The notes below the pieces were generated by a model. It ran no database searches and was not told the origin of the DNA. It saw only the letters and a list, made by a program, of their open reading frames with translations. DNA of 64,000 bases from Clostridiales bacterium (lineage in GTDB: Bacteria > Bacillota > Clostridia > Lachnospirales > Lachnospiraceae), in assembly GCA_021199255.1 (NCBI GenBank), contig JAJQIK010000045.1:62001-126000 (forward strand). Reading direction: 5' to 3'. The translations under genes were made by a program, and so were the position numbers. Position 1 is the first letter of the stretch. Each line of letters begins with the position of its first letter. Positions 1 to 64,000 of this stretch are shown here, one piece after another.

Positions 1-2293
<2,293 letters not shown>

Positions 2294-2313
2294 GTCTGAG
2301 AGAGGACAAGTTA

Positions 2314-4818
2314 ATGGACGATCAAATTTTTGATAAGATAGAGGAAGTCGATTTAAAGAAGAAGATGGAGGATTCTTATATCGATTATGCCATGAGCGTT
2401 ATCGCCGCCCGTGCGCTTCCTGACGTAAGAGATGGATTAAAGCCTGTACAGCGAAGGGTTTTATATTCCATGATTGAATTAAATAACGGCCCTGACAAGC
2501 CTCACAGAAAAAGCGCGCGTATCGTAGGTGATACGATGGGTAAATATCATCCTCACGGCGACAGCTCTATCTATGGCGCCCTGGTTAATATGGCGCAGGA
2601 ATGGTCTACCCGTTATCCGCTTGTAGACGGTCATGGAAATTTTGGTTCCGTGGACGGCGACGGCGCTGCGGCGATGCGTTATACAGAGGCAAGGCTCAGT
2701 AAAATTTCCATGGAGCTTCTTGCCGATATCAATAAGGATACGGTGGATTTCGTACCGAATTTTGACGATACGGAGAAAGAGCCTACCGTACTTCCCAGCC
2801 GTTATCCGAACCTTCTTGTAAACGGAACCTCCGGTATCGCGGTGGGCATGGCCACGAATATCCCCCCTCATAATCTGCGGGAGGTAGTAAACGCGGTAGT
2901 CAGGATTATTGATAATCAGATTCAGGAAAACCGCAGTACGGAGATTGAGGAAATATTAGAAATTGTAAAAGCGCCTGATTTTCCTACCGGCGGCATTATT
3001 TTAGGCACCAGAGGGTCGGAGGAAGCATACCGCACCGGACGGGGTAAGGTCAGAGTCCGCGCGGTAACAGACATTGAATCGATGCCTAACGGTAAGAGCC
3101 GGATTATTGTGACAGAGCTTCCCTATATGGTCAATAAGGCGAATCTGATTCTGAAAATCGCGGATTTGGTTAAATTGAAAAAAATCGACGGTATTACAGA
3201 TCTTCGCGATGAGACAAACCGTGAAGGAATGCGTATTGTCATTGAACTTCGTAAAGACGCAAACGCAAACGTTATCCTGAATCAATTATATAAGCATACG
3301 CAGCTTCAGGATTCCTTTGGCGTTATTATGCTGGCGCTTGTGAATAATGAGCCTAAGGTGATGAATCTTCTGGATATGCTTCAGTATTATCTGGAGCATC
3401 AGAAGGATGTGGTAACAAGAAGAACTAAATATGATTTAAACAAAGCGGAAGAAAGAGATCATATTTTACAGGGCTTGTTAATTGCGTTGGATAATATCGA
3501 TGAAGTGATTCGAATTATCAGGAGCAGCCAGACAACTCAGATAGCAAAGGAGCGCTTAATTGAGCGTTTCGGACTTTCCGATGTACAGTCGCAGGCAATC
3601 GTGGATATGCGTCTGCGCGCGCTGACAGGCTTGGAGAGAGAAAAGCTTGAGAATGAGCATAAGGAATTGATGGCTAAGATTGCGGAATTGAAAGCAATTC
3701 TGGCTGATGAGAAATTATTGCTTGGCGTGATTAAAGATGAAATGTTATTGACCGCTGAAAAATATGGCGATGAGAGAAGAAGTAAGATTGGGTTCGACGT
3801 ATACGATATTAATATGGAAGATCTGATTCCTAAGGATAATACCGTGATTGCCATGACAAGCCTCGGATATGTGAAGCGTATGACGGTCGATAATTTTAAA
3901 TCACAGAATCGCGGCGGCAAAGGCATTAAGGGTATGCAGACGATTGAAGAGGATTATATTGAAGATCTTCTGATGACCACTACCCATCATTACCTTATGT
4001 TTTTTACAAATTTTGGACGGGTATACAGATTAAAGGCCTATGAAATTCCAGAGGCAAGCCGTACTGCGAGAGGTATCGCAATCGTTAACTTATTACAGTT
4101 AAATCCGGGTGAGAAAATATCCGCGATGATACCTATTAAGGATTATGAAGAAGATAAGAACCTCTTTATGGTGACGAAAAACGGTATTGTGAAGAAAACT
4201 CCGGTTATGGAATTTAGCCATGTCAGAAAAAGCGGACTTGCGGCTATTAATCTTCGTGAAGATGATGAATTGATTGAAGTAAAGACTACCTCTCAGAATA
4301 CGGAAATCTTCTTGGTAACAAAACAGGGTATGTGTATCCGCTTTAAGGAAACAGATGTCAGAGCTACCGGAAGATCTTCGATGGGCGTTATTGGTATGAA
4401 TCTATCCCAGGGGGATGAAATTGTAGGTATGCAGTTGGATCATCAGGGAGATTCTCTGTTGATTGTCTCTGAATATGGTATGGGTAAACGTACTTATTTA
4501 AACGAATTTACAGTTCAAAAACGTGGCGGTAAGGGCGTAAAGTGCTATAAGATTACCGATAAAACCGGTGACGTAGTAGGCGTAAAGGCTGTCAATGAGG
4601 ATCATGAGATTATGATGATAACCGACGGCGGAATTATTATTCAGCTTCGCATGGAGGATATCTCTACGCTGGGAAGAATTACCTCCGGCGTAAAGATGAT
4701 TCATCTGGACGAGGGTGTGAAGGTAGCCAAAATTGCCAAGGTTCGTGAAAAGATAAGCAATGGGGAAGAGGAATTTGAGAATATCGAAGACGCTATGGAG
4801 GATATCTCGGAAGAGTAG
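2314..4818 (+). CDS. gyrA: DNA gyrase subunit A
   Basis: 834 residues. It is the breakage-reunion and DNA-wrapping subunit of gyrase. The winged-helix/tower region carries [13 protein letters not shown], the active-site tyrosine in [10 protein letters not shown] (Tyr123) and a C-terminal beta-pinwheel with GyrA-box-like [10 protein letters not shown] near residue 530. The start follows GAGAGGACAAGTT. The quinolone-determining segment reads [10 protein letters not shown] (residues 79-88): Ser84 (E. coli Ser83) is kept but position 88 (E. coli Asp87) is Gly. The C-terminus ends in an acidic tail ([17 protein letters not shown]). Confidence 0.98.
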
Positions 4819-4853
4819 GAATTTTTATCAACTTTCCAGTTTAAGAGAAGGGC

Positions 4854-5732
4854 ATGGTTATTGATGTGAAGCTTGCGTTGATGGGAGATATTCACGGCAA
4901 CCATATCGCGTTGGAGACTTGTATACGTGACGCGCTTGACAGAGAAGCAGATGAATTTCTGTTTTTGGGAGATTATATAAGCGATTGTCCTTATCCGGAA
5001 AGGACGATGGCAGTAATCTATGAAATGCGGCGAAAATATCGTTGTTATTTTATTCGTGGAAATAGAGAAGACTATATGCTTAATCATAGGAGAAATCCGA
5101 AGGAAAGGTGGACTTATTCTTCCGCCAGCGGCAGTCTTCTCTATACCTATGAGAATCTTTCCGCTAAAGATCTGGATTTCTACGAAAATCTGGATATCCA
5201 GGGATTCTATCAGAAAGAGGGATACCGTCCTTTTCGATATTGCCATGGTTCTTTAACGTCTTCCAGGGAATTATTATTGCCCGATAATCCCAATATGGAA
5301 ATGATCATGGAAAATCTGGATGTAGATTTATTGATCAGCGGGCATACCCATATTCAGGAAAGCAGGAGTTACGGAACGAAAAAGCTGATTCACCCCGGTT
5401 CGGTGGGCGTTTCCTGGTATCATAACGGAAAAGCCCAGTATACAATGCTTCACAGTACGAAGGATAACGTACTTGAATGGGAAGAAGAGTTTCTTCAGTT
5501 GGATTATGATATCGACCGTGTTAAGGAAGAATTTCAAACCTCCGGATTATATCAAAAAGCGCCCTTCTGGGCAAAATTAATCGTGCATACGCTGGAAACA
5601 GGAGAAGATTATACAACGCCCTGCCTTTTGCTTGCTACGGATTTGTGCAGGAAAACGGAGGGTGAAGTGCATTGGCCTGATATCCCGGAAAAATATTGGA
5701 AAATGGCTTATGAGTATTACCTTTCGGAATAA
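4854..5732 (+). CDS. Calcineurin-like metallophosphoesterase (YfcE/MJ0936 type)
   Basis: 292 residues. The metal-binding motifs of the metallophosphoesterase fold are present: GDIHGN (near residue 11), GDYI, RGNRED and SGHTHIQ, with a following HPGSVG. The fold hydrolyses phosphodiesters or phosphomonoesters; the substrate cannot be told from sequence. It starts 35 bases after gyrA and could be read from the gyrase transcript. A purine-rich AGAGAAGGGC lies directly before the chosen ATG; an internal ATG ten codons later is possible but would clip the first strand. Confidence 0.85.
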   Translation: MVIDVKLALMGDIHGNHIALETCIRDALDREADEFLFLGDYISDCPYPERTMAVIYEMRRKYRCYFIRGNREDYMLNHRRNPKERWTYSSASGSLLYTYENLSAKDLDFYENLDIQGFYQKEGYRPFRYCHGSLTSSRELLLPDNPNMEMIMENLDVDLLISGHTHIQESRSYGTKKLIHPGSVGVSWYHNGKAQYTMLHSTKDNVLEWEEEFLQLDYDIDRVKEEFQTSGLYQKAPFWAKLIVHTLETGEDYTTPCLLLATDLCRKTEGEVHWPDIPEKYWKMAYEYYLSE

Positions 5733-5740
5733 GCGCTATA

Positions 5741-6343
5741 TTATTCGATTTTTTCAAAATCCTCTACGCCGTGCTTACACCAGGGACAAATAAAATCGGC
5801 GGGAAGCTCTTCTCCCTCATAAACATAACCGCAGACTACACAACGCCAGCCTTTGGCTGAGACAGACGCTTGTTGGGGCTTGATATATTCATGATAGAAA
5901 GAATAGGTGGCAGGTTTTTCCCCGGACACTATTTCACAGTCTGATACCACTGCCAAAAACAGGATATGGGTTCCCAGGTCAAGAGTGTTGGTTACCTTGC
6001 AGTCAAGGTAAGCGGAGGTATGGCCGGTCAGATAAGGAAGCTCCTGTCCGGTAAGCGCAAAGGGATAATCTACAAACTTGTCGGTATTTCTTCCGCTTTG
6101 AAATCCAAAATGTTCAAACAGTGAAAAGGGCGCCGTCTCCGAAAGCACGCAAATCGATAATATGCCAGATTTCTGAATGATTTCACAGGTCAGATTTTGT
6201 TTATTGACCGCGATCATAATCTGTTTCGGACTGTCTGTGACCTGCATGACCGTATTGATAATGCAGCCGTTCATTTTTTTATCATATTTAGAGGATACAA
6301 GGTATAGTCCATAGGATATTTGATGAAATACTTTAGGGTTCAT
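5741..6343 (-). CDS. Flavin reductase domain fused to rubredoxin (Hrb/high-molecular-weight rubredoxin type)
   Basis: 200 residues. Residues 1-150 form an FMN-binding split-barrel flavin reductase domain; residues about 163-200 are a rubredoxin with the iron-binding pairs CVVC and CPWC. Such fusions pass electrons from NAD(P)H-linked oxidoreductases to flavodiiron proteins or rubrerythrins in anaerobes, which fits the reverse rubrerythrin encoded at 46330. The second iron motif is CPWCKHG rather than the common CPLCGVG. It converges on the phosphoesterase gene and is transcribed leftwards on its own. Confidence 0.88.
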   Translation of the reverse strand: MNPKVFHQISYGLYLVSSKYDKKMNGCIINTVMQVTDSPKQIMIAVNKQNLTCEIIQKSGILSICVLSETAPFSLFEHFGFQSGRNTDKFVDYPFALTGQELPYLTGHTSAYLDCKVTNTLDLGTHILFLAVVSDCEIVSGEKPATYSFYHEYIKPQQASVSAKGWRCVVCGYVYEGEELPADFICPWCKHGVEDFEKIE

Positions 6344-6435
6344 GGGATTTCCTTTCTGTCTTTAATAGGCTCCTGCAGATTCAATCAAAGCTGCGGGAAC
6401 CCTGTTTATAATATTATGACAGAAAAGGAAAGCAA

Positions 6436-7395
6436 TTATTCCTGAAAAACAGTTCTTGCCGTTTCGATAAAATATTCCATGCATTTTGTTAAAATAGAGG
6501 TCTTTTTGTGCGCCAGAAACAAACTGCGGAAGGAGGACTTATCATTTACCTTATAAAACACAAGGTTATCTTGGGGAGGGGCAAGTTTGATTAAGGTATC
6601 CGTTACAAATACGATTCCAAGCTCCTGCGAAGCAAAGTTGTAAACAGTCATTAATTGGTTCAGGTAAATAGTATGCGCCGGCTGAAAACCATAATTCTGG
6701 CATATGCCGATACTTCGTGCATGCATATCATGTCCTTTTTTCATAAGAATAAAGGTTTCGTCCTTAAATGCGGAGATAGGAATACTGTCCTGTTTTTCTT
6801 TGTGCTTATTCTGAAGAATATCATGATAAGTTAACTGATATTCCTTAAAATGGTCGTTTAGCGGATTATTTTTAGGTACGGCCAATAAAATTTCTTCCGT
6901 CAGAATGTGATGGGCTTTATAAATATCATGGTCATAATCTCCGGCGTCAAGTATTAAATCAATATGGTTGTCCAGAGCCATCTTATAAAGCTCTATGGAA
7001 TCAGATTCCACAATCTCAAAAGTAATGGCGGGATATTTTTTGGAAAAGTTTTTCATAATAGTCGGCAGCATACAGGAGGAAAAGAAATTAGCCCCGGCAA
7101 TCGTTAAGTGCCCTATCTGGAGATTGGATATTTCATAGAGTTTATTGTAAAATCCCCGCTCTACCTCTTCGATTTCTTTGATCGCGTCAATATATGCCTG
7201 TCCCGCTTCCGTTAATGTGATAGGGTGGGAGGAGCGGTTAAAAAGCTTCATTCCCAGATCGGCTTCAATTTTTACAATAGAAGCGCTTAAGGCAGGCTGT
7301 GAGATATAAAGATTTTTGGCCGCTTTGGAAAAGCTTCCCGTCTTATATATTTCATAAATATATTCTTTATTCCGGTATGATAAGAATTTTTGCAG
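6436..7395 (-). CDS. LysR-family transcriptional regulator
   Basis: 319 residues from the ATG at 7395, which sits 7 bases after GGAGGA; an ATG 6 bases further upstream is too close to that site. The N-terminal winged helix-turn-helix (TGSFSKAAKNLYISQPALSASI) is typical of LysR proteins, followed by a periplasmic-binding-protein-like effector domain. It is divergent from the catabolic operon starting at 7645, the usual arrangement for a LysR activator and its target. The intergenic region holds paired TTATAAT boxes repeated before the transporter/nitrogenase-like operon, so it may control both. The effector is unknown. Confidence 0.92.
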   Translation of the reverse strand: MQKFLSYRNKEYIYEIYKTGSFSKAAKNLYISQPALSASIVKIEADLGMKLFNRSSHPITLTEAGQAYIDAIKEIEEVERGFYNKLYEISNLQIGHLTIAGANFFSSCMLPTIMKNFSKKYPAITFEIVESDSIELYKMALDNHIDLILDAGDYDHDIYKAHHILTEEILLAVPKNNPLNDHFKEYQLTYHDILQNKHKEKQDSIPISAFKDETFILMKKGHDMHARSIGICQNYGFQPAHTIYLNQLMTVYNFASQELGIVFVTDTLIKLAPPQDNLVFYKVNDKSSFRSLFLAHKKTSILTKCMEYFIETARTVFQE

Positions 7396-7490
7396 CATAG
7401 ACATTCCTCCATTCTTGTCCTGATTCGCGAAGAATAATAGCATACATTGCGTAAATAATCAGGCAGCGTAAGATTTTTATTGAATAAAAG

Positions 7491-7546
7491 TTATAATATA
7501 TATATAAATATATGTATTTGATTATAATAGCTTCCTGTGTTATGAT
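7491..7546 (+). promoter_or_regulatory. Promoter with paired TTATAAT boxes, catabolic operon
   Basis: Two TTATAAT boxes begin at 7491 and 7522, 31 bp apart. The second (ATTATAAT, palindromic) overlaps a -35 element TTGATT (7518-7523), followed after 17 bp by TATGAT (7541-7546). The same block recurs at 17290-17345. The boxes resemble sites for a LysR-type activator encoded next door; binding is inferred, not shown. Confidence 0.7.
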
Positions 7547-7578
7547 CAAGAAAAAGTTAAAGATAACATGACAATGAG

Positions 7579-7607
7579 GTCTCAGAAATTATTTCTGGGA
7601 CTTTTTT
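7579..7607 (+). terminator. Leader intrinsic terminator before the catabolic operon
   Basis: The stem GTCTCAGAA / TTCTGGGAC (one G-U pair) is followed by six T residues. It lies about 25 bases after the expected transcription start and 38 bases before the first gene, with no rightward gene upstream, so it can only act on the leader (attenuation or release of a short RNA). Confidence 0.65.
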
Positions 7608-7644
7608 CAGAAGAAAAATTGCATTGACAGAAATGAGGATTTCA

Positions 7645-8394
7645 ATGAAAAGAATCGGATTATTAGGATGTGGGAAAATCGGCCAGAATATTTTAGAAAA
7701 TCTTTCTTCTACGGAAAATGTAGAAATTACCTTTATACAAGACCCATTTTATAAGATGCAGTCAGAATATCCTGTTCTTGCCAAGCCGGATAAATCCATA
7801 TTGGAACAGACGGATTTGGTCATAGAAAGCGCCATGAGCGACGTTTTAAAGGAAAATGCAGATATGATATTACAGTATTGTGACATGATGGTTTTCTCCG
7901 TAACGGCTTTCGCGGACGCACAGTTTTATTATCATGTACAGTCTTTGCTGGAACAATATTATCACAGAATTTATTTACCCCACGGAGCGATTCTTGGGAT
8001 AGATGGAATTGCAGATGGGAAAGAGGTTATCGAGGAAGTCTGTATAGAAACAGTTAAGAATCCTAAGAGCCTTGGCAGGAAGGATACGGAAAGAACGATT
8101 CTTTATGAGGGAAGCTGCAGGGAAGCCTGTAAGCTGTATCCGAGAAATGTGAATGTGCACGCAACAATAGCGCTTGCAGGAATCGGATTTGATAAAACTC
8201 ATTCCGTCATTGTTTCAGATCCGGCGGTAGATACCAATACGCATATTATTCATGTAAAGGGACAGGGTATTTCTTTTACGCTGAATATCAGCAGCTTTGC
8301 AAACGGAGGCATCACGGGAAAATATACTCCTTATTCCGCTATTGGAAGCGTTCACAGGGTATTAGGGGACAGAGACGGCTTTTTGTTCGTATAA
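7645..8394 (+). CDS. L-aspartate dehydrogenase-like NAD(P)-dependent oxidoreductase
   Basis: 249 residues from the ATG at 7645, just after GAGGATTTCA. The N-terminal Rossmann motif is GLLGCGKIGQNI, and the C-terminal half has the aspartate-dehydrogenase (DUF108) signature around YPRNVNVHATIALAG and a preceding PHGAILGIDG. The family interconverts L-aspartate and iminoaspartate/oxaloacetate, or in homologues other amino acids. As first gene of an operon with two aminotransferases it probably handles an amino/imino acid; the exact substrate is not visible. Confidence 0.8.
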   Translation: MKRIGLLGCGKIGQNILENLSSTENVEITFIQDPFYKMQSEYPVLAKPDKSILEQTDLVIESAMSDVLKENADMILQYCDMMVFSVTAFADAQFYYHVQSLLEQYYHRIYLPHGAILGIDGIADGKEVIEEVCIETVKNPKSLGRKDTERTILYEGSCREACKLYPRNVNVHATIALAGIGFDKTHSVIVSDPAVDTNTHIIHVKGQGISFTLNISSFANGGITGKYTPYSAIGSVHRVLGDRDGFLFV

Positions 8395-8430
8395 TTTTGA
8401 TTTGTTTAGTAGAGAAGTGAGGCTGGTACC

Positions 8431-9621
8431 ATGTTGACAAAAAGAATAGAGAATATGTCGCCGTCCAAAACCATGCAGGTTACGGCAAAATCAAAACAGT
8501 TAAAAAGCCAGGGATTTCCGGTTTTGGATTTCAGCGTAGGAGAGCCGGATTTTAATACGCCGGATCAGATATGCGAGGCCGCCAAGAAAGCGATCGACGC
8601 GGGCTATACGAAATATACGCTTGTAAATGGGATTACAGAGCTTCGGGAAGCAATTTGCAGGAAGCTTCTTCTGGAAAACCATGTTTCCTATACGCCGGAT
8701 CAGATATGCGTGGGAACAGGTGCGAAGCAGCCCTTGTTTAACGCGATATTTGCTGTCTGTGAGGAGGGCGACGAGGTGATTATTCCTACGCCAGGCTGGG
8801 TCAGCTACGAGGAAATGGTCAAATTAGCCGGTGCGGAGCCTGTTTATGTGCCTTGCAGGAAAGAAGAAAATTTTGAATTGAATATTCCGGCGATTGCAGA
8901 AGCTGTATCAGACCGTACGAAGGCTATTATCATTAATACGCCGAATAATCCCACCGGGGCGGTATATCGGAGGGAAACGCTGGAGGAGCTGGGGAATCTG
9001 GCATTGAAGCGCCATTTTTATATTATTGTGGACGAGGTATACGAGAAGCTTGTCTATGAAGGACGGGAGCATTTTTCTATTGCGTCCATATCGGAAGAAA
9101 TCAGAGATAACTGTATTCTGGTTAATGGATTTTCCAAGTCCTATGCGATGACCGGATGGAGAATCGGTTATGCCGCGGCAAATGACGAAATCATAAAGGC
9201 AATAAAGGGAATCCAGAGCCATACCACCTCCGCAGGCAATTCGATCACCCAATATGCCGCTCTGGAGGCTTATACGGGTGATCAGGAATTTCTAAAGGAA
9301 ATGCGGGAGGAGTTTGTCAAAAGAAGAAATTATCTGGTAAAAAGAATCAATGAGCTTCCCTATGTTTCCTGCAATCCGGTGTATGGAGCTTTCTATATTA
9401 TGATGGATATCAGTGAGACCTTTGGCAAATATTATGACGGCCATAGGATTGATTCTTCTCTGGAGTTTGCGGATTTATTACTGACCCATGAATATGTGGC
9501 GCTCGTTCCCGGAGAAGCGTTCCATGCGGATCATTATATGAGAATATGCTATGCGGTTTCCATGGACTGTATACGGGAAGGCATGGGGCGGATAGAAAGA
9601 TTTTTAATGGCTTTACAATAA
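8431..9621 (+). CDS. Class I/II PLP-dependent aminotransferase (aspartate aminotransferase-like)
   Basis: 396 residues, usual for fold-type I aminotransferases. The PLP lysine lies in NGFSKSYAMTGWRIGY; NTPNNPTG and VDEVYEKL are the residues around the cofactor pyridine and phosphate. The start is preceded by AGTGAGG. It follows the dehydrogenase by 36 bases. It transfers an amino group between an amino acid and a 2-oxo acid; the AspC-like pattern suggests aspartate, aromatic or similar substrates, but specificity is inferred. Confidence 0.9.
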   Translation: MLTKRIENMSPSKTMQVTAKSKQLKSQGFPVLDFSVGEPDFNTPDQICEAAKKAIDAGYTKYTLVNGITELREAICRKLLLENHVSYTPDQICVGTGAKQPLFNAIFAVCEEGDEVIIPTPGWVSYEEMVKLAGAEPVYVPCRKEENFELNIPAIAEAVSDRTKAIIINTPNNPTGAVYRRETLEELGNLALKRHFYIIVDEVYEKLVYEGREHFSIASISEEIRDNCILVNGFSKSYAMTGWRIGYAAANDEIIKAIKGIQSHTTSAGNSITQYAALEAYTGDQEFLKEMREEFVKRRNYLVKRINELPYVSCNPVYGAFYIMMDISETFGKYYDGHRIDSSLEFADLLLTHEYVALVPGEAFHADHYMRICYAVSMDCIREGMGRIERFLMALQ

Positions 9622-9640
9622 ATCATAAAGGAGACACGGC

Positions 9641-10849
9641 ATGGATGCACTATGTGAAAAGTTCAGCAAGTTAGGAATTGAAAATGCTCCGGGACAGGAG
9701 AAAGCGCAGAAAGAAAGGAAGATAGATTTAAGGGGAGAGATCATCGAGGGAAAAGCGGTAGATTTTTCCCATGGGGACGTGGATGCCTTTGAACCGCTGC
9801 CGGGAAGCCTGGATTGCTTTATCAATGGTTATAAAAAAGGCGGTAAGCAGGCGTATACGGAATATCGGGGAAGCCTTGAGGTCAGAAAGGACGTGGCGGA
9901 AAAGATATCCAGATTTACCGGAACAAATATTAATCCTGAGGAAAATATCATTCTGACGCCGGGAACTCAGGGAGCGCTTTTTTTAGCCATGGGTTCTATG
10001 ATCGGAACGGACGACAAGGTGGCTATTGTCGAGCCAGACTATTTCGCGAACAGAAAGCTGGTAGAATTTTTCGGTGGAAAAGTGATTCCTGTAGAGTTAA
10101 ACTATAAAAAATATACGGATCGGGCAGGAATTGACTTAGAAGATCTGGAAGAAAAATTTAAGGGCGGCGTCAGCCTGTTTATTTTTTCCAATCCTAATAA
10201 TCCTTTGGGAGTTATTTATTCTGCGGAAGAGATCGCGGGAATATCATCTCTGGCAAAAAGGTATCATGTGTCGCTTATCGTAGATGAATTGTATTCCCGG
10301 CAGATATTTGATAACAGGCAGTATACACATTTATGCGCTATGCCGGAATTACCGGATCAGGTCATTACGATTATCGGACCTTCGAAAACGGAATCCCTAA
10401 GCGGGTTTAGGCTGGGAACCGCTTTTGGAAATAAGGATATTATTCTCAGAATGGAAAAGCTACAGGCAATCGTATCTTTAAGGACAGCGGGCTATTGCCA
10501 GGCAGTATATCAGGTTTGGTTTAACGAGCCGGAAGGTTATATGCAGAACCGCATTAAAGCACATCAGGAGATCAGAGACGGGCTGTTTGGGAAATTTACC
10601 AACGCGGGATATTATGTGAGAAAAACGGAAGCGGGAAGCTATTTGTTTGTGGAGCTTCCTGAATTAGAGATTCCGATGAAGGATTTTACGGCGGTGCTTC
10701 GAAAACTGGCGGGCGTGACGGTCACTCCGGGAGAAGAATTCGGTCCTCAGTTTACAAGGCATTTCAGGATTAATTTTTCGCAGGACAGAGAAGCCGCTTT
10801 TGCCGCTGCGGATCGTATTATCGATATTGTGAAGCGTTATGTCAGATAA
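9641..10849 (+). CDS. Second PLP-dependent aminotransferase
   Basis: 402 residues, preceded by AAAGGAGACACGGC. The PLP lysine is in IIGPSKTESLSGFRLGTAFG and the cofactor region shows FSNPNNPLGVIY and VDELYSRQ. It is only distantly related to the preceding aminotransferase, so this is not a recent tandem copy. An N-terminal extension of about 30 residues precedes the domain. Two aminotransferases in a row with a dehydrogenase suggest sequential handling of amino and oxo acids in one pathway; the substrate is unknown. Confidence 0.88.
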   Translation: MDALCEKFSKLGIENAPGQEKAQKERKIDLRGEIIEGKAVDFSHGDVDAFEPLPGSLDCFINGYKKGGKQAYTEYRGSLEVRKDVAEKISRFTGTNINPEENIILTPGTQGALFLAMGSMIGTDDKVAIVEPDYFANRKLVEFFGGKVIPVELNYKKYTDRAGIDLEDLEEKFKGGVSLFIFSNPNNPLGVIYSAEEIAGISSLAKRYHVSLIVDELYSRQIFDNRQYTHLCAMPELPDQVITIIGPSKTESLSGFRLGTAFGNKDIILRMEKLQAIVSLRTAGYCQAVYQVWFNEPEGYMQNRIKAHQEIRDGLFGKFTNAGYYVRKTEAGSYLFVELPELEIPMKDFTAVLRKLAGVTVTPGEEFGPQFTRHFRINFSQDREAAFAAADRIIDIVKRYVR

Positions 10850-10861
10850 AAATGGAAGGGT

Positions 10862-11905
10862 ATGGGTATTGATATGAAGCAACTGGATTTATCTCAATTC
10901 GATCTTTCATACATAGAAGAGGAAGCTGCCGAGAAACAGCAGTTTTACTGGGTAGGGCTTTATTATTTCTTTGCTAAGGCGGCTATTGAAATGTATGGGG
11001 AAAAGGGAGAGGAAGCCTTGCGCAAGGGCGTGCGCGCCTATGGAAAAGAGAGAGGCCAGAGAATGAGAAGGATTGCGGACAGCAAAGGGCTTCCCGCCAA
11101 TCTGCTGACGTTGTTTGATTATTATGATTTGATGAGCGACCCCAGATTTGTACATCCCTCGGAAGGGCTTGTAATTACCGAGGAGGTTAAGAAATCTATT
11201 ACCGGCAGATGTCCGGACGCCGAAATGTGGGGAAGGCTGCCAGACGGTATGCATATAGGCTCTATTTATTGCGAAGAGGTTCATCATCAGATTTATTCCG
11301 GTTTTGATCCGGCAATTCAGGTTAATTTATGCGAAACATTGACGAACGGCGGGTCGTTTTGCCGGTTTCATTTGTATTGCAGGAAATGTAATCAGAAGGA
11401 ATATCCGCTGCCCCAATATATTCCTCAGATTTGGGACGATTTTTCCGGCGATATGGTGGCTTCCATACATAGCATTTTTTGTATTATGTATTTCAAGATC
11501 GGACGTATCCTGAAGGATGAGCTGGGCGAGGACGCGGTGCGGGAGGCGTTGGAGGAATTTTGTTATTACCGGGGCGCCCGCATGAGAAAGCTGCATCAGG
11601 ATAAGGAGCTTCCGGTTAATCTGCATAGCTTTCTTCTGGAAGGAGACCTTTTCTTAGATCATAGGGAACAGCTCTCTGTTAGGGAAAAATCAGAAAGCGA
11701 AATAGAAATTGTTACAAAGAGAAATATTTTATATGAGGTTGCGAAAACTTATGCCTGTGAGGATCTGTATGAATTATATCAGGAAATTTCTTATTCCAGC
11801 CTTTCGCGGGGATATGGAGAAAAGTTTTGTTATGAGCTGCCTGCGGGCAATCCCAGGGAAGAAATTCATATGGTATGGAAGGATTGTGCCCATGGAAATG
11901 ATTGA
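10862..11905 (+). CDS. L-2-amino-thiazoline-4-carboxylate (ATC) hydrolase family protein, tandem-duplicated domain
   Basis: 347 residues. The first half (about 15-175) has the ATC-hydrolase family hallmarks, including GSIYCEEVHHQIYSGFDP and a following Cys-rich segment (SFCRFHLYCRKC). The second half (about 195-345) repeats the same architecture: FAKAAIEMYGEKGEEALRKG matches MYFKIGRILKDELGEDAVRE in position and pattern, and both are followed by R-x-RMR then NL. In Pseudomonas the family opens L-ATC to N-carbamoyl-L-cysteine. An M20 carbamoylase-like gene follows directly, as that pathway would need. Function here is inferred. Confidence 0.7.
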   Translation: MGIDMKQLDLSQFDLSYIEEEAAEKQQFYWVGLYYFFAKAAIEMYGEKGEEALRKGVRAYGKERGQRMRRIADSKGLPANLLTLFDYYDLMSDPRFVHPSEGLVITEEVKKSITGRCPDAEMWGRLPDGMHIGSIYCEEVHHQIYSGFDPAIQVNLCETLTNGGSFCRFHLYCRKCNQKEYPLPQYIPQIWDDFSGDMVASIHSIFCIMYFKIGRILKDELGEDAVREALEEFCYYRGARMRKLHQDKELPVNLHSFLLEGDLFLDHREQLSVREKSESEIEIVTKRNILYEVAKTYACEDLYELYQEISYSSLSRGYGEKFCYELPAGNPREEIHMVWKDCAHGND

Positions 11906-11948
11906 ATAAATAGTAAGTGTACAGGCTGTGGAAAGGTATGGTTATGAT

Positions 11949-13148
11949 ATGGAAACGCTACAGCAGATCATTCAAACATTCGCCGCTTATGGAAAGACGG
12001 AAAACGGCGGAATCAGCAGAATATTTGGAAGCGAAGCCTACCTGAAGGCTTCCCTTGCGTTAAAGGAATATTTATTGTCAGAAGGAATCCAAAGCTATAT
12101 TGATTCCGTAGGAAACGTACATGGAGTATATGGAGAAGCAGAGAAGGAGGTTCTGATTGTCTCCCATTTAGATACCGTTGTTGAAGGAGGTATGTACGAC
12201 GGATTGTTGGGCGTGGCCGCGGGAATCCGTTGTCTGCTGAGATTCAAGGAGGAAAACGCAAAGCTGCCTTATCGGGTTCATCTGATTGCCACCAATGGAG
12301 AAGAGGGCAATATTTTAGGAGGAACCTTTGGCAGCAGGTGCCTGATGGGAGAATATAAGGATACCTTGCCGGAAAAGACCGCTCCGATTGTGGTTAACGT
12401 AGAGACGAGGGAGCCGCTTAGAAAGCAGGATATTATGGATTGCAGGCTTGATACCGGAAAAATCCATTCCTGTATAGAGCTTCATATCGAACAGGGAAGC
12501 AGGCTGGAAAAACAGGGTAGGCAGATAGGCGTTGTCACCGGAATTGTGGGACTCTGGAGATATAAAATTACGGTATTGGGAAACCGTAATCATTCCGGGA
12601 CTACGATGATGGAATACCGGGAAGACGCCCTGGTAAAAGCGGCAAAGGTCGTGGTTTATTGTGATGAACAGGCCAGAAGATATGGACAGGATCTGGTGGC
12701 AACCGTAAGCGGCGTTTCCGTTTCCCCTAATGCGTTGGCGGTTATTAATGATACCGTAGAAATGACATTAGAGTGCAGGAATCTGGACGAAGCTCTGTTG
12801 TACAGTTATATTGAGGACGTAAAAAAATATTGCGAAGCATTGGGAGATATCGTTATAACACAGACCGTTCGAAAAGCCGCTGTGGTATGCGATGAAAATA
12901 TTATTTATTCTATAGAAAGCATATGCCGGGAACGGAACTTTTCTTATACAAAGATGCCCAGCGGGGCGACCCATGATACGAGTATCTTTGGACTAAAGGT
13001 TCCGGTGGGAATGATATTTATACCGTCCCGCCAGGGGGTAAGCCATAATAAAGCCGAGTTCAGCAGTCCAGAGGATTGTGAAGCAGGCAGCGAGGTATTG
13101 TACGCCTATGTCAGAACAAAAATTTATGGAATGGAAGCTTCCATGTAA
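11949..13148 (+). CDS. M20-family Zn-dependent hydrolase (N-carbamoyl-L-amino acid hydrolase / allantoate amidohydrolase type)
   Basis: About 399 residues from the ATG at 11949 (GGAAAGG upstream); a GTG at 11928 in the same frame is an alternative start. Metal-binding and catalytic motifs are SHLDTVVEGGMYDG, NGEEGNILGGTFGSR and LHIEQGSRLE, with the dimerisation-domain NHSGTTMMEYREDA. This subfamily cleaves N-carbamoyl amino acids or ureidoglycolate-type compounds. Next to an ATC-hydrolase-family gene it could turn N-carbamoyl-L-cysteine into cysteine. The next gene starts before this one ends, so the two are coupled. Confidence 0.85.
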   Translation: METLQQIIQTFAAYGKTENGGISRIFGSEAYLKASLALKEYLLSEGIQSYIDSVGNVHGVYGEAEKEVLIVSHLDTVVEGGMYDGLLGVAAGIRCLLRFKEENAKLPYRVHLIATNGEEGNILGGTFGSRCLMGEYKDTLPEKTAPIVVNVETREPLRKQDIMDCRLDTGKIHSCIELHIEQGSRLEKQGRQIGVVTGIVGLWRYKITVLGNRNHSGTTMMEYREDALVKAAKVVVYCDEQARRYGQDLVATVSGVSVSPNALAVINDTVEMTLECRNLDEALLYSYIEDVKKYCEALGDIVITQTVRKAAVVCDENIIYSIESICRERNFSYTKMPSGATHDTSIFGLKVPVGMIFIPSRQGVSHNKAEFSSPEDCEAGSEVLYAYVRTKIYGMEASM

Positions 13149-14988
13149 TTTATTCAAAATCAATCATACGGAATATGTCTATCAGGTAACTTCTATAGAA
13201 GACAGGCAATATAGAAGCGTCATTTATCGGAATCATATCGGGGATGGCGGAGGAAAAGAAAAATTAGCGACAGGGACTCTGGCAGCAGTTTCCGAACAAT
13301 ATGAAATGATAGCTTACTGGGAAGAAAACAGATTAGTTGTTATGGATTTAAGTACAAAAGAACCTTATATCCTTGGCAGCTTTGTCAGACCTGGACAGGT
13401 GAATTTCTGTAGCTCTGCCAAAAAGCTTGTATTTACCGCGGCGGAAGAATTTGCAATGGAGCCGGAGGGCGTACCGCAATGGGAGACTGTCCAGTGGATC
13501 GACCGAACGAAATTCAAATCCGACGCAACAGGGATTTATGACGGAAGATATATGCAGGTTTTTGCAGCGGATCTGGAAAAGGGCGGTATCAGGAGAATTA
13601 CCACGAAGAAGCTGGATTATGCGAATCCGGCGTTCCTTGATGAAAATACCATTATATGTACGGCGGTTCCCAAGGATATGGATGTTTCCGATGATGCGTA
13701 TTTTCAAATGATAAATCTGGAAACGGGAGAAGCAAGATGGGCGCCGGGAGCGGGAGGCCCGATTCATGAGCTGGACGTTAGCCCCGATGGAAGCTATGCG
13801 GCGGTATTAACGCACGATAACGCTTACTGGGAAGCAACGAATTATCAATTATATAAATTTTATCCGAAAAGCGGAAAGCTGGAATGTCTTAGCAGCGCGT
13901 TGGATCGGTCTCTGGGGAATTATGTGGTTAATGATACCGGATTAAAGACAGACGCGGCTGTTTTTCACTTTTCAGAAGATGGAAAGAAAATCTATGCTAA
14001 TGTTACCGATGGGTTTGTGACAGATTTGTATGAATTTTCGGAGGAGGGCGTGAGAAGAATAACCGATGGAAGCCGTGTAATCATGGAATATGCCATGATG
14101 GGGCAGGATATTTTGATGATCAGCTCACAGGTAAACACGCCGGCCTCTATCCTTCGTTATCATCATGGAAGCTATCAGATTCTGGGGCGGCAGGACAATA
14201 AACTGGAAGATGTAGAGGCAGAAGAATTTGCCTATCCGGGACACAATGGGGAAGCCTTTCAGGGGTATATATTCTACCCAAAGGAAAAACCATTGAAAGG
14301 AATCGTGCTTGATATTCATGGCGGTCCCCACTATTGCCATGGCCTTGCATACTCCCTTGACGTACATATACTGGCGGAAGCCGGGTACGCGGCGGTTTAT
14401 GCCAATCCGGCGGGCAGCCAAGGAAAAGGGGAAGAGATTGCCAGGGCAAGCTATCATGATTGGGGCGGCAAGGATTACGGGGATTTGCTAAGTTGTGTGG
14501 AGCAGGTCAGGAAGATACCCCTCTTTTCTGCTTTACCCTGGGCTGTAAAGGGCGGAAGCTACGGGGGATATATGGTCAATTGGATAATCGGGCACACAGA
14601 TTTCTTTACCTGCGCCATATCAGAGAGAAGCACCTGTAATCGATATAGCCAGGCGGGAACAAGCGACTGTGCTTTTCGTTATGGAAAGTTTGAGTTCGAG
14701 GATTTTCCGTGGGAGCACTGTGACAGCTATATGGAACGATCGCCTATTACTTATGTGAAAAATGTGAATACGCCGGTGTTATTAATCCATGGGGATCATG
14801 ATATGAATTGCCCAATCTCCCAGAGCGAGGAATGGTACTCCGCATTAAGGCTGGAAAACAAAGAAGTATATTTTGCCAGATTTAAAGGACAGAATCATGG
14901 ATTTGCCGTAAAAGGCGACCCTGCCTGCAGAGAGGAACGGTATCGCTTACTGGTATGGTGGCTGGATCGTTATATGAAGAAGGAATAA
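13108..14988 (+). CDS. S9-family prolyl oligopeptidase-like peptidase
   Basis: About 626 residues. An N-terminal seven-bladed propeller region is followed by an alpha/beta hydrolase domain with the catalytic triad: Ser in GGSYGGYMVNW, Asp in GDHDMNCP and His in GQNHGF. The family cleaves short peptides or acylated amino acids and has no signal peptide here, so it acts in the cytoplasm. The start is uncertain: ATG 13108 and 13126 and GTG 13078 all lie inside the end of the M20 gene, with no clear ribosome binding site, which suggests re-initiation. Confidence 0.85.
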   Translation: MSEQKFMEWKLPCNLFKINHTEYVYQVTSIEDRQYRSVIYRNHIGDGGGKEKLATGTLAAVSEQYEMIAYWEENRLVVMDLSTKEPYILGSFVRPGQVNFCSSAKKLVFTAAEEFAMEPEGVPQWETVQWIDRTKFKSDATGIYDGRYMQVFAADLEKGGIRRITTKKLDYANPAFLDENTIICTAVPKDMDVSDDAYFQMINLETGEARWAPGAGGPIHELDVSPDGSYAAVLTHDNAYWEATNYQLYKFYPKSGKLECLSSALDRSLGNYVVNDTGLKTDAAVFHFSEDGKKIYANVTDGFVTDLYEFSEEGVRRITDGSRVIMEYAMMGQDILMISSQVNTPASILRYHHGSYQILGRQDNKLEDVEAEEFAYPGHNGEAFQGYIFYPKEKPLKGIVLDIHGGPHYCHGLAYSLDVHILAEAGYAAVYANPAGSQGKGEEIARASYHDWGGKDYGDLLSCVEQVRKIPLFSALPWAVKGGSYGGYMVNWIIGHTDFFTCAISERSTCNRYSQAGTSDCAFRYGKFEFEDFPWEHCDSYMERSPITYVKNVNTPVLLIHGDHDMNCPISQSEEWYSALRLENKEVYFARFKGQNHGFAVKGDPACREERYRLLVWWLDRYMKKE

Positions 14989-15012
14989 GGGCTTAAAGGC
15001 CTGGAGGAAAAA

Positions 15013-15957
15013 ATGGAAAAATACGTATATTTACAGGAATATATTCATCCTATGGCAAAAGCCTTCTTAGAGAGTAAGGTGAAGGTAATCGACCGGATAG
15101 AGGAGATAAGCAAGGCAGATGCCATTATCAGCCGCAATCAATTTAAAGTGACAAAAGAAGTCCTTCTCAGCGCGCCAAATCTTAAGGTGATAGGCGTCCA
15201 TGGAACCGGCATGGATAACATAGATGTGGAGGAGGCGAAAAAAAGAGGAATAGAAATCTTCAATACGCCGGGTATGAATTCCCGGTCCGTTGCGGAATTA
15301 AATGTTCTTCTTGCCTTAAATTTATTAAGGAAAACAACACAGGCGGCTTATGATATCAAATCCGGAAAAGGAATGGAAAATGCCAAGCAGGATTATCAGG
15401 GAAAAGAATTGACAGGTAAGCGGGCAGGCTTTATTGGATATGGAAATATTGCAAAACAGACGGCGGATATTTTAAAAAATGGATTTTCCGTCAAGGTATG
15501 CGCATGGTCAAGATCGCTTACGCCAGAAAAAGCGGAAGAAGAACAGATTACATATTGCGCGGGAGCGGAAGAGGTACTGTCATGCGCCGATATTATCTTT
15601 CTGGGGCTTCGGTTTACCGAGGAAAATGAATATCTGATTAATAGGGATTCTTTGAAAATATGTAAACCCTCGGCCATATTGATCAATACCGCGAGAGGAA
15701 AGCTTGTTAAAGAGGAAGATTTATATTACGCTTTGACCCATCATATGATTGCCGCCGCCGCAAGCGACGTGTTCGAAAAGGAGCCGGTCAGCGCGGACAA
15801 CAGGCTGATATCTCTTGATAATTTTATTCCTACGCCTCATCTGGGAGCCAATACCGAGGAAGCGTTATATCGTGTAGGAATGGCGGTCGTCATGGGAGTG
15901 CTGGAGAGATTGTCCATTCCGCTGACAGAAGAGGAAAGAAATCGCAACCATATCTGA
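15013..15957 (+). CDS. D-isomer-specific 2-hydroxyacid dehydrogenase (phosphoglycerate dehydrogenase-like)
   Basis: 314 residues, preceded by CTGGAGGAAAAA. The NAD-binding motif is GFIGYGNIAKQTADI; the catalytic residues appear as Arg in NTARGKLVKEEDL, Glu in VFEKEPVS and His in PTPHLGANTEEA. It reversibly reduces a 2-oxo acid to a D-2-hydroxy acid. In this operon the likely role is to dispose of the oxo acid made by the aminotransferases; it lacks the C-terminal regulatory domain of biosynthetic SerA. Confidence 0.88.
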   Translation: MEKYVYLQEYIHPMAKAFLESKVKVIDRIEEISKADAIISRNQFKVTKEVLLSAPNLKVIGVHGTGMDNIDVEEAKKRGIEIFNTPGMNSRSVAELNVLLALNLLRKTTQAAYDIKSGKGMENAKQDYQGKELTGKRAGFIGYGNIAKQTADILKNGFSVKVCAWSRSLTPEKAEEEQITYCAGAEEVLSCADIIFLGLRFTEENEYLINRDSLKICKPSAILINTARGKLVKEEDLYYALTHHMIAAAASDVFEKEPVSADNRLISLDNFIPTPHLGANTEEALYRVGMAVVMGVLERLSIPLTEEERNRNHI

Positions 15958-15975
15958 ATGGAGTGAATTTTGATT

Positions 15976-17256
15976 ATGGATAAAGAAGATATCCGATACA
16001 AAACCTATGTTAATATTTTACACGAAGAACTGGTTCCGGCGATGGGATGCACAGAGCCGATTGCGATTGCCTATGCCGCGGCAAAAGCAAGGCAGGTGCT
16101 TGGTGAAAAGCCGGAACGCGTGCTTGTAGAAGCAAGCGGCAGTATCATCAAAAATGTGAAGAGTGTAATCGTACCTAATACAGATCATTTAAAAGGGATT
16201 CCGGCGGCTGCAATAGCTGGAATCGTGGCAGGAAATCCTGAGAAAAAGCTGGAGGTGCTGTCAGATATTGACGACAGTGACAAAAGAAAAATACGAGAAG
16301 AATCGGAACGGATACCCGTCGCTACAGAGCATATAGAAACAGGACACGTTTTCGATCTTGCCGTTACGGAATATGCGGGGGATTCCTATGTAAAAGTAAG
16401 GATTATGGATCATCATACCAATATCGTGCTGATCGAGAAGGATCATGAAATACTGCTCAACCATGAAGAAGCGTTGTCCTTCCATGAGAAAACGGAAGCC
16501 GACAGAAGTCTGTTAAATATCAAGGATATTTGGGAATTTGCTAATTGTGTGGAGCTTAAAGAGATAAGCCTCCTATTGGACAGGCAGATTCGCTGTAATC
16601 TGGCGATTGCGGAAGAAGGGCTGGAGGGTGATTACGGCGCTAATATTGGCAGCGTTCTGTTAAAGACTTATGGAAATAATATCCGTAATAGGGCCAAAGC
16701 CAAGGCGGCGGCAGGATCTGATGCCCGTATGAACGGATGCGAGCTGCCCGTCGTAATTAATTCCGGCAGCGGAAATCAAGGCATTACCTGTTCGGTTCCC
16801 CTGATAGAATATGCCAGGGAATTGCAGGTTGAAAAAGAAAAATTGTACAGGGCATTGGTCCTGTCTAATCTAATTGCCATTCATGAAAAAACAGGGATTG
16901 GGACGCTGTCCGCTTATTGCGGCGCGGTCAGCGCAGGAGCCGGGGCAGGAGCCGGTATCGCATATCTGTGCGGAGGCGATTATCAGGATATTATCCATAC
17001 GGTAGTAAATGCCCTGGCTATCGTATCGGGAATTGTCTGCGACGGGGCGAAGGCGTCCTGCGCGGCCAAAATTGCGGCTTCCGTAGACGCGGGAATCTTG
17101 GGGTATGAGATGTTTAAGAACGGCCAGGAATTTAAAGGCGGAGACGGTATCGTGATGCATGATATAGAATCTACTATCGAAGGTATCGGTAAATTAGGCA
17201 AGGAGGGTATGCGGGAAACAAATGAGGAGATCATTAAATTAATGATTGCCAATTAA
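15976..17256 (+). CDS. L-cysteine desulfidase-like protein (CyuA/UPF0597 family)
   Basis: 426 residues from ATG 15976 (GGAGTG 10 bases upstream; a TTG at 15970 is possible). Cys25 lies in AMGCTEPIA, the same position as the catalytic Cys25 of methanococcal L-cysteine desulfidase, and three or more cysteines in the C-terminal half (LSAYCGAVS, GIVCDGAKASC) fit an iron-sulfur site. Characterised members cleave cysteine to sulfide, ammonia and pyruvate. As the last gene of the operon it would use cysteine released by the two hydrolases upstream. Confidence 0.85.
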   Translation: MDKEDIRYKTYVNILHEELVPAMGCTEPIAIAYAAAKARQVLGEKPERVLVEASGSIIKNVKSVIVPNTDHLKGIPAAAIAGIVAGNPEKKLEVLSDIDDSDKRKIREESERIPVATEHIETGHVFDLAVTEYAGDSYVKVRIMDHHTNIVLIEKDHEILLNHEEALSFHEKTEADRSLLNIKDIWEFANCVELKEISLLLDRQIRCNLAIAEEGLEGDYGANIGSVLLKTYGNNIRNRAKAKAAAGSDARMNGCELPVVINSGSGNQGITCSVPLIEYARELQVEKEKLYRALVLSNLIAIHEKTGIGTLSAYCGAVSAGAGAGAGIAYLCGGDYQDIIHTVVNALAIVSGIVCDGAKASCAAKIAASVDAGILGYEMFKNGQEFKGGDGIVMHDIESTIEGIGKLGKEGMRETNEEIIKLMIAN

Positions 17257-17289
17257 GCTTATAGGTTTGTAAATTATATAGTTCATAGC

Positions 17290-17345
17290 TTATAATTATT
17301 ATAAAAATATTTATATTTGATTATAATTAGAGAAACATATATAAT
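17290..17345 (+). promoter_or_regulatory. Promoter with paired TTATAAT boxes, upstream of the transporter/nitrogenase-like operon
   Basis: TTATAAT boxes begin at 17290 and 17321, 31 bp apart. The second overlaps a -35 element TTGATT (17317-17322), followed after 17 bp by TATAAT (17340-17345). The 38-bp block 17290-17327 matches 7491-7528 at 32 positions, with a 14-bp identical core. Transcription points to the ABC transporter. The gene-free stretch 17257-17689 also holds a terminator, a second promoter and two palindromes, listed separately. Confidence 0.7.
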
Positions 17346-17412
17346 GAAAGAAATCAAAAAAGAAATATTTGTTATCGAAATTAAATAGCGTATGTAGTTT
17401 GAATGACAGAGA

Positions 17413-17440
17413 GGTCGTGAATTGGTTTCACGGCCTTTTT
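17413..17440 (+). terminator. Intrinsic terminator between the catabolic operon and the transporter operon
   Basis: The stem GGTCGTGAA / TTCACGGCC (one G-U pair) is followed by five T residues. It lies about 60 bases downstream of the start expected from the 17340 -10 element, as the 7579 hairpin does for the other operon, so it may attenuate that transcript as well as end transcription from the upstream operon. Confidence 0.7.
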
Positions 17441-17522
17441 GAATGGAAATTGGTGGAAGAAGGATAGGGCGCATGTTGGTTTTATAATGATCTGATTATG
17501 ATAATTATAAATAAAAAAGTAA

Positions 17523-17551
17523 TTGACAGGTTAATAAGTGATTTGTAATAA
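17523..17551 (+). promoter_or_regulatory. Consensus-like promoter of the transporter/nitrogenase-like operon
   Basis: TTGACA (17523-17528), a 17-bp spacer, then TAATAA (17546-17551). It lies about 140 bp before the binding-protein gene and gives a leader that includes the two palindromes at 17623-17658. Confidence 0.65.
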
Positions 17552-17622
17552 TCAATTCTATTAAAGTATATAATTCCTACTGAAAATATAGGTTATTAAA
17601 GGGAAATAAAATACAAAAGAAT

Positions 17623-17658
17623 CCCGTATGATACGGGTTCTGGCGTTTTGCAAACGCC
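17623..17658 (+). repeat. Two adjacent perfect inverted repeats in the leader
   Basis: CCCGTATGATACGGG (17623-17637) and GGCGTTTTGCAAACGCC (17642-17658) are each perfect palindromes with 7-base arms, separated by four bases, and end 13 bases before the GAGAGGAG of the first gene. They can be DNA operators or two stacked RNA hairpins. I do not recognise a known riboswitch. Confidence 0.7.
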
Positions 17659-17689
17659 TAAAGAAAGAAAAAGAGAGGAGAGTTGTATT

Positions 17690-18562
17690 ATGAAAACAAG
17701 AGGTAGAAAAGGAACGATAGGCACAATATTGATATGCTCTATGTTGCTGGGGATTATCACAGGTTGCGGAGCATCTGATGAAGATTCTTCTGTTGACGTA
17801 AGTACAGAGGAGGTTACAACATCACAGGATGAGACAGAAGCAGAGGTAAAAACAGAGACGATTATTGTGGGAACAAGTACCAGTTATATGCCTTATTGTT
17901 ATCTGGACAGCGATACCAATGAATTTACTGGATATGATGTGGAGGTTTTGAAAGCAGTAGACGAACTTCTGCCACAATATGAATTTGAGTTTCAGGGGTA
18001 TGATACAACAGAGCGTTTAATGGCGCTTGAATCCGATAAAATCGATATTGCCGCCGGACAGTTTGAAAAAAATGAGGAGAGAGAAGAGAAATATCTATTT
18101 TCAACAGTCGGTTATACCAATGCGTCCTCACAAATTGTCGTAGCTGGCGACAATACTACAATTAACAGCATTGATGATTTATCAGGAAAGAGCGTATATG
18201 TTATTTCCAATAGCAATGCGTCTTATCAAATGGAGAAATATAATACAGATAATGATGCAAATATTGATCTGGTATATGGTGAAAATAATTTTGAGGTAAT
18301 TAATACAATGCTGGAAAATGGTTCGATTGATGCTTATATTCAAACTGCAAGAACGGTTGCTTTGAATAATGAAGCTTATGGCACTGACCATAAGGTAGTG
18401 GGAGATCCGATTATGGCATCAGAAACTTACTTTCTGTTTAATAAGTCTAATACGGCTCTTCAGGAAGAAGTAGATGGAGCCTTAACGGAGTTGAAGGAAT
18501 CCGGAAAGCTTGCTGAAATTTGTATCGAATGGTTAGGGCAGGATTTTACGCCGGAAAATTAA
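17690..18562 (+). CDS. Amino-acid ABC transporter substrate-binding lipoprotein
   Basis: 290 residues from ATG 17690, with GAGAGGAGAG upstream. A lipoprotein signal ends at Cys26 (IITGC), followed by an acidic linker and a type II periplasmic-binding fold of the polar amino acid/cystine class: GTSTSYMPYCYLD, TGYDVEVLKAV and an Arg in NEEREEKYLFS where carboxylate-binding members have theirs. It captures a ligand outside the membrane for the two permeases encoded next. The ligand cannot be named; cystine-like, amino-thiol or other amino acids are possible. Confidence 0.9.
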   Translation: MKTRGRKGTIGTILICSMLLGIITGCGASDEDSSVDVSTEEVTTSQDETEAEVKTETIIVGTSTSYMPYCYLDSDTNEFTGYDVEVLKAVDELLPQYEFEFQGYDTTERLMALESDKIDIAAGQFEKNEEREEKYLFSTVGYTNASSQIVVAGDNTTINSIDDLSGKSVYVISNSNASYQMEKYNTDNDANIDLVYGENNFEVINTMLENGSIDAYIQTARTVALNNEAYGTDHKVVGDPIMASETYFLFNKSNTALQEEVDGALTELKESGKLAEICIEWLGQDFTPEN

Positions 18563-18599
18563 CTGGCAAGTATGGTTATAGTAGAAAAGAAGGAAAAAT

Positions 18600-19280
18600 A
18601 TGGATATTTTTAGTTTCAGCAGAATGATAGAATATTTCCCCAAACTTATTAAATGCCTTCCGGTAACGCTTTACATTGTAATAATGGCTATGGTATTTGG
18701 AACTATTTTGGGAGTAATCATTGCATTGCTCAGGATATATAAAATTCCGGTGCTAAATCAGTTGTCTGCATTTTATATTTCCTTTATCAGAGGTACGCCG
18801 ATTAATATTCAGCTTTTTATTGTATATTTTGGTGTTCCCATGTTGCTTTCCGGTATTTATCCACAAATAAACAGAGCGGAACCGATGCTGTTTGTTATTA
18901 TAACTTATGCGTTGAATAATGCTGCATTTTTCGCTGAGTTAATCAGAGCCGCAGTTACCGGTGTAGATTTTGGACAGAATGAAGCAGGATATTCTATAGG
19001 AATGACCAAATTGCAGACATTTTTCAGAATTACGGTTCCGCAGGCGTTTCGGATTGCAATACCGGATATTGGAAATACAATGATTAACCTGTTGAAGAAT
19101 ACGGCTTTGGCTTATACCTTAGGAATAATTGATTTGATGGGGGAAGTTGTCGTAATTGGCAGCACTACCCGTCATACGCTGGAAGGTTATATCAATGTTG
19201 CAATCATATATATTATTCTTTCAGTGCTTCTGGAACGATGCTTCTTAATGATTGAAAGAAAGCTGAATGTCAGAGCGTAA
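18600..19280 (+). CDS. Amino-acid ABC transporter permease (1)
   Basis: 226 residues with about five hydrophobic segments. The HisM/GlnP-type coupling region is FIRGTPINIQLFIVYFG and the EAA loop is AEAGYSIGMTK-like (NEAGYSIGMTKLQTFFRITVP). The family forms the membrane channel of polar amino-acid importers. It follows the binding protein by 37 bases and pairs with the second permease to form a probable heterodimer. Confidence 0.92.
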   Translation: MDIFSFSRMIEYFPKLIKCLPVTLYIVIMAMVFGTILGVIIALLRIYKIPVLNQLSAFYISFIRGTPINIQLFIVYFGVPMLLSGIYPQINRAEPMLFVIITYALNNAAFFAELIRAAVTGVDFGQNEAGYSIGMTKLQTFFRITVPQAFRIAIPDIGNTMINLLKNTALAYTLGIIDLMGEVVVIGSTTRHTLEGYINVAIIYIILSVLLERCFLMIERKLNVRA

Positions 19281-19295
19281 AGATAGGAGTCAGAT

Positions 19296-20003
19296 ATGTC
19301 CTTTGATTTTATTTTTTTTGTTGAAACATTCAAAGTTGGGTTAAGCTATCTTCCGACTACATTATATATATCCTTGTTGCCATTGTGTCTGGGATTGGTA
19401 ATTGGTACGTTGATTGCGGTTGCGCGAATGAGCAAATGCAAACCCTTGATTTATATTTCCAAATATTTTGTAGTTATTGTGAGAGGGATACCGCCGATTT
19501 TGATGTTGTTGCTTTTTTTCCTGACAATGACCAAAATATTTGACGCTATTGCAACAGGATTGCATTTACCATTTAATTCCAGTATTATTTCAGCTAAAAC
19601 AGTGGTAATTTGCGCACTAACCGTTATTGCCAGCGCAAATTTTGCAGAGACAATCAGAACTTCATTTAAGTCTGTTGGGCACGGGCAGATGGAGGCGGCA
19701 TATACAATAGGCATGGTAAGAGGAATGGCGATCCGCCGAATTATTATACCGCAGGCGCTCCCGGTTGCTATTCCTATTATCAGCAATACGTTTATTTCTT
19801 TGGTGAAATCTTCGTCTCTTGCTTATTTGTTAACAGTTATTGATGTTCTGAATGGTTGTAAGATTCAAGCGGATGTTTCTTACAAATTTCTGGAAGCATA
19901 TGTGGCGGCAGCAGTAATTTATTATATAATTTGCTTTTTGATTGAACAGATGGCAAGGGTGCTGACAAAGAAAGTTTCTTATTATAAATATAAGAGTGCA
20001 TAG
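19296..20003 (+). CDS. Amino-acid ABC transporter permease (2)
   Basis: 235 residues, with AGGAGTCAGAT before the start. It is paralogous to the preceding permease: VIVRGIPPILMLLLFF and the EAA loop MEAAYTIGMVRGMAIRRIIIPQA are in the same positions. Two distinct permeases indicate a heterodimeric channel, as in HisQM-type systems. It is 15 bases from the first permease and 12 bases from the ATPase. Confidence 0.92.
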   Translation: MSFDFIFFVETFKVGLSYLPTTLYISLLPLCLGLVIGTLIAVARMSKCKPLIYISKYFVVIVRGIPPILMLLLFFLTMTKIFDAIATGLHLPFNSSIISAKTVVICALTVIASANFAETIRTSFKSVGHGQMEAAYTIGMVRGMAIRRIIIPQALPVAIPIISNTFISLVKSSSLAYLLTVIDVLNGCKIQADVSYKFLEAYVAAAVIYYIICFLIEQMARVLTKKVSYYKYKSA

Positions 20004-20015
20004 GGAGCGAATGAC

Positions 20016-20753
20016 ATGATTGAGATGATCAATATACATAAGAGGTTTGGAAAAAATGAGATATTAAAGGGAGTTAATATTGAAGTGAAAGACGGCGAGG
20101 TTGTCGTCTTGCTGGGTCCCAGTGGTTCTGGAAAAACAACGCTGTTGAGATGTCTGAATTTTCTGGAAAAAGCGGATCAGGGAGAAATCGTTATTGGAGA
20201 TCGCAGGGTAGATGTCAAAAAGGCAAGTAAAAAAGAAATTTTAGAAATCAGAAGATGTACCAGCATGGTATTTCAGCAGTACAACCTTTTTCGGCATAAA
20301 ACAGCTTTGGAAAATGTTATGGAGGGTATGGTTCAGGTTCAGAAAAAGGACAAGCAGGAAGCCAGAGAACAAGCGGAAAACCTGCTGATTCAGGTTGGCC
20401 TTGGAGATAAAATAAACTTCTATCCAAGCCAGCTTTCAGGAGGACAGCAGCAACGTGTCGGAATAGCCAGAGCGTTGGCACTTAATCCAGAGGTTATTCT
20501 ATTTGATGAACCGACGTCGGCACTTGATCCAGAATTGATCGGAGAAGTTTTAAATGTTATGCGTGATGTGGCTAAGGCAGGTAAGACGATGATTGTCGCA
20601 ACGCATGAAATGACCTTTGCGAGTGAAATTGCTGATAAAGTTGTATTTATGTACGATGGCGTTATCGCTGAAGAGGGAACACCGGAATATATTTTTCATC
20701 AATCGGAAAATGAACAGTTAACAAAATTTTTGAAGCGTTTAAGAGAACATTAA
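20016..20753 (+). CDS. Amino-acid ABC transporter ATP-binding protein
   Basis: 245 residues, normal for GlnQ/HisP-type ATPases. Walker A is GPSGSGKTT, the Q-loop MVFQQYNLF, the signature LSGGQQQR, Walker B VILFDEPTSALDP and the switch histidine ATHEM. It energises import by the two permeases. The nitrogenase-like NifD gene starts only 16 bases downstream, so importer and enzyme are almost certainly co-transcribed. Confidence 0.95.
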   Translation: MIEMINIHKRFGKNEILKGVNIEVKDGEVVVLLGPSGSGKTTLLRCLNFLEKADQGEIVIGDRRVDVKKASKKEILEIRRCTSMVFQQYNLFRHKTALENVMEGMVQVQKKDKQEAREQAENLLIQVGLGDKINFYPSQLSGGQQQRVGIARALALNPEVILFDEPTSALDPELIGEVLNVMRDVAKAGKTMIVATHEMTFASEIADKVVFMYDGVIAEEGTPEYIFHQSENEQLTKFLKRLREH

Positions 20754-20769
20754 GGAAGGAAAGAAATCA

Positions 20770-22206
20770 ATGCCAGTAATAACAAAAAACAGGGAATTAA
20801 GACCTCATACATACACCGGCGGGGCGGGAAATTCCAGTGAAATGGAAAATAAATTTAAAGAAGGCTGTATGAAAAATTCCGAGCGCACTTTTGAACAGGC
20901 ATTGCAATGCCAGCAACAGAATAGTTTGAGTTGCCTGATTTCAATGGAAGATGCAGCATTTGTAATTCATTCGCCTTTGGGGTGTGCCGGATGTGTAGCA
21001 ACAGTTAATGAAAGCTATAAAGTAGGGCAGCATTATGCAGGGAAAGAAGTCTTGAAAAATGCGCATTATGTAGTGACCAATCTGGATCAAAAGGATGTTA
21101 TTTTAGGCGGTGAAAAAAAGTTAAGAAAAGGTATTACAGATGTGTATAATCGTTATCACCCCAAAATGATTTTTATTTTTACATCCTGTGCTTCCGGGAT
21201 TATCGGGGAGGATATCGACGCTGTTGCAGAGACAATGCAGGCAGAAATAGATGCGATTATTGTACCTGTCCATTGTGAAGGATTCCGATCAAGAATTATG
21301 TCTACAGGGTTTGACGCCGTATTCAATGCTCTTTCGGAATATGTGTTGAAGGATGAACATCCGGTTACGGATCAGCACTTAATTAATGTATTTGCTTCAA
21401 CCTACATAGGCGTACCCGATCAACGGGAAATTGCCAGAATACTTGCTGCTTTAGACTTGGTGCCAAACTTTATACCATTTTATTCAAATTATGAAAAAAT
21501 TAAAAAAATTCCGACAGCTATTGCATCTGTTTCACTCTGCCACGTTTTTGCGGATAATTTTATGCAGTGGTTAAACGATCAATATGGAATTCCCTTTTCC
21601 GTAACGGGGATGCCTTTGGGAACAAAAAATACGGACGATTGGTTAAGGGGCGTCGCGTTGCTGGTTGGCAAGGAAAAAGAGGCAGAGGAATTTATTGAGT
21701 CGGAGCATCAGCGGATTTCCGAAGATTTGGGAGTTTTGAAGGAAAAGCTGGGCGGAAAACGGGCTTTTATTTGTGCAGGTTCAGGTCGCTCCATGGCGAC
21801 AGCCAGGTTGATTGAAGATTTTGAGATGAAACTGGTGGGTATCCAGACGCCGCATTATGATGAGGTCGTGGCGCCAAAAATCGGCAGGCTGATTGAGGAA
21901 TATGGTGAAGATTTTGTGGTAGATATTGCAAGCCTTCAGCCTTTTGAACAGGCAAATCTGATTCGCAGGCTTAAACCTGATGTTTTCATCGGATTGGCAA
22001 ATTGGGCTTCCAGACAAGGGGTAGCAACAACACATGTGCTGGACTCTAAACATATTACACTGGGTTATACGGGACTTGTCTATCTTGGAAACAAAATTAA
22101 TGATGCGATTTCCAATAACGGATTAAATCAAAAACTGGCCAAACATAGACCCTTGCATTATAAGGAGAGTTGGTATGAGCAGAATCCGTTTCAATATCTT
22201 GTATAA
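20770..22206 (+). CDS. Nitrogenase-like component 1 alpha subunit (NifD-like)
   Basis: 478 residues, ATG after GGAAGGAAAGAAATCA. It belongs to the NifD/AnfD superfamily. By manual alignment to Azotobacter NifD the P-cluster ligands are Cys47, Cys72 (HSPLGCAGC) and Cys140 (SCASGIIGEDID); the cofactor ligands are Cys257 (SLCHVFADN, 15 residues before YGIP, as Cys275) and His422 (THVLD, as His442). Arg340 matches Arg359. The residues needed for N2 reduction differ: Met177 for Gln191 and Phe181 for His195 (CEGFRSRIMSTGF). So it should bind a P-cluster and a NifB-derived cofactor but may reduce another substrate. Cofactor ligands exclude BchN/ChlN. Confidence 0.85.
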   Translation: MPVITKNRELRPHTYTGGAGNSSEMENKFKEGCMKNSERTFEQALQCQQQNSLSCLISMEDAAFVIHSPLGCAGCVATVNESYKVGQHYAGKEVLKNAHYVVTNLDQKDVILGGEKKLRKGITDVYNRYHPKMIFIFTSCASGIIGEDIDAVAETMQAEIDAIIVPVHCEGFRSRIMSTGFDAVFNALSEYVLKDEHPVTDQHLINVFASTYIGVPDQREIARILAALDLVPNFIPFYSNYEKIKKIPTAIASVSLCHVFADNFMQWLNDQYGIPFSVTGMPLGTKNTDDWLRGVALLVGKEKEAEEFIESEHQRISEDLGVLKEKLGGKRAFICAGSGRSMATARLIEDFEMKLVGIQTPHYDEVVAPKIGRLIEEYGEDFVVDIASLQPFEQANLIRRLKPDVFIGLANWASRQGVATTHVLDSKHITLGYTGLVYLGNKINDAISNNGLNQKLAKHRPLHYKESWYEQNPFQYLV

Positions 22207-22221
22207 ATGAGGAGAGAAAAT

Positions 22222-23487
22222 ATGTCACAGTATATACAAAATCCAAGATCAAGCTGCGCATTAGGAGGAGCGTTTGCAACTGTCTCCAGAGTAGATGGAA
22301 TTATTCCCATTTATCATACCGGGCCGGGCTGCGGTCTGCAAACAGCTTCAACCGGCGGATATCCTACGAATGTAGTAGGAAGTGGGATACCCAGCAGCAA
22401 TATGCTTGAAAAACAGGTTGTTTTCGGTGGGATTAATCGCCTGCGCGATGAAATTAACGGGGCGCTGGAAGTAATGCAGGCAGATTTGTTCTATGTGCTT
22501 ACAGGTTGTGCGGCTGATATTATCGGCGATAATACAACGGATCTGGCGGAAGAATATAAAGATGCGGAAGTGCCGATTATTTTTATGGAAACAGGCGGAT
22601 TTAAAGGAAATAATTTAGTTGGACACCAATTGGTTATGGAAAGCTTTGCAAATAAAATTGCAAAAAAAGATTTTCAAAAACAGGATAATCTGGTGAATTT
22701 ATTTGGAATTGTCCCAGGTCATGAATTGGCATGGGCAGGAAATATTGATGAGATAACGCGGCTATTGGAAAAGCTGGGATTAAAGGTTAATAATTTCTTC
22801 GTTCCGGGGCAGGGAGTAGCTTCTATTCAGAATTCTTCCTCCGCTGCGCTTAATATTATCTGTACTCCATGGCTATTAAAGAATGTAGAAAAAGTATATG
22901 AAGACAATTTTAATATTCCCGCATTGAGATATCCGGGAACGCCGATTGGCCCTACAGCTACAGGTATATTTTTGAGAGAGGTGGGTGAAGCGTTACATTT
23001 GGAGGAAGCGCTGGTTGAAAATGTTATTGCTGAAGAAGAAGCAAAAACATATGCTTATCTGGAGGCGGCATCAAGAAATCTGACCAGATATCGCATGGGA
23101 ATTGTAGGAGATACCAATACGATTATTGGCATTACTAAATTTCTTGCAAACGATTATAGTCAGATTCCGGTTGTGATAATCGATACGGATGATGTTGTAA
23201 AAAAAGAAGATAAAGAAAAAATTATAGCGGAATTGACAGATTTGGAATATGGTGGAACACCAGATGTATTTTTTGAGGGAGACCAGTGGAAAATCAGGGA
23301 TACACTTAGAAAGTATAATCTGACCATGATCCTTGGAAGCACTTATGAAAAAGAGACCGCGGGAGAATTGGGAATTGCGAGTGTAACAATCAGTTCACCT
23401 TCTACGGATCGTGTAGTGCTGAACCATAAGTTTGCCGGATATGAAGGCTGCATTACCTTGGTAGAGGATACTTATTATAATTATTGA
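22222..23487 (+). CDS. Nitrogenase-like component 1 beta subunit (NifK-like)
   Basis: 421 residues from ATG 22222, with GAGGAGAG 5 bases upstream; an upstream in-frame ATG at 22207 overlaps that site. It is shorter than NifK (about 520), lacking much of the N-terminal extension. P-cluster cysteines are Cys12 (RSSCALGG), Cys37 (HTGPGCG) and Cys96 (LTGCAADIIGD). It starts 15 bases after the NifD-like gene and should form an alpha2beta2 complex with it. A separate beta subunit argues against the homomeric CfbD of F430 synthesis. No delta-subunit gene (anfG/vnfG) lies between. Confidence 0.85.
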   Translation: MSQYIQNPRSSCALGGAFATVSRVDGIIPIYHTGPGCGLQTASTGGYPTNVVGSGIPSSNMLEKQVVFGGINRLRDEINGALEVMQADLFYVLTGCAADIIGDNTTDLAEEYKDAEVPIIFMETGGFKGNNLVGHQLVMESFANKIAKKDFQKQDNLVNLFGIVPGHELAWAGNIDEITRLLEKLGLKVNNFFVPGQGVASIQNSSSAALNIICTPWLLKNVEKVYEDNFNIPALRYPGTPIGPTATGIFLREVGEALHLEEALVENVIAEEEAKTYAYLEAASRNLTRYRMGIVGDTNTIIGITKFLANDYSQIPVVIIDTDDVVKKEDKEKIIAELTDLEYGGTPDVFFEGDQWKIRDTLRKYNLTMILGSTYEKETAGELGIASVTISSPSTDRVVLNHKFAGYEGCITLVEDTYYNY

Positions 23488-23520
23488 AATTATAGATAAA
23501 CCAGAGCAAAGAAAATTTGA

Positions 23521-24366
<846 letters not shown>

Positions 24367-24399
24367 ACTAATTGACTGCACATTATGAAAGGAGAAGCT

Positions 24400-24726
24400 A
24401 TGGTCTTAATTAGAGCGATTATCAGGGTAGAGAAAACAGGTGATGTGCTGACAGAGTTATTAAATGCGGGATTTCCCGCTGTGACACAGATATCAGTATC
24501 CGGCAGAGGAAAACAGAAAGGGTTACAGGTAGGAAATATTTATTATGAAAAAATACCAAAAGAAATGTTGTTGATTGTTGTGGATGAAGAGGACAAAGAC
24601 GATGTTATTAAAATTATTATGCGGGTGGCGAGAATGGGAGAAAAAGGGCAATTTGGAGATGGCAGAATTTTTGTAAGTCGCGTAGACGAAGGGTATACCA
24701 TCAGCAACCAATCCAGAGATTTTTAA
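24400..24726 (+). CDS. NifI-type PII nitrogen-regulatory protein
   Basis: 108 residues from ATG 24400 (AAAGGAGAAGCT upstream). It is a PII-fold protein resembling NifI1: IRAIIRVEKTGDVLTELLNAGFPA, GRGKQKG, then a T-loop region VGNIYYEKIPKEMLL and GDGRIFVS. In methanogens and clostridia NifI1/NifI2 heteromers bind NifDK and inhibit it when 2-oxoglutarate is low. Only one NifI is present here, directly after the NifH-like gene. This suggests the enzyme answers to nitrogen or 2-oxoglutarate status, by family inference. Confidence 0.85.
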   Translation: MVLIRAIIRVEKTGDVLTELLNAGFPAVTQISVSGRGKQKGLQVGNIYYEKIPKEMLLIVVDEEDKDDVIKIIMRVARMGEKGQFGDGRIFVSRVDEGYTISNQSRDF

Positions 24727-24746
24727 GACGCGTCAAACAAAAGAGA

Positions 24747-25610
24747 ATGGACAAAAGAATGAGTAAAATTGATGAAAAAACAGAAAGACATCCATGCTAT
24801 AACTGTGCAGCGCACCAATATGCAAGAATACATTTGCCTATAGCCCCGAAATGTAATATCAGTTGTAATTATTGTGTCCGTAAATTTGACTGTCCTAATG
24901 AAAGCAGGCCAGGCGTTACTACGACGGTGTTAACGCCCGGAGAAGCATTAGAGCGTTACAAACAGGCGAAGCAGAAGCTGGATAATCTTACGGTGGCAGG
25001 CGTGGCTGGACCGGGGGATGCATTGGCAAATTTTGAAAATTTATCACAGACATTGCACATGATTCGGGCGTATGATTCAGAGGTTACTTTCTGTATCTCA
25101 ACCAATGGCCTGATGCTTCCCAGATATGCTTCAGAGTTGGCAGCTTTAGGGGTTTCTCATGTAACGGTAACAGTAAATACTGTCAATTCTGGAATTGGTG
25201 CTCAAATATATCGCTACGTAGATTATGAGGGAAAACGCTATACCGGACGAGAAGCGGCGGAAATTTTACTTTCTAATCAATTAAAAGGAATCGCAATGTT
25301 ATCGGAATCAGGAATTGTTTGCAAAGTAAATATCGTTATGATTCATGGTATTAATGATAAGGATATATTGAATGTTGTAAAAAAAGCACGAGAATTGAAT
25401 GTGATGATGACCAATATTATGCCAATGATTCCGGTTAAGGGAAGCGTGTTTGAAAAGATTGGGAAAACATCTGAAAAGGCGCTTTGGGAAATGCGTGAAG
25501 AATGTGGAAGATATTTAAAACAGATGCTGCATTGCAGACAGTGTCGGGCAGATGCAGTCGGCACACTGGATCATGACCATTCTGCCGAATGGCAGCAGAT
25601 AGTAAGTTAA
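24747..25610 (+). CDS. nifB: NifB-like radical SAM cofactor-biosynthesis protein
   Basis: 287 residues, the short form of NifB without a NafY/NifX-like domain. The radical SAM motif is CNISCNYC (Cys36, 40, 43), preceded by HPCYNCAAHQYAR and followed by KFDCPNESRPG; the C-terminus has the NifB hallmark HCRQCRADAVG. NifB fuses two [4Fe-4S] clusters into the carbide-containing L-cluster (NifB-co). Its presence means the component-1 proteins probably carry an L-cluster-derived cofactor. The ribosome binding site is weak; a second in-frame ATG follows at 24759. Confidence 0.92.
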   Translation: MDKRMSKIDEKTERHPCYNCAAHQYARIHLPIAPKCNISCNYCVRKFDCPNESRPGVTTTVLTPGEALERYKQAKQKLDNLTVAGVAGPGDALANFENLSQTLHMIRAYDSEVTFCISTNGLMLPRYASELAALGVSHVTVTVNTVNSGIGAQIYRYVDYEGKRYTGREAAEILLSNQLKGIAMLSESGIVCKVNIVMIHGINDKDILNVVKKARELNVMMTNIMPMIPVKGSVFEKIGKTSEKALWEMREECGRYLKQMLHCRQCRADAVGTLDHDHSAEWQQIVS

Positions 25611-25636
25611 TCATAGGTAAAGGAGGAGAAAATGTT

Positions 25637-25948
25637 ATGGAAAAACCACAAAAGCATATTTTGGTATGTACAAGCTGTAGACTAAACGGAGTACAGGCAG
25701 GAGCCTGTATCACAAAAAACTCTGATGAAATTGTTTCAGAATTTTTAGATCAATTGGAAGCAAATGAATTGTCAGACAGCGTTATGGTATCAAATACCGG
25801 CTGTTTTGGATTCTGTTCTAAAGGCCCTGTCGCAGTAGTATACCCTGATAATGTATGGTATGGGAATATTACTGTAGAAGATGTAGAGGAAATTGTGGAA
25901 GAGCATATTTTAAACGGAAATATTGTAGAGCATTTGCTTATGGATTAA
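25637..25948 (+). CDS. Thioredoxin-like [2Fe-2S] ferredoxin
   Basis: 103 residues from ATG 25637 with AGGAGGAG upstream. The four cluster cysteines follow the thioredoxin-fold ferredoxin pattern: ILVCTSCR, AGAC about a dozen residues later, and a C-x3-C pair in NTGCFGFCSKGPVAVVYPD. Such ferredoxins sit beside nif genes in several diazotrophs and may protect or reduce the nitrogenase proteins. Here it is the probable dedicated electron carrier or protective partner of the reductase; the role is inferred from position. Confidence 0.85.
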   Translation: MEKPQKHILVCTSCRLNGVQAGACITKNSDEIVSEFLDQLEANELSDSVMVSNTGCFGFCSKGPVAVVYPDNVWYGNITVEDVEEIVEEHILNGNIVEHLLMD

Positions 25949-25966
25949 AGAATCGGAGGAAAGCGA

Positions 25967-26593
25967 ATGGAGCGGGAAATAGCGGTTCTTATGGATGAAA
26001 ATAATCAGATAACATCGGGAACAGAGGCAGTTAGAATTATAAAGTATGAAAAGCCAGATACTGTTTGGCAGATACAAAGTAGTATTGAACTAAATGAGAT
26101 ATGTGTTAATTCGGAAGATGTGGATTTGGGTCAGGTCAGAAATTTTTATTTTAATTTGATAGGTCTGCTTGGTTCCTGTAGGATTTTACTTGGAACCAGT
26201 ATCAGAGGAATTTTATTCAGTGTATTTAGTAGTGTGGATTATTTGATTATAGAAACAGATTGTTTTGAAATGCAAATGCTGGACGAAATTTATCATAGCG
26301 CGATGTGTGAAGATCAAGTTGAGGAAAGACCGATACTTTCGGAAAAGCCAGAGCCTGTTGGGGTAAATGGAGAATATTATTTTGATTTTCTTTCATTAAA
26401 AAGGCAAATTAAAACCATAACATCGAGACAGACGATTAAACCGTTCTTAGAACAACAGGAATTTCGAAAACTTACAATCCTTTGTGATCATAAGATGCCC
26501 TGGCTTGATGACGTATTAAATAAACTGGATATGAATTGTGTGGAGAAAAATACGGGTAGCGGTATTGTACTTGTGATACAGCATAATTTATAG
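25967..26593 (+). CDS. AnfO-like nitrogenase accessory protein
   Basis: 208 residues with GGAGGAAAGCGA upstream. The N-terminal region (EIAVLMDENNQITS) and the central segment LLGSCRILLGTSIRGILFS are characteristic of AnfO, the accessory protein encoded beside Fe-only nitrogenase genes. The biochemical role of AnfO is not settled. It closes the operon 18 bases after the ferredoxin gene. Finding AnfO without the AnfG delta subunit is unusual. Assignment is by pattern recognition, so moderate. Confidence 0.72.
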   Translation: MEREIAVLMDENNQITSGTEAVRIIKYEKPDTVWQIQSSIELNEICVNSEDVDLGQVRNFYFNLIGLLGSCRILLGTSIRGILFSVFSSVDYLIIETDCFEMQMLDEIYHSAMCEDQVEERPILSEKPEPVGVNGEYYFDFLSLKRQIKTITSRQTIKPFLEQQEFRKLTILCDHKMPWLDDVLNKLDMNCVEKNTGSGIVLVIQHNL

Positions 26594-26647
26594 AAGTTTT
26601 CCAAATAGATTCTTAAAGCTTTAAAGTTGAAATTTAAGAAAAGCTAA

Positions 26648-27082
26648 TCATGGAAAATTGTTGATTCGGCAATCCCAGACGGCTTCTTCAATGGTAGCAA
26701 TACATTCATCAAGATGTTTGTTAATGTCGGAGCCCCAGAAATGGATGACCGTATAGCCAAGATAAAGAAGTTTTTTGTCGTTTTCCCAATCACGGGAACG
26801 GTTTCTTTCTATTTTCTTAATCCAGTAGTCGGAATTTTTTCCTTTTTTAAGGCGTAATTTAAGAATTTCCCAATCTTTTCCATGGAAAAATTCACTGTCA
26901 CAGAAGACTGCAATTTTGTATTTGGTTAAAACAATATCCGGTGATCCCGGGAGTGCTGTGTAGTTTTTGCGGTACCGATAACCCTTGTGCCAAAGCGCTT
27001 TGCGTAGAAGGAGTTCTATAGAAGTATCTTTACTACGGATTTTGCTCATGTTTTTAGAGATATCCTCTTGGCTGCGCGGCAT
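26648..27082 (-). CDS. vsr: Very short patch repair endonuclease Vsr
   Basis: 144 residues from the ATG at 27082. It starts MPRSQEDISKNMSKIRSKDTS and has the Vsr fold motifs GYRYRKNY, GSPDIVL, CDSEFFHG and the zinc/catalytic region HFWGSDINK. Vsr nicks at T:G mismatches made by deamination of 5-methylcytosine. It is divergent from the 5mC methyltransferase gene, as often found in type II systems, and converges with the AnfO-like gene. Confidence 0.93.
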   Translation of the reverse strand: MPRSQEDISKNMSKIRSKDTSIELLLRKALWHKGYRYRKNYTALPGSPDIVLTKYKIAVFCDSEFFHGKDWEILKLRLKKGKNSDYWIKKIERNRSRDWENDKKLLYLGYTVIHFWGSDINKHLDECIATIEEAVWDCRINNFP

Positions 27083-27245
27083 ATGATGGGTTTCTCCCTT
27101 CGTAATTTTTGGATATATTGTAGCAAATCCGGGGTAAATAAACAAGAGAAAATCTAATGATATCGTGAGGAATGGCTTGCTGTTGATTTTGATTTATGAT
27201 AGTATAAAAAGCGATATAGAGGAAGCTATATGCGGAGGTGTAGGA

Positions 27246-28499
27246 ATGGCCGTTTGTTATGACAGACTATGGAAATTATTAATTGATAAGAAAATGAACC
27301 GGACGGAATTGAAAGAAGCATCGGGGATCAGCTTCAACGTATTGGCACGGATGGGCAAGAATGAGCCGGTTTCTTTTGAAAGCATAGAGAAAATATGTTT
27401 TACACTAAAATGTGATATTGGAGATATTGTAGAGGTTCAGTTTGAGGATGGAGAGTTCAGTGGAGACGCTGCCAAAACATCTGAAAAGAAAACTTTGACC
27501 ACAATCGAATTATTTGCCGGGGCAGGGGGGCTTGCGTTGGGCGTTGAAAAGGCCGGATTTCATACGCTTGGCTTGATTGAATTTGACCAGGATGCGGCTG
27601 ATACCTTGTCGTTGAACCGTCCCAACTGGCGTGTAATTTGTGATGATATAGCCAAGATTTCTCCTTTGGATTTGGAGGAATATTTTGGAATCAAGAAGAA
27701 TGAGCTGGATCTTTTGTCCGGAGGCGCTCCATGTCAGGCATTTTCCTATGCAGGGAAGCGCCTGGGGTTGGAAGATGCAAGAGGGACATTGTTCTATCAT
27801 TATGCTGTTTTTTTACAGAAGCTTCAGCCGAAAATGTTCCTGTTTGAAAATGTGCGCGGCTTGCTTACCCATGACAAAGGACGCACCTACGCGACGATTA
27901 CCAACATTTTTGAACAGGCTGGATATACCATTGATAAGAAAGTGTTAAATGCCTGGGATTATGGGAATCCACAGAAGCGTGAAAGGCTGATAACGATCGG
28001 AATCCGGAATGACCTTGTTGGGAAGATAGAGTACCATTTTCCAGAACCGCATGATTATAAGCCGGTATTGAGGGACGTACTGCTTGACTGCCCGGATGGT
28101 CCGGGAGTTCCATACGGGGAAAATAAGAGAAAAATATTCGAACTTGTCCCGCCGGGCGGTTACTGGAGGGACATTGATCCTGAAATCGCGAAGGCGTATA
28201 TGAAAAGCTGCTGGGATATGGGCGGCGGTAGAACCGGGATATTAAGAAGGATGAGCCTGGATGAACCGTCCTTGGCCGTATTAACCTCACCTTCACAGAA
28301 ACAGACAGAAAGATGCCACCCACTGGAAGCAAGGCCATTTACAGTTCGTGAAAATGCCAGATGTCAGACCTTCCCGGATGATTGGAAGTTTTGCGGTAAT
28401 GTAAGCTCACAATATAAACAGGTAGGCAATGCGGTTCCGGTAAACCTGGCTTATGATATTGCAAAAGAAATCTATACAGCATTGGGAGGATTAGAGTAA
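27246..28499 (+). CDS. DNA cytosine-C5 methyltransferase with N-terminal Cro/XRE-type HTH domain
   Basis: 417 residues from ATG 27246 (GGAGGTG upstream). Residues 1-70 are a compact helix-turn-helix (LWKLLIDKKMNRTELKEASG, then FESIEKICFTLKCDIGDIV). The rest is a type II C5-methyltransferase: FAGAGGLALG (motif I), GGAPCQAFSYAGKR (motif IV with the catalytic Cys), FENVRGL (motif VI) and GNAVPVNLA (motif X). It protects the host site cut by the next gene. The fused HTH may let the enzyme repress its own operon, replacing a separate C protein. The stop overlaps the next start (TAATG). Confidence 0.95.
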   Translation: MAVCYDRLWKLLIDKKMNRTELKEASGISFNVLARMGKNEPVSFESIEKICFTLKCDIGDIVEVQFEDGEFSGDAAKTSEKKTLTTIELFAGAGGLALGVEKAGFHTLGLIEFDQDAADTLSLNRPNWRVICDDIAKISPLDLEEYFGIKKNELDLLSGGAPCQAFSYAGKRLGLEDARGTLFYHYAVFLQKLQPKMFLFENVRGLLTHDKGRTYATITNIFEQAGYTIDKKVLNAWDYGNPQKRERLITIGIRNDLVGKIEYHFPEPHDYKPVLRDVLLDCPDGPGVPYGENKRKIFELVPPGGYWRDIDPEIAKAYMKSCWDMGGGRTGILRRMSLDEPSLAVLTSPSQKQTERCHPLEARPFTVRENARCQTFPDDWKFCGNVSSQYKQVGNAVPVNLAYDIAKEIYTALGGLE

Positions 28500-29314
28500 T
28501 GGCGTGGAATTTAGATTTTATTTCAGAAGACAATTTTAAAGAGCATGTTCGGGCAACAATTATGAAATATGGTGAAAAGCTGGAATCATACGATTTGAAA
28601 CGGTTTAATAGTAATCTGATTGATCCCATCAAGTTGATTTTTGATAAATCCGTGTACAGGTCGAGCTGGGAAGAAATTGTAAATAATGAAATTTTCCGGC
28701 AGAGGGACAAATCTAACAATAATGATATCGGGTATTTTCATCAGAATATCTTTTCCTATTTCAAAGGCTGCGAGGTTCCACAGGCAGGATGGGATGTGAT
28801 ATATAAGAATCCAGATGGTATTCAAATGCCGGACGGAGACATCGTACATACGGTTTATGTCGAGATGAAAAACAAGCATAATACGATGAATTCCGCTTCT
28901 TCTGCGAAGACGTACATTAAAATGCAAGGGCAGATTCTGGAGGACGACGACTGTGCCTGTCTCCTGGTGGAAGCGATAGCGAAAAGATCGCAGAATATCA
29001 AGTGGATGACGAAAGTGGACGGAAAAAATGTCCAGCATAGGTTGATCCGGCGTGTTAGTATGGACAGGTTCTATGAGATTCTTACTGGGGAAGAAGACGC
29101 TTTCTTTAAGATGTGTATGGCGCTTCCGGAGGTTATCAATGTGGTTGTCAACGAGGAAGAAAGCGTTTCTGTTCCGCATGATACTGTAATTCAGGAGCTG
29201 CGGAATGTGGCTGCACTATATGACGAGGCATCAGAGGATTTGTCGATGGCGATGGCGGTTTATATGCTTGGCTTCAATACCTATATGGGGTTTGAGAATT
29301 TAAAGAAGGTTTAA
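28499..29314 (+). CDS. Eco47II-like type II restriction endonuclease
   Basis: 271 residues, starting within TAATG shared with the methyltransferase stop. The sequence (WNLDFISEDNFKEHV near the start, then VYVEMKNKHNTMNSASSAK) resembles the Eco47II restriction endonuclease family, which cuts GGNCC/GGWCC-type sites. The E-x-K in VEMKNKHN is the probable PD-(D/E)xK active site, with an acidic residue before it (PDGDIVH). Coupling to the methyltransferase ensures joint expression. Target specificity is inferred from the family only. Confidence 0.85.
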   Translation: MAWNLDFISEDNFKEHVRATIMKYGEKLESYDLKRFNSNLIDPIKLIFDKSVYRSSWEEIVNNEIFRQRDKSNNNDIGYFHQNIFSYFKGCEVPQAGWDVIYKNPDGIQMPDGDIVHTVYVEMKNKHNTMNSASSAKTYIKMQGQILEDDDCACLLVEAIAKRSQNIKWMTKVDGKNVQHRLIRRVSMDRFYEILTGEEDAFFKMCMALPEVINVVVNEEESVSVPHDTVIQELRNVAALYDEASEDLSMAMAVYMLGFNTYMGFENLKKV

Positions 29315-29356
29315 AGAGCTGTATAGGGTAATAATGTTTATTGAGGGAGAAAAATT

Positions 29357-29716
29357 GTGGAAAAGGCAAAAAGGGACATCACTATGGAAAACATAACCTT
29401 ATCCAAAGCAACCAATCAAAAAGCAAAAGAAGAAAAAAAGCCGGAGGATCATAAGAGCCCCGGCCTTATAAATACAGATATCAATATGCTGGTTTCCGGG
29501 ATGATTCAAAAGGATGGAAAGTCCTTTGCCAGAGTATCCTTTGTGCGCGGCAGATGTTGGGCTGAAGGAGTGGCGCCGGATGGCGTCATTGAGAAATCGG
29601 AGGGTTTTGACCAGCAGGAGCTTGCACAACTGGCGGCCTATCTGACGCAGGAAAAGGATATGATTCTGGCGCAGGCGAAGGGAGTAAACCCCTTGAAAAA
29701 TATGCTCGGCATTTGA
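29357..29716 (+). CDS. Small conserved hypothetical protein
   Basis: 119 residues from a GTG at 29357 with GAGGGAGA 8 bases upstream; an ATG at 29384 is an alternative. No family recognised. The first 45 residues are charged and Lys-rich and probably disordered; residues 46-115 look like a compact alpha/beta domain (DGKSFARVSFVRGRCWAEGV). It converges with exonuclease III and lies 42 bases after the restriction gene. Confidence 0.6.
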   Translation: MEKAKRDITMENITLSKATNQKAKEEKKPEDHKSPGLINTDINMLVSGMIQKDGKSFARVSFVRGRCWAEGVAPDGVIEKSEGFDQQELAQLAAYLTQEKDMILAQAKGVNPLKNMLGI

Positions 29717-29727
29717 TGAACCGGGCG

Positions 29728-30498
29728 TTATCCGAGTTCCTCTTTATTTTTTATCAGCAGCCCTACGGGACAGTGATCGGAGCCCATGACGTCTTTATAA
29801 ATGAGGGCGTCTTCTAACCGATCTTTTAAGCACTGGGACACAAGAAAATAGTCTATGCGCCATCCTGCGTTCTTAGCTCTGGCGCTGAAACGATAGGACC
29901 ACCAGGAATAAACGCCCTCCAGGTCAGGGTAGAAATAGCGGAAGGTGTCTATGAAGCCCGCTTCTGTCAGAGCGGTGAATTTGGCTCGTTCTTCTTCTGT
30001 AAAGCCTGCATTCATACGGTTGGTTTTGGGATTTTTTAAGTCAATTTCTTTATGGGCTACGTTTAAATCACCGCAGAAGATTACGGGTTTGGACTCTTCC
30101 AGCCTTTTTAAATAGGAGAGAAAGTCTGTTTCCCATTTCATACGGTAATCCAATCTGGCCAGTTCGTTCTGGGAATTGGGGGTGTAGACCGTGATAAAAT
30201 AATAGTCCGGGTATTCCAATGTAATGACCCGCCCCTCGTGATCGTGTTCCTCGATGCCGATTCCGTAGGAAACGTGGAGAGGCGCTTCCTTCGTAAAGAC
30301 GGCGGTGCCGGAATAGCCCTTCCTGTCGGCGTAATTCCAGTATTGATGGTATCCTGCAAGCTCTAAGTCGATTTGTCCCGCCTGCAGCTTTGTCTCCTGG
30401 AGACAGAAGATGTCCGCATCTGCCTCCTGAAAGAATTCAAGAAAGCCCTTGCCGACACAGGCTCTTAATCCGTTTACATTCCATGATATGAATTTCAT
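29728..30498 (-). CDS. xth: Exodeoxyribonuclease III
   Basis: 256 residues with GGGAGGA before the start. It is an ExoIII/AP endonuclease of the EEP fold: [17 protein letters not shown] (catalytic Glu), GDLNVAH and the terminal GSDHCPVGL with the catalytic His. It repairs abasic sites and trims 3' ends in base-excision repair. Encoded alone, leftwards. Confidence 0.95.
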
Positions 30499-30596
30499 AA
30501 TGTCCTCCCGTATTAATCATAGTTTTTTCTTGTTAACTTGTTTTGCCGCTCCTGTTATTGCATTCAGTTCAGATCATATTTTACATAAAATAGGAG

Positions 30597-31649
30597 TTAG
30601 TTATCATAATACTCTAAGATATATTCCTCTACAATAGCTTCCGACAATTCATACATTTCATTCAGCCGGCTTTCGTAATTTTCCCTGGTCAGCCGCTCTT
30701 CGCCTTTTGCCAGCCTGTCATAGACATAGTAGTTAATATCCTTGGAAAAATGAATCATATCCATATAGTGATCCAGATTGGTAATAATCTCCTTGTCGGC
30801 CTGATAATAGTAAATTTCCACATTGTCATATTCCAGCAAGGCGGCGATTGTCTGCTTCTCATTATAGATAACCGCATCCCTGCTGCCCTCCCGATAGGCG
30901 TTGTCCCACCAGAGCATGGAATAGGGAGAGAAGAAGAATTTAAAGGTGGTCTCCGGATGCGACTCTACCTGTGAGACGAGCAGGGCGATATTACCGGATA
31001 ATTCCTCAGAATTGACGGTTTCCGGCTGCATTTCGGATATGGAGGGCAGACGGCTGTATAGGCCGGTGGCCATTTCCTGACCGAAGGATTTCCATTGCGC
31101 CCAATTATAGGAATCCCCCTCGTCATAATCCGCGAGAAAAGAGTACGCCAGCATATAAGGAAGCTTTTCTAATAGGACGTCTTTATTGAGTACATATTGA
31201 TAATCGTTGAAATAATTTTTATCGTACAAATACATGGGGCAGCCGGTAGATACGTAGGTTGGCTCCGTGCTTGCCGAAAGGGAGGAGGGATCTATATTAT
31301 AAAATACATAATCCAGATCGTGCCCTTCATAAGCGATATCAAGCAGGTAACACAGATCGGCGGTTGCGCCGTAGGAGCGAATGGCTTTGATGGCAGTACA
31401 GCCGAAGGCTTCGTCAAACCACCCGTTGTTATAATTTTCACAGACAGAGGAACCGACGATAAGCGCATCGTAGTCGAAGTTGCGGAGAGTCCCGACGCAC
31501 TGGTATTCTTTATCAGTCAGCACCGCTTTTAAGCCGGGCAGGGGCTTATGGTATTGGTAAAAAGGGTCGAAAATCACTACTACGGCAATTACTGCCGCCA
31601 GCAGAAGAAATGTCCGTATGAAAAAAGATTTGATAAACTTTTTTTCCAT
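30597..31649 (-). CDS. Membrane-anchored SGNH-hydrolase-like protein (AlgJ/DltD-like partner of MBOAT)
   Basis: 350 residues. An N-terminal membrane anchor (residues 9-27) precedes an extracellular domain with a candidate SGNH nucleophile in DALIVGSSVCENYN and a D-x-x-H pair in DMIHFS near the C-terminus. Such proteins work with an MBOAT O-acyltransferase to acetylate or acylate an extracellular polymer. The MBOAT gene lies just upstream on the same strand, 51 bases away. Which polymer is modified is unknown. Confidence 0.75.
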   Translation of the reverse strand: MEKKFIKSFFIRTFLLLAAVIAVVVIFDPFYQYHKPLPGLKAVLTDKEYQCVGTLRNFDYDALIVGSSVCENYNNGWFDEAFGCTAIKAIRSYGATADLCYLLDIAYEGHDLDYVFYNIDPSSLSASTEPTYVSTGCPMYLYDKNYFNDYQYVLNKDVLLEKLPYMLAYSFLADYDEGDSYNWAQWKSFGQEMATGLYSRLPSISEMQPETVNSEELSGNIALLVSQVESHPETTFKFFFSPYSMLWWDNAYREGSRDAVIYNEKQTIAALLEYDNVEIYYYQADKEIITNLDHYMDMIHFSKDINYYVYDRLAKGEERLTRENYESRLNEMYELSEAIVEEYILEYYDN

Positions 31650-31700
31650 AGATGTAAACCGTATTCCTCCATCGTTCTAAATTCCCATACAATGATAAGA

Positions 31701-33212
31701 TTAAAAGTTAAAATATAAAAACGTACTGACCTGAGACAGCGACAAGATGCACCATACCAACAAAATACTGGCAGCCCAGCATTTGGCGGAGGTCATATTT
31801 CCGTTCATTGTGCGCTCATAGGCATTGGGCCTGAAGATCAGGAAAAAGGCCAGTAAGAACAAGAATATCATAAAAATCAGATATACATAAGCCGCGAAGT
31901 CCGGCGCCGCCATATCCAGAAACTGTCTTATCATGTAGATTTCCGAAATGTCAAGCTGGGCGGCTATGTCGTAAAGCTTACCGTTCCAGGCTCCTGAAAC
32001 AAGATTTTTGAAAAGCTGGACTGCCCCCGTTATGCTCTCGCTTCGAAAGAAAAACAGAGAAAGGTTAAATACGCTGAAGGTGCAGATCCAGCCCAACCAG
32101 GCTGGGATATGATATTTGGAGGGTCTTTTCTCTTCCCGGCCTCGTATGCCGATAATGCCGAGATTATCCCAGACCACCAGAATACCGTGGATAACGCCCC
32201 AAATCACATAAGTCCATGCCGCGCCGTGCCATAAACCGCTGAGCAGGAAGATAAGGAAGGTATTGATAAGCATACGGGTTTTACCCTTCCTGCTGCCGCC
32301 CAGGGGAATATAGACGTAGGTGATAAAGAAGCGGGACAGCGTAATATGCCATCTCTGCCAAAACTCCTTGATACTGCATGCGCGGTAAGGGGAGTTAAAG
32401 TTGAGGGGCAGGTCGACGTTGAACATTTTGCCAAGCCCTATAGCCATATCGGAGTAACCGCTGAAATCAAAGTATAATTCAAAGCTGTAGGATAGTATAA
32501 CCGCGACAGTGGATATGCCGTCCAAAGAAAAGGTCTGGGCGAATCCGTAATTGGCCATCAGCGCAAAGGTATCCGCCAGCAGAACCTTTTTGGCCAGACC
32601 CAGAACGAATAAATAGATTCCTCTGGAAAAGGAGGCGCTGTCAGGGCGGCGTCTGGAAATATCCTGAAATTGAGGAATTATTTCGTCATACAGTACGATG
32701 GGGCCGGCGATAAGCTGGGGGAAAAAGGTGACAAAGGTCACATAATCTAAGAAGGGATAGTGCCCTGCGCGTCCCTGGCAGCGGTCTATGATAAAGGATA
32801 GCTGCTGGAAGGTAAAGAAGCTGATGCCCAGCGGCAGCAGGATATTTCTTAACGTAAAGTCAGTGCCGAACAGGACATTAATATTTTCGATAAAAAAGTC
32901 GTAGTATTTGAAATAAAATAAAATCCCCAGATTCAGCGCAAGCCCGGTGAACAAGCCGACCCGGTTCCATGCGGTCCTATGGGAGGAGCCTTCGGGAATC
33001 TTAGTCAGCAGGTAGCTCAACAGATAATTCATTCCGATGCTGACGAGAATAACAGCCAGATAATTGATATTGAAATAGCCATAAAACCATAAAGACATAC
33101 CGGCTAAAAAGAAATTGGCCAGACGGTATTTTTTATAATGATTGAATCCATACCAGCCGACAAGTACCAGAGGCAGGAATATAAATATAAAAATATAGGA
33201 GTTGAATAACAT
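31701..33212 (-). CDS. MBOAT family membrane O-acyltransferase (AlgI/DltB-like)
   Basis: 503 residues with about ten to twelve membrane segments. The catalytic MBOAT region is LLSGLWHGAAWTYVIWGVIHG, with the invariant His in WHG, and LGGSRKGKTRMLIN upstream of it is typical of AlgI-like proteins. It moves acyl groups across the membrane for O-acylation of a surface polymer. First gene of a leftward pair with the SGNH-like protein; a DUF4358 lipoprotein gene diverges from it. Confidence 0.92.
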   Translation of the reverse strand: MLFNSYIFIFIFLPLVLVGWYGFNHYKKYRLANFFLAGMSLWFYGYFNINYLAVILVSIGMNYLLSYLLTKIPEGSSHRTAWNRVGLFTGLALNLGILFYFKYYDFFIENINVLFGTDFTLRNILLPLGISFFTFQQLSFIIDRCQGRAGHYPFLDYVTFVTFFPQLIAGPIVLYDEIIPQFQDISRRRPDSASFSRGIYLFVLGLAKKVLLADTFALMANYGFAQTFSLDGISTVAVILSYSFELYFDFSGYSDMAIGLGKMFNVDLPLNFNSPYRACSIKEFWQRWHITLSRFFITYVYIPLGGSRKGKTRMLINTFLIFLLSGLWHGAAWTYVIWGVIHGILVVWDNLGIIGIRGREEKRPSKYHIPAWLGWICTFSVFNLSLFFFRSESITGAVQLFKNLVSGAWNGKLYDIAAQLDISEIYMIRQFLDMAAPDFAAYVYLIFMIFLFLLAFFLIFRPNAYERTMNGNMTSAKCWAASILLVWCILSLSQVSTFLYFNF

Positions 33213-33395
33213 AAAAAATCGGAATTCCTTCCCGCATACATATTTTTCAAATAAAGGTAAAAACTACATATCATAGTATACCAAATCCGAATTGAGCTTA
33301 CAAGTGGAACGCCGGGCGGCAAGGAACGGGGGCTAAGGAACGGGCGGTTCATTGGGATGAGGGAAAAATCGAAAAAAGGCAGGAACGAAGATAAT

Positions 33396-34028
33396 ATGCG
33401 CAAAACAATCATAACGGCCTTTATGTCAGGCTTGCTTTTTCTTACCGGTTGCGGGGACAGCCTGCCGGAGGAGGAATTAGTCAATAACGGGCAGGCGTTT
33501 GAAATGCAGCAGGTGGGAGATGATCTGCAGGCCAGTAATTTTCCTTTTGGAACGATAGATTATCAGGAAAAGGAGGATTTTCCTACCTTAGAGGAGTTAG
33601 AGGAGGAAGTCAGAGCACTCCTGGGGGATCATTATTGGCCGGAAGTAGACCTGTCTAAGGAGGAGCTGGAAAAAGCCACCGGAATCACAGAGGATATGTA
33701 TGTGGAATTTCTGGCGCAGAAGCAGGTTCTGGATGCGGATATAGACACCATGATTATTATTCATGCCAAAGAGGCATATGTGGGCGAAATCGAGCAGGCG
33801 CTGGAAGACTATCGCAGCCGAATGATAGAGGAAAACCAGAAATATCCGCAGAATCTGGGCAAGGCGGAGGCGTCCCGCATGGAAACCATCAACGATTATA
33901 TCTGCTTCGTACAGTTGGGGGCGGATACCTCCGTGGTGGCGGATCAAGGACAGGATGCGGTGGTCAGCTATTGCCTTGAGGAAAATGAGAGAGCCATTTA
34001 TGTTCTGGAAAAGGCGCTGTTGGAATAA
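33396..34028 (+). CDS. DUF4358-type lipoprotein
   Basis: 210 residues from ATG 33396. A lipoprotein signal ends at LFLTGC (Cys19). The acidic mature domain has the DUF4358-like pattern (ITEDMYVEFLAQKQVL, then DTMIIIHAK, then VEQALEDYR-like IEQALEDYRSR). Genes of this family commonly sit beside MBOAT/SGNH pairs in Lachnospiraceae, as here, and may be part of the same surface acylation machinery. No enzymatic motif seen. Confidence 0.75.
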   Translation: MRKTIITAFMSGLLFLTGCGDSLPEEELVNNGQAFEMQQVGDDLQASNFPFGTIDYQEKEDFPTLEELEEEVRALLGDHYWPEVDLSKEELEKATGITEDMYVEFLAQKQVLDADIDTMIIIHAKEAYVGEIEQALEDYRSRMIEENQKYPQNLGKAEASRMETINDYICFVQLGADTSVVADQGQDAVVSYCLEENERAIYVLEKALLE

Positions 34029-34032
34029 ACAA

Positions 34033-34686
34033 TTAAGTCAGAAATTCTTTTAAGAGAAGTTCCAGCTCCTCAGCCTCTGATTTTGAAAAGGTTGGGGTTT
34101 CTTCTTCTTGCGGGGGCGCTTCTTTTTCTGCGGGGCTGCTCATGTTAATGAACTGCATGTCCGATTTAGTCTGTTCCAGGCGGCTGGACAGATGATTTTC
34201 CAGATAGTCAACCAGATTGGTGCGGAGAATCCTGATTTTTCCGGGCACATCAATTAAAGAAGATATGGCGAAATAGCAGTATAGCCCCAGAAAGCTGATG
34301 ATGTAAAAGGGAGCGATATGAAAGAAGCTCTCGCCGCGGATAATCGCAAAGCAGGCGCCGATTCCCGCCACCAGAACGGCAAGCAGCGTAAGCTGCCCTG
34401 ATAAATGCTTTAAGAAGGACAGAGGCACACAGCCAATTTTAATCTGGTTCATAAATTTGTCCACAAAAATGGGAACGTTAGCCACCTTTTCATTGATCTG
34501 GCTGCGGCTGGAGAACTTAAGCTTAAGCTGCTGAAGAGATTTATTAGTGGTTGTGGACATATTTTCCGTTTCCCAGATCAGCTTATGATATATCACTCCC
34601 ATAATAATCTGGCATATGATACTTAGTGAAAGTAATATAAGGATAGCGACCATAAAGTTTTTATGCTGAAAAAATAATGCGAACAT
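34033..34686 (-). CDS. Hypothetical membrane protein
   Basis: 217 residues from ATG 34686 (AAAGG upstream). There is one hydrophobic segment at residues 5-27 and a pair at about 95-140, with cytoplasmic-looking charged regions between. The C-terminal 60 residues are acidic and Pro/Glu-rich (PAEKEAPPQEEETP) and probably disordered. No family recognised; the layout of one plus two membrane segments is faintly MotA/ExbB-like but I see no supporting motif. Confidence 0.65.
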   Translation of the reverse strand: MFALFFQHKNFMVAILILLSLSIICQIIMGVIYHKLIWETENMSTTTNKSLQQLKLKFSSRSQINEKVANVPIFVDKFMNQIKIGCVPLSFLKHLSGQLTLLAVLVAGIGACFAIIRGESFFHIAPFYIISFLGLYCYFAISSLIDVPGKIRILRTNLVDYLENHLSSRLEQTKSDMQFINMSSPAEKEAPPQEEETPTFSKSEAEELELLLKEFLT

Positions 34687-34926
34687 ACAATAGCCTTTCT
34701 GACGAATCATAACGGGGATTTCATGCTATTACCATTATAAAAGAAATATCCCATGAAAAAAGCTGTAATGGGTCTGTAAATTCCGCGCTTTTTTGCAGAA
34801 ACCGACGCCATATCGGGAGTCAGGGGCACTGGAAACGGATAAAAATATGTGGTATAGTAGAGACGTCAGGTAAATAGGAGTTTATTTCGAAGAATCCTAT
34901 AGATTTTAAAGTTGGAGGGAATAACT

Positions 34927-35169
34927 ATGATATATCGTCCAAAAGGCGTCTGTTCTAACGCGATTGATGTAGAGGTGGAAGACGGCATTATCAAATCGGT
35001 TCAATTTACGGGAGGCTGCAACGGTAATTTACAGGGGATTGCAAGTCTGGTTGCAGGCATGAAGGCAGAGGACGCTATTGCGAAGCTCAGAGGAATCAAG
35101 TGCGGATTTAAAAATACTTCCTGCCCGGATCAACTGGCATGCGCATTACAGGAAATCTTAGATCATTAG
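34927..35169 (+). CDS. TSCPD domain protein (TIGR03905 family)
   Basis: 80 residues from ATG 34927 (GGAGGGA upstream). The domain carries the conserved cysteines of the family: GVCSNAIDVEVEDG, TGGCNGNLQGI, IKCGFKNTSCPDQLACAL. The related region at the C-terminus of B12-dependent ribonucleotide reductases may bind metal; function of the stand-alone protein is unknown. A -10-like TATAGT lies about 70 bases upstream. It may be co-transcribed with murG, 13 bases downstream. Confidence 0.88.
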   Translation: MIYRPKGVCSNAIDVEVEDGIIKSVQFTGGCNGNLQGIASLVAGMKAEDAIAKLRGIKCGFKNTSCPDQLACALQEILDH

Positions 35170-35182
35170 GAGGTCTTTTTCG

Positions 35183-36259
35183 ATGAGTAAGAAGATCGTA
35201 CTTACCGGCGGGGGAACCGCGGGACATGTAACCCCTAATATTGCCCTGATTCCCAGATTACAGGAGCTGGATTACGAAATTGTCTATATGGGGTCTTATG
35301 ATGGAATTGAGAAAAAGCTAATGGAAGATTTCGATATTCCTTATTATGGGATTGCCACCGGTAAATTCCGAAGATATTTCGATCCCAAGAATTTTTCCGA
35401 TCCCTTTCGCGTCATCAAGGGTATGAGGGAAGCGAGAAAATATTTAAAAGAAATAAAACCGGACGTATTATTTTCCAAGGGCGGATTTGTCAGCGTGCCG
35501 GTAGTACGCGCGGCGTATTCGCTGGGAATCCCCTGTATCATACATGAGTCCGATATGACGCCGGGGCTTGCCAATAAGCTCTGTATTCCGGTGGCAAAGA
35601 AGGTATGCTGTAATTTTCCGGAGACCTTCAGCCTGCTTCCGGCGGAGAAGGCGGTTCTGACCGGTTCCCCGATTCGCCAGGAATTAACCGCCGGCAGTAA
35701 GGAAGCCGCTTATCGGTTATGCGGTTTCGATTCTTCCAAGCCGGTGATTATGGCGGTGGGCGGCAGCCTTGGTTCCGCGGCGGTGAATCAGGCGGTCAGG
35801 GATGTCCTTCCGGAATTGTTAAAGGATTTTCAGGTGGTTCATTTATGCGGGAAAGAAAAGGTAGATAACCTGCTGCTTACCACGCCGGGCTATAAGCAGT
35901 TTGAATATATTAAATCCGAGATGAAGGATATCTTTGCAATGGCGGACATTGTGATTTCCAGAGCGGGCGCTAACGCCATCAGCGAGCTGCTGGCGCTGAG
36001 GAAGCCCAATATCCTGATTCCCCTTCCCGCCGCCAGCAGCCGCGGCGACCAGATATTAAACGCGAAGTCCTTTGAGTCGCAGGGCTTTAGTATTGTGATT
36101 GATGAGGACGATCTGACCGGCAAAATTTTATTGGAAAAAATTCAGGAGCTTTACTGTAACAGGCAGCTTTATATAGACGCCATGAGCAAGAGCAGGCAGC
36201 GGGACGCCATCGGAACCATCATTGGGCTGATTGAAGACGCTGTAAGGACAGACTCTTGA
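35183..36259 (+). CDS. murG: UDP-GlcNAc:lipid I GlcNAc transferase MurG
   Basis: 358 residues with AGGAGGTC upstream. It is a GT-B glycosyltransferase acting on the inner membrane face: it adds GlcNAc to lipid I to make lipid II. Motifs: LTGGGTAGHVTPN at the N-terminus, GGFVSVPVV, HESDMTPGLANK, GGSLGSAAVNQ and the UDP-GlcNAc site SRAGANAISELLALRKPNILIPLP. Normal length. It stands outside the usual division/cell-wall cluster, common in this group. Confidence 0.95.
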   Translation: MSKKIVLTGGGTAGHVTPNIALIPRLQELDYEIVYMGSYDGIEKKLMEDFDIPYYGIATGKFRRYFDPKNFSDPFRVIKGMREARKYLKEIKPDVLFSKGGFVSVPVVRAAYSLGIPCIIHESDMTPGLANKLCIPVAKKVCCNFPETFSLLPAEKAVLTGSPIRQELTAGSKEAAYRLCGFDSSKPVIMAVGGSLGSAAVNQAVRDVLPELLKDFQVVHLCGKEKVDNLLLTTPGYKQFEYIKSEMKDIFAMADIVISRAGANAISELLALRKPNILIPLPAASSRGDQILNAKSFESQGFSIVIDEDDLTGKILLEKIQELYCNRQLYIDAMSKSRQRDAIGTIIGLIEDAVRTDS

Positions 36260-36319
36260 AAATCAGGGGCTTCAATGCTAAACTTAAGTAAGGAAGAAAA
36301 TGGAAAAGGAGATAACACC

Positions 36320-37666
36320 ATGAGCAAAGTTACGTTTGACTACTCTAAAGCGGCTCCCTTCGTCAGCGACAGCGAAGTGGAGCTCATGAAAAAGCCTGTC
36401 TTAGACGCGAAGGAAGTATTGGTCAGCAAAACCGGAGCGGGCAACGATTTCTTAGGCTGGATTGACTTGCCTGTTGATTACGATAAGGAAGAGTTTGCGA
36501 GAATTAAGAAAGCGGCGGCTCAGATTCAGAGTGATTCGGAGGTATTGCTGGTTATCGGTATCGGCGGCTCTTATCTTGGAGCGAGAGCGGCGATCGAGTT
36601 TTTACGCCACAGCTTTTATAATGTGGTAGACAAGTCTGTCAGAAGGACGCCGGAAATTTACTTCGTAGGCAACTCCATCAGTTCTACTTATATTAAGCAT
36701 CTGATCGACGTGATTGGGGACAGGAATTTCTCCATTAATATGATTTCCAAGTCCGGCACCACTACAGAGCCTGCTATTGCGTTCCGCGTATTTAAGGAGA
36801 TGGCTGAGAAGAAGTATGGCAAAGAGGGCGCTGCCAGGAGAATCTACGCTACCACCGATAAGGTGAAGGGTTCCTTAAAGAATCTGGCTACAGAAGAGGG
36901 ATATGAGACATTTGTAGTACCGGACGACGTAGGCGGGCGTTTCTCAGTATTGACAGCGGTTGGGCTGTTGCCTATCGCCGTATCCGGAGCCGACATTGAT
37001 CAGCTGATGGAGGGCGCAGCAGAGGGCAGGAAGATGGCGCTGGAAGCTCCCTTCGAGGAGAATGACGCGCTGAAATATGCGGCGCTTCGCAATATTTTAT
37101 TAAGAAAGGGCAAGGCAATCGAAATTCTTGCCAATTATGAGCCCAGCGTACATTATGTATCCGAGTGGTGGAAGCAGCTTTATGGCGAATCCGAAGGAAA
37201 GGATCAGAAGGGTATTTTCCCGGCCAGCGTTGACTTGACGACGGACTTACATTCCATGGGCCAGTTTATCCAGGATGGCGCCAGAAATATGTTCGAGACA
37301 GTGCTCAATATTGAGACAAGCAGGGAAGAGATTATTATCGGCGAGGAGCCGGTAGACCTGGACGGCCTGAATTATCTGGCAGGCAAGAGCGTAGACTTTG
37401 TAAATAAAAGCGCAATGAACGGGACGATTCTTGCCCATACAGACGGTCAGGTTCCTAACTTTATGATTAAAATACCGGAAGCAAATGAGTTCTTCTTAGG
37501 CGAGCTGTTTTATTTCTTTGAATTTGCCTGCGGCGTCAGCGGTTATTTGTTAGGGGTTAATCCTTTTAACCAGCCGGGAGTAGAGAGCTACAAGAAGAAT
37601 ATGTTCGCGCTTCTCGGCAAGCCGGGTTATGAGGCTCAGAGAGAGGAATTGCTGAAGAGACTGTAA
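36320..37666 (+). CDS. pgi: Glucose-6-phosphate isomerase
   Basis: 448 residues from ATG 36320 with AAGGAG 8 bases upstream. It interconverts glucose-6-phosphate and fructose-6-phosphate in glycolysis. Seen: [40 protein letters not shown] (signature 1), and [14 protein letters not shown] with the catalytic Lys near the C-terminus. The short Firmicute-type form. A strong hairpin follows at 37714. Confidence 0.97.
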
Positions 37667-37713
37667 GGATACAGGATTTTGGGCGATCAATAGAATATTA
37701 TGCAGTATGATTA

Positions 37714-37743
37714 TGAGGGAGTGCCGATTTTGGCGCTCCCTCA
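37714..37743 (+). terminator. Terminator-like hairpin after pgi
   Basis: The arms TGAGGGAGTGCC and GGCGCTCCCTCA (one G-U pair) surround a six-base loop; the following T-run is weak (TTGCTGTT). Confidence 0.7.
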
Positions 37744-37812
37744 TTGCTGTTCAGACCCGGCCGCGTTATTGATAAAAATATCATTTATTTTCCACTTTAT
37801 TGAAAAAAGTTA

Positions 37813-37869
37813 TTGACATGGAGGTTAGTTAGTGCTAACCTTTTAATTGCAAGGTTAGCAAAGACTAAC
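37813..37869 (+). promoter_or_regulatory. Operator/promoter region of the fur-feo cluster with GTTAG/CTAAC repeats
   Basis: TTGACA at 37813 is followed by two inverted repeats of GTTAG and CTAAC: GGTTAGTTAGTGCTAACC (37823-37840) and GGTTAGCAAAGACTAAC (37853-37869). The arms recall metalloregulator (DtxR/IdeR-like GGTTAG) half sites. A related GTTA-CAA-CTAAC occurs before the second feoA (about 38688). Binding protein unknown; the Fur-family protein encoded next is one candidate. Confidence 0.6.
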
Positions 37870-37903
37870 TTAAAAGACTGGCGCGAAAGGAGGCATACCG
37901 GCT

Positions 37904-38392
37904 GTGGGCAGAAGCGAAAACGGGACGCAGGAGAACGGCGTTTACTATCGGGCGACGGAGCAGAAGCAATATATTATAGCGAAGCTGAAGGAGCGCGGGT
38001 TTCGTATCACGAATCAACGAAAGCTTATTATTGACTGTATCCTGGCAAATGAGTTTAGCTGCTGTAAGGAAATATATTGTCAGGTATGCAAGATCGATCC
38101 GTCAATCGGAATTGCGACGGTATATCGCATGGTTAATACTTTAGAGGATATAGGCGCGATTAACCGCAAGAATATGTATCATGTATGTTTTGAGGAGGAA
38201 CCCGCGAAGGTACATAGCTGCATGGTACAGTTCGACGACCATACCAGAGTGAAGCTAAGCCCTGAGGAATGGAAGCGTATCGTTAAGGCGGGACTGAAAA
38301 CCTGCGGTTATCTGGACAATCGCAATGTAGAGCTGATTGAAATGCGGGAATGTAATCATATGGACGCTGCCGGGGTAGCCGCGGTCGTATAA
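37904..38392 (+). CDS. Divergent Fur-family regulator
   Basis: 162 residues from a GTG 10 bases after AGGAGG. The winged helix is recognisable (ERGFRITNQRKLIIDCILAN, then IGIATVYRMVNTLEDIGAI). The C-terminal half lacks the HHHH/CxxC pattern of standard Fur dimerisation domains and instead has scattered Cys/His/Glu (VHSCMVQFDDHTR, LKTCGY, ECNHMD), so metal sensing may differ. It leads the feoA-feoA-feoB cluster and probably regulates it. Confidence 0.82.
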   Translation: MGRSENGTQENGVYYRATEQKQYIIAKLKERGFRITNQRKLIIDCILANEFSCCKEIYCQVCKIDPSIGIATVYRMVNTLEDIGAINRKNMYHVCFEEEPAKVHSCMVQFDDHTRVKLSPEEWKRIVKAGLKTCGYLDNRNVELIEMRECNHMDAAGVAAVV

Positions 38393-38412
38393 GAGCAAAG
38401 GAGAATATTGTG

Positions 38413-38622
38413 ATGCCATTGTCATTTGCAAAAGAGGGAGAGATAAATTCCATTAAAAAGGTGGGCGGCAAGGAAGAGACCAGACAGTTTTTGGAGAATC
38501 TTGGTTTTGTGACAGGCGCCAATGTAACGGTAGTGTCTACCGTGAATGGAAACCTGATTGTAAATATTAAGGATTCCAGAATTGCCATTGGCAAGGATAT
38601 GGCGTCCCGTATTATGGTGTAG
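38413..38622 (+). CDS. feoA: FeoA-domain ferrous iron transport protein (first copy)
   Basis: 69 residues with AAGGAG upstream (a GTG one codon earlier is possible). It is an SH3-like FeoA domain: NLGFVTGANVTVVSTVNGNLIVNIKDSRIAIGK. FeoA interacts with FeoB in Fe(II) import. It lies 20 bases after the Fur-type gene; 130 bases, including operator-like sequence, separate it from the second feoA. Confidence 0.88.
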   Translation: MPLSFAKEGEINSIKKVGGKEETRQFLENLGFVTGANVTVVSTVNGNLIVNIKDSRIAIGKDMASRIMV

Positions 38623-38752
38623 GCTGTTTTGCTGAAAGAGCGATAGGGCAGAGTCGCCCGCCGCTTTTTTCATAGAGGGGAGTAAGTTACAACTAACATC
38701 TATTTTATGTGTGGACGTGGAATAGAGAGTATAAGAGGATAGGAGAACGGCG

Positions 38753-38977
38753 ATGAAAACATTAAAGGAAGTGGCCTGCGGCGAGACCGTAACCGTAAAG
38801 AAGCTGTCCGGCGAGGGCCCGGTCAAAAGACGTATCATGGATATGGGGATTACCAAAGGCGTTCAGATTTACGTGCGCAAGGTAGCGCCCCTCGGCGACC
38901 CGGTAGAGGTAACCGTGCGGGGATACGAGTTGTCTCTTCGCAAGGCGGACGCGGAAATGATTGAAGTAGAAAGCTAA
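38753..38977 (+). CDS. feoA: FeoA-domain ferrous iron transport protein (second copy)
   Basis: 74 residues, AGGAGAACGGCG before the start. FeoA SH3-like fold with GPVKRRIMDMGITKGVQIYVRKVAPLGDPVEVTVRGYELSLRKADA, closer to the classical FeoA consensus than the first copy. The two copies are clearly distinct in sequence, so they likely have different roles. feoB follows after 22 bases. Confidence 0.93.
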   Translation: MKTLKEVACGETVTVKKLSGEGPVKRRIMDMGITKGVQIYVRKVAPLGDPVEVTVRGYELSLRKADAEMIEVES

Positions 38978-38999
38978 AAAGCAGATTGAGGAGGAAAAA

Positions 39000-41150
39000 A
39001 TGTCAGTTAAAATTGCACTTGCAGGTAACCCTAACTGCGGTAAAACAACACTGTTTAACGCTTTGACAGGTTCCAACCAGTTCGTAGGGAACTGGCCGGG
39101 CGTTACGGTCGAGAAAAAAGAGGGTAAATTAAAAGGGAATAAAGACGTTATCATCATGGATTTGCCGGGTATTTATTCTTTATCCCCTTATACTCTGGAG
39201 GAAGTAGTAGCCAGAAATTATCTGATTAACGAGAGACCGGATGTTATATTGAACATAGTAGACGGCACCAACATTGAGCGTAACCTGTATCTTTCCACTC
39301 AGTTGATGGAGCTGGGGATTCCGGTGGTCATGGCGGTCAATATGATCGATCTGGTCAATAAAAACGGCGATAAGATTTCATTAGAGAAGTTAAGCCAGAG
39401 CTTAGGCTGTGAAGCGGTAGAGATTTCCGCTTTAAAAGGAACCGGCGTTATGGAAGCGGCCAACAAGGCCGTAGCGTTGGCGGGCAGAAACGCACAGCCG
39501 ATTGCCCATAAGTTTGACAGCCGGGTGGAGGAAGCGATCAGCGCCGTGTCCGCGAAGCTCAGCGGCGTAGCCGAGGATCAGAAGAGATTTTTCGCTATTA
39601 AGCTGTTGGAAAAGGACGGAAAGATTGCGGAGCAGATGGGTACGGTTCCCAATGTAGATTCCCAGATCAGGGAGCTGGAAGAAGCCTTCGACGACGATAC
39701 GGAAAGCATTATTACCAATGAAAGATATGTGTATATTTCCGGTATTATTCAGGACTGCGTGTCTAAAAACAGGAAAAATGAGCTGACGGTTTCCGATAAG
39801 ATTGATAGAATAGTTACGAACAGAATATTAGCGCTTCCGATTTTTGCGGTAGTAATGTTTATTGTATACTATGTATCCGTCACGACTGTAGGCGCGTTTG
39901 TCACAGATTGGACCAATGACGTGCTGTTCGGGGAGATTATTCCCCCGGCGATTGAGAGCCTGCTTGGGGCGATCGGCTGCGCGGACTGGCTGACAGGATT
40001 GATTCTTGACGGTATTGTAGCCGGAGTGGGCGCGGTACTCGGTTTCGTGCCGCAGATGCTGGTATTGTTTATCTTTCTGGCGTTTTTGGAATCCTGCGGA
40101 TATATGGCGCGCGTTGCGTTTATTATGGATAGAATTTTCCGTAAATTCGGTCTTTCCGGCAAGTCCTTCATTCCCATGCTGATCGGCTCCGGCTGCGGTG
40201 TGCCCGGTATTATGGCGTCCCGTACGATTGAGAATGACAGAGACCGCAAGATGACCATTATGACCACCACCTTCGTACCCTGCGGCGCGAAGCTCCCGAT
40301 TATTGCCCTGATTGCAGGCGCGTTCTTTGATAACGGCGGCTGGGTAGCGTGGAGCGCTTACTTTATGGGGATTGCGGCAATCATCTGTTCCGGTATTATT
40401 CTGAAGAAAACCAAAATGTTTGCAGGAGATCCGGCGCCCTTTGTAATGGAGCTTCCCGCTTATCATATGCCTACGGTGGGCGCTGTTTTAAGAAGTATGT
40501 GGGAACGCGGCTGGTCCTTCATTAAGAAGGCGGGCACTATTATCCTGTTATCTACCATCGTACTTTGGTTCCTGATGAGCTTTGGCTGGGAAGACGGTTT
40601 TGGCATGGTAGAGGAGCTGAATAACAGTATCCTTGCGGCGATCGGCAGCGGCATTGCGTGGATATTCGCGCCTCTTGGCTGGACACAGGCAGGAGAAGGC
40701 TGGAAAATGGCGGTTGCGGCGGTTACCGGCCTGATTGCCAAGGAAAACGTAGTGGCGACTTTCGGTATGCTGTTCGGCTTTGCGGAAGTGGCGGAAGACG
40801 GCGCGGAAGTGTGGGGCAGCCTGGCAACTGTTATGACTCCGGTTGCGGCATACGGATTTCTGGCGTTTAATCTCCTTTGCGCACCCTGTTTTGCAGCCAT
40901 GGGAGCCATTAAGCGGGAGATGAACAATACCAAATGGTTCTGGTTCGCTATCGGTTATCAGTGCCTCCTGGCTTATGTAGTAGCCATGGTAATCTATCAG
41001 CTTGGCGCGTTCTTTACAGGCGGCGGCTTTGGAATCGGCACAGTAGTAGCGATTCTGCTGGTAATCGGATTCCTGTATCTGTTGTTAAGACCTTATAAAG
41101 AAGCCACTGAGCTTAAGGTAGAGGTAAAGAAAAACAAGAAAATTGCTTAG
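39000..41150 (+). CDS. feoB: Ferrous iron transport protein B
   Basis: 716 residues. The N-terminal G-protein domain shows G1 GNPNCGKTT, G3 DLPGIYSL and G4 NMID; a helical insert follows, then the membrane channel with two Gate motifs (GSGCGVPGIMASRTI, and LCAPCFAAMGAI further on). It imports Fe(II) under anaerobic conditions. AGGAGGAAAAA precedes the start. Co-transcribed with both feoA genes. Confidence 0.97.
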   Translation: MSVKIALAGNPNCGKTTLFNALTGSNQFVGNWPGVTVEKKEGKLKGNKDVIIMDLPGIYSLSPYTLEEVVARNYLINERPDVILNIVDGTNIERNLYLSTQLMELGIPVVMAVNMIDLVNKNGDKISLEKLSQSLGCEAVEISALKGTGVMEAANKAVALAGRNAQPIAHKFDSRVEEAISAVSAKLSGVAEDQKRFFAIKLLEKDGKIAEQMGTVPNVDSQIRELEEAFDDDTESIITNERYVYISGIIQDCVSKNRKNELTVSDKIDRIVTNRILALPIFAVVMFIVYYVSVTTVGAFVTDWTNDVLFGEIIPPAIESLLGAIGCADWLTGLILDGIVAGVGAVLGFVPQMLVLFIFLAFLESCGYMARVAFIMDRIFRKFGLSGKSFIPMLIGSGCGVPGIMASRTIENDRDRKMTIMTTTFVPCGAKLPIIALIAGAFFDNGGWVAWSAYFMGIAAIICSGIILKKTKMFAGDPAPFVMELPAYHMPTVGAVLRSMWERGWSFIKKAGTIILLSTIVLWFLMSFGWEDGFGMVEELNNSILAAIGSGIAWIFAPLGWTQAGEGWKMAVAAVTGLIAKENVVATFGMLFGFAEVAEDGAEVWGSLATVMTPVAAYGFLAFNLLCAPCFAAMGAIKREMNNTKWFWFAIGYQCLLAYVVAMVIYQLGAFFTGGGFGIGTVVAILLVIGFLYLLLRPYKEATELKVEVKKNKKIA

Positions 41151-41179
41151 AATTTGCTTTTAATGAAATGAGGAGTAAT

Positions 41180-41340
41180 ATGAAAAATCACACAGATGTG
41201 CTGATTTTTCACAATCCTCTGGAAGTGGATTTGGCTATTTGTTTCTGAGCGAAAGCAAATAGCCCTGATGGCAGACGAGAAACCGCCTTCGCGGATTTCT
41301 CGCCGCCGCTTCGCAACAAGTTGCTCAGAAATGGGGAGTA
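41180..41340 (+). repeat. Dispersed structured repeat, copy 1
   Basis: About 160 bases that match the reverse complement of 56743-56876. Structure: hairpin GAAAAATCA/TGATTTTTC (41182-41210), hairpin GGCTATTTG/CAAATAGCC (41233-41264), hairpin near 41277-41302 (GAGAAACCGC/GCGGATTTCTC), and a loop segment TTTCTGAGC (41242-41250) that pairs with GCTCAGAAA (41323-41331), forming a possible pseudoknot. The paired bases differ between copies while pairing is kept. It lies between feoB and the small Cys-rich gene. Confidence 0.75.
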
Positions 41341-41342
41341 AT

Positions 41343-41480
41343 ATGGGGACAGCGATTGTATTGATTATTGTCGCAGGCGCTGTGGGGCTTGCGATACGCA
41401 GCATGATTAAAGATAAAAAAGCGGGCAAGTCGCTGCAATGCGGCGGAGACTGCAAGCATTGCGGCGGCGGATGCCATTAA
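41343..41480 (+). CDS. FeoB-associated Cys-rich membrane protein
   Basis: 45 residues from ATG 41343 (GGGGAGTAAT upstream). One membrane segment (residues 2-19: GTAIVLIIVAGAVGLAIR) is followed by Lys-rich and Cys/His-rich tail CGGDCKHCGGGCH, the pattern of the small FeoB-associated proteins thought to handle iron at the inner face of the channel. It follows feoB after the structured repeat and ends the cluster. Confidence 0.85.
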   Translation: MGTAIVLIIVAGAVGLAIRSMIKDKKAGKSLQCGGDCKHCGGGCH

Positions 41481-41497
41481 AAATTTCGAAGCATAGG

Positions 41498-41542
41498 GAA
41501 AGCCGGAAGCAGGGATTGGATGATGCCTGCTTCCGGCTTTTT
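41498..41542 (+). terminator. Intrinsic terminator of the feo cluster
   Basis: Perfect stem AAAGCCGGAAGCAGG / CCTGCTTCCGGCTTT with a 12-base loop and a T-run. Confidence 0.9.
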
Positions 41543-41799
41543 GCAGGGGCTGTCCGGTTTATTTCAGAATAGATGTTATCTTTTTGAAATGGTATTCTGG
41601 ATATAGGGATGAATATTTATCACTATTGTCAACCAGAGATGCATGCCCTAAAATAATAATAGCAGGGACACGACATGAAAAGTATCAGTATCAAGGAATA
41701 CAGGTCGTGATATATGCAGATGGTTAAAAGAATGATAGGAATACAACAAAGAACAAACATTGCGTTATGCGTAAAAACAGCGCAGAAATGAGGGCAGCC

Positions 41800-42159
41800 A
41801 TGGAAAAAAGAATATTAACTTACAGAAAACAGATAGATAAACTGTTGCAGCAGAATGATCTTGACTGGGAAAGCATCATAAAAGAGCATCTGATTCAAGT
41901 GTCCTTCTTTCAGCATGAACGGCTGATTCATTTAATCGTAACAGTTACCTTTGCGCTGCTGGAGACTATCGTCGTCGGGCTGTGCGTGACCGCTTTTTCG
42001 TTGGGGCTGGGGCTTTTAGCGATTATGCTTTTGGTGCTGCTGGTTCCTTATATCCGCCATTATTATATTCTGGAGAATGAAGTACAGAAAATGTACGGGC
42101 AGTATGATCAGATGGTGGCAAAGAGCAGAAAAAGCAGCGATTCTTGTTCGGGCTTTTGA
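41800..42159 (+). CDS. Small hypothetical membrane protein
   Basis: 119 residues from ATG 41800 (GAGGGCAGCC upstream). There is a charged N-terminal helix of about 45 residues, two adjacent membrane segments (about 46-90) and a charged tail. No family recognised. It stands alone between the feo terminator and bioY, on which it converges. Confidence 0.65.
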   Translation: MEKRILTYRKQIDKLLQQNDLDWESIIKEHLIQVSFFQHERLIHLIVTVTFALLETIVVGLCVTAFSLGLGLLAIMLLVLLVPYIRHYYILENEVQKMYGQYDQMVAKSRKSSDSCSGF

Positions 42160-42160
42160 T

Positions 42161-42736
42161 TTATAGTTCCTTAATCACACGTTTAAAAGCAGGAACAATC
42201 TGTCCGCAGGCGACCGCTTTGACTAAATCCAGCGGCAGGAAGGATACAAAGCCTGTTAAAAAGGCGACGCTCCAGGAAAGCGAATTATAGAATTTCAGCC
42301 AGACCATACCGATAACATCGATCAGCAGCACACCGATGACAGCCGCTGCCGTATAGCGGATACGGTTATATCTGGCGCCGCGAATCAGAGGAAGCACAAT
42401 TGCGGTTATCAAAAAGGACACTGTGTAACCGCCCCAGGGGCCGGTCAGATAGCCGATTCCGGCGCCACCGCCGATGAAAACCGGAATACCGAGAGCGCCC
42501 AACAGCATCCAGACAAGGATAATAAAGAAAGCTTCTTTTACCGCAAATAAAAGAGCAATCAATATGATGACGAAGTTGAGCAGGGTAATATGCGGGCTGC
42601 CCGGAAGCGGCGTAGGGACGCTGATATATGCGGAAATACACAACAGCGCCGCAAATAATGCAGATACGACCAGTTTATAGGTTGAAAAGGCGGATTTATC
42701 GGCGGCGCGCGTTGTTTCCTGGAACTTAGTGGACAT
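42161..42736 (-). CDS. bioY: BioY, substrate-binding S-component of biotin ECF transporter
   Basis: 191 residues from ATG 42736, with GAGAGGGAAG upstream. It has six membrane segments and BioY motifs ISVPTPLPGSPHITLLNF, GALGIPVFIGGGAGIGYLTGPWGGY and a final FLPLDLVKA. BioY binds biotin and works with the shared EcfAA'T module, which is not encoded here. A BirA-type operator overlaps its promoter, which supports biotin control. Confidence 0.93.
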   Translation of the reverse strand: MSTKFQETTRAADKSAFSTYKLVVSALFAALLCISAYISVPTPLPGSPHITLLNFVIILIALLFAVKEAFFIILVWMLLGALGIPVFIGGGAGIGYLTGPWGGYTVSFLITAIVLPLIRGARYNRIRYTAAAVIGVLLIDVIGMVWLKFYNSLSWSVAFLTGFVSFLPLDLVKAVACGQIVPAFKRVIKEL

Positions 42737-42770
42737 GATACTTCCCTCTCTCGTTTGGATTGATAAATGA

Positions 42771-42823
42771 AGTATAGGAGATATCATGAGAAATGTCAAC
42801 AAAGATTTTAAAATAGTTAACAA
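42771..42823 (-). promoter_or_regulatory. bioY promoter with overlapping BirA-type operator
   Basis: On the minus strand: TTGTTAAC (42816-42823), 15 bases, GTTGACAT (42793-42800), an imperfect inverted repeat of the BirA type. The second half contains the -35 TTGACA (42794-42799), followed after 17 bases by TATACT (42771-42776). BirA-biotinyl-AMP binding would block the promoter. Confidence 0.75.
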
Positions 42824-42838
42824 ATTACGCCTGCACGT

Positions 42839-43290
42839 TTATTTTTGGCAGGCAGGACAAAAGGTGCTGCTTCTTCCGCCTATTACCATTCGTTGAAGGG
42901 ATTGTCCGCAATTCGGGCAAGGCTCGCCTTCATGTCCATAGACCTGCAAAAACGGCGTGTATCGGAAAAACGTAACCCCTGACCGTTGTTCAGCCGGAAA
43001 ATAAGGTGGGTATGTTTTTCTTCAGGGCAGTTCTCCGGCATTACCAATAGGCAGCCGGTCATTCTCAAATGAATGATTACTCTGTCGCCGCTTTTAAGAT
43101 GAAGGGCGAGAAATTTCCCCCGACGTGTTATGCCATCAAAGCTTTGTCCGGTCAAACGGCTGCAAAATTCACTTGCGGCAGGGTGGGCAATAATCTCTGG
43201 GCGGTTGATGAGAACCTGTTCAATCGTCAGTCCCTGTATTTGTGGTTCAATGACCCGTCTTATTGTCTCTACCTCCGGCAATTCTGGCAT
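42839..43290 (-). pseudogene. mutM: Decayed formamidopyrimidine-DNA glycosylase (mutM/fpg)
   Basis: The intact-looking start MPELPEVETIRR, with the catalytic Pro2/Glu3, runs 135 codons to a stop at 42883, covering only the N-terminal domain (full-length Fpg is about 270). The H2TH domain and most of the zinc finger are missing. Just after the stop, in a different frame, the sequence codes GGRSSTFCPACQK and a stop at 42839, which is the normal Fpg C-terminal tail. So a large internal deletion with a frameshift removed about 120 residues. Full-length 8-oxoguanine repair activity is not expected from this locus. Confidence 0.88.
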
Positions 43291-43339
43291 AACAGCCGCC
43301 GCCTTTCTTTACTTTTATGCGCAGGGAAGTATTCGCCTG

Positions 43340-44029
43340 TTAAATCTTAAACCGGTACCCTACGCCCCAGATCGTCTCGATATACTGCGGTTTTGCGGTG
43401 TCAAATTCGATTTTCTCACGGATTTTTTTGATGTGCACTGTAACCGTAGCAATGTCCCCAATAGAATCCATATCCCATATTTCGCGGAACAGCTCTTCCT
43501 TGGAGTATACATGATTAGGATTCTCTGCAAGGAAGGTTAAAAGATCAAATTCTTTGGTCGTAAAGATCTTCTCCTCGCCGTCCACATAGACTCTTCTGGC
43601 CGTTTTGTCGATCTTAAGCCCCCTGATCTCAATAATATCGTTCATCTTCTGATTGCTGCCAACCAGCCTGTCATACCGTGCCATATGCGCTTTTACCCTT
43701 GCAACCAGCTCGGAAGGACTAAAGGGCTTAGTCATATAATCATCTGCGCCCAGCCCCAGCCCTCTGATCTTGTCAATATCGTCCTTCTTGGCGGACACCA
43801 TGATAATGGGAATATTCTTCTCTTCACGTACCTTCTTGCAGACCTCAAAGCCATCTATCCCCGGCAGCATCAGATCCAGAATCATCAGATCAAAATCTCC
43901 TGCCAGCGCCGTTTTCAGTCCCTGGTCGCCTGTATTTTCTATAGTAACCTCAAAATCGCTTAATTCCAGATAATCTTTCTCTAAGTCCGCGATTGCCTCT
44001 TCATCTTCTATAATCAATATTTTACTCAT
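43340..44029 (-). CDS. OmpR-family response regulator
   Basis: 229 residues from ATG 44029 (AAGGAACAAGGT upstream). The receiver domain has the acidic pocket IEDEE, the phospho-Asp in DLMILDLMLPG and the Lys in MTKPF. The winged-helix output domain ends VTVHIKKIREKIE...WGVGYRF. It acts with the sensor kinase encoded just upstream on the same strand. Target genes are not apparent. Confidence 0.95.
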   Translation of the reverse strand: MSKILIIEDEEAIADLEKDYLELSDFEVTIENTGDQGLKTALAGDFDLMILDLMLPGIDGFEVCKKVREEKNIPIIMVSAKKDDIDKIRGLGLGADDYMTKPFSPSELVARVKAHMARYDRLVGSNQKMNDIIEIRGLKIDKTARRVYVDGEEKIFTTKEFDLLTFLAENPNHVYSKEELFREIWDMDSIGDIATVTVHIKKIREKIEFDTAKPQYIETIWGVGYRFKI

Positions 44030-44116
44030 ACCTTGTTCCTTTCTGTTCTGCATTGTTTTATTCCTATGTTCCCCTGCGGCGTCAGGAATTGGGTTCGCCC
44101 GGCCGCGCCTTGTTCT

Positions 44117-45589
44117 TTACTCTTCCTGGGGCATCTGATATTTGCGAATAACAAAATGCATACAGGTGCCTTCATTTTCTTTACTGGTTGCCCAGATATA
44201 ACCGCCATGGTCTTCCACAATCTTCTTCACGATGGATAAGCCGATTCCGCTGCCGCCCTTGGAAGAATTGCGGGACGCGTCTGTCCGGTAAAAGCGCTCA
44301 AAGATATTGGGCAGATCCTTGGCGGCAATCCCCTTACCATTATCCTCAATCTCTACCCGGATGGAATCTACCTCATCCAGAATACGAATATCTATCACAC
44401 CCTTTTCTTTATCCATGTATTTCACACTGTTGCCAATAATATTATTAATGACCCTCTTTAACTGCTCCGGGTCCGCTATAATCTGCGTGGACGGCTCCGC
44501 CAGATCCGTATAGTTAAGCTGGATATTTCTGGATTCCAGATCCAGTCCTACCTCTTCCACGCAGTCTCCGAAATACTCCGCCACATTGATTCTGCGGAAG
44601 GTATAAGGAATACGGTTGTTATCGATGCCGGAATAGGTGGTCAGCTCATTGATCAGTCTGTCCATATCGTTCGCCTTATTGTAGATGGTCTTAATATATT
44701 TATCCATCTTCTCCTGCGTATCTGCCACGCCGTCCATAATGCCTTCCACATAGCCCTTAACCGCGGTAATCGGAGTTTTCAGATCATGGGAAATATTGCT
44801 GATCAATTCTCTGTTCTTCTGCTCATGCTCGAACTTCTCATCCAGCGATTCTTTCAATCGCAGACGCATATCTTCATAATTCCGGTAGAGCTCTCCAATC
44901 TCTCCCTTTTCATCAGTGGTGAGCATATACTCCAAATTGCCCTCCGCAATATTCTGCATAGCCTTGTTCAACTGATTAATCGGTTTTAAAATTCCGCTGG
45001 AAATCCAATGAGTCAGTACGAGGCTGGTAAAAACTAGAATCAGAATGTATACCAGCATTATATGCTTCAGCGTGGTTTTGGAGATAAGAGAGCTGACGCT
45101 GGTAACGATAAAAAAGCTGCCCTCGCTGCCGTCTGAAAAGAGAAAATCAATCTCCTTCACCAGCTTCTTCATATCATTATAATAGTAACCGGTCTCCGCA
45201 TTAGGCATTTCGTTTCCATATTCGGGTAAAGAAGAAAAAATTTTCTTTGCCGCAGTGTTATTGCCTGTATAGTAAATACTGTCGTCTTTTCTTACAATAA
45301 TATAGGAAGACTTACTCTGTAAATCGTTTGTAATCTCGTCCAGATAATCGGTATCCTCCAACACCTCCGGATCGGTTGCTATCTGCTCCTTAATTTGCTC
45401 CAGAACCTCTTCCGTCATTCGGCTGTAATTTTCTATGGTATACATAAAGGAGGCGCCATATTGATCCAGAATACCTGTTCCAGTCCCCTCAATGCGGCTT
45501 CCAATCACCAGAAACGCGACGATCATCAGCAGAAACGGCACTAATACGATAGAAAGCGACGTAATGACCATTCTTGTTTTAAATTTCAC
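44117..45589 (-). CDS. Sensor histidine kinase
   Basis: 490 residues from a GTG at 45589 preceded by AGAGAGG; an in-frame ATG at 45625 would add 12 residues. Two membrane segments (about 8-30 and 175-195) flank an extracellular sensor domain of about 145 residues, then HAMP, HisKA with SHDLKTPITAVKGYVEG (phospho-His) and HATPase_c (NIIGNSVKYMD, DNGKGI, GGSGIGLSIVKKI). The gene is 87 bases upstream of the response regulator on the same strand, so they form one two-component system. Signal unknown. Confidence 0.93.
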   Translation of the reverse strand: MKFKTRMVITSLSIVLVPFLLMIVAFLVIGSRIEGTGTGILDQYGASFMYTIENYSRMTEEVLEQIKEQIATDPEVLEDTDYLDEITNDLQSKSSYIIVRKDDSIYYTGNNTAAKKIFSSLPEYGNEMPNAETGYYYNDMKKLVKEIDFLFSDGSEGSFFIVTSVSSLISKTTLKHIMLVYILILVFTSLVLTHWISSGILKPINQLNKAMQNIAEGNLEYMLTTDEKGEIGELYRNYEDMRLRLKESLDEKFEHEQKNRELISNISHDLKTPITAVKGYVEGIMDGVADTQEKMDKYIKTIYNKANDMDRLINELTTYSGIDNNRIPYTFRRINVAEYFGDCVEEVGLDLESRNIQLNYTDLAEPSTQIIADPEQLKRVINNIIGNSVKYMDKEKGVIDIRILDEVDSIRVEIEDNGKGIAAKDLPNIFERFYRTDASRNSSKGGSGIGLSIVKKIVEDHGGYIWATSKENEGTCMHFVIRKYQMPQEE

Positions 45590-45734
45590 CGAAACATTCC
45601 TCTCTGTTATCTGTAATCTGTCCAAACAGACCGCGCTAAACGGTTATCACAAATAATATATCACAATTTCCAACGATAGAAATAAAACCTATGCAATAAT
45701 CTTATTAAAAATTTATAAATTTGACTTTTTCTTA

Positions 45735-45788
45735 TTGACATGGCTATTTATTTTGCTATAATAAAACATGAAAACAGTAATGATTACT
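45735..45788 (+). promoter_or_regulatory. perR promoter with Per/Fur-type palindrome
   Basis: TTGACA (45735-45740), 16 bp, TATAAT (45757-45762), then a perfect palindrome AGTAATGATTACT (45776-45788) at the start of the transcript, close to the PerR consensus TTATAATNATTATAA. It suggests autoregulation of the next gene. Confidence 0.7.
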
Positions 45789-45808
45789 ATTTTCAAAGGA
45801 GGAAATTC

Positions 45809-46195
45809 ATGGCGTTAAAATATAGTCGGCAAAGACAGCTCATCAAAGAATTTCTGATGAGCCGCAAGGATCACCCCACCGCTGATGTGGTCTATATGAA
45901 TGTCAGGCAAGATGATCCCAATATCAGTCTTGGCACGGTATACCGCAATTTAACACTTCTTGCGGATATCGGCGAGATACAGCGGCTGCGGGTGGGCGAC
46001 GGTGTTGACCATTTCGACGCAGACACTTCGCCGCATTATCACTTCATATGTTCTGAGTGCGGCAGCGTCATCGATCTCAAAATGGATAATATCGACAGCA
46101 TCATTGATATTGCCGGAATGAATTTTGACGGTAAAATACAGGGACATGTTACCTATTTCTATGGAATCTGCGGTAACTGCCACCATAAGGACTGA
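45809..46195 (+). CDS. perR: PerR-like peroxide-sensing Fur-family regulator
   Basis: 128 residues from ATG 45809 (AAAGGAGGAAATTC upstream). The winged helix has KDHPTADVVYMNVRQDDPNISLGTVYRNL. The regulatory metal site includes HFDADTSPHYHFIC and the structural zinc cysteines CSEC and CGNC. The rubrerythrin gene follows, so peroxide-responsive control of that enzyme is likely. Fur, Zur and PerR are hard to separate by eye; neighbourhood favours PerR. Confidence 0.85.
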   Translation: MALKYSRQRQLIKEFLMSRKDHPTADVVYMNVRQDDPNISLGTVYRNLTLLADIGEIQRLRVGDGVDHFDADTSPHYHFICSECGSVIDLKMDNIDSIIDIAGMNFDGKIQGHVTYFYGICGNCHHKD

Positions 46196-46329
46196 ACCTG
46201 ATAGCTTGAGGTTTGGCGCAAATTACAAAAGAAACGGATATTAAGATGTCAGATAAAATCCCTATGTTTTATCATGCATCTTATCAATAGAAATTTTTAA
46301 ATTTATCAAAGAAAAGGAGAATAAGGATT

Positions 46330-46869
46330 ATGAAATTTGTATGTCAGGTATGCGGTTATGTTCATGAAGGAGATTCAGCGCCGGAGAAGTGTCCTCAGTG
46401 CGGCGTAGGCCCGGAGAAATTTACGGCACAGGCGGAAGACAAGACATGGGCTGCAGAGCACGTAGTCGGCGTTGCTCAGGGTGTAAGCCAGGATATCATC
46501 GACGATTTACGGGCTAATTTTAACGGAGAGTGTACAGAAGTAGGTATGTACCTTGCTATGGCCAGAGTGGCTCATAGAGAAGGATATCCTGAAATCGGTT
46601 TATATTGGGAGAAGGCTGCCTACGAAGAAGCGGAGCATGCCGCTAAATTCGCGGAATTACTTGGCGAGGTGGTAACAGACTCTACAAAGAAGAATCTGGA
46701 AATGAGAGTAGAGGCCGAGAATGGCGCTACCGCTGGTAAATTTGACCTCGCTAAGCGCGCGAAAGCTGCTAATCTTGACGCGATTCATGACACCGTCCAT
46801 GAGATGGCAAGGGATGAGGCGAGACACGGCAGAGCCTTCGCGGGACTTCTTAAGAGATACTTTGGCTAG
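46330..46869 (+). CDS. Rubrerythrin with N-terminal rubredoxin domain (reverse rubrerythrin), 3' end supplied by the integrated element
   Basis: 179 residues, with AAAGGAGAATAAGGATT upstream. A rubredoxin domain ([10 protein letters not shown] and CPQCGVG) leads the ferritin-like diiron domain with E-x-x-H ligands ([37 protein letters not shown]). It reduces hydrogen peroxide in anaerobes. The last 81 bases are the left copy of a repeat whose other copy, carrying the likely original stop and terminator, is at 55572-55652. The protein end is unchanged except Ala for Glu at one position. It follows perR. Confidence 0.95.
46789..46869 (+). repeat. Left attachment repeat (attL candidate)
   Basis: The last 26 codons and stop of rubrerythrin. 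It differs from 55572-55652 at 15 of 81 positions, almost all at silent sites. The longest shared runs are AGACACGGCAGAGC (14) and GACACCGTCCA (11), either of which could hold the crossover. Confidence 0.8.
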
Positions 46870-46906
46870 GATTTTTGCTGAATTTACAAGGTTTTTGAGA
46901 ACAAAA

Positions 46907-46940
46907 GGGAATGAACCAGAGATGGTTTGTTCCCTTTTTT
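46907..46940 (+). terminator. Intrinsic terminator after rubrerythrin, element-borne
   Basis: GGGAATGAACC / GGTTTGTTCCC (two G-U pairs) with a six-T run. It replaces the host terminator now at 55686. Confidence 0.85.
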
Positions 46941-47017
46941 GTTGTCCTTCGATTGTCCTTTTTCCCTGAAAGGATTCTTTACAACTCCTAATGTTGTCCT
47001 TCCTAGAAGTTGTCCTT
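46941..47017 (+). repeat. Four GTTGTCCTT-type repeats, candidate integrase arm sites (left)
   Basis: GTTGTCCTT at 46941, 46993 and 47009 and ATTGTCCTT at 46952, all in the same orientation. The same word recurs at 55512 and, as GTTGTCCAA, at 55470 near the right end. Clustered short repeats at both ends are typical of arm-type sites of tyrosine integrases. Confidence 0.6.
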
Positions 47018-47164
47018 TTTTACAGCCCTATTCTACTTCATAATTCTTTTATTTGCAAGGATTTCTTTGGTGTCCTGCCGCCCCGCCGCCGCTTCTTTTG
47101 ACAACTGAAAAACCATGTACAACAACTATTCTGCATAGACTATAACTTTTAATATTTTTTCTGT

Positions 47165-47198
47165 GGAGCAGGACAAGTTTATATAATTGTCCTGCTCC
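47165..47198 (+). repeat. Perfect 12-bp inverted repeat
   Basis: GGAGCAGGACAA and TTGTCCTGCTCC flank a 10-base AT loop. It sits directly upstream of the hairpin before the HNH gene. Terminator-like stem, but only CATTTTG follows. The arm contains TTGTCC, the core of the arm-site word. Confidence 0.75.
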
Positions 47199-47202
47199 CA
47201 TT

Positions 47203-47232
47203 TTGAAATATCTCTGAAAGGAGATATTTCAA
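47203..47232 (+). promoter_or_regulatory. Hairpin that sequesters the HNH gene ribosome binding site
   Basis: TTGAAATATCTC / GAGATATTTCAA is a perfect 12-bp stem with loop TGAAAG. The Shine-Dalgarno AAAGGAGA spans the loop and the 3' arm, and the stem ends on the A of the ATG. It should limit translation in a temperature- or ligand-dependent way, or act as a DNA operator. Confidence 0.65.
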
Positions 47233-47666
47233 TGATTTCTAAAGCGACAAGAAAAAAGATAGAGACAGTCTGGAAAAATCAGTGTGCGATCTGCGGCAAT
47301 AAGGATTTTCTGGAAATACATCACTTAACACCAAAAGCGAGCGGCGGCACGGATGATTATGATAATCTGATTCTTCTCTGCGCCTGTTGCCATGCAACCA
47401 TTCACGGTAGAGCCTACCACCCTTCACAGTATAATAATCATGCTTCAATCGAATATGCGGCGGCAGAGCCAATTCTGGCGGCTTATTTTGCTAATGAGAT
47501 CGGCGCAAGGGAGACAAAAGAAAAACTGAATCTTTCGCAAAAGACGCATTTAACAGAAAGTTCCGTATACAAGAGATACAAGAGGGAACACAATATAGAA
47601 AAATTTTATAACAATGTTGATCTAATCAATAGCAAAAGGAGAAATCATGTATCAGATACTTTATAA
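47232..47666 (+). CDS. HNH endonuclease domain protein
   Basis: 144 residues from ATG 47232. The HNH motif is clear: CAICGNKDFLEIHHLTPKASGGTDDYDNLILLCACCHATIHG, with zinc cysteine pairs (CAIC and CACC). The C-terminal half is helical with a region that could bind DNA (ETKEKLNLSQKTHLTESSVYKR). Free-standing HNH proteins in mobile elements can be nicking, packaging-related or homing enzymes; the role here is unknown. Its start lies at the base of a perfect RNA hairpin. Confidence 0.85.
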   Translation: MISKATRKKIETVWKNQCAICGNKDFLEIHHLTPKASGGTDDYDNLILLCACCHATIHGRAYHPSQYNNHASIEYAAAEPILAAYFANEIGARETKEKLNLSQKTHLTESSVYKRYKREHNIEKFYNNVDLINSKRRNHVSDTL

Positions 47667-47724
47667 TCTGCTTCTTCAACTAACAATAGAGCAAAGAATC
47701 AATTTACTTGTAAAATTATATGAG
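47647..47724 (+). CDS. Possible 25-residue small ORF
   Basis: ATG 47647 follows AAAAGGAGAAATC and overlaps the end of the HNH gene by 20 bases. It would code a short hydrophobic-helical peptide (MYQILYNLLLQLTIEQ...). Only the good ribosome binding site supports it. Confidence 0.3.
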
Positions 47725-47762
47725 GGCGGCGGTCAATGCCTGTTCTCTGTTAAGTGAACGGG

Positions 47763-47796
47763 GCGCGCTCTTTCGCGCACATTTTTTATTTTTTAT
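47763..47796 (+). terminator. Intrinsic terminator after the HNH gene
   Basis: GCGCG / CGCGC stem with loop CTCTTT, followed by two T-runs. Confidence 0.65.
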
Positions 47797-47836
47797 AAAA
47801 ATTTTGGTAAAATATATATGTAAAGGAGAAATATAA

Positions 47837-48022
47837 ATGAATTTTCAAAATAGATACGAATATTGGGAATCTAACATGGACAAAAAGGCGGCTTATTACA
47901 ATTATTATCAAGCCAAAAAGAAACAGGCGTTAGAATCTGCTTCAAAAAATATTGAGGATATGATTTATGCCCGCGCTCTTGCAGACTTGGAGCAGGCAGT
48001 ACAAGCCGCCTTATTAAAATAA
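47837..48022 (+). CDS. Small hypothetical protein of the element
   Basis: 61 residues with AAAGGAGAAATATAA upstream. It is wholly helical, rich in Tyr, Lys and Ala (AAYYNYYQAKKKQALESASKN), and could be a small coiled coil. No family recognised. It ends 12 bases before the next gene, which has its own AAAAGGAG site, so they form a two-gene operon. Confidence 0.65.
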   Translation: MNFQNRYEYWESNMDKKAAYYNYYQAKKKQALESASKNIEDMIYARALADLEQAVQAALLK

Positions 48023-48034
48023 AAGGAGAAATAA

Positions 48035-48646
48035 ATGGAACAATCCATTCAAGAAGAATTAGAATTTTATACAGAGTGGTTGGAACTGGATAAATATCAT
48101 TTTAAGATTCTTACAATGATTACTGTTCTGGCAGACAACAAAAGAGCCTTTAGAGGAAAATTGTCTGATTTTTGCAAGAACCTTTCTATACAGGCTACTT
48201 CTGTCAATCTTAGAAAAATAGAAACTACGCTTTTCGTCCTTGCAGAGAGCGGTTACATAAATATATTGATAGACAAGGACATTTATACTATTTCCTTAAC
48301 TAAATCCGCAGAGAAGGACAAGAATATAGTCAAAATCAAAAGAGAATGGTATAAATTGATTCGAGCGGCAGGAGCGGAAAGCGCTGCTTCATGGGAAAGT
48401 GTGTTAAAAGTTTTTATTTACCTTCTAGGGTTGCCACAGGGAAAGGATAATTATGTAACCTATCAACAAATAGGGAGCGTTTTACATTGTAGTAAATCAA
48501 CAGTGCAAAGAGCCGTGAAAACGATCTGCAATATTGACTTTAAAGATTTTCGATTTATGAAGGATGTTATTAAAATAAGGAATTCTAAGGATGGGTCTTA
48601 TCAGACAGTTGGTACAGTTTATACACAGGGAATATTTTTTGAATAA
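48035..48646 (+). CDS. Winged-helix/HTH protein, possibly a replication or regulatory protein of the element
   Basis: 203 residues. The C-terminal third holds a helix-turn-helix (VTYQQIGSVLHCSKSTVQRAVKTIC) and the N-terminal third a second DNA-binding-like segment (FRGKLSDFCKNLSIQATSVNLRKIETTLFVLAESGYI) typical of winged helices. Proteins of this two-winged shape occur as replication initiators of plasmids and phage satellites, but I cannot confirm that family here. Confidence 0.6.
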   Translation: MEQSIQEELEFYTEWLELDKYHFKILTMITVLADNKRAFRGKLSDFCKNLSIQATSVNLRKIETTLFVLAESGYINILIDKDIYTISLTKSAEKDKNIVKIKREWYKLIRAAGAESAASWESVLKVFIYLLGLPQGKDNYVTYQQIGSVLHCSKSTVQRAVKTICNIDFKDFRFMKDVIKIRNSKDGSYQTVGTVYTQGIFFE

Positions 48647-48729
48647 AAATATAACTTTTTGATTTTCCTATATTATAAATATAAGAACAATCAAAAAATT
48701 ATGGTATACTCTCTATATAGGGCTGACAA

Positions 48730-48791
48730 GGGCTGCCATACAGGCAGCCCCTACTTGTTAGATTTGTGCGTGCCGCACAAATCTAACAAGT
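48730..48791 (+). repeat. Two adjacent perfect hairpins before the WYL regulator gene
   Basis: GGGCTGCC/GGCAGCCC with a 5-base loop (48730-48750), then a 17-bp perfect inverted repeat with loop GTGCC (arms 48753-48769 and 48775-48791). No T-run follows the second. They precede the gene start at 48819 by 28 bases and could be a leader structure, an operator or a single-strand origin. Confidence 0.75.
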
Positions 48792-48818
48792 TATAACAAA
48801 AGATAGAAGGATTGGAAA

Positions 48819-49817
48819 ATGGAAAAATCAGAAAGCAAAAAATTGATACCTGTCTATTTACAACAACTGTTTTTAGAAAAGACAGACGCAGTCCATTATA
48901 TTAGAATGCCAGAAATACTGTCTTTTCTGGAATCAAAAGGAATCTATGCGGACAGGCGCACAATTTATTCTGCGATTTCCATTTTGAATAGTGCAGGCTT
49001 TGAGATTACAGGTGTACAAGAGAAAGGCGGGTACAAATACCACCACCCCGCACGAACATTTGATAGCAATGAGTTAAAGTTTCTGATTGACTCTGTTGCG
49101 GCTTCTAAATTCTTGACAGAGCGCAAAGCCAAAGAATTGATCGAAAAAATCAAATCTCTTGGAAGTGTTTATAATAGAGAATCTCTTAACAGAAACATTC
49201 TGCTTGGGAACAGAATCAAAAGCATGAATGATAAAGTATTAAAAAACCTCGATACTATTTATGAGGCAATCAATGGCAATAAGAGAATCCATTTCCACTA
49301 CATGAAATGGACGCCGCAGAAGAAACTAATCTATGTGCGGAAAGGGCAGCAATATGAGGTCAGTCCCTTTGCGGTGACGCTCAATGATAATAATTATTAT
49401 TTGATAGCCTTTGATGGAAAATATCAGGGAATCCGGCATTATCGCATAGATAAAATGCAGGCAATCAGTGTTTCTGAAAATAATAGAGAAGGAAGAGAAC
49501 AGTTTAAGCAATTCAATATCAATGATTATATGCAGAAAACCTTTGGAATGTTCCATGGAGAGGAGCAAACGGTCTCCATTCAATGTAATAATTCTCTTGC
49601 AGGCGTGTTTATAGACCGCTTTGGGGATAAAGTCACAATCAGACCTGATTTTAAGAATCCTAAAGTATTTATTGCAAGAGTGACTGTTTATGTTAGTTCG
49701 CAGTTTTTTGCTTGGCTTTTTGCACTTGATGAAGATGTAAAGATTCTTTCCCCACAATCAGTTATGGATAAATATGCAGCAATGATTGACAGAGTAGCAA
49801 ATCAATATCGAAAATAA
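48819..49817 (+). CDS. WYL-domain transcriptional regulator
   Basis: 332 residues with AGAAGGATTGGAAA upstream. An N-terminal winged helix (YIRMPEILSFLESKGIYADRRTIYSAISIL) is followed by a WYL domain (about 140-225: HFHYMKWTPQ, YEVSPFAVTLNDNNYYLIAFD, HYRIDKMQAI) and a C-terminal extension. WYL proteins sense nucleic-acid-like or nucleotide ligands and often control phage-defence or mobile-element genes. Here it most likely regulates the element. Confidence 0.9.
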   Translation: MEKSESKKLIPVYLQQLFLEKTDAVHYIRMPEILSFLESKGIYADRRTIYSAISILNSAGFEITGVQEKGGYKYHHPARTFDSNELKFLIDSVAASKFLTERKAKELIEKIKSLGSVYNRESLNRNILLGNRIKSMNDKVLKNLDTIYEAINGNKRIHFHYMKWTPQKKLIYVRKGQQYEVSPFAVTLNDNNYYLIAFDGKYQGIRHYRIDKMQAISVSENNREGREQFKQFNINDYMQKTFGMFHGEEQTVSIQCNNSLAGVFIDRFGDKVTIRPDFKNPKVFIARVTVYVSSQFFAWLFALDEDVKILSPQSVMDKYAAMIDRVANQYRK

Positions 49818-49956
49818 CCGATATATCCGAAAACTCCATATTTTATTTTCCTGTGGCGGTGGATAAAAATTATAAAATTTATATAATTTTTTGACACGCC
49901 TGCTCCCATTTTCTGGTTTCAAATGCGTCTTGGAGAGTGTGCGGCGGTGGCAATCA

Positions 49957-49986
49957 GGAAAACGGAAAGTCTATTTTCTGTTTTCC
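49957..49986. terminator. Hairpin between convergent genes
   Basis: GGAAAACGGAAA / TTTTCTGTTTTCC stem with short loop, A-rich on one side and T-rich on the other, so it can stop transcription in both directions. The surrounding 49818-50026 has no other visible gene. Confidence 0.5.
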
Positions 49987-50026
49987 CATAATACACCCGC
50001 CCCGTCTGAAAGGGCATCCTGCCGTC

Positions 50027-50413
50027 CTATGCCGCGATCTTTGGGGCGGCATCTACAATCATTTCTTTGTGATACGGATAATTTTCCAGAAACCACGCCT
50101 TGACATACTGATACACAGTGCCATTGTCGTAACCAAAACCCTCATAGTAAAGGAGAGCCTTTTCAAAGTTTATCAGATTATCCTTATCCATAACGGAAAT
50201 AAATTTTCTCATATACTTGTAAGTAAGACCTTTACAGGCGCTTTTGTGTCCTGCTGCCTTTGTGCTTCTTAATACTATCTTCATAGTTGGATTATCCTTT
50301 TTTATCAACTGCAATCTGGTACATTCTTCTGAATCGGGTATGCTTGCGGCGTCCGCGAAACTCTTTGTAATAATGATGGAATTTGTAATAAAATCAACTC
50401 TAATATCCTGCAT
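50027..50413 (-). CDS. Hypothetical element protein, paralogue of the 50443-50886 product
   Basis: 128 residues, AAAAGAGGATTAGC upstream. It shares a layout with the next upstream gene: an N-terminal strand pair ending EIIITKKF/SIIITKSF with an Ala-rich turn, a basic segment before KGL(T/S), then helix R(K/R)FI and a Y-x-x-V-K-x-WFL motif. No known family; the shared order suggests gene duplication within the element. Transcribed leftwards. Confidence 0.7.
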   Translation of the reverse strand: MQDIRVDFITNSIIITKSFADAASIPDSEECTRLQLIKKDNPTMKIVLRSTKAAGHKSACKGLTYKYMRKFISVMDKDNLINFEKALLYYEGFGYDNGTVYQYVKAWFLENYPYHKEMIVDAAPKIAA

Positions 50414-50442
50414 AATGCTAATCCTCTTTTCTTTTGTATGGT

Positions 50443-50886
50443 TTAGGCTGCGGTTTTCTCTGCTTCTTTTTCCTTGGCTGCGTCTTTTTGTGTGATGGCT
50501 TTTTCGGCTGCGGCAGCCAATTCTTCCGATAAGGGCGTATACATATCTTTATATCTATCAAGAAACCATTTCTTGACGGCGGCATATTTGCCTTTGTTCC
50601 CTTCCTGTAATTCGACTACCTTTTTAAATAAGTCCAGTTCGTCCTGACTTCTGTTTGTTTTGATAAATCGTCTCATTTCTTCAACGCTCAAACCTTTATA
50701 AGCAACTTTATTTTCTTTCTTTTCAATAGATTTAATGATAATGTGGAAATCTCCATAATCATTACGCAATTTGCACATTTCTCCATATTCGGTTGTTCCG
50801 ATTGTGCCTGCCGCTTTACTGAATTTCTTTGTGATGATGATTTCCTTTGTGTCAAATTTGATTTTATAACCTTTTGTGTTCTTCAT
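50443..50886 (-). CDS. Hypothetical element protein, paralogue of the 50027-50413 product
   Basis: 147 residues, AAAGGAGATCAAAGTA upstream. N-terminal half beta-rich (KIKFDTKEIIITKKFSKAAG), middle AYKGLSVEEMRRFIK, then YAAVKKWFLDRYKDMY, ending in an Ala/Glu/Lys tail that is probably helical or disordered. No family recognised. Its promoter region carries the operator-like word shared with the gene at 50967. Confidence 0.7.
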   Translation of the reverse strand: MKNTKGYKIKFDTKEIIITKKFSKAAGTIGTTEYGEMCKLRNDYGDFHIIIKSIEKKENKVAYKGLSVEEMRRFIKTNRSQDELDLFKKVVELQEGNKGKYAAVKKWFLDRYKDMYTPLSEELAAAAEKAITQKDAAKEKEAEKTAA

Positions 50887-50935
50887 TACTTTGATCTCCT
50901 TTTCTTTATTTTATGTATATATTATATTGCATGAG

Positions 50936-50955
50936 GTGTACAAAATTTTGCACTT
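50936..50955 (-). promoter_or_regulatory. Shared operator-like site (1)
   Basis: GTGTACAAAATTTTGCACTT lies upstream of the 147-residue gene; the near-palindromic centre is CAAAATTTTG. The same 20 bases with one change occur at 51460-51479, each about 50-65 bases before a leftward gene. Confidence 0.55.
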
Positions 50956-50966
50956 GATAGAAACTT

Positions 50967-51395
50967 TCAAAAAGAAAATTCTTCGATTTTTACAACAGGC
51001 TCGGTTTCTTCTTCATCATAGAAGTAAGGATAATCTATTGCTTCGATTTGAAGTTTTCCATTTTCAATAAGTGCGCTGAACGTGCTATCTGAATAATCAG
51101 AGCCACTGTAGACCTCACAAAGGATTTTTTCATTGTTCATAGTGGCGGCAATACTTTTCAAAAGTTCTGCAAAGACAGAGTTTGCTTCTTCTGGTGCATA
51201 ATATCCTTCATTTTCTGGAAGGACTATCTGGCAACCATTGAGAACCAGATCGGCAGCCATTCTTTTTGATGGGATATGCGCGTATAGGGAATCGCATTCA
51301 AAGCCTGCTCCCAGTCTCTTCTTCATAATGGCTAGAGCCGTGACCGCGCTTTCTGTGCTTTCCGTTGTGATTGTGAGTACGTTTGTGTAGAGCAT
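50967..51395 (-). CDS. Hypothetical acidic element protein
   Basis: 142 residues, AAGGAGATTTAAAA upstream. The N-terminal half has alternating strands (TNVLTITTES, then SAVTALAIMKKRLG) and the C-terminal half is strongly acidic (EEETEPVVKIEEF). No family recognised. Acidic small proteins of mobile elements include DNA mimics and antirestriction proteins, but no signature allows such a claim here. Confidence 0.7.
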   Translation of the reverse strand: MLYTNVLTITTESTESAVTALAIMKKRLGAGFECDSLYAHIPSKRMAADLVLNGCQIVLPENEGYYAPEEANSVFAELLKSIAATMNNEKILCEVYSGSDYSDSTFSALIENGKLQIEAIDYPYFYDEEETEPVVKIEEFSF

Positions 51396-51459
51396 TTTTT
51401 AAATCTCCTTTTCTCTTGTTTTCTTTTCTTTATCTTATGTATTCATTATATAATTCGAC

Positions 51460-51479
51460 GTGTACAAAATTCTGCACTT
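51460..51479 (-). promoter_or_regulatory. Shared operator-like site (2)
   Basis: GTGTACAAAATTCTGCACTT, 19 of 20 bases identical to 50936-50955, in the promoter region of the 142-residue gene. Confidence 0.55.
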
Positions 51480-51550
51480 CGATATTTTTGGAAAGATATT
51501 TTTTAAAATGAAGTACCAAATTAACCCTAAAAAGATTTGTACCAAAATTG

Positions 51551-51579
51551 TTGACAAAAGAGCCGTTTCGTGGTAATAT
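51551..51579 (+). promoter_or_regulatory. Promoter of the serine recombinase gene
   Basis: TTGACA (51551-51556), 17-bp spacer, TAATAT (51574-51579), 55 bases before the gene. Confidence 0.7.
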
Positions 51580-51633
51580 AGTAGTAACAAAAAAGACGTT
51601 CGTTTAATTTAACACAAAAGGAGTTTAAAGACC

Positions 51634-52344
51634 ATGAAACAAGAATACGGATATTGCAGAATCAGTACACCGAAACAGAATATTGACAGACAGGAACGCA
51701 ATATTTTAGAGGTTTATCCTGCCGCGCACATTATCAAAGAAGTGTACACAGGCACAAAGACAATGGGGAGGAAAGAGTGGAATAAACTCTATAAACTTGT
51801 TAAACAGGAATCGGCGGCGGGGAAGGAGATCACAATTATTTTTGATTCTGTTTCCAGAATGTCCAGAAACGCAGAGGAAGGATTTCAACTCTATGAGGAA
51901 TTATTCAATTTAGGAATCCGTCTTGTATTCCTCAAAGAACCGCATATCAACACAGACACTTATAAAAATGCCATTGACACTAAGGTACAAATGACAGGCA
52001 CAAACGCAGATATTCTTTTAAAGGCTATCAATGAGTATTTAATGACACTTGCAAAGGAGCAAATCAGAATTGCCTTTGAACAGGCAGAGAAAGAAGTCCT
52101 AGACCTTCATCAAAGAACCTCTGAGGGTATCAAGACCGCTAAACTTAACGGGAAACAGATCGGCAGGATAAAAGGCAATAAATACACCACAAAGAAAGAG
52201 ATTGCCGCAAAAGCAATCATCTTAAAGAACAGTAAGGATTTCAATGGTACAAATACCGATTCGGAAGTTATCAGTATTGCAGGAATTTCAAGAAATTCCT
52301 ATTACAAATATAAGGCGGAATTAAAACGAGCGGCAGAGGAATAA
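51634..52344 (+). CDS. Small serine recombinase (resolvase/invertase family)
   Basis: 236 residues, AAAGGAGTTTAAAGACC upstream. The N-terminal catalytic domain starts EYGYCRISTPKQNIDRQ with the nucleophilic Ser in YCRIST, then IIFDSVSRMSRNAEEG and helix E. The C-terminal HTH region ends VISIAGISRNSYYKYK. It could resolve dimers or act on a site within the element. The tyrosine integrase at the right end is the likelier agent of integration. Confidence 0.92.
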   Translation: MKQEYGYCRISTPKQNIDRQERNILEVYPAAHIIKEVYTGTKTMGRKEWNKLYKLVKQESAAGKEITIIFDSVSRMSRNAEEGFQLYEELFNLGIRLVFLKEPHINTDTYKNAIDTKVQMTGTNADILLKAINEYLMTLAKEQIRIAFEQAEKEVLDLHQRTSEGIKTAKLNGKQIGRIKGNKYTTKKEIAAKAIILKNSKDFNGTNTDSEVISIAGISRNSYYKYKAELKRAAEE

Positions 52345-52355
52345 ACCTCTGCCGC
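52330..52355. terminator. Hairpin between serine recombinase and membrane protein genes
   Basis: GCGGCAGAGG / CCTCTGCCGC, perfect 10-bp stem with loop AATAAA that contains the stop codon of the recombinase. No long T-run. Confidence 0.6.
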
Positions 52356-52363
52356 CAGTGAGT

Positions 52364-53131
52364 TTAACTTGTTTCTGCCTGTGTCGCTTCTGTATTTTCA
52401 GTGCTATTTCCGCAAGAACCTTTTGCGTGCTCATATTTTTGCTCTAGCAATTTGTTTTTTATGTCCTCAGTATTTTTGATCAATTTTATTTGATATTTTA
52501 TTCCATTACCTTTGATAAGCAATCCTTTAAGGCGTGTTGTTTCAACGCTATTAACATCACTTATCATAAATTGTATTATTTTCTTTTTGGTCTTTTTGCA
52601 AACCACCATTTCCCCGTCAATAATTATTTCTGTGTTCTTTTGGGCTAAATACCATATATTTGCAATAATTGTTAATGCCAACAAAGTACACATTATTTGG
52701 GTGAATAAATTTATGTATGCAGAGAAATAGGAGGTAAAACTGCCGTATTCTAAGTATCTTGAACCATAGTAACACTCATATCCCAATCCTGATAGAACCT
52801 TGCCCAAGGCTTTGTCAACATCGTTATACGCTTCAACCACTTCGCCGTTATTAACTGTTGTACCATTATAATTAAATGAAAATTCTGTTTGATTAAGTTT
52901 TTCGTATAAATAATGAGCTTTCTCTTGTCTTGTGTTGTAATTTTTGAGCCCACTAAAGGCATCTGTTGCTTCGCAAAATTCAATAGCCAGTTCTTGCCCT
53001 TTTTGGTAAGTAATGTAATTTTGTATAGTTGGTACTATACTTATAACAATAAAAAGTATAATTACTGCATATACAATTAAAAAGTTTTTCTTAAGTGTAA
53101 TTCTTTCACTTTTAATTATTTGAGTTTCCAT
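52364..53131 (-). CDS. Hypothetical membrane protein of the element
   Basis: 255 residues. One membrane segment at about 16-37, an extracellular domain of about 95 residues with three cysteines, a second segment at about 140-165, then a cytoplasmic beta-rich region resembling a small PH-like fold (EIIIDGEMVVCKKTKKKIIQFMISDVNSVETTRLKG). The C-terminus is polar. No family recognised. It lies downstream of the 93-residue membrane protein on the same strand. Confidence 0.65.
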   Translation of the reverse strand: METQIIKSERITLKKNFLIVYAVIILFIVISIVPTIQNYITYQKGQELAIEFCEATDAFSGLKNYNTRQEKAHYLYEKLNQTEFSFNYNGTTVNNGEVVEAYNDVDKALGKVLSGLGYECYYGSRYLEYGSFTSYFSAYINLFTQIMCTLLALTIIANIWYLAQKNTEIIIDGEMVVCKKTKKKIIQFMISDVNSVETTRLKGLLIKGNGIKYQIKLIKNTEDIKNKLLEQKYEHAKGSCGNSTENTEATQAETS

Positions 53132-53157
53132 TTATTCAACCCTTCCCTTTGCCATTT

Positions 53158-53439
53158 TTAATATGCACCGGTTCCCTGATAATACCATTTTCCGTTCTTT
53201 TTATAATATCCTGCATCGTTAGCATCTTCTTCCCAATTTTTGGAACTTGATGAACTACTTGATGAGTTTGAACTAACGCCGATACAGTTAAAGAAAATCA
53301 CAATAGATATGATACAAACAATGATAGTTATGCTCATCGCTTTTTTGTCTATTGGCTTACCCTGCTTGTGGCGTTTTAATTCGTCTTGTATTATTAGAAA
53401 ACATAAGACAGCCACAATTCCAAAAATAACAGAAATCAT
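53158..53439 (-). CDS. Small membrane protein with Ser-rich linker
   Basis: 93 residues, GAGAGGTGTTATTACT upstream. Two membrane segments (1-18 and about 36-54), then a run of serines and a short C-terminal domain NDAGYYKKNGKWYYQGTG that looks like a choline-binding-type or SH3-like aromatic repeat. Possibly an envelope protein. It is divergent from the XRE gene. Confidence 0.65.
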   Translation of the reverse strand: MISVIFGIVAVLCFLIIQDELKRHKQGKPIDKKAMSITIIVCIISIVIFFNCIGVSSNSSSSSSSSKNWEEDANDAGYYKKNGKWYYQGTGAY

Positions 53440-53549
53440 AGTAATAACACCTCTCTCATAAAAGTTTTTACAATCATTTTAGAGTTTATAACTCTATTTG
53501 TCAATAATTTCTCTTTATTCCCTTATACTATTTCTGAGGTAGAAAACTC

Positions 53550-53774
53550 ATGAAATATAATGAAAGAATAAGGGAAATCAGGGAAGATCATTCCCTGACA
53601 CAGCAAAAAGTTGCTGACGTTCTCCATATAGGGCAAAGAACCTATGCAGATTATGAGAGTGGAAAGACCAGAATCCCCATTGATAACCTTTTGATTCTTG
53701 CTAGATTCTATAACGTGTCGGTGGATTATATTTCAGGCGCAAGCAATATTTTAAATGAATATCCAAAGGAATAG
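53550..53774 (+). CDS. XRE/Cro-type helix-turn-helix regulator
   Basis: 74 residues, CTGAGGTAGAAA upstream. It is a single HTH_3 domain: IREIREDHSLTQQKVADVLHIGQRTYADYESGKTRIPIDNLLILARFYNVSVDYISG. Likely controls maintenance or excision genes of the element. It is convergent with the integrase operon, separated by a two-way terminator. Confidence 0.92.
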   Translation: MKYNERIREIREDHSLTQQKVADVLHIGQRTYADYESGKTRIPIDNLLILARFYNVSVDYISGASNILNEYPKE

Positions 53775-53817
53775 GCAGCAAGATTTAGATTTATAATCTT
53801 TGCTGCCTATTGTTTTA
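53771..53817. terminator. Bidirectional terminator
   Basis: ATAGGCAGCAAGATT (53771-53785) pairs with AATCTTTGCTGCCTAT (53795-53810) with one bulge; T-rich sequence follows on the plus strand. It serves the XRE gene and the leftward integrase operon. Confidence 0.75.
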
Positions 53818-53949
53818 TCTCTTCTTGATAATTTCTTCAATCACAAAATAAGGCAAATCCTTTTTGATGAATGGCTCATTTTTTGGCTTGTTGATTACCT
53901 GTTCCGTTCCTTTGCGCGGCGGTTGCCGCATATCTTTATTATTTCTCAT
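53815..53949 (-). CDS. 44-residue basic protein at the end of the integrase operon
   Basis: ATG 53949 follows AAAGGAGCATTCGC. The product (MRNNKDMRQPPRKGTEQ, then FIKKDLPYFVIEEIIKKR) is small and basic. It overlaps the preceding gene by 11 bases. Size, charge and position suit an excisionase-like or anti-repressor factor, but I recognise no motif. Confidence 0.6.
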   Translation of the reverse strand: MRNNKDMRQPPRKGTEQVINKPKNEPFIKKDLPYFVIEEIIKKR

Positions 53950-54172
53950 GCGAATGCTCCTTTATCAAATAATCATCTAACTTATTGATAACTGCCTTTA
54001 ATTCGTCCTGTAAGGCTTCCAAATAGTATTTTGTACTGTTGGCGGTATATTTTGCTTCTGCTTGTTTTTCCTCACTGTAAGCGGTTTCTGCCGTTTTTAT
54101 GAGCCATAATAGAGACTGTTGGTTATATTCGACCATTAACAAATCTTCCATGATTGCATACAATTCTTTCAT
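53939..54172 (-). CDS. Small helical protein downstream of the integrase
   Basis: 77 residues from ATG 54172, preceded by GAGAGGTCAGGAAAG; an ATG at 54217 overlapping the integrase stop would add 15 residues. It is an alpha-helical, charged product (MKELYAIMEDLLMVEYNQQ, then EALQDELKAVINKLDDYL), probably a helical bundle. No family recognised. Part of an integrase/77-aa/44-aa operon. Confidence 0.65.
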   Translation of the reverse strand: MKELYAIMEDLLMVEYNQQSLLWLIKTAETAYSEEKQAEAKYTANSTKYYLEALQDELKAVINKLDDYLIKEHSHEK

Positions 54173-54213
54173 CTTTCCTGACCTCTCTTTTCTCTTGTGT
54201 TTGATTGTATCAA

Positions 54214-55443
54214 TCACATTTTTTCAAGATTATTTAACAGTTCATCAATGCCCTTTTCCGATACGGCTATATAATATCGGTGTGTTACCTGACTGTTGCT
54301 ATGTCCCATTTGATTACATAATAAATGTTCTGGCGTATTTAGCACGGCTAAGTTCGTTCCGTATGTGTGCCGCAAATAATGATATTTAAACATAATATTT
54401 TGTTCGTGCTGTAAAGTCCTTGAATGGTATTTCATGGAATTTACTGTCTGTATCTTTCCATTCGGCAGGGAATTGACAAGTTCAAGAGAGGACACCTGCT
54501 CCCCGTTCAAATCCTGTATAAAGGTTTGATTCTGTTGTCTTTGCAGAGCCAGTTCCTTTTTATCTTTCTCTTGCTGCCGCCGCGCTTCTGCTAAATATTC
54601 CTTTAACTTGCTGCACATATAAACCTTGCGCCGCGCGTTTCTGGTTTTTAGAGAGACTAATTTAATCAATCCTTCTTGATATTGCATTTGCCTGTCTATT
54701 GTGATGAATCCATCTTTTAAATCTACATTCGACCATTTCAGACCGTAGCACTCATTGATTCTTAATCCACAATATTTTCCCAACATATAGGCAGTTTCCG
54801 CATTTGTGCCTTTGAAATAATTATCTAACTGTTCGATCTGCTTTTCATTAAAATAAACTATGTCCAGATCATCATCTGTTTTTAATTTTGGCATATGAAT
54901 TTTTGTGTCTTTGTTCACACACAGTTTATTATAGGAATCCACGCTTATATAATTTCTGGAATACGCTTGCCCAAATATCAGATAGAACATTTTTAAAAAT
55001 GATTCTGTATAGGAATAGGCTCTGTTGTCCGTGTAATAAAGTTCTGCAAGATAGTCCTGTATCTCCGCCACGGTTATTTCATCAATATATCTATTTCCAA
55101 AACGTTCCTGCAAATGATTTTTCCATAAAGAATCCTGCTTTTTAATTGTGGTATAGGCTTTTCCGTTCCTGCCTTTTTCACAGTATTCTTTATAGACCTC
55201 TTTTACAGTCTTTCTGATAATCTCCTGTTGCGGCGGCAGCAATAGTTTATTCTGTTCCTTTTCGATTGCTAAGACTCTTGCTCTTGCCGCCTGCTTTTCT
55301 GTTTTGTAAGGATTGCCCTTTTCATCTTTTACGCGTTTCTGTGCTTTCCTTTTGCCGTTGACTGTTACCACAAAGCGATAACCCCAATAGCCATTCTCCA
55401 ACTGGTACACGCCTGCTCCCGCAGAATTTCTCTGTCCTGACAT
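54214..55443 (-). CDS. int: Tyrosine recombinase (Tn916-type integrase)
   Basis: 409 residues, CTAAGGAGGTTTTTACA upstream. An N-terminal AP2-like arm-binding domain (NGYWGYRFVVTVNGKRKAQK) leads a SAM-like core-binding domain and the catalytic domain with the active residues: Arg in GKYCGLRINECYGLKW, Lys in VSLKTRNARRK, H-x-x-R in HYLRHTYGT, His in MGHSNSQVTHRYY and Tyr in HRYYI. It lies just inside the right attachment repeat and should catalyse insertion into the rubrerythrin gene end. Confidence 0.95.
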   Translation of the reverse strand: MSGQRNSAGAGVYQLENGYWGYRFVVTVNGKRKAQKRVKDEKGNPYKTEKQAARARVLAIEKEQNKLLLPPQQEIIRKTVKEVYKEYCEKGRNGKAYTTIKKQDSLWKNHLQERFGNRYIDEITVAEIQDYLAELYYTDNRAYSYTESFLKMFYLIFGQAYSRNYISVDSYNKLCVNKDTKIHMPKLKTDDDLDIVYFNEKQIEQLDNYFKGTNAETAYMLGKYCGLRINECYGLKWSNVDLKDGFITIDRQMQYQEGLIKLVSLKTRNARRKVYMCSKLKEYLAEARRQQEKDKKELALQRQQNQTFIQDLNGEQVSSLELVNSLPNGKIQTVNSMKYHSRTLQHEQNIMFKYHYLRHTYGTNLAVLNTPEHLLCNQMGHSNSQVTHRYYIAVSEKGIDELLNNLEKM

Positions 55444-55469
55444 TGTAAAAACCTCCTTAGATTTTTTTT

Positions 55470-55520
55470 GTTGTCCAATCCTCTAAGAAGGTTTTAAAAA
55501 TTTGTTGTAAAGTTGTCCTT
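55470..55520 (+). repeat. GTTGTCC-type repeats, candidate integrase arm sites (right)
   Basis: GTTGTCCAA at 55470 and GTTGTCCTT at 55512, same orientation as the four at the left end. They lie between the integrase start and the right attachment repeat. Confidence 0.55.
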
Positions 55521-55571
55521 TTCTCTTGTGGAAATCCGCATAGTTACGGGAAATTCTTCAAAAATCCTGCC

Positions 55572-55652
55572 GACACCGTCCACGAGATGGCGCGCGATGA
55601 GGCCAGACACGGCAGAGCTTTTGAGGGATTACTCAAGAGATATTTCGGTTAA
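55572..55652 (+). repeat. Right attachment repeat (attR candidate) with displaced rubrerythrin 3' end
   Basis: It codes [26 protein letters not shown] and a TAA stop, the same 26 residues as the end of the live gene with one change (Glu for Ala). It has no start or upstream coding region. The intact terminator at 55686 follows, so this is probably the original host 3' end pushed away by the insertion. The stretch 55653-55912 has that terminator and no recognisable gene. Confidence 0.82.
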
Positions 55653-55685
55653 TGAAAATGATTGAAAAATAAGATTTTGCAGTAA

Positions 55686-55727
55686 AGTAAGGTGTGTGAG
55701 TTTATTTTTGCACACCTTACTTTTTTG
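55686..55727 (+). terminator. Original rubrerythrin terminator
   Basis: AGTAAGGTGTG / CACACCTTACT perfect stem followed by a six-T run. Confidence 0.88.
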
Positions 55728-55912
55728 CTTTATTTTGGCGGTAAAACGAATAAAATATTAACCAAAACTTGCTAAAACGGCAATTTTTGATTAAAATATT
55801 ATCTAAGAATCGCTTCGGTTTATTAAAATCTCCAGGGGATGTAAATAAGAAAATTGCGATGAGAATGCTCTGGAATGTAAAAAAACCGGAAATGTAAGGG
55901 AGGAGGGTAACT

Positions 55913-56686
55913 ATGATTGACAGTTTATTTAATGAATTAGCAAATTTAACGCAAGTAGAGGCCATTGCACTGGGCGGCTCAAGAGCAGGCGAAGTATTTG
56001 ATGATAAATCAGATTATGATGTTTATTTATATTGTACAGGAGAAGTAACCAAAGATGAGAAGCAGCCTATTCTGGAAAAATATTGTAGTTACATGGAATT
56101 ATCAAATCATTTTTGGGAATTAGAAGATAATTGCAAATTAAAGAATGGCATAGATATTGATATTTTATATCGAAATTTAGATGATTTTATATTAGATGTA
56201 GCAACGGTGGTAGAGCAACATATAGCGCATAACGGATATACAACATGCATGTGGCATAATTTGCTTACCTGTAAAGTGGTTTGTGATAAAAGCGGCAGGT
56301 TGACGGAAACCAAAAAGAGATTTGATGTACCTTATCCGCAGGAACTAAAGAGAAATATTATTGACAAGAATTGTAAATTACTTTATGCCTATATGCCAGC
56401 GTATTTAGAACAAATAAAAAAAGCAGTAAAAAGAAAAGATATTATAAGCATCAATCACAGAATGTCTGCATTCATGGAATCCTATTTTGATGTAATTTTT
56501 GCGTTAAATGAGCAAACTCATCCGGGAGAAAAAAGATTAGTTGCTCTTGCTAAGGCAAGATGCGCTTGTTTACCTGAAGATTTTGAAGAAAATATCAATA
56601 TGCTGTATAGTAATCTCTTTGTAGATTCAGAAAAAGCAGTGGAGGTATTGGAAGATATGATTCATAAGTTAAAAACAATTTTATAA
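55913..56686 (+). CDS. Nucleotidyltransferase-fold protein
   Basis: 257 residues, GGGAGGAGGGTAACT upstream. The polymerase-beta-type nucleotidyltransferase motif is complete: LGGSRAGEVFDDKSDYDVYLY (GS, then D-x-D) and a third acid in NGIDIDILY. The C-terminal part is helical (DUF4037-like). Such proteins transfer nucleotides to small molecules, antibiotics or proteins. It is not close to known aminoglycoside enzymes by eye. It lies outside the integrated element. Confidence 0.8.
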   Translation: MIDSLFNELANLTQVEAIALGGSRAGEVFDDKSDYDVYLYCTGEVTKDEKQPILEKYCSYMELSNHFWELEDNCKLKNGIDIDILYRNLDDFILDVATVVEQHIAHNGYTTCMWHNLLTCKVVCDKSGRLTETKKRFDVPYPQELKRNIIDKNCKLLYAYMPAYLEQIKKAVKRKDIISINHRMSAFMESYFDVIFALNEQTHPGEKRLVALAKARCACLPEDFEENINMLYSNLFVDSEKAVEVLEDMIHKLKTIL

Positions 56687-56742
56687 AACTTATACTTGCT
56701 ATGCAGTAAGCAGGGAATTTTGCCATCTATTTTTCATTTTAA

Positions 56743-56876
56743 TCCCCATTCCGGAGCGTTAGCGACAGGAAGAAGAGAAATCCGCGAAAGTGGTTCCCTT
56801 CTGCCATCAGACAAATTTGTGACGCTCCGGCACAAATTTGAGTGTGAAAAATCAGCATATCAATGTGATTTTTCAT
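56743..56876 (-). repeat. Dispersed structured repeat, copy 2 (inverted)
   Basis: Read on the minus strand it aligns with 41180-41340: the opening hairpin GAAAAATCA/TGATTTTTC is kept. The second hairpin is CAAATTTGTG/CACAAATTTG (56812-56821, 56831-56840) and its loop CCGGAGCG (plus-strand 56823-56830) pairs with CGCTCCGG (plus-strand 56751-56758). The first bases overlap the stop codon of the leftward oxidoreductase gene, so the repeat lies immediately in its 3' untranslated region. Confidence 0.75.
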
Positions 56877-57847
56877 GCTATCTCACCGGGATACCGTACT
56901 CCCCACTGTTTACGCAGTCTATCCATAATCTCCATCACTTCTACGGAGGTCTGAAGCGGCATAGACAGACTTTCGCCTGCGCCCTTCCTGATCTGCTCGA
57001 TACATTCCCTGATTTCATATTCATAACCGCTAATCTGTTTCGGCACCTGATATTCTTTCACCAGCTGATCATCGGTATTATAGATTCTGACAGATTGGGG
57101 ATTGTTAATATTTTCTACGATTAAATACCCCTTTTCGCCATAGACAATTCCTTTTCTGTCGGAACGTCCATAAATGCCTGCAGTAAGGGATGCCATCTTG
57201 CCGTCCCGATAGGATAAGGTAATCGTCTCCAGCCCATCAACCCCGGTCTGCGTCTTTATCACAGAGGAGTCTATCCGGGCAATCTTATTGCCAAAATGCA
57301 TCAGCGCAAAATTTAACGCATATACGCCTACGTCCAATAAGGCGCCGCCTGCCAGTTCCGGGCGGATAATTCTTTCTTTGTCGTCAATATCATAAGAAAG
57401 ATTGGCTGTCAGCATGGATACCTGCCCCAAAATTCCGCTGGCAATCGCCTCGTCAATAATCTGTCTGGAGGGCATGTATCTGGTCCAGATCGCCTCCGCT
57501 ACATATACGCCTTTATTCCGCGCCAGCTCCGCAATCTCTTTTGCCTGAGTGCTGTTCATGGTAAAAGCCTTCTCACAAAGCACCGGCTTCCCGTGCGAGA
57601 TACACAATTTCATATGTTCATAATGGTGGGAATGGGGCGTGGCGATATAGACGAGCTCTACCTGTCCGTCGCTCAACATTTCTTCATAAGAACCATAAGC
57701 TCTTGTAAAACCATATTTCCGGCAAAAATCCTCCGCACGGCTCTTCTCTCTGGAGGCCACCGCGTAACATTCCACCTCCGGCATCCGCCCCATCGTCTCC
57801 GCCAGTTTCCCGGCAATATTTCCCGCTCCCAATATTCCGATTTTCAT
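56873..57847 (-). CDS. Gfo/Idh/MocA-family NAD(P)-dependent oxidoreductase
   Basis: 324 residues from ATG 57847 (AAGGAGAGACGGGT upstream). Rossmann motif GILGAGNIAGKLAETM, then the family's AVASREKSRA, YIATPHSHHYEHMKLCISHGKPVLCEKAF (EKP-type motif with the catalytic Lys) and an alpha/beta C-terminal domain with GGALLDVGVYALNF. These oxidise or reduce sugars or diols, often trans-1,2-dihydrobenzene-diol-like or inositol-like substrates; the substrate is not identifiable. Its stop codon falls at the edge of the structured repeat. Confidence 0.92.
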   Translation of the reverse strand: MKIGILGAGNIAGKLAETMGRMPEVECYAVASREKSRAEDFCRKYGFTRAYGSYEEMLSDGQVELVYIATPHSHHYEHMKLCISHGKPVLCEKAFTMNSTQAKEIAELARNKGVYVAEAIWTRYMPSRQIIDEAIASGILGQVSMLTANLSYDIDDKERIIRPELAGGALLDVGVYALNFALMHFGNKIARIDSSVIKTQTGVDGLETITLSYRDGKMASLTAGIYGRSDRKGIVYGEKGYLIVENINNPQSVRIYNTDDQLVKEYQVPKQISGYEYEIRECIEQIRKGAGESLSMPLQTSVEVMEIMDRLRKQWGVRYPGEIA

Positions 57848-58202
57848 ACCCGTCTCTCCTTGTCTCCATATTTCACAATATAAAGCAATCCTTCCCTGCC
57901 AGAAAACCGTTATTGTCCGTTCTTTGGCGCTTGGGACTTTTCGTATGCAAATTGTATCATAGCTCCCTGGCAAAGAAAAGCGCCTCTTTATTTTTTCTTT
58001 ATAATTACTTTATTTTTCTGTAATTGACTGCTTGTTATAGATGTTGTATAACAATAATATCAACAAACAAGAACTACCGGTACCGAATCAGATAACAGAT
58101 TTCGGTCATACTGATAGCAGATTGAAACACAATGTTTCAATCACAGCTTTGCCCGATGAGGCATGGCTGCATACACTAAATTATAAAGAAGGAGTGATTG
58201 AT

Positions 58203-58655
58203 ATGTTAAGACCAGCATTATTTAACAACAGAAGCTACAAACCTGCGTTTTTCGAGGACTCTTTTGACAGAATGTTTGACGACGCTTTCAAAAATTTCTG
58301 GGGCGGCAACGAGCTTGCAAGCTTTGACGCTTTCAGGACAGACGTAATCGACCAGGGCGACAATTATCTTTTGCAGGCGGAGCTGCCCGGATTCGACAAG
58401 TCCGATATCAATATCGACCTGAAAGATAATCTTCTGACTATTTCCGCAGCCCATAAGGAGGAAAAGGATGAAGAGGATAAAAATCAGTATATCCGTAAGG
58501 AACGTTACTACAGCTCTTATTCCAGAAGCTTCCGCGTGGACGGCATAGCGCCGGATGATATTGACGCTTCCTATAACAACGGTATTCTGGAAGTAAAATT
58601 TCCCAAGAAGGAGGTTGCCGCTAAAGAGGAAGTAAAGAAAATTGAAGTAAAATAA
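58203..58655 (+). CDS. Small heat-shock protein Hsp20
   Basis: 150 residues from ATG 58203 with AAAGAAGGAGTGATTGAT upstream; the frame is open further 5' to 58041 but that part has no ribosome binding site. The alpha-crystallin domain spans about 40-140: FRTDVIDQGDNYLLQAELPGF, LKDNLLTISAAHKEE, YSRSFRVDGI, YNNGILEVKFPKKE. It is an ATP-independent holdase. Terminator at 58690. Confidence 0.95.
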   Translation: MLRPALFNNRSYKPAFFEDSFDRMFDDAFKNFWGGNELASFDAFRTDVIDQGDNYLLQAELPGFDKSDINIDLKDNLLTISAAHKEEKDEEDKNQYIRKERYYSSYSRSFRVDGIAPDDIDASYNNGILEVKFPKKEVAAKEEVKKIEVK

Positions 58656-58689
58656 TCGGTTCCTTAGTTTTCACAAGCTCTTAAATAGC

Positions 58690-58726
58690 AGCCGGGCATG
58701 GGTATCCTATCCAGCCCGGCTATTAT
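58690..58726 (+). terminator. Intrinsic terminator after hsp20
   Basis: AGCCGGGC / GCCCGGCT stem with T-rich TATTATTTTC following. Confidence 0.8.
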
Positions 58727-58832
58727 TTTCTTTTGGTCTTGCAATGAATATGGTATAATCAGGGCAGATGGCTTGCATAATTTTTGTAATGAGATTGGCT
58801 GTCATGACTTATGATTATAGGGGATAATTGTT

Positions 58833-59873
58833 ATGGACAGAATAAAAGCGCTGGATATGTTAAAAGGAATTAGCATTATTATGGTTGTTCTTACGCATTT
58901 TTCGTGGTCAGACCAGGAACGTCTTGTTGGCTTGTTTCCGTTTTGGATAGCTATGGCAGTTCCGATTTTTATGATGGTATCTGGTTATACCTTTGCAATG
59001 TCGTTCGAAAGACACGGTGTGTCGCAGATAGAAGACGCGTATAATTTTATTTTTATAGTAAAGAAAATTTTGCGTTATACATTACCGTTTGCTGTTGTCT
59101 ATTTAATTGAAATAATATATGAAAATATACACCAAAGTATTTCCTTTGGAGAGGCTTGCAGATTATTTTTAGTTGGTGGAAACGGACCTGGCAGCTATTA
59201 TTATCCGTGTATGATACAGTTGATTTTTCTGATGCCTTTAATTTATTTTCCAATTAAGAAAAATCCGCGCAGAGGAATCCGGATAGCCTTTTTGGTAAAT
59301 GCCGTATATGAAGTCTTGCAAAACGCATATGAGCTTAATGAGACGTGTTATAGATTATTGGTATTTCGTTATATTTTTGCGTTGGCATGCGGCTGCTATT
59401 TTTATTTTATGAAGGATACCATATACCTGAATTGGAAAACCAGACAATATAAGCTTCCTTTGTTTGGGGGGGGTATTTTAGGCATTATCTTTATTGTAAT
59501 GTATAATTATTTGGGATTTAATCCCCCTATATTGAAGTATTGGATTGGGACTTCGTTTATAACTATTTTGTATATTTTTCCTGTTTTTATATTGCTATTT
59601 AAAATCTTGTCAGAAAAGAGTATTTGGATTTTAGAATTGATTGGAAAAAATTCGTATGAAATATTTTTGGTGCAAAAGATTTTTCCCCGTGGATATCTCT
59701 ATCAAAATGTTTCTTCGCGCGTTTTGCAGCTATTTGTGTACTTATGTTTCTGTATAACAGCTGGAGTTATCATGGGTCGGGTTATGCAACCGGGAATTAG
59801 AACGCTTATTTCGAAAATAGAAGTATTGCTTCATAAAGAAAGTATAGCTATTGAATATAAGAAAGTATCTTAA
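58833..59873 (+). CDS. Acyltransferase 3 family membrane protein
   Basis: 346 residues with about ten membrane segments. The N-terminus has the family pattern RIKALDMLKGISIIMVVLTHFSW, with the catalytic His in LTHF, and SYEIFLVQKIF near the end. It transfers acyl groups to sugars or lipids at the membrane. The substrate is unknown. The DNA is clearly more AT-rich than the following genes, possibly a later arrival. The start follows GGGGATAATTGTT. Confidence 0.88.
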   Translation: MDRIKALDMLKGISIIMVVLTHFSWSDQERLVGLFPFWIAMAVPIFMMVSGYTFAMSFERHGVSQIEDAYNFIFIVKKILRYTLPFAVVYLIEIIYENIHQSISFGEACRLFLVGGNGPGSYYYPCMIQLIFLMPLIYFPIKKNPRRGIRIAFLVNAVYEVLQNAYELNETCYRLLVFRYIFALACGCYFYFMKDTIYLNWKTRQYKLPLFGGGILGIIFIVMYNYLGFNPPILKYWIGTSFITILYIFPVFILLFKILSEKSIWILELIGKNSYEIFLVQKIFPRGYLYQNVSSRVLQLFVYLCFCITAGVIMGRVMQPGIRTLISKIEVLLHKESIAIEYKKVS

Positions 59874-59916
59874 AAGTATCAGCAGGACTAAAGGTGGCGG
59901 AAGTGAAGGAAGGGCT

Positions 59917-60663
59917 ATGAAGTCGCGGGTTTTATATGAGGATAACAATATCATAGTAGTTCATAAGCCTGCCGGCATCGCAACTCAGACGGCTCGTGTG
60001 GGTCAGCGCGATATGGTCAGCGAGGTGACCCGGTATCTGGCCTGCGGACGTCGGGAAGCGGAATCGCGGCAGACACGGCAGAAGGAGCCGGAAATACCCT
60101 ACGTGGGTTTGATTCATCGGCTGGACCAGCCGGTAGAGGGGATTTTGGTGTTTGCCAGAGATAAGCGGTCGGCGGCGGAATTAAGTAAGCAGATCGCCGA
60201 TGGCCGTATGGAGAAATACTATTATGGGGCGGTTTGTGGGCAGACGTTCCCGGATCGGGGAGAACTTGTGGATTATCTGGTCAGAGATGGAAAGTCTAAT
60301 ACCTCCCGTATTGTGCCGAAGGAAATCAAGGGCGCTAAAATAGCCAGGCTCGATTATCAAATGGTAAACCGGAAGTCTATAGGGCTGCCGAATGGGGAAA
60401 CGGCGCAGATTGCGCTTGCCAGAATACATCTGCGAACCGGGCGGCACCATCAGATTCGCGTGCAGATGAGCCATAGCGGGCTGAGCCTGCTTGGGGATTA
60501 TAAATATGGAGATGCGCTTACGGCGGGAATCTCGGAGCAGATGCAGATCAGGGAGATTGCGCTGTGCGCCTGTCAGTTGGGTTTTGAGCACCCCAGAACC
60601 GGCGAAAAGATGCAGTTTCAGATTACGCCGGAGGGCAGGATTTTTCGGCTGCTGATGGAATAG
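59917..60663 (+). CDS. RluA-family RNA pseudouridine synthase
   Basis: 248 residues from ATG 59917 (GGAAGGGCT upstream). The family motifs are LYEDNNIIVVHKPAGI, the catalytic Asp in HRLDQPVEGILVFAR, and LRTGRHHQIRVQMSH. It isomerises uridine in rRNA or tRNA; the target cannot be assigned. No S4 domain. An upstream in-frame start at 59851 overlaps the acyltransferase end but lacks a ribosome binding site. Confidence 0.92.
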   Translation: MKSRVLYEDNNIIVVHKPAGIATQTARVGQRDMVSEVTRYLACGRREAESRQTRQKEPEIPYVGLIHRLDQPVEGILVFARDKRSAAELSKQIADGRMEKYYYGAVCGQTFPDRGELVDYLVRDGKSNTSRIVPKEIKGAKIARLDYQMVNRKSIGLPNGETAQIALARIHLRTGRHHQIRVQMSHSGLSLLGDYKYGDALTAGISEQMQIREIALCACQLGFEHPRTGEKMQFQITPEGRIFRLLME

Positions 60664-60783
60664 GAATTGAAAAATCAAACATAATAGCATTAGATGATGA
60701 TACGGTGTAAGAAGCAGAAGGTACTCCTTTCTGTTTCTTTTTTTGTGGAACAAACGCAATGGATTGTGGGGAGAGGGATACAA

Positions 60784-61872
60784 ATGTCAGAATGGAAGCT
60801 AGGCGACTCGATAGAGGTAATCAGGAGCAGCAGGGTGATTAAGGGGTGTATTTCATCGGTTGCGGTTTATTTTTTTTTCCGCTATTTGTTTTCCCTGATC
60901 GCGCCCTTTGCGCTGGCGTTTTTACTGATTACGCTGTGCTATCCCCTGTTGGGCAGAATCCAGAGTAAAATCCCGGTCAAAAAGAAGTTTTTGGCGGTGG
61001 GAATTATTGTGCCTCTTTTGCTATTCGTGATAGGGGCGTTATGGCTGGCTATGGTCTGGTGCGCCGGACGGCTGGACGATCTGCCGGGTTTTTGTACCAG
61101 GGTGGGAGAACAGATGGAATCGCTCTTTCATCAGAGCTGCTGCAGGCTGGACGGCAGATTCGGCTGGGACGGTCAGGAAATAGAGCATTATGTCATAGAA
61201 CAGATGACCGTTATTATGGAAAATGTCCAGATACAGGTTGTCCCTCAGCTTCTGTCCTCTTCCTATAGCTGTTTTAAGGGAATCTTTTCCGCCATAGGTT
61301 TTCTGGCAATTACCTGTATCGCCGCCTTTTTGCTGGAAAAGGACTATACGGCGGCGGTAGAATGGCTGAAGTCTTCAGGGGAGCTGCGGTTTATCTGGGC
61401 GGTAATCCAGGGCGTTCTGTCTTATATTATCACCTTTCTCAAAGCCCAGGGGGTCATTCTCTGCGTGATCAGCCTTTCCTGCGGCGCAGTCCTGTATTTT
61501 GCGGGAATTGAAAATGGTATTTTGTTGGGGGTGCTGGCAGGCGTGCTGGATATGCTGCCGTTTATTGGAACCGGAATGGTACTGGTTCCCTTATCGGTTT
61601 GGCAGTTGTTAAACGGGCGGTATGTGCAGACGACGGTGTGCATCATTCTGTATGGGGCGTGTATTTTGGCCAGGGAGCTGTTGGAGCCCAGGCTGATCGG
61701 CAAGAGGATGGGCATAGCGCCGGTGATGATGCTGTTTGCCGTCTATGCGGGCGTTAAGCTGTTCGGGGTAAGCGGAATCCTGAAGGGGCCGCTGGCGCTG
61801 ATCGTAATTTATGAAATTATGAAAAACGGGTTTGACGGGAAAGAGCAGCCCGTATATGATAAAGGAGAATGA
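60784..61872 (+). CDS. AI-2E/YtvI-type permease-like membrane protein
   Basis: 362 residues from ATG 60784 (GGGGAGAGGGAT upstream). About seven membrane segments; the C-terminal half has the AI-2E-transporter-family pattern GVLAGVLDMLPFIGTGMVLVP and LEPRLIGKRMGIAPVMMLFAVYAGVKLFG. In Firmicutes the closest architecture is the sporulation integral membrane protein YtvI. Function unproven. It overlaps the next gene by a few codons. Confidence 0.85.
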   Translation: MSEWKLGDSIEVIRSSRVIKGCISSVAVYFFFRYLFSLIAPFALAFLLITLCYPLLGRIQSKIPVKKKFLAVGIIVPLLLFVIGALWLAMVWCAGRLDDLPGFCTRVGEQMESLFHQSCCRLDGRFGWDGQEIEHYVIEQMTVIMENVQIQVVPQLLSSSYSCFKGIFSAIGFLAITCIAAFLLEKDYTAAVEWLKSSGELRFIWAVIQGVLSYIITFLKAQGVILCVISLSCGAVLYFAGIENGILLGVLAGVLDMLPFIGTGMVLVPLSVWQLLNGRYVQTTVCIILYGACILARELLEPRLIGKRMGIAPVMMLFAVYAGVKLFGVSGILKGPLALIVIYEIMKNGFDGKEQPVYDKGE

Positions 61873-63520
61873 AATTTTAAATGATATCATAACAGAAGCG
61901 GCAGAGGATATGTTTCGTGTAGGGAAAGACAGAGAAACGCAATTCAATAACGGGACGGAGTTATGGAAAAAAGCCGGACGGGGCATTATGGCGGCATATT
62001 TTATTGTGATTACGGTAGTCTACCCTTTTTACGCGCCGGGAGGGTACTTGCGGATTGGAGAGGTTAAGTATCTTTTTTTCCGCAATGTCACGTTGGTTAC
62101 CATAGCCGCCGCGTTTCCGGTGGTCGTCCTGCTGTTTCTGAAAGGCCGGGGGGCGGAAGGGCTTGCGGAACAGTATCGGCGTATGTCAGTGACGGACTGG
62201 TTTGCCTATGGCTATTTGCTTGCGGTTATGCTGTCCTATCTGTGTTCGGCTTATAAGGCGGATGCGCTGTGGGGAGTGGACGGCTGGTATATGGGAGTTA
62301 TTTCCCAGATGCTGTTTATTTTGTTGTACTTTCTGTTTTCCCGATTTTTTCTGTGCAGCCGCAGATGGCTGGCTATATGGCTGGGAGCCGCGGCGGTAGT
62401 ATTTCTGCTGGGGATTTTGAATCGGTACTCGGTGTATCCTATTGTGATGGAGGGGCAGACGGAGACGTTTCTCTCAACCCTTGGCAATATCAACTGGTAC
62501 AGCGGCTACTGGGCGGTTGCGGCGTCTGCGGGTATGACGCTGTACTGGTGCGGCGAAGCCGGGATTGGCCGTGCCGCGGCGGGTATTTTCAGTGGGATTG
62601 CGATTCTGGCGGGCATTACGCAGGGAAGCAGCAGCGCCTATCTGGTTTATATGATGATTTTTGCGGTGCTGTTGATTCTTTCCTTATCCAGCAGCCGGAG
62701 GCTATATCGATTTTTGGAATTGTGCATGATATTCGCGGCTGCCTGCGGGCTGGGCAAGGTCATGGGGGCTGTTCCGGGGTTCCATTATAATTATGGAAAT
62801 AATACCTATCCCATGGGTTCCTGGATTACAGGGCTGTTTCTGGAGAAAAACGCCGCGTGGCTGTTGTTTTGCGTGGCGGTATTCTGTTATGGGCTGTTAT
62901 GGGCGGCGGAGAGATATGGCGGATTTCGAATAGAAGAGCATATTCGTCTGAAGCGAACCGCCACGGCGGCGTTGGGATTAGGGATTGTAGCTGTATCGGT
63001 GCTTCTTCTGGGCGGCAGCGGCCTGCTGCAGGGCGGGGGATTATACGGCGATGGGGGGATTATTTTCCCGGAGGACTGGGGCAATGGCAGGGGAACGGCA
63101 TGGAACTGCGGAATCGGCGCATACCGCAGTATGAATTTGCTGCAGAAGACAGTAGGCGTCGGGCCGGACTGCTTTGCCGATTATGTTTACGGGATTCCTG
63201 AACTGGCACGGCAGTTACTTAACCAGTTCGGGAACCAGAGGCTGACGAACGCCCATAACGAATGGCTTACCCTGCTGGTGAATACGGGCTGGGCGGGATT
63301 ATTCTGCTATGGAGGCCTTTTTATCACGGCGCTGTTCCGTTATGGAAAGAGGGCGAAGGAGCAGCCTTTGCTGTATGTCTGTCTGATGAGTCTGTCGGCT
63401 TATACGATACATAATATGGTCAGCTTTCAGCAGATTCTCAGCACGCCCTATTTCTTTATCATGCTGGGGCTGGGAGAAGGGCTTGCACGCGGGCTTCCTG
63501 CAAAAGAACAGGGCTGTTAA
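61856..63520 (+). CDS. O-antigen ligase/polymerase-like membrane protein
   Basis: About 554 residues taking the ATG at 61856 inside the previous gene; ATG 61910 is an alternative. At least eleven membrane segments, with an extracellular loop near residues 400-470 and the Wzy/O-antigen-ligase-type sequence LTNAHNEWLTLLVNTGWAGL (the H-x-E-x-L region). Such proteins join sugar chains to lipid or polymerise surface polysaccharides. The next gene is a paralogue in tandem. Confidence 0.82.
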   Translation: MIKENEILNDIITEAAEDMFRVGKDRETQFNNGTELWKKAGRGIMAAYFIVITVVYPFYAPGGYLRIGEVKYLFFRNVTLVTIAAAFPVVVLLFLKGRGAEGLAEQYRRMSVTDWFAYGYLLAVMLSYLCSAYKADALWGVDGWYMGVISQMLFILLYFLFSRFFLCSRRWLAIWLGAAAVVFLLGILNRYSVYPIVMEGQTETFLSTLGNINWYSGYWAVAASAGMTLYWCGEAGIGRAAAGIFSGIAILAGITQGSSSAYLVYMMIFAVLLILSLSSSRRLYRFLELCMIFAAACGLGKVMGAVPGFHYNYGNNTYPMGSWITGLFLEKNAAWLLFCVAVFCYGLLWAAERYGGFRIEEHIRLKRTATAALGLGIVAVSVLLLGGSGLLQGGGLYGDGGIIFPEDWGNGRGTAWNCGIGAYRSMNLLQKTVGVGPDCFADYVYGIPELARQLLNQFGNQRLTNAHNEWLTLLVNTGWAGLFCYGGLFITALFRYGKRAKEQPLLYVCLMSLSAYTIHNMVSFQQILSTPYFFIMLGLGEGLARGLPAKEQGC

Positions 63521-63543
63521 ACCGCCCGGAAATGAGGATTGGA

Positions 63544-64000
63544 ATGAGTAATAAAATCAGCGGGAAAAAAGAACAGACCGTAAGCACGGGTCTGGAGGTT
63601 ACCAGCCAGCTTATCGAGTATGCGTTGGCTGTCGTGGTTATTGCCGTGTGTATCGCAGTACCTTTATATGCGAAGAATGGCTATCATCAGATCGGGGACG
63701 CCAAGTTTGCCGCTTACAAAGTTATTATGACGTTTGGCTTCGCCGTACTGCTTGTAATGGCGGTGATCTGGCTTTTCTTCCGTCTGAGGGAGAAAAACAG
63801 GCTGCGTGTTTCCGTGACAGATGTGCTGGCGGCGGCTTATCTGGTTTTAGCGGGAGTTTCCGTTATTTCCGGCGGATTCTATGAAGATGCCCTGTGGGGC
63901 TGTGACGGTTGGAATATGGGACTGATGTCGCAGATCAGCTTTGTGCTGTTGTATCTGTTCCTGTCAAGGTTTGGGAGATATTATCGGTTGACAACGGCTG
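63544..64000 (+). CDS. Second O-antigen ligase-like membrane protein (5' part, cut by window end)
   Basis: Starts ATG 63544, with AAATGAGGATTGGA upstream, and is open to the last base (152 codons). Membrane segments at about 27-43 and 62-80, then VTDVLAAAYLVLAGVSVISGG, DALWGCDGWNMGLMSQISF. This matches the previous gene's SVTDWFAYGYLLAVMLSYL and DALWGVDGWYMGVISQMLF, so the two are tandem paralogues. Confidence 0.8.
   Translation, partial: MSNKISGKKEQTVSTGLEVTSQLIEYALAVVVIAVCIAVPLYAKNGYHQIGDAKFAAYKVIMTFGFAVLLVMAVIWLFFRLREKNRLRVSVTDVLAAAYLVLAGVSVISGGFYEDALWGCDGWNMGLMSQISFVLLYLFLSRFGRYYRLTTA

Follow-up and report, generated by a model that had tools for sequence, protein, structure and literature searches.

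An operon that joins an importer to a nitrogenase-like enzyme

The window (the whole 64,000-nucleotide stretch of DNA analysed) contains 11 genes at 17690-26593, all on the + strand, that form one unit. Its host is a gut-type anaerobe, and the operon pairs an uptake system resembling those for cystine with a nitrogenase-like enzyme. Reading the genes by their sequences, we put the probability at about 0.5 that this operon serves to import a cysteine-type organic sulfur compound and to break it down reductively without oxygen; the enzyme probably cleaves C-S bonds in an imported sulfur amino acid rather than fixing N2. The gene order is a four-gene ABC importer, D, K, H, NifI, NifB, ferredoxin, and AnfO-like. 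The initial annotation had described the same four-gene importer followed after 16 bases by D-K-H-NifI-NifB-ferredoxin-AnfO on one strand, and both the coordinates and the protein families bear this out. The features are as follows.

17411..17437, + strand: terminator-like hairpin (-16.4 kcal/mol, T run 17436-17440)
17523..17552, + strand: sigma-70-type promoter match (TTGACA-18-AATAAT, TG before the second hexamer, 11/12)
17690..18562, + strand: substrate-binding lipoprotein, YtmK/TcyK type (2o1m YtmK 167.8 bits, 4gvo Lmo2349 165.7, next 82.3)
18600..19280, + strand: importer permease 1 (BPD_transp_1 64.2 bits)
19296..20003, + strand: importer permease 2 (best NCBIfam model cystine ABC permease, 112.8 bits, cut-off 300)
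20016..20753, + strand: importer ATPase (GlnQ 302.6, cystine TcyN 300.8 bits, both under cut-off)
20770..22206, + strand: D, catalytic alpha subunit, class A group IV nitrogenase-like (PF00148 242 bits; tree; residues)
22207..23487, + strand: K, catalytic beta subunit (PF00148 222 bits; best PDB match MarK)
23524..24366, + strand: H, Fe protein, canonical NifH type (TIGR01287 456 bits, cut-off 394)
24385..24726, + strand: single P-II regulator, NifI1 type (64% to nif-operon NifI1, at most 37% to NifI2)
24747..25610, + strand: NifB core radical SAM enzyme without NifX domain (TIGR01290 348.5, cut-off 343.65)
25589..25948, likely start 25637, + strand: 2Fe-2S ferredoxin, Clostridium type (NF041612 144 bits, cut-off 150)
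25967..26593, + strand: AnfO-like accessory protein (PF09582 115.7 bits, cut-off 30.3)

From the importer to the AnfO-like gene, the intergenic gaps are 37, 15, 12, 16, 0, 36, 18, 20, -22, and 18 bases, where -22 is counted from the first ATG of the ferredoxin gene and becomes +26 if ferredoxin starts at 25637. We placed the operon start at 17690, an ATG after GAGAGGAGAG; the list of open reading frames had a TTG at 17648. The promoter match at 17523-17552 is the best of 17100-26750, a region whose 35 matches are not above the shuffle mean of 32.2 in number. The hairpin at 17411-17437, which is not among the consensus-scan results for the region, probably closes the upstream cluster. Rfam gave zero matches across the window and eight loci.

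The importer and its genomic neighbors

The binding protein of the window matched SBP_bac_3 at 101.9 bits in a profile search, and YtmK and Lmo2349, both of which we take to be TcyK, reached bit scores twice as high as those of all other solved proteins. YtmK was likewise the top match for the binding proteins of the window, an Elusimicrobiota locus (L140), and C. aminobutyricum (L143), with 168, 172, and 198 bits, respectively, and the next match, Lmo2349 aside, reached 82-97 bits; one control binding protein next to another Mar-like system did not have YtmK as its best match (40-45 bits). Judged by these matches, the binding protein is of the TcyK, cystine type, a resemblance that does not by itself fix the substrate of the importer.

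Same-type importers recur beside homologous D/K in other genomes; C. akagii and C. puniceum, for example, have one next to class A. A TcyK-type importer lies within 10 kb of class A D/K at 21 of 80 loci (raw count), in five phyla by record titles. At the set thresholds, a full importer was not found at the other 59; 30 of the 80 loci have less than 5 kb on one side, and 32 of the 50 with both flanks are still without one. The linkage that the initial annotation proposed to follow in relatives recurs elsewhere and is looser within the genus. Three further genomes of the genus have a D match, and D has no TcyK-type binding protein beside it in any of them; among these relatives class A is confined to G212, where the importer is more distantly related (ATPase 59%, binding protein 24%). 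The host assembly (3.08 Mb) has three SBP_bac_3 genes without stops. A CysK-like or PF01053 gene lies within the same range at 39/80 loci and a sulfonate-type importer near class A at 15/80, and 25/80 have none of the four (importer, sulfonate-type importer, CysK-like, PF01053). The PF01053 references were one cystathionine lyase/synthase-like and one OAH-sulfhydrylase-like protein; because only one of the two CysK references passes the CysK cut-off (CysK_2, not CysK_1), these genes are termed CysK-like. CysK, NifX, and PF01053 genes are absent from the operon of the window. Group IV genes with Cys275 have been described as often adjoining CysK or OAH sulfhydrylase (PMC3464626), and some nitrogenase-like genes as adjoining ABC transporters (PMC3464626, Dos Santos 2012); in the open-licence literature, we found no paper joining a cystine-type importer to a nitrogenase-like enzyme. 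The imported amino, amine, or sulfur compound proposed initially can be narrowed: the type of importer, together with the neighboring CysK-like and PF01053 genes, points to an organic sulfur substrate, which we favor over an amine.

The same neighborhoods might instead reflect a sulfur-starvation regulon, in which the importer does no more than scavenge cystine, and the substrate of class A DK is a different organic sulfur compound (thioether or sulfonate) taken up by other means. The sulfonate-type importers near class A would fit such a regulon, as would the description of Listeria TcyKLMN as binding cystine and cysteine (PMC9239247). Classes A and B also share clusters and importers: at several loci class B genes are the neighbors of the importer, and in one genome (G755) the importer shares its contig with class B, with class A on a separate contig (L131, L121). 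However, class A is the sole DK pair and is interleaved with the importer in Elusimicrobiota (L140) and Ectomicrobium (L152/L243), and this importer stood beside class B in none of the four neighborhoods examined from genomes without class A. We therefore consider the regulon rather unlikely.

D and K are set apart from nitrogenase

The best PDB matches of D and K are MarDK, by wide margins (for K, MarK 256.9 bits, next 71.3), which makes MarBHDK of Rhodospirillum rubrum (PDB 9FMG) the closest solved relative. In trees of D (FastTree on 74 hand-chosen sequences, IQ-TREE on 38 of those 74), class A forms a separate clade (UFBoot 100; Nif side UFBoot 97). The initial annotation had named a clustering of D, K, and H inside bona fide diazotrophic Nif/Anf clades as evidence against its reading. 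D falls outside the Nif/Vnf/Anf clades in the trees, and so does K as placed by PDB ranking only, but H clusters with NifH. On this placement, D and K are not nitrogenase.

D has three cysteines of P-cluster type (C47, C72, and C140), and K has three more (C17, C42, and C101). The cofactor-type residues of D are C257 and H422, which correspond to the ligands Cys275 and His442 of nitrogenase in a profile alignment; a multiple alignment set His422 two columns off His442. His422 is invariant in 26/26 class A sequences. At the positions of nitrogenase Gln191 and His195, D has Met177 and Phe181, and it lacks the Lys, with a role toward homocitrate, that is found after the conserved Gly of NifD.

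The initial annotation had pointed to methylthio-alkane reductase, a C-S cleaving enzyme, as a precedent for action on organic sulfur compounds. Like MarBHDK, the window system keeps the P-cluster cysteines and the equivalents of cofactor Cys270 and Phe199, a NifB-type maturase, and a sulfur context. Loop I Arg428-His429, present in MarD and in 14/14 class B D, is deleted in D of the window and in 25/25 other class A D, and Mar Trp195 is Met177. Moreover, the His ligand is in the nitrogenase position, H is of NifH type, and the importer is of cystine type. We rejected methylthio-alkane reductase as the identity of the enzyme, since these published hallmarks (Loop I Arg-His and Trp195) are absent from D. 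Isethionate reductase was rejected as well: IsrD has one P-cluster Cys and neither cofactor ligand, and IsrB is BciD-like (PMC11423573), whereas D of the window has all three P-cluster cysteines and both ligands, including Cys257, and its B scores above the NifB cut-off.

A nif-like cassette beside a different catalytic part

H, NifI, and NifB group with bona fide nif/anf genes. H matched PF00142 at 425 bits and 1cp2 at 495 bits versus 281 for MarH, and NifI matched the P-II family profile at 70 bits. NifB is 52-56% identical to unfused nif/anf NifB and at most 40% to NifB of Mar-like systems; only unfused NifB counts in the NifB tree, as fused NifB-N was cut to its first 460 residues and the NifB part was lost. 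The fused NifB of L068 is 61% identical to that of the window by BLAST. Since H, NifI, and NifB are nif-like while D/K are not, the operon is a chimera. NifI, ferredoxin, or AnfO was found at 0/80 other class A loci in the flanking sequence examined. Nitrogenase operons of the same family and of Clostridium (L068, L093, L094, and L249) share the H, NifI1, NifB, and ferredoxin or AnfO families and the His ligand; unlike them, the window has D in another clade and an amino-acid importer, and NifEN and NifI2 are lacking. NifEN is taken as absent because the only PF00148 genes of the host assembly are those of its two DK pairs.

The Nif-type H, NifI, and NifB together with His422 would also suit a group IV dinitrogenase that fixes N2, perhaps weakly, and Endomicrobium proavitum, with group IV genes only, has been described as incorporating 15N2 (PMC9147875). 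Its NfaHDK is likewise group IV and has NifB, NifX, H, and CysK/PF01053 neighbors, but its D belongs to the clade with Mar hallmarks, is 31% identical to D of the window, and stands with a sulfonate-type importer. Against N2 fixation stand Met177 and Phe181, the missing Lys, the lack of NifEN, and the position of D outside the Nif clade; in addition, MarDK has P- and [Fe8S9C]-clusters yet does not reduce N2 (PMC12552129). A dinitrogenase is accordingly improbable. It is similarly hard to sustain that class A DK is a NifEN-like scaffold maturing the cofactor of a neighboring class B (Mar-like) enzyme: although a second Mar-like D occurs in 15/15 other class A genomes (family and order searches) and classes A and B are often side by side with H and NifB in common, G789 and G790, which are MAGs, have no DK pair other than class A, Mar-like D is also found without class A, and the host lacks class B, its one distant class B2 being encoded elsewhere in the genome beside a separate H and NifB.

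A proposed route for cysteine-type sulfur compounds

For the preferred reading, uptake and reductive cleavage of a cysteine-type sulfur compound, we infer the cluster identity, reaction, substrate, and electron donor as follows. The TcyK-type importer would take up an S-substituted cysteine (thioether) or, less likely, cystine. The 2Fe-2S ferredoxin would feed the NifH-type Fe protein, which would pass electrons with ATP to a DK heterotetramer bearing the P-cluster. The active-site cluster, probably the [Fe8S9C]-like NifB product without Mo or homocitrate, would be held by Cys257 and the nitrogenase-type His422. DK would then split the C-S bond to give cysteine or another thiol or sulfide, which CysK and related enzymes could reuse.

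The operon would work much as IsrBHDK with SsuCAB does in Rhodobacter capsulatus, where an importer, a nitrogenase-like HDK, and a radical SAM enzyme serve anaerobic sulfur assimilation (PMC11423573). In Bacillus, cmo/snd genes stand in the same operon as tcyJKLMN (PMC11487621), and the breakdown of S-methyl- and S-benzylcysteine has been linked to the ytn cluster (PMC12757645). The importer type is the same and likewise adjoins genes for the breakdown of S-modified cysteine, but Bacillus uses monooxygenases and O2 where the window has a nitrogenase-like reductase; by this analogy, our best reading of the system is an anaerobic counterpart of the O2-dependent tcyJKLMN-cmo pathway.

More tentatively, class A as a whole might be a cross-phylum branch of the nitrogenase superfamily for imported S-substituted cysteines (an anaerobic cysteine dealkylase), with a precursor-type cluster on nitrogenase-type Cys/His and a pocket without N2-binding residues; the operon of the window would be a natural hybrid whose catalytic part took over a nitrogenase H-NifI-NifB-Fdx-AnfO cassette. 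If true, this would account for the recovery of sulfur from S-alkylated cysteines by strict anaerobes in the absence of O2, and the recurring importer would give this group IV clade a concrete substrate class to test. A nitrogenase-type His ligand in a different pocket would make cofactor ligation separable from N2 chemistry. The hybrid operon suggests that a sulfur enzyme may make use of H and NifB of nif type, and nifH or nifB alone should be taken with caution as proof of N2 fixation in gut bacteria.

The upstream catabolic cluster

The cluster at 7624-17256 encodes two aminotransferases, an ATC-hydrolase-like protein, an N-carbamoyl amidase, an S9 peptidase, a 2-hydroxyacid dehydrogenase, and an SDH_alpha protein. 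It resembled a cysteine pathway and was considered as part of the system; we rejected this because the hairpin and the promoter match intervene and because of how its genes are distributed in other genomes. The cluster is probably a separate transcript. It may still be linked to the operon: one assembly (G037) has an aminotransferase (66%), a ferredoxin, and AnfO on one contig, though it has no PF00148 gene. The amidase, S9 peptidase, dehydrogenase, and SDH_alpha protein had zero matches at the 80 class A loci, where, of the other cluster proteins, only aminotransferases (31%) and LysR-type regulators (35-48%) matched at 30% or more. The ATC-hydrolase-like gene occurs in 2/77 genus genomes, one of which (G189) has no D match and another importer.

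Organization and transcription of the operon

The initial annotation had placed importer and nitrogenase-like genes together on one strand with short gaps, and the gene models bear this out: 11 genes are separated by −22 to 37 bases, and the reported 16 bases lie between the ATPase stop and nitrogenase-like D. Upstream are a hairpin and a promoter match; therefore, the operon is probably its own transcript.

17411-17437, terminator-like hairpin upstream of the operon, absent from the list of a consensus terminator scan
17523-17552, promoter match upstream of the operon, the best of the region
17690-26593 (+), operon: binding protein, two permeases, ATPase, D, K, H, P-II protein, NifB core, 2Fe-2S ferredoxin, AnfO-like

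The 3.08 Mb assembly is split into 93 contigs; the one that contains the window is 233 kb long. GC content is 0.38 in the importer, 0.39-0.41 from D to NifB, 0.36 in the ferredoxin, and 0.35 in AnfO (whole window, 0.43). Directly after the operon (26648-29314), translations read by eye resemble a Vsr endonuclease, a cytosine methyltransferase, and possibly a restriction protein. Genes for amino-acid catabolism, among them those for an ATC-hydrolase-like protein and an N-carbamoyl amidase, are clustered at window 7624-17256 and follow a divergently oriented LysR gene; genome G189 has a related cluster, with another importer.

Relationship to Mar and nitrogenase

Among solved structures, window D scored highest against MarD of methylthio-alkane reductase (Mar; 241.8 bits, runner-up 136) and K against MarK (256.9 bits, runner-up 71). 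In a phylogeny of 74 selected D proteins, the window and 25 others formed a single clade, class A (support 1.0), as did the other Mar-like groups B and B2 (1.0 each) and the Mar-hallmark clade (1.0); the Nif/Vnf/Anf/NifE side had a support of 0.99. IQ-TREE, run on 38 of these 74, gave UFBoot values of 100 for class A, B, B2, and the Mar-hallmark clade and 97 for the Nif/Vnf/Anf/NifE side, while the grouping of class A with B2 (72) and the window's exact position within class A (59) were weakly supported. By tree and structure scores for D, and by structure scores for K, the two proteins are thus classed as other than nitrogenase. The suggested NifH/D/K phylogeny gave a divided answer: D stands apart from the Nif/Vnf/Anf/NifE side, in favor of a non-nitrogenase reading, but H is NifH-type, against it.

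H matched NifH structure 1cp2 at 495 bits versus 281 for MarH, and is 86% to the NifH of a nif operon in genome G099. The window's NifI1 reaches 64% against its nif counterparts, and no NifI2 is present in the operon; its NifB stands at 52-56% against unfused nif/anf NifB but at no more than 40% against NifB of Mar-like systems. On these comparisons, the operon is a chimera of class A D/K with nif-type H, NifI1, and NifB. In the available flanks, up to 10 kb, P-II, AnfO, and a window-type ferredoxin are absent from all of the best 80 class A loci. In the family, 11 of 397 genomes have an AnfO match above the cut-off, among them the window's; in eight of the other 10, which were inspected, it lies in nif operons in six and on stretches without nif genes in two (G420 and G037). 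Four of 392 order genomes match at 1e-15, including the window's, which adds two in nif operons; the order search also found a match without nif genes nearby (G517). Thus, in these surveys the window operon is the only such hybrid found. NifI may couple activity to the nitrogen status; alternatively, it may just accompany the nif cassette as a passenger. A 3.1 kb contig of G037 (L089, C32) carries aminotransferase, ferredoxin, and AnfO genes, and that genome has no match to PF00148, the D/K family.

A cystine-type importer linked to class A D/K

The binding proteins of class A loci form a group with that of the window, separate from five controls (L061, L062, L063, L253, and L254); the exceptions are a 28% protein of locus L168 and a second, 23% protein of locus L189. 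Binding proteins of the window, L140, and L143 scored 168, 172, and 198 bits against B. subtilis YtmK, which we take to be TcyK, and 166, 149, and 192 bits against Lmo2349, presumably the Listeria TcyK. The next solved structures reached 82-97 bits, and a control beside the Mar-like system of genome G215 only 40-45 bits. According to PMC9239247, TcyKLMN imports cystine and cysteine. Judged by these scores, the window importer is of the cystine type.

The predicted linkage in relatives was recovered: all three importer components (binding protein at 33% or more, permease at 33%, ATPase at 55%) occur within 10 kb in 21 of the best 80 of at least 580 confirmed class A loci, a raw count (the window's genome has three SBP_bac_3 genes without stops in 3.08 Mb), and in 18 of the 50 among these 80 having 5 kb on both sides. 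Among the 21 are loci of C. akagii, C. acidisoli, C. puniceum, C. aminobutyricum, Propionispira, and R. hungatei, and of MAGs titled Elusimicrobiota, Coriobacteriia, Dehalococcoidia, and Spirochaetaceae. Among the same best 80 loci, CysK-like or PF01053 enzymes lie near class A in 39, class B or B2 D in 42, and sulfonate-type importers in 15; at 25, neither importer type, CysK-like, nor PF01053 was found. Within the genus, D matched in 4 of 77 genomes, the window's included: in G212, class B and class A genes flank an amino-acid importer that is more distant from the window's (ATPase 59%, permeases 34-35%, binding protein 24%), and G215 and G220 carry a different one, next to a Mar-hallmark D. 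In the order, D matched at 1e-60 in 43 of 392 genomes, 11 with class A, the window's counted; of these, G773, G766, and G711 have window-type importers near class A or class B, and in G755 one adjoins class B.

A proposed route for sulfur assimilation

All chemistry of the proposed pathway we infer from the observed gene content, homology, and linkage. The Tcy-type importer and class A HDKB would be an O2-free counterpart of Tcy with monooxygenases, which use O2. With H, ATP, and the P-cluster, DK would drive a two-electron C-S cleavage at an [Fe8S9C]-like cluster, and cysteine or another thiol would be freed from S-substituted cysteine. A close parallel is isethionate reductase (Isr) of R. 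capsulatus, likewise an importer plus nitrogenase-like HDK and B for O2-free sulfur assimilation; there, SsuCAB and IsrBHDK are described as assimilating isethionate without O2, in contrast to SsuED, which requires it (PMC11423573).

The strongest alternative is that the genes form a sulfur-starvation regulon in which DK acts on another substrate. A second Mar-like D in 15/15 other class A genomes of the family and order searches would fit class A DK acting as a scaffold, but class A stands alone in two Elusimicrobiota MAGs, and the window genome itself counts against it.

Active-site residues of class A

According to PMC12552129, the Mar cluster is ligated by Cys270 and loop I His429, Arg428-His429 is a possible hallmark, and nitrogenase Gln191 and His195 are replaced by Trp195 and Phe199. 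In our multiple alignment, Trp, Phe, and Arg-His are present in class B (14/14), Endomicrobium family sequences (3/3), and MarD. Class A, window included, keeps Cys270 (26/26) and lacks Trp195 and the loop I Arg-His (26/26); at the Phe199 position, 24 have Phe and 2 have Tyr. Class A also has an invariant His (window 422), present in 26/26 of its sequences in this alignment, two columns away from NifD His442, and in 16/16 of a second set. When 16 class A and nine Nif/Vnf/Anf D proteins are compared as profiles, this His aligns with His442 (context HxxDx6G[YF]xG). By profile alignment, His422 is thus a putative counterpart of His442, an assignment that runs contrary to Dos Santos 2012 (PMC3464626), where group IV proteins with Cys275 are said to be without His442. 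All six P-cluster-type cysteines are present in window D and K. NifD has a Lys close to its conserved Gly, presumably on the homocitrate side; window D lacks it in the multiple alignment. In the window's assembly, PF00148 genes are limited to two DK pairs, so that NifEN is lacking. That window DK fixes N2 is unlikely, as the pocket residues speak against it.

Other Mar-like and group IV systems

A further Mar-like system, of a different subtype, occurs in the window's genome (L054, G000:C37:88263-92985), with the loop I His kept and the Arg lost; it is accompanied by CysK-like, NifB, and NifX genes, by a distant H, and by a sulfonate-type importer. Locus L240 (G844:C1:833000-852900), in a genome taken as Endomicrobium proavitum, is a group IV D/K operon that also holds genes for PF01053 enzymes, a CysK-like protein, and a sulfonate-type importer; its D carries the Mar hallmark residues. 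These hallmarks and the sulfur-gene operon sit oddly with N2 fixation in E. proavitum, which, as told in PMC9147875, reportedly incorporates 15N2. Clostridium sp. LS (G793) and Ruminiclostridium hungatei (G798) each have 28 PF00148 matches, which corresponds to approximately 14 nitrogenase-type pairs in either genome, with true nitrogenases among them.
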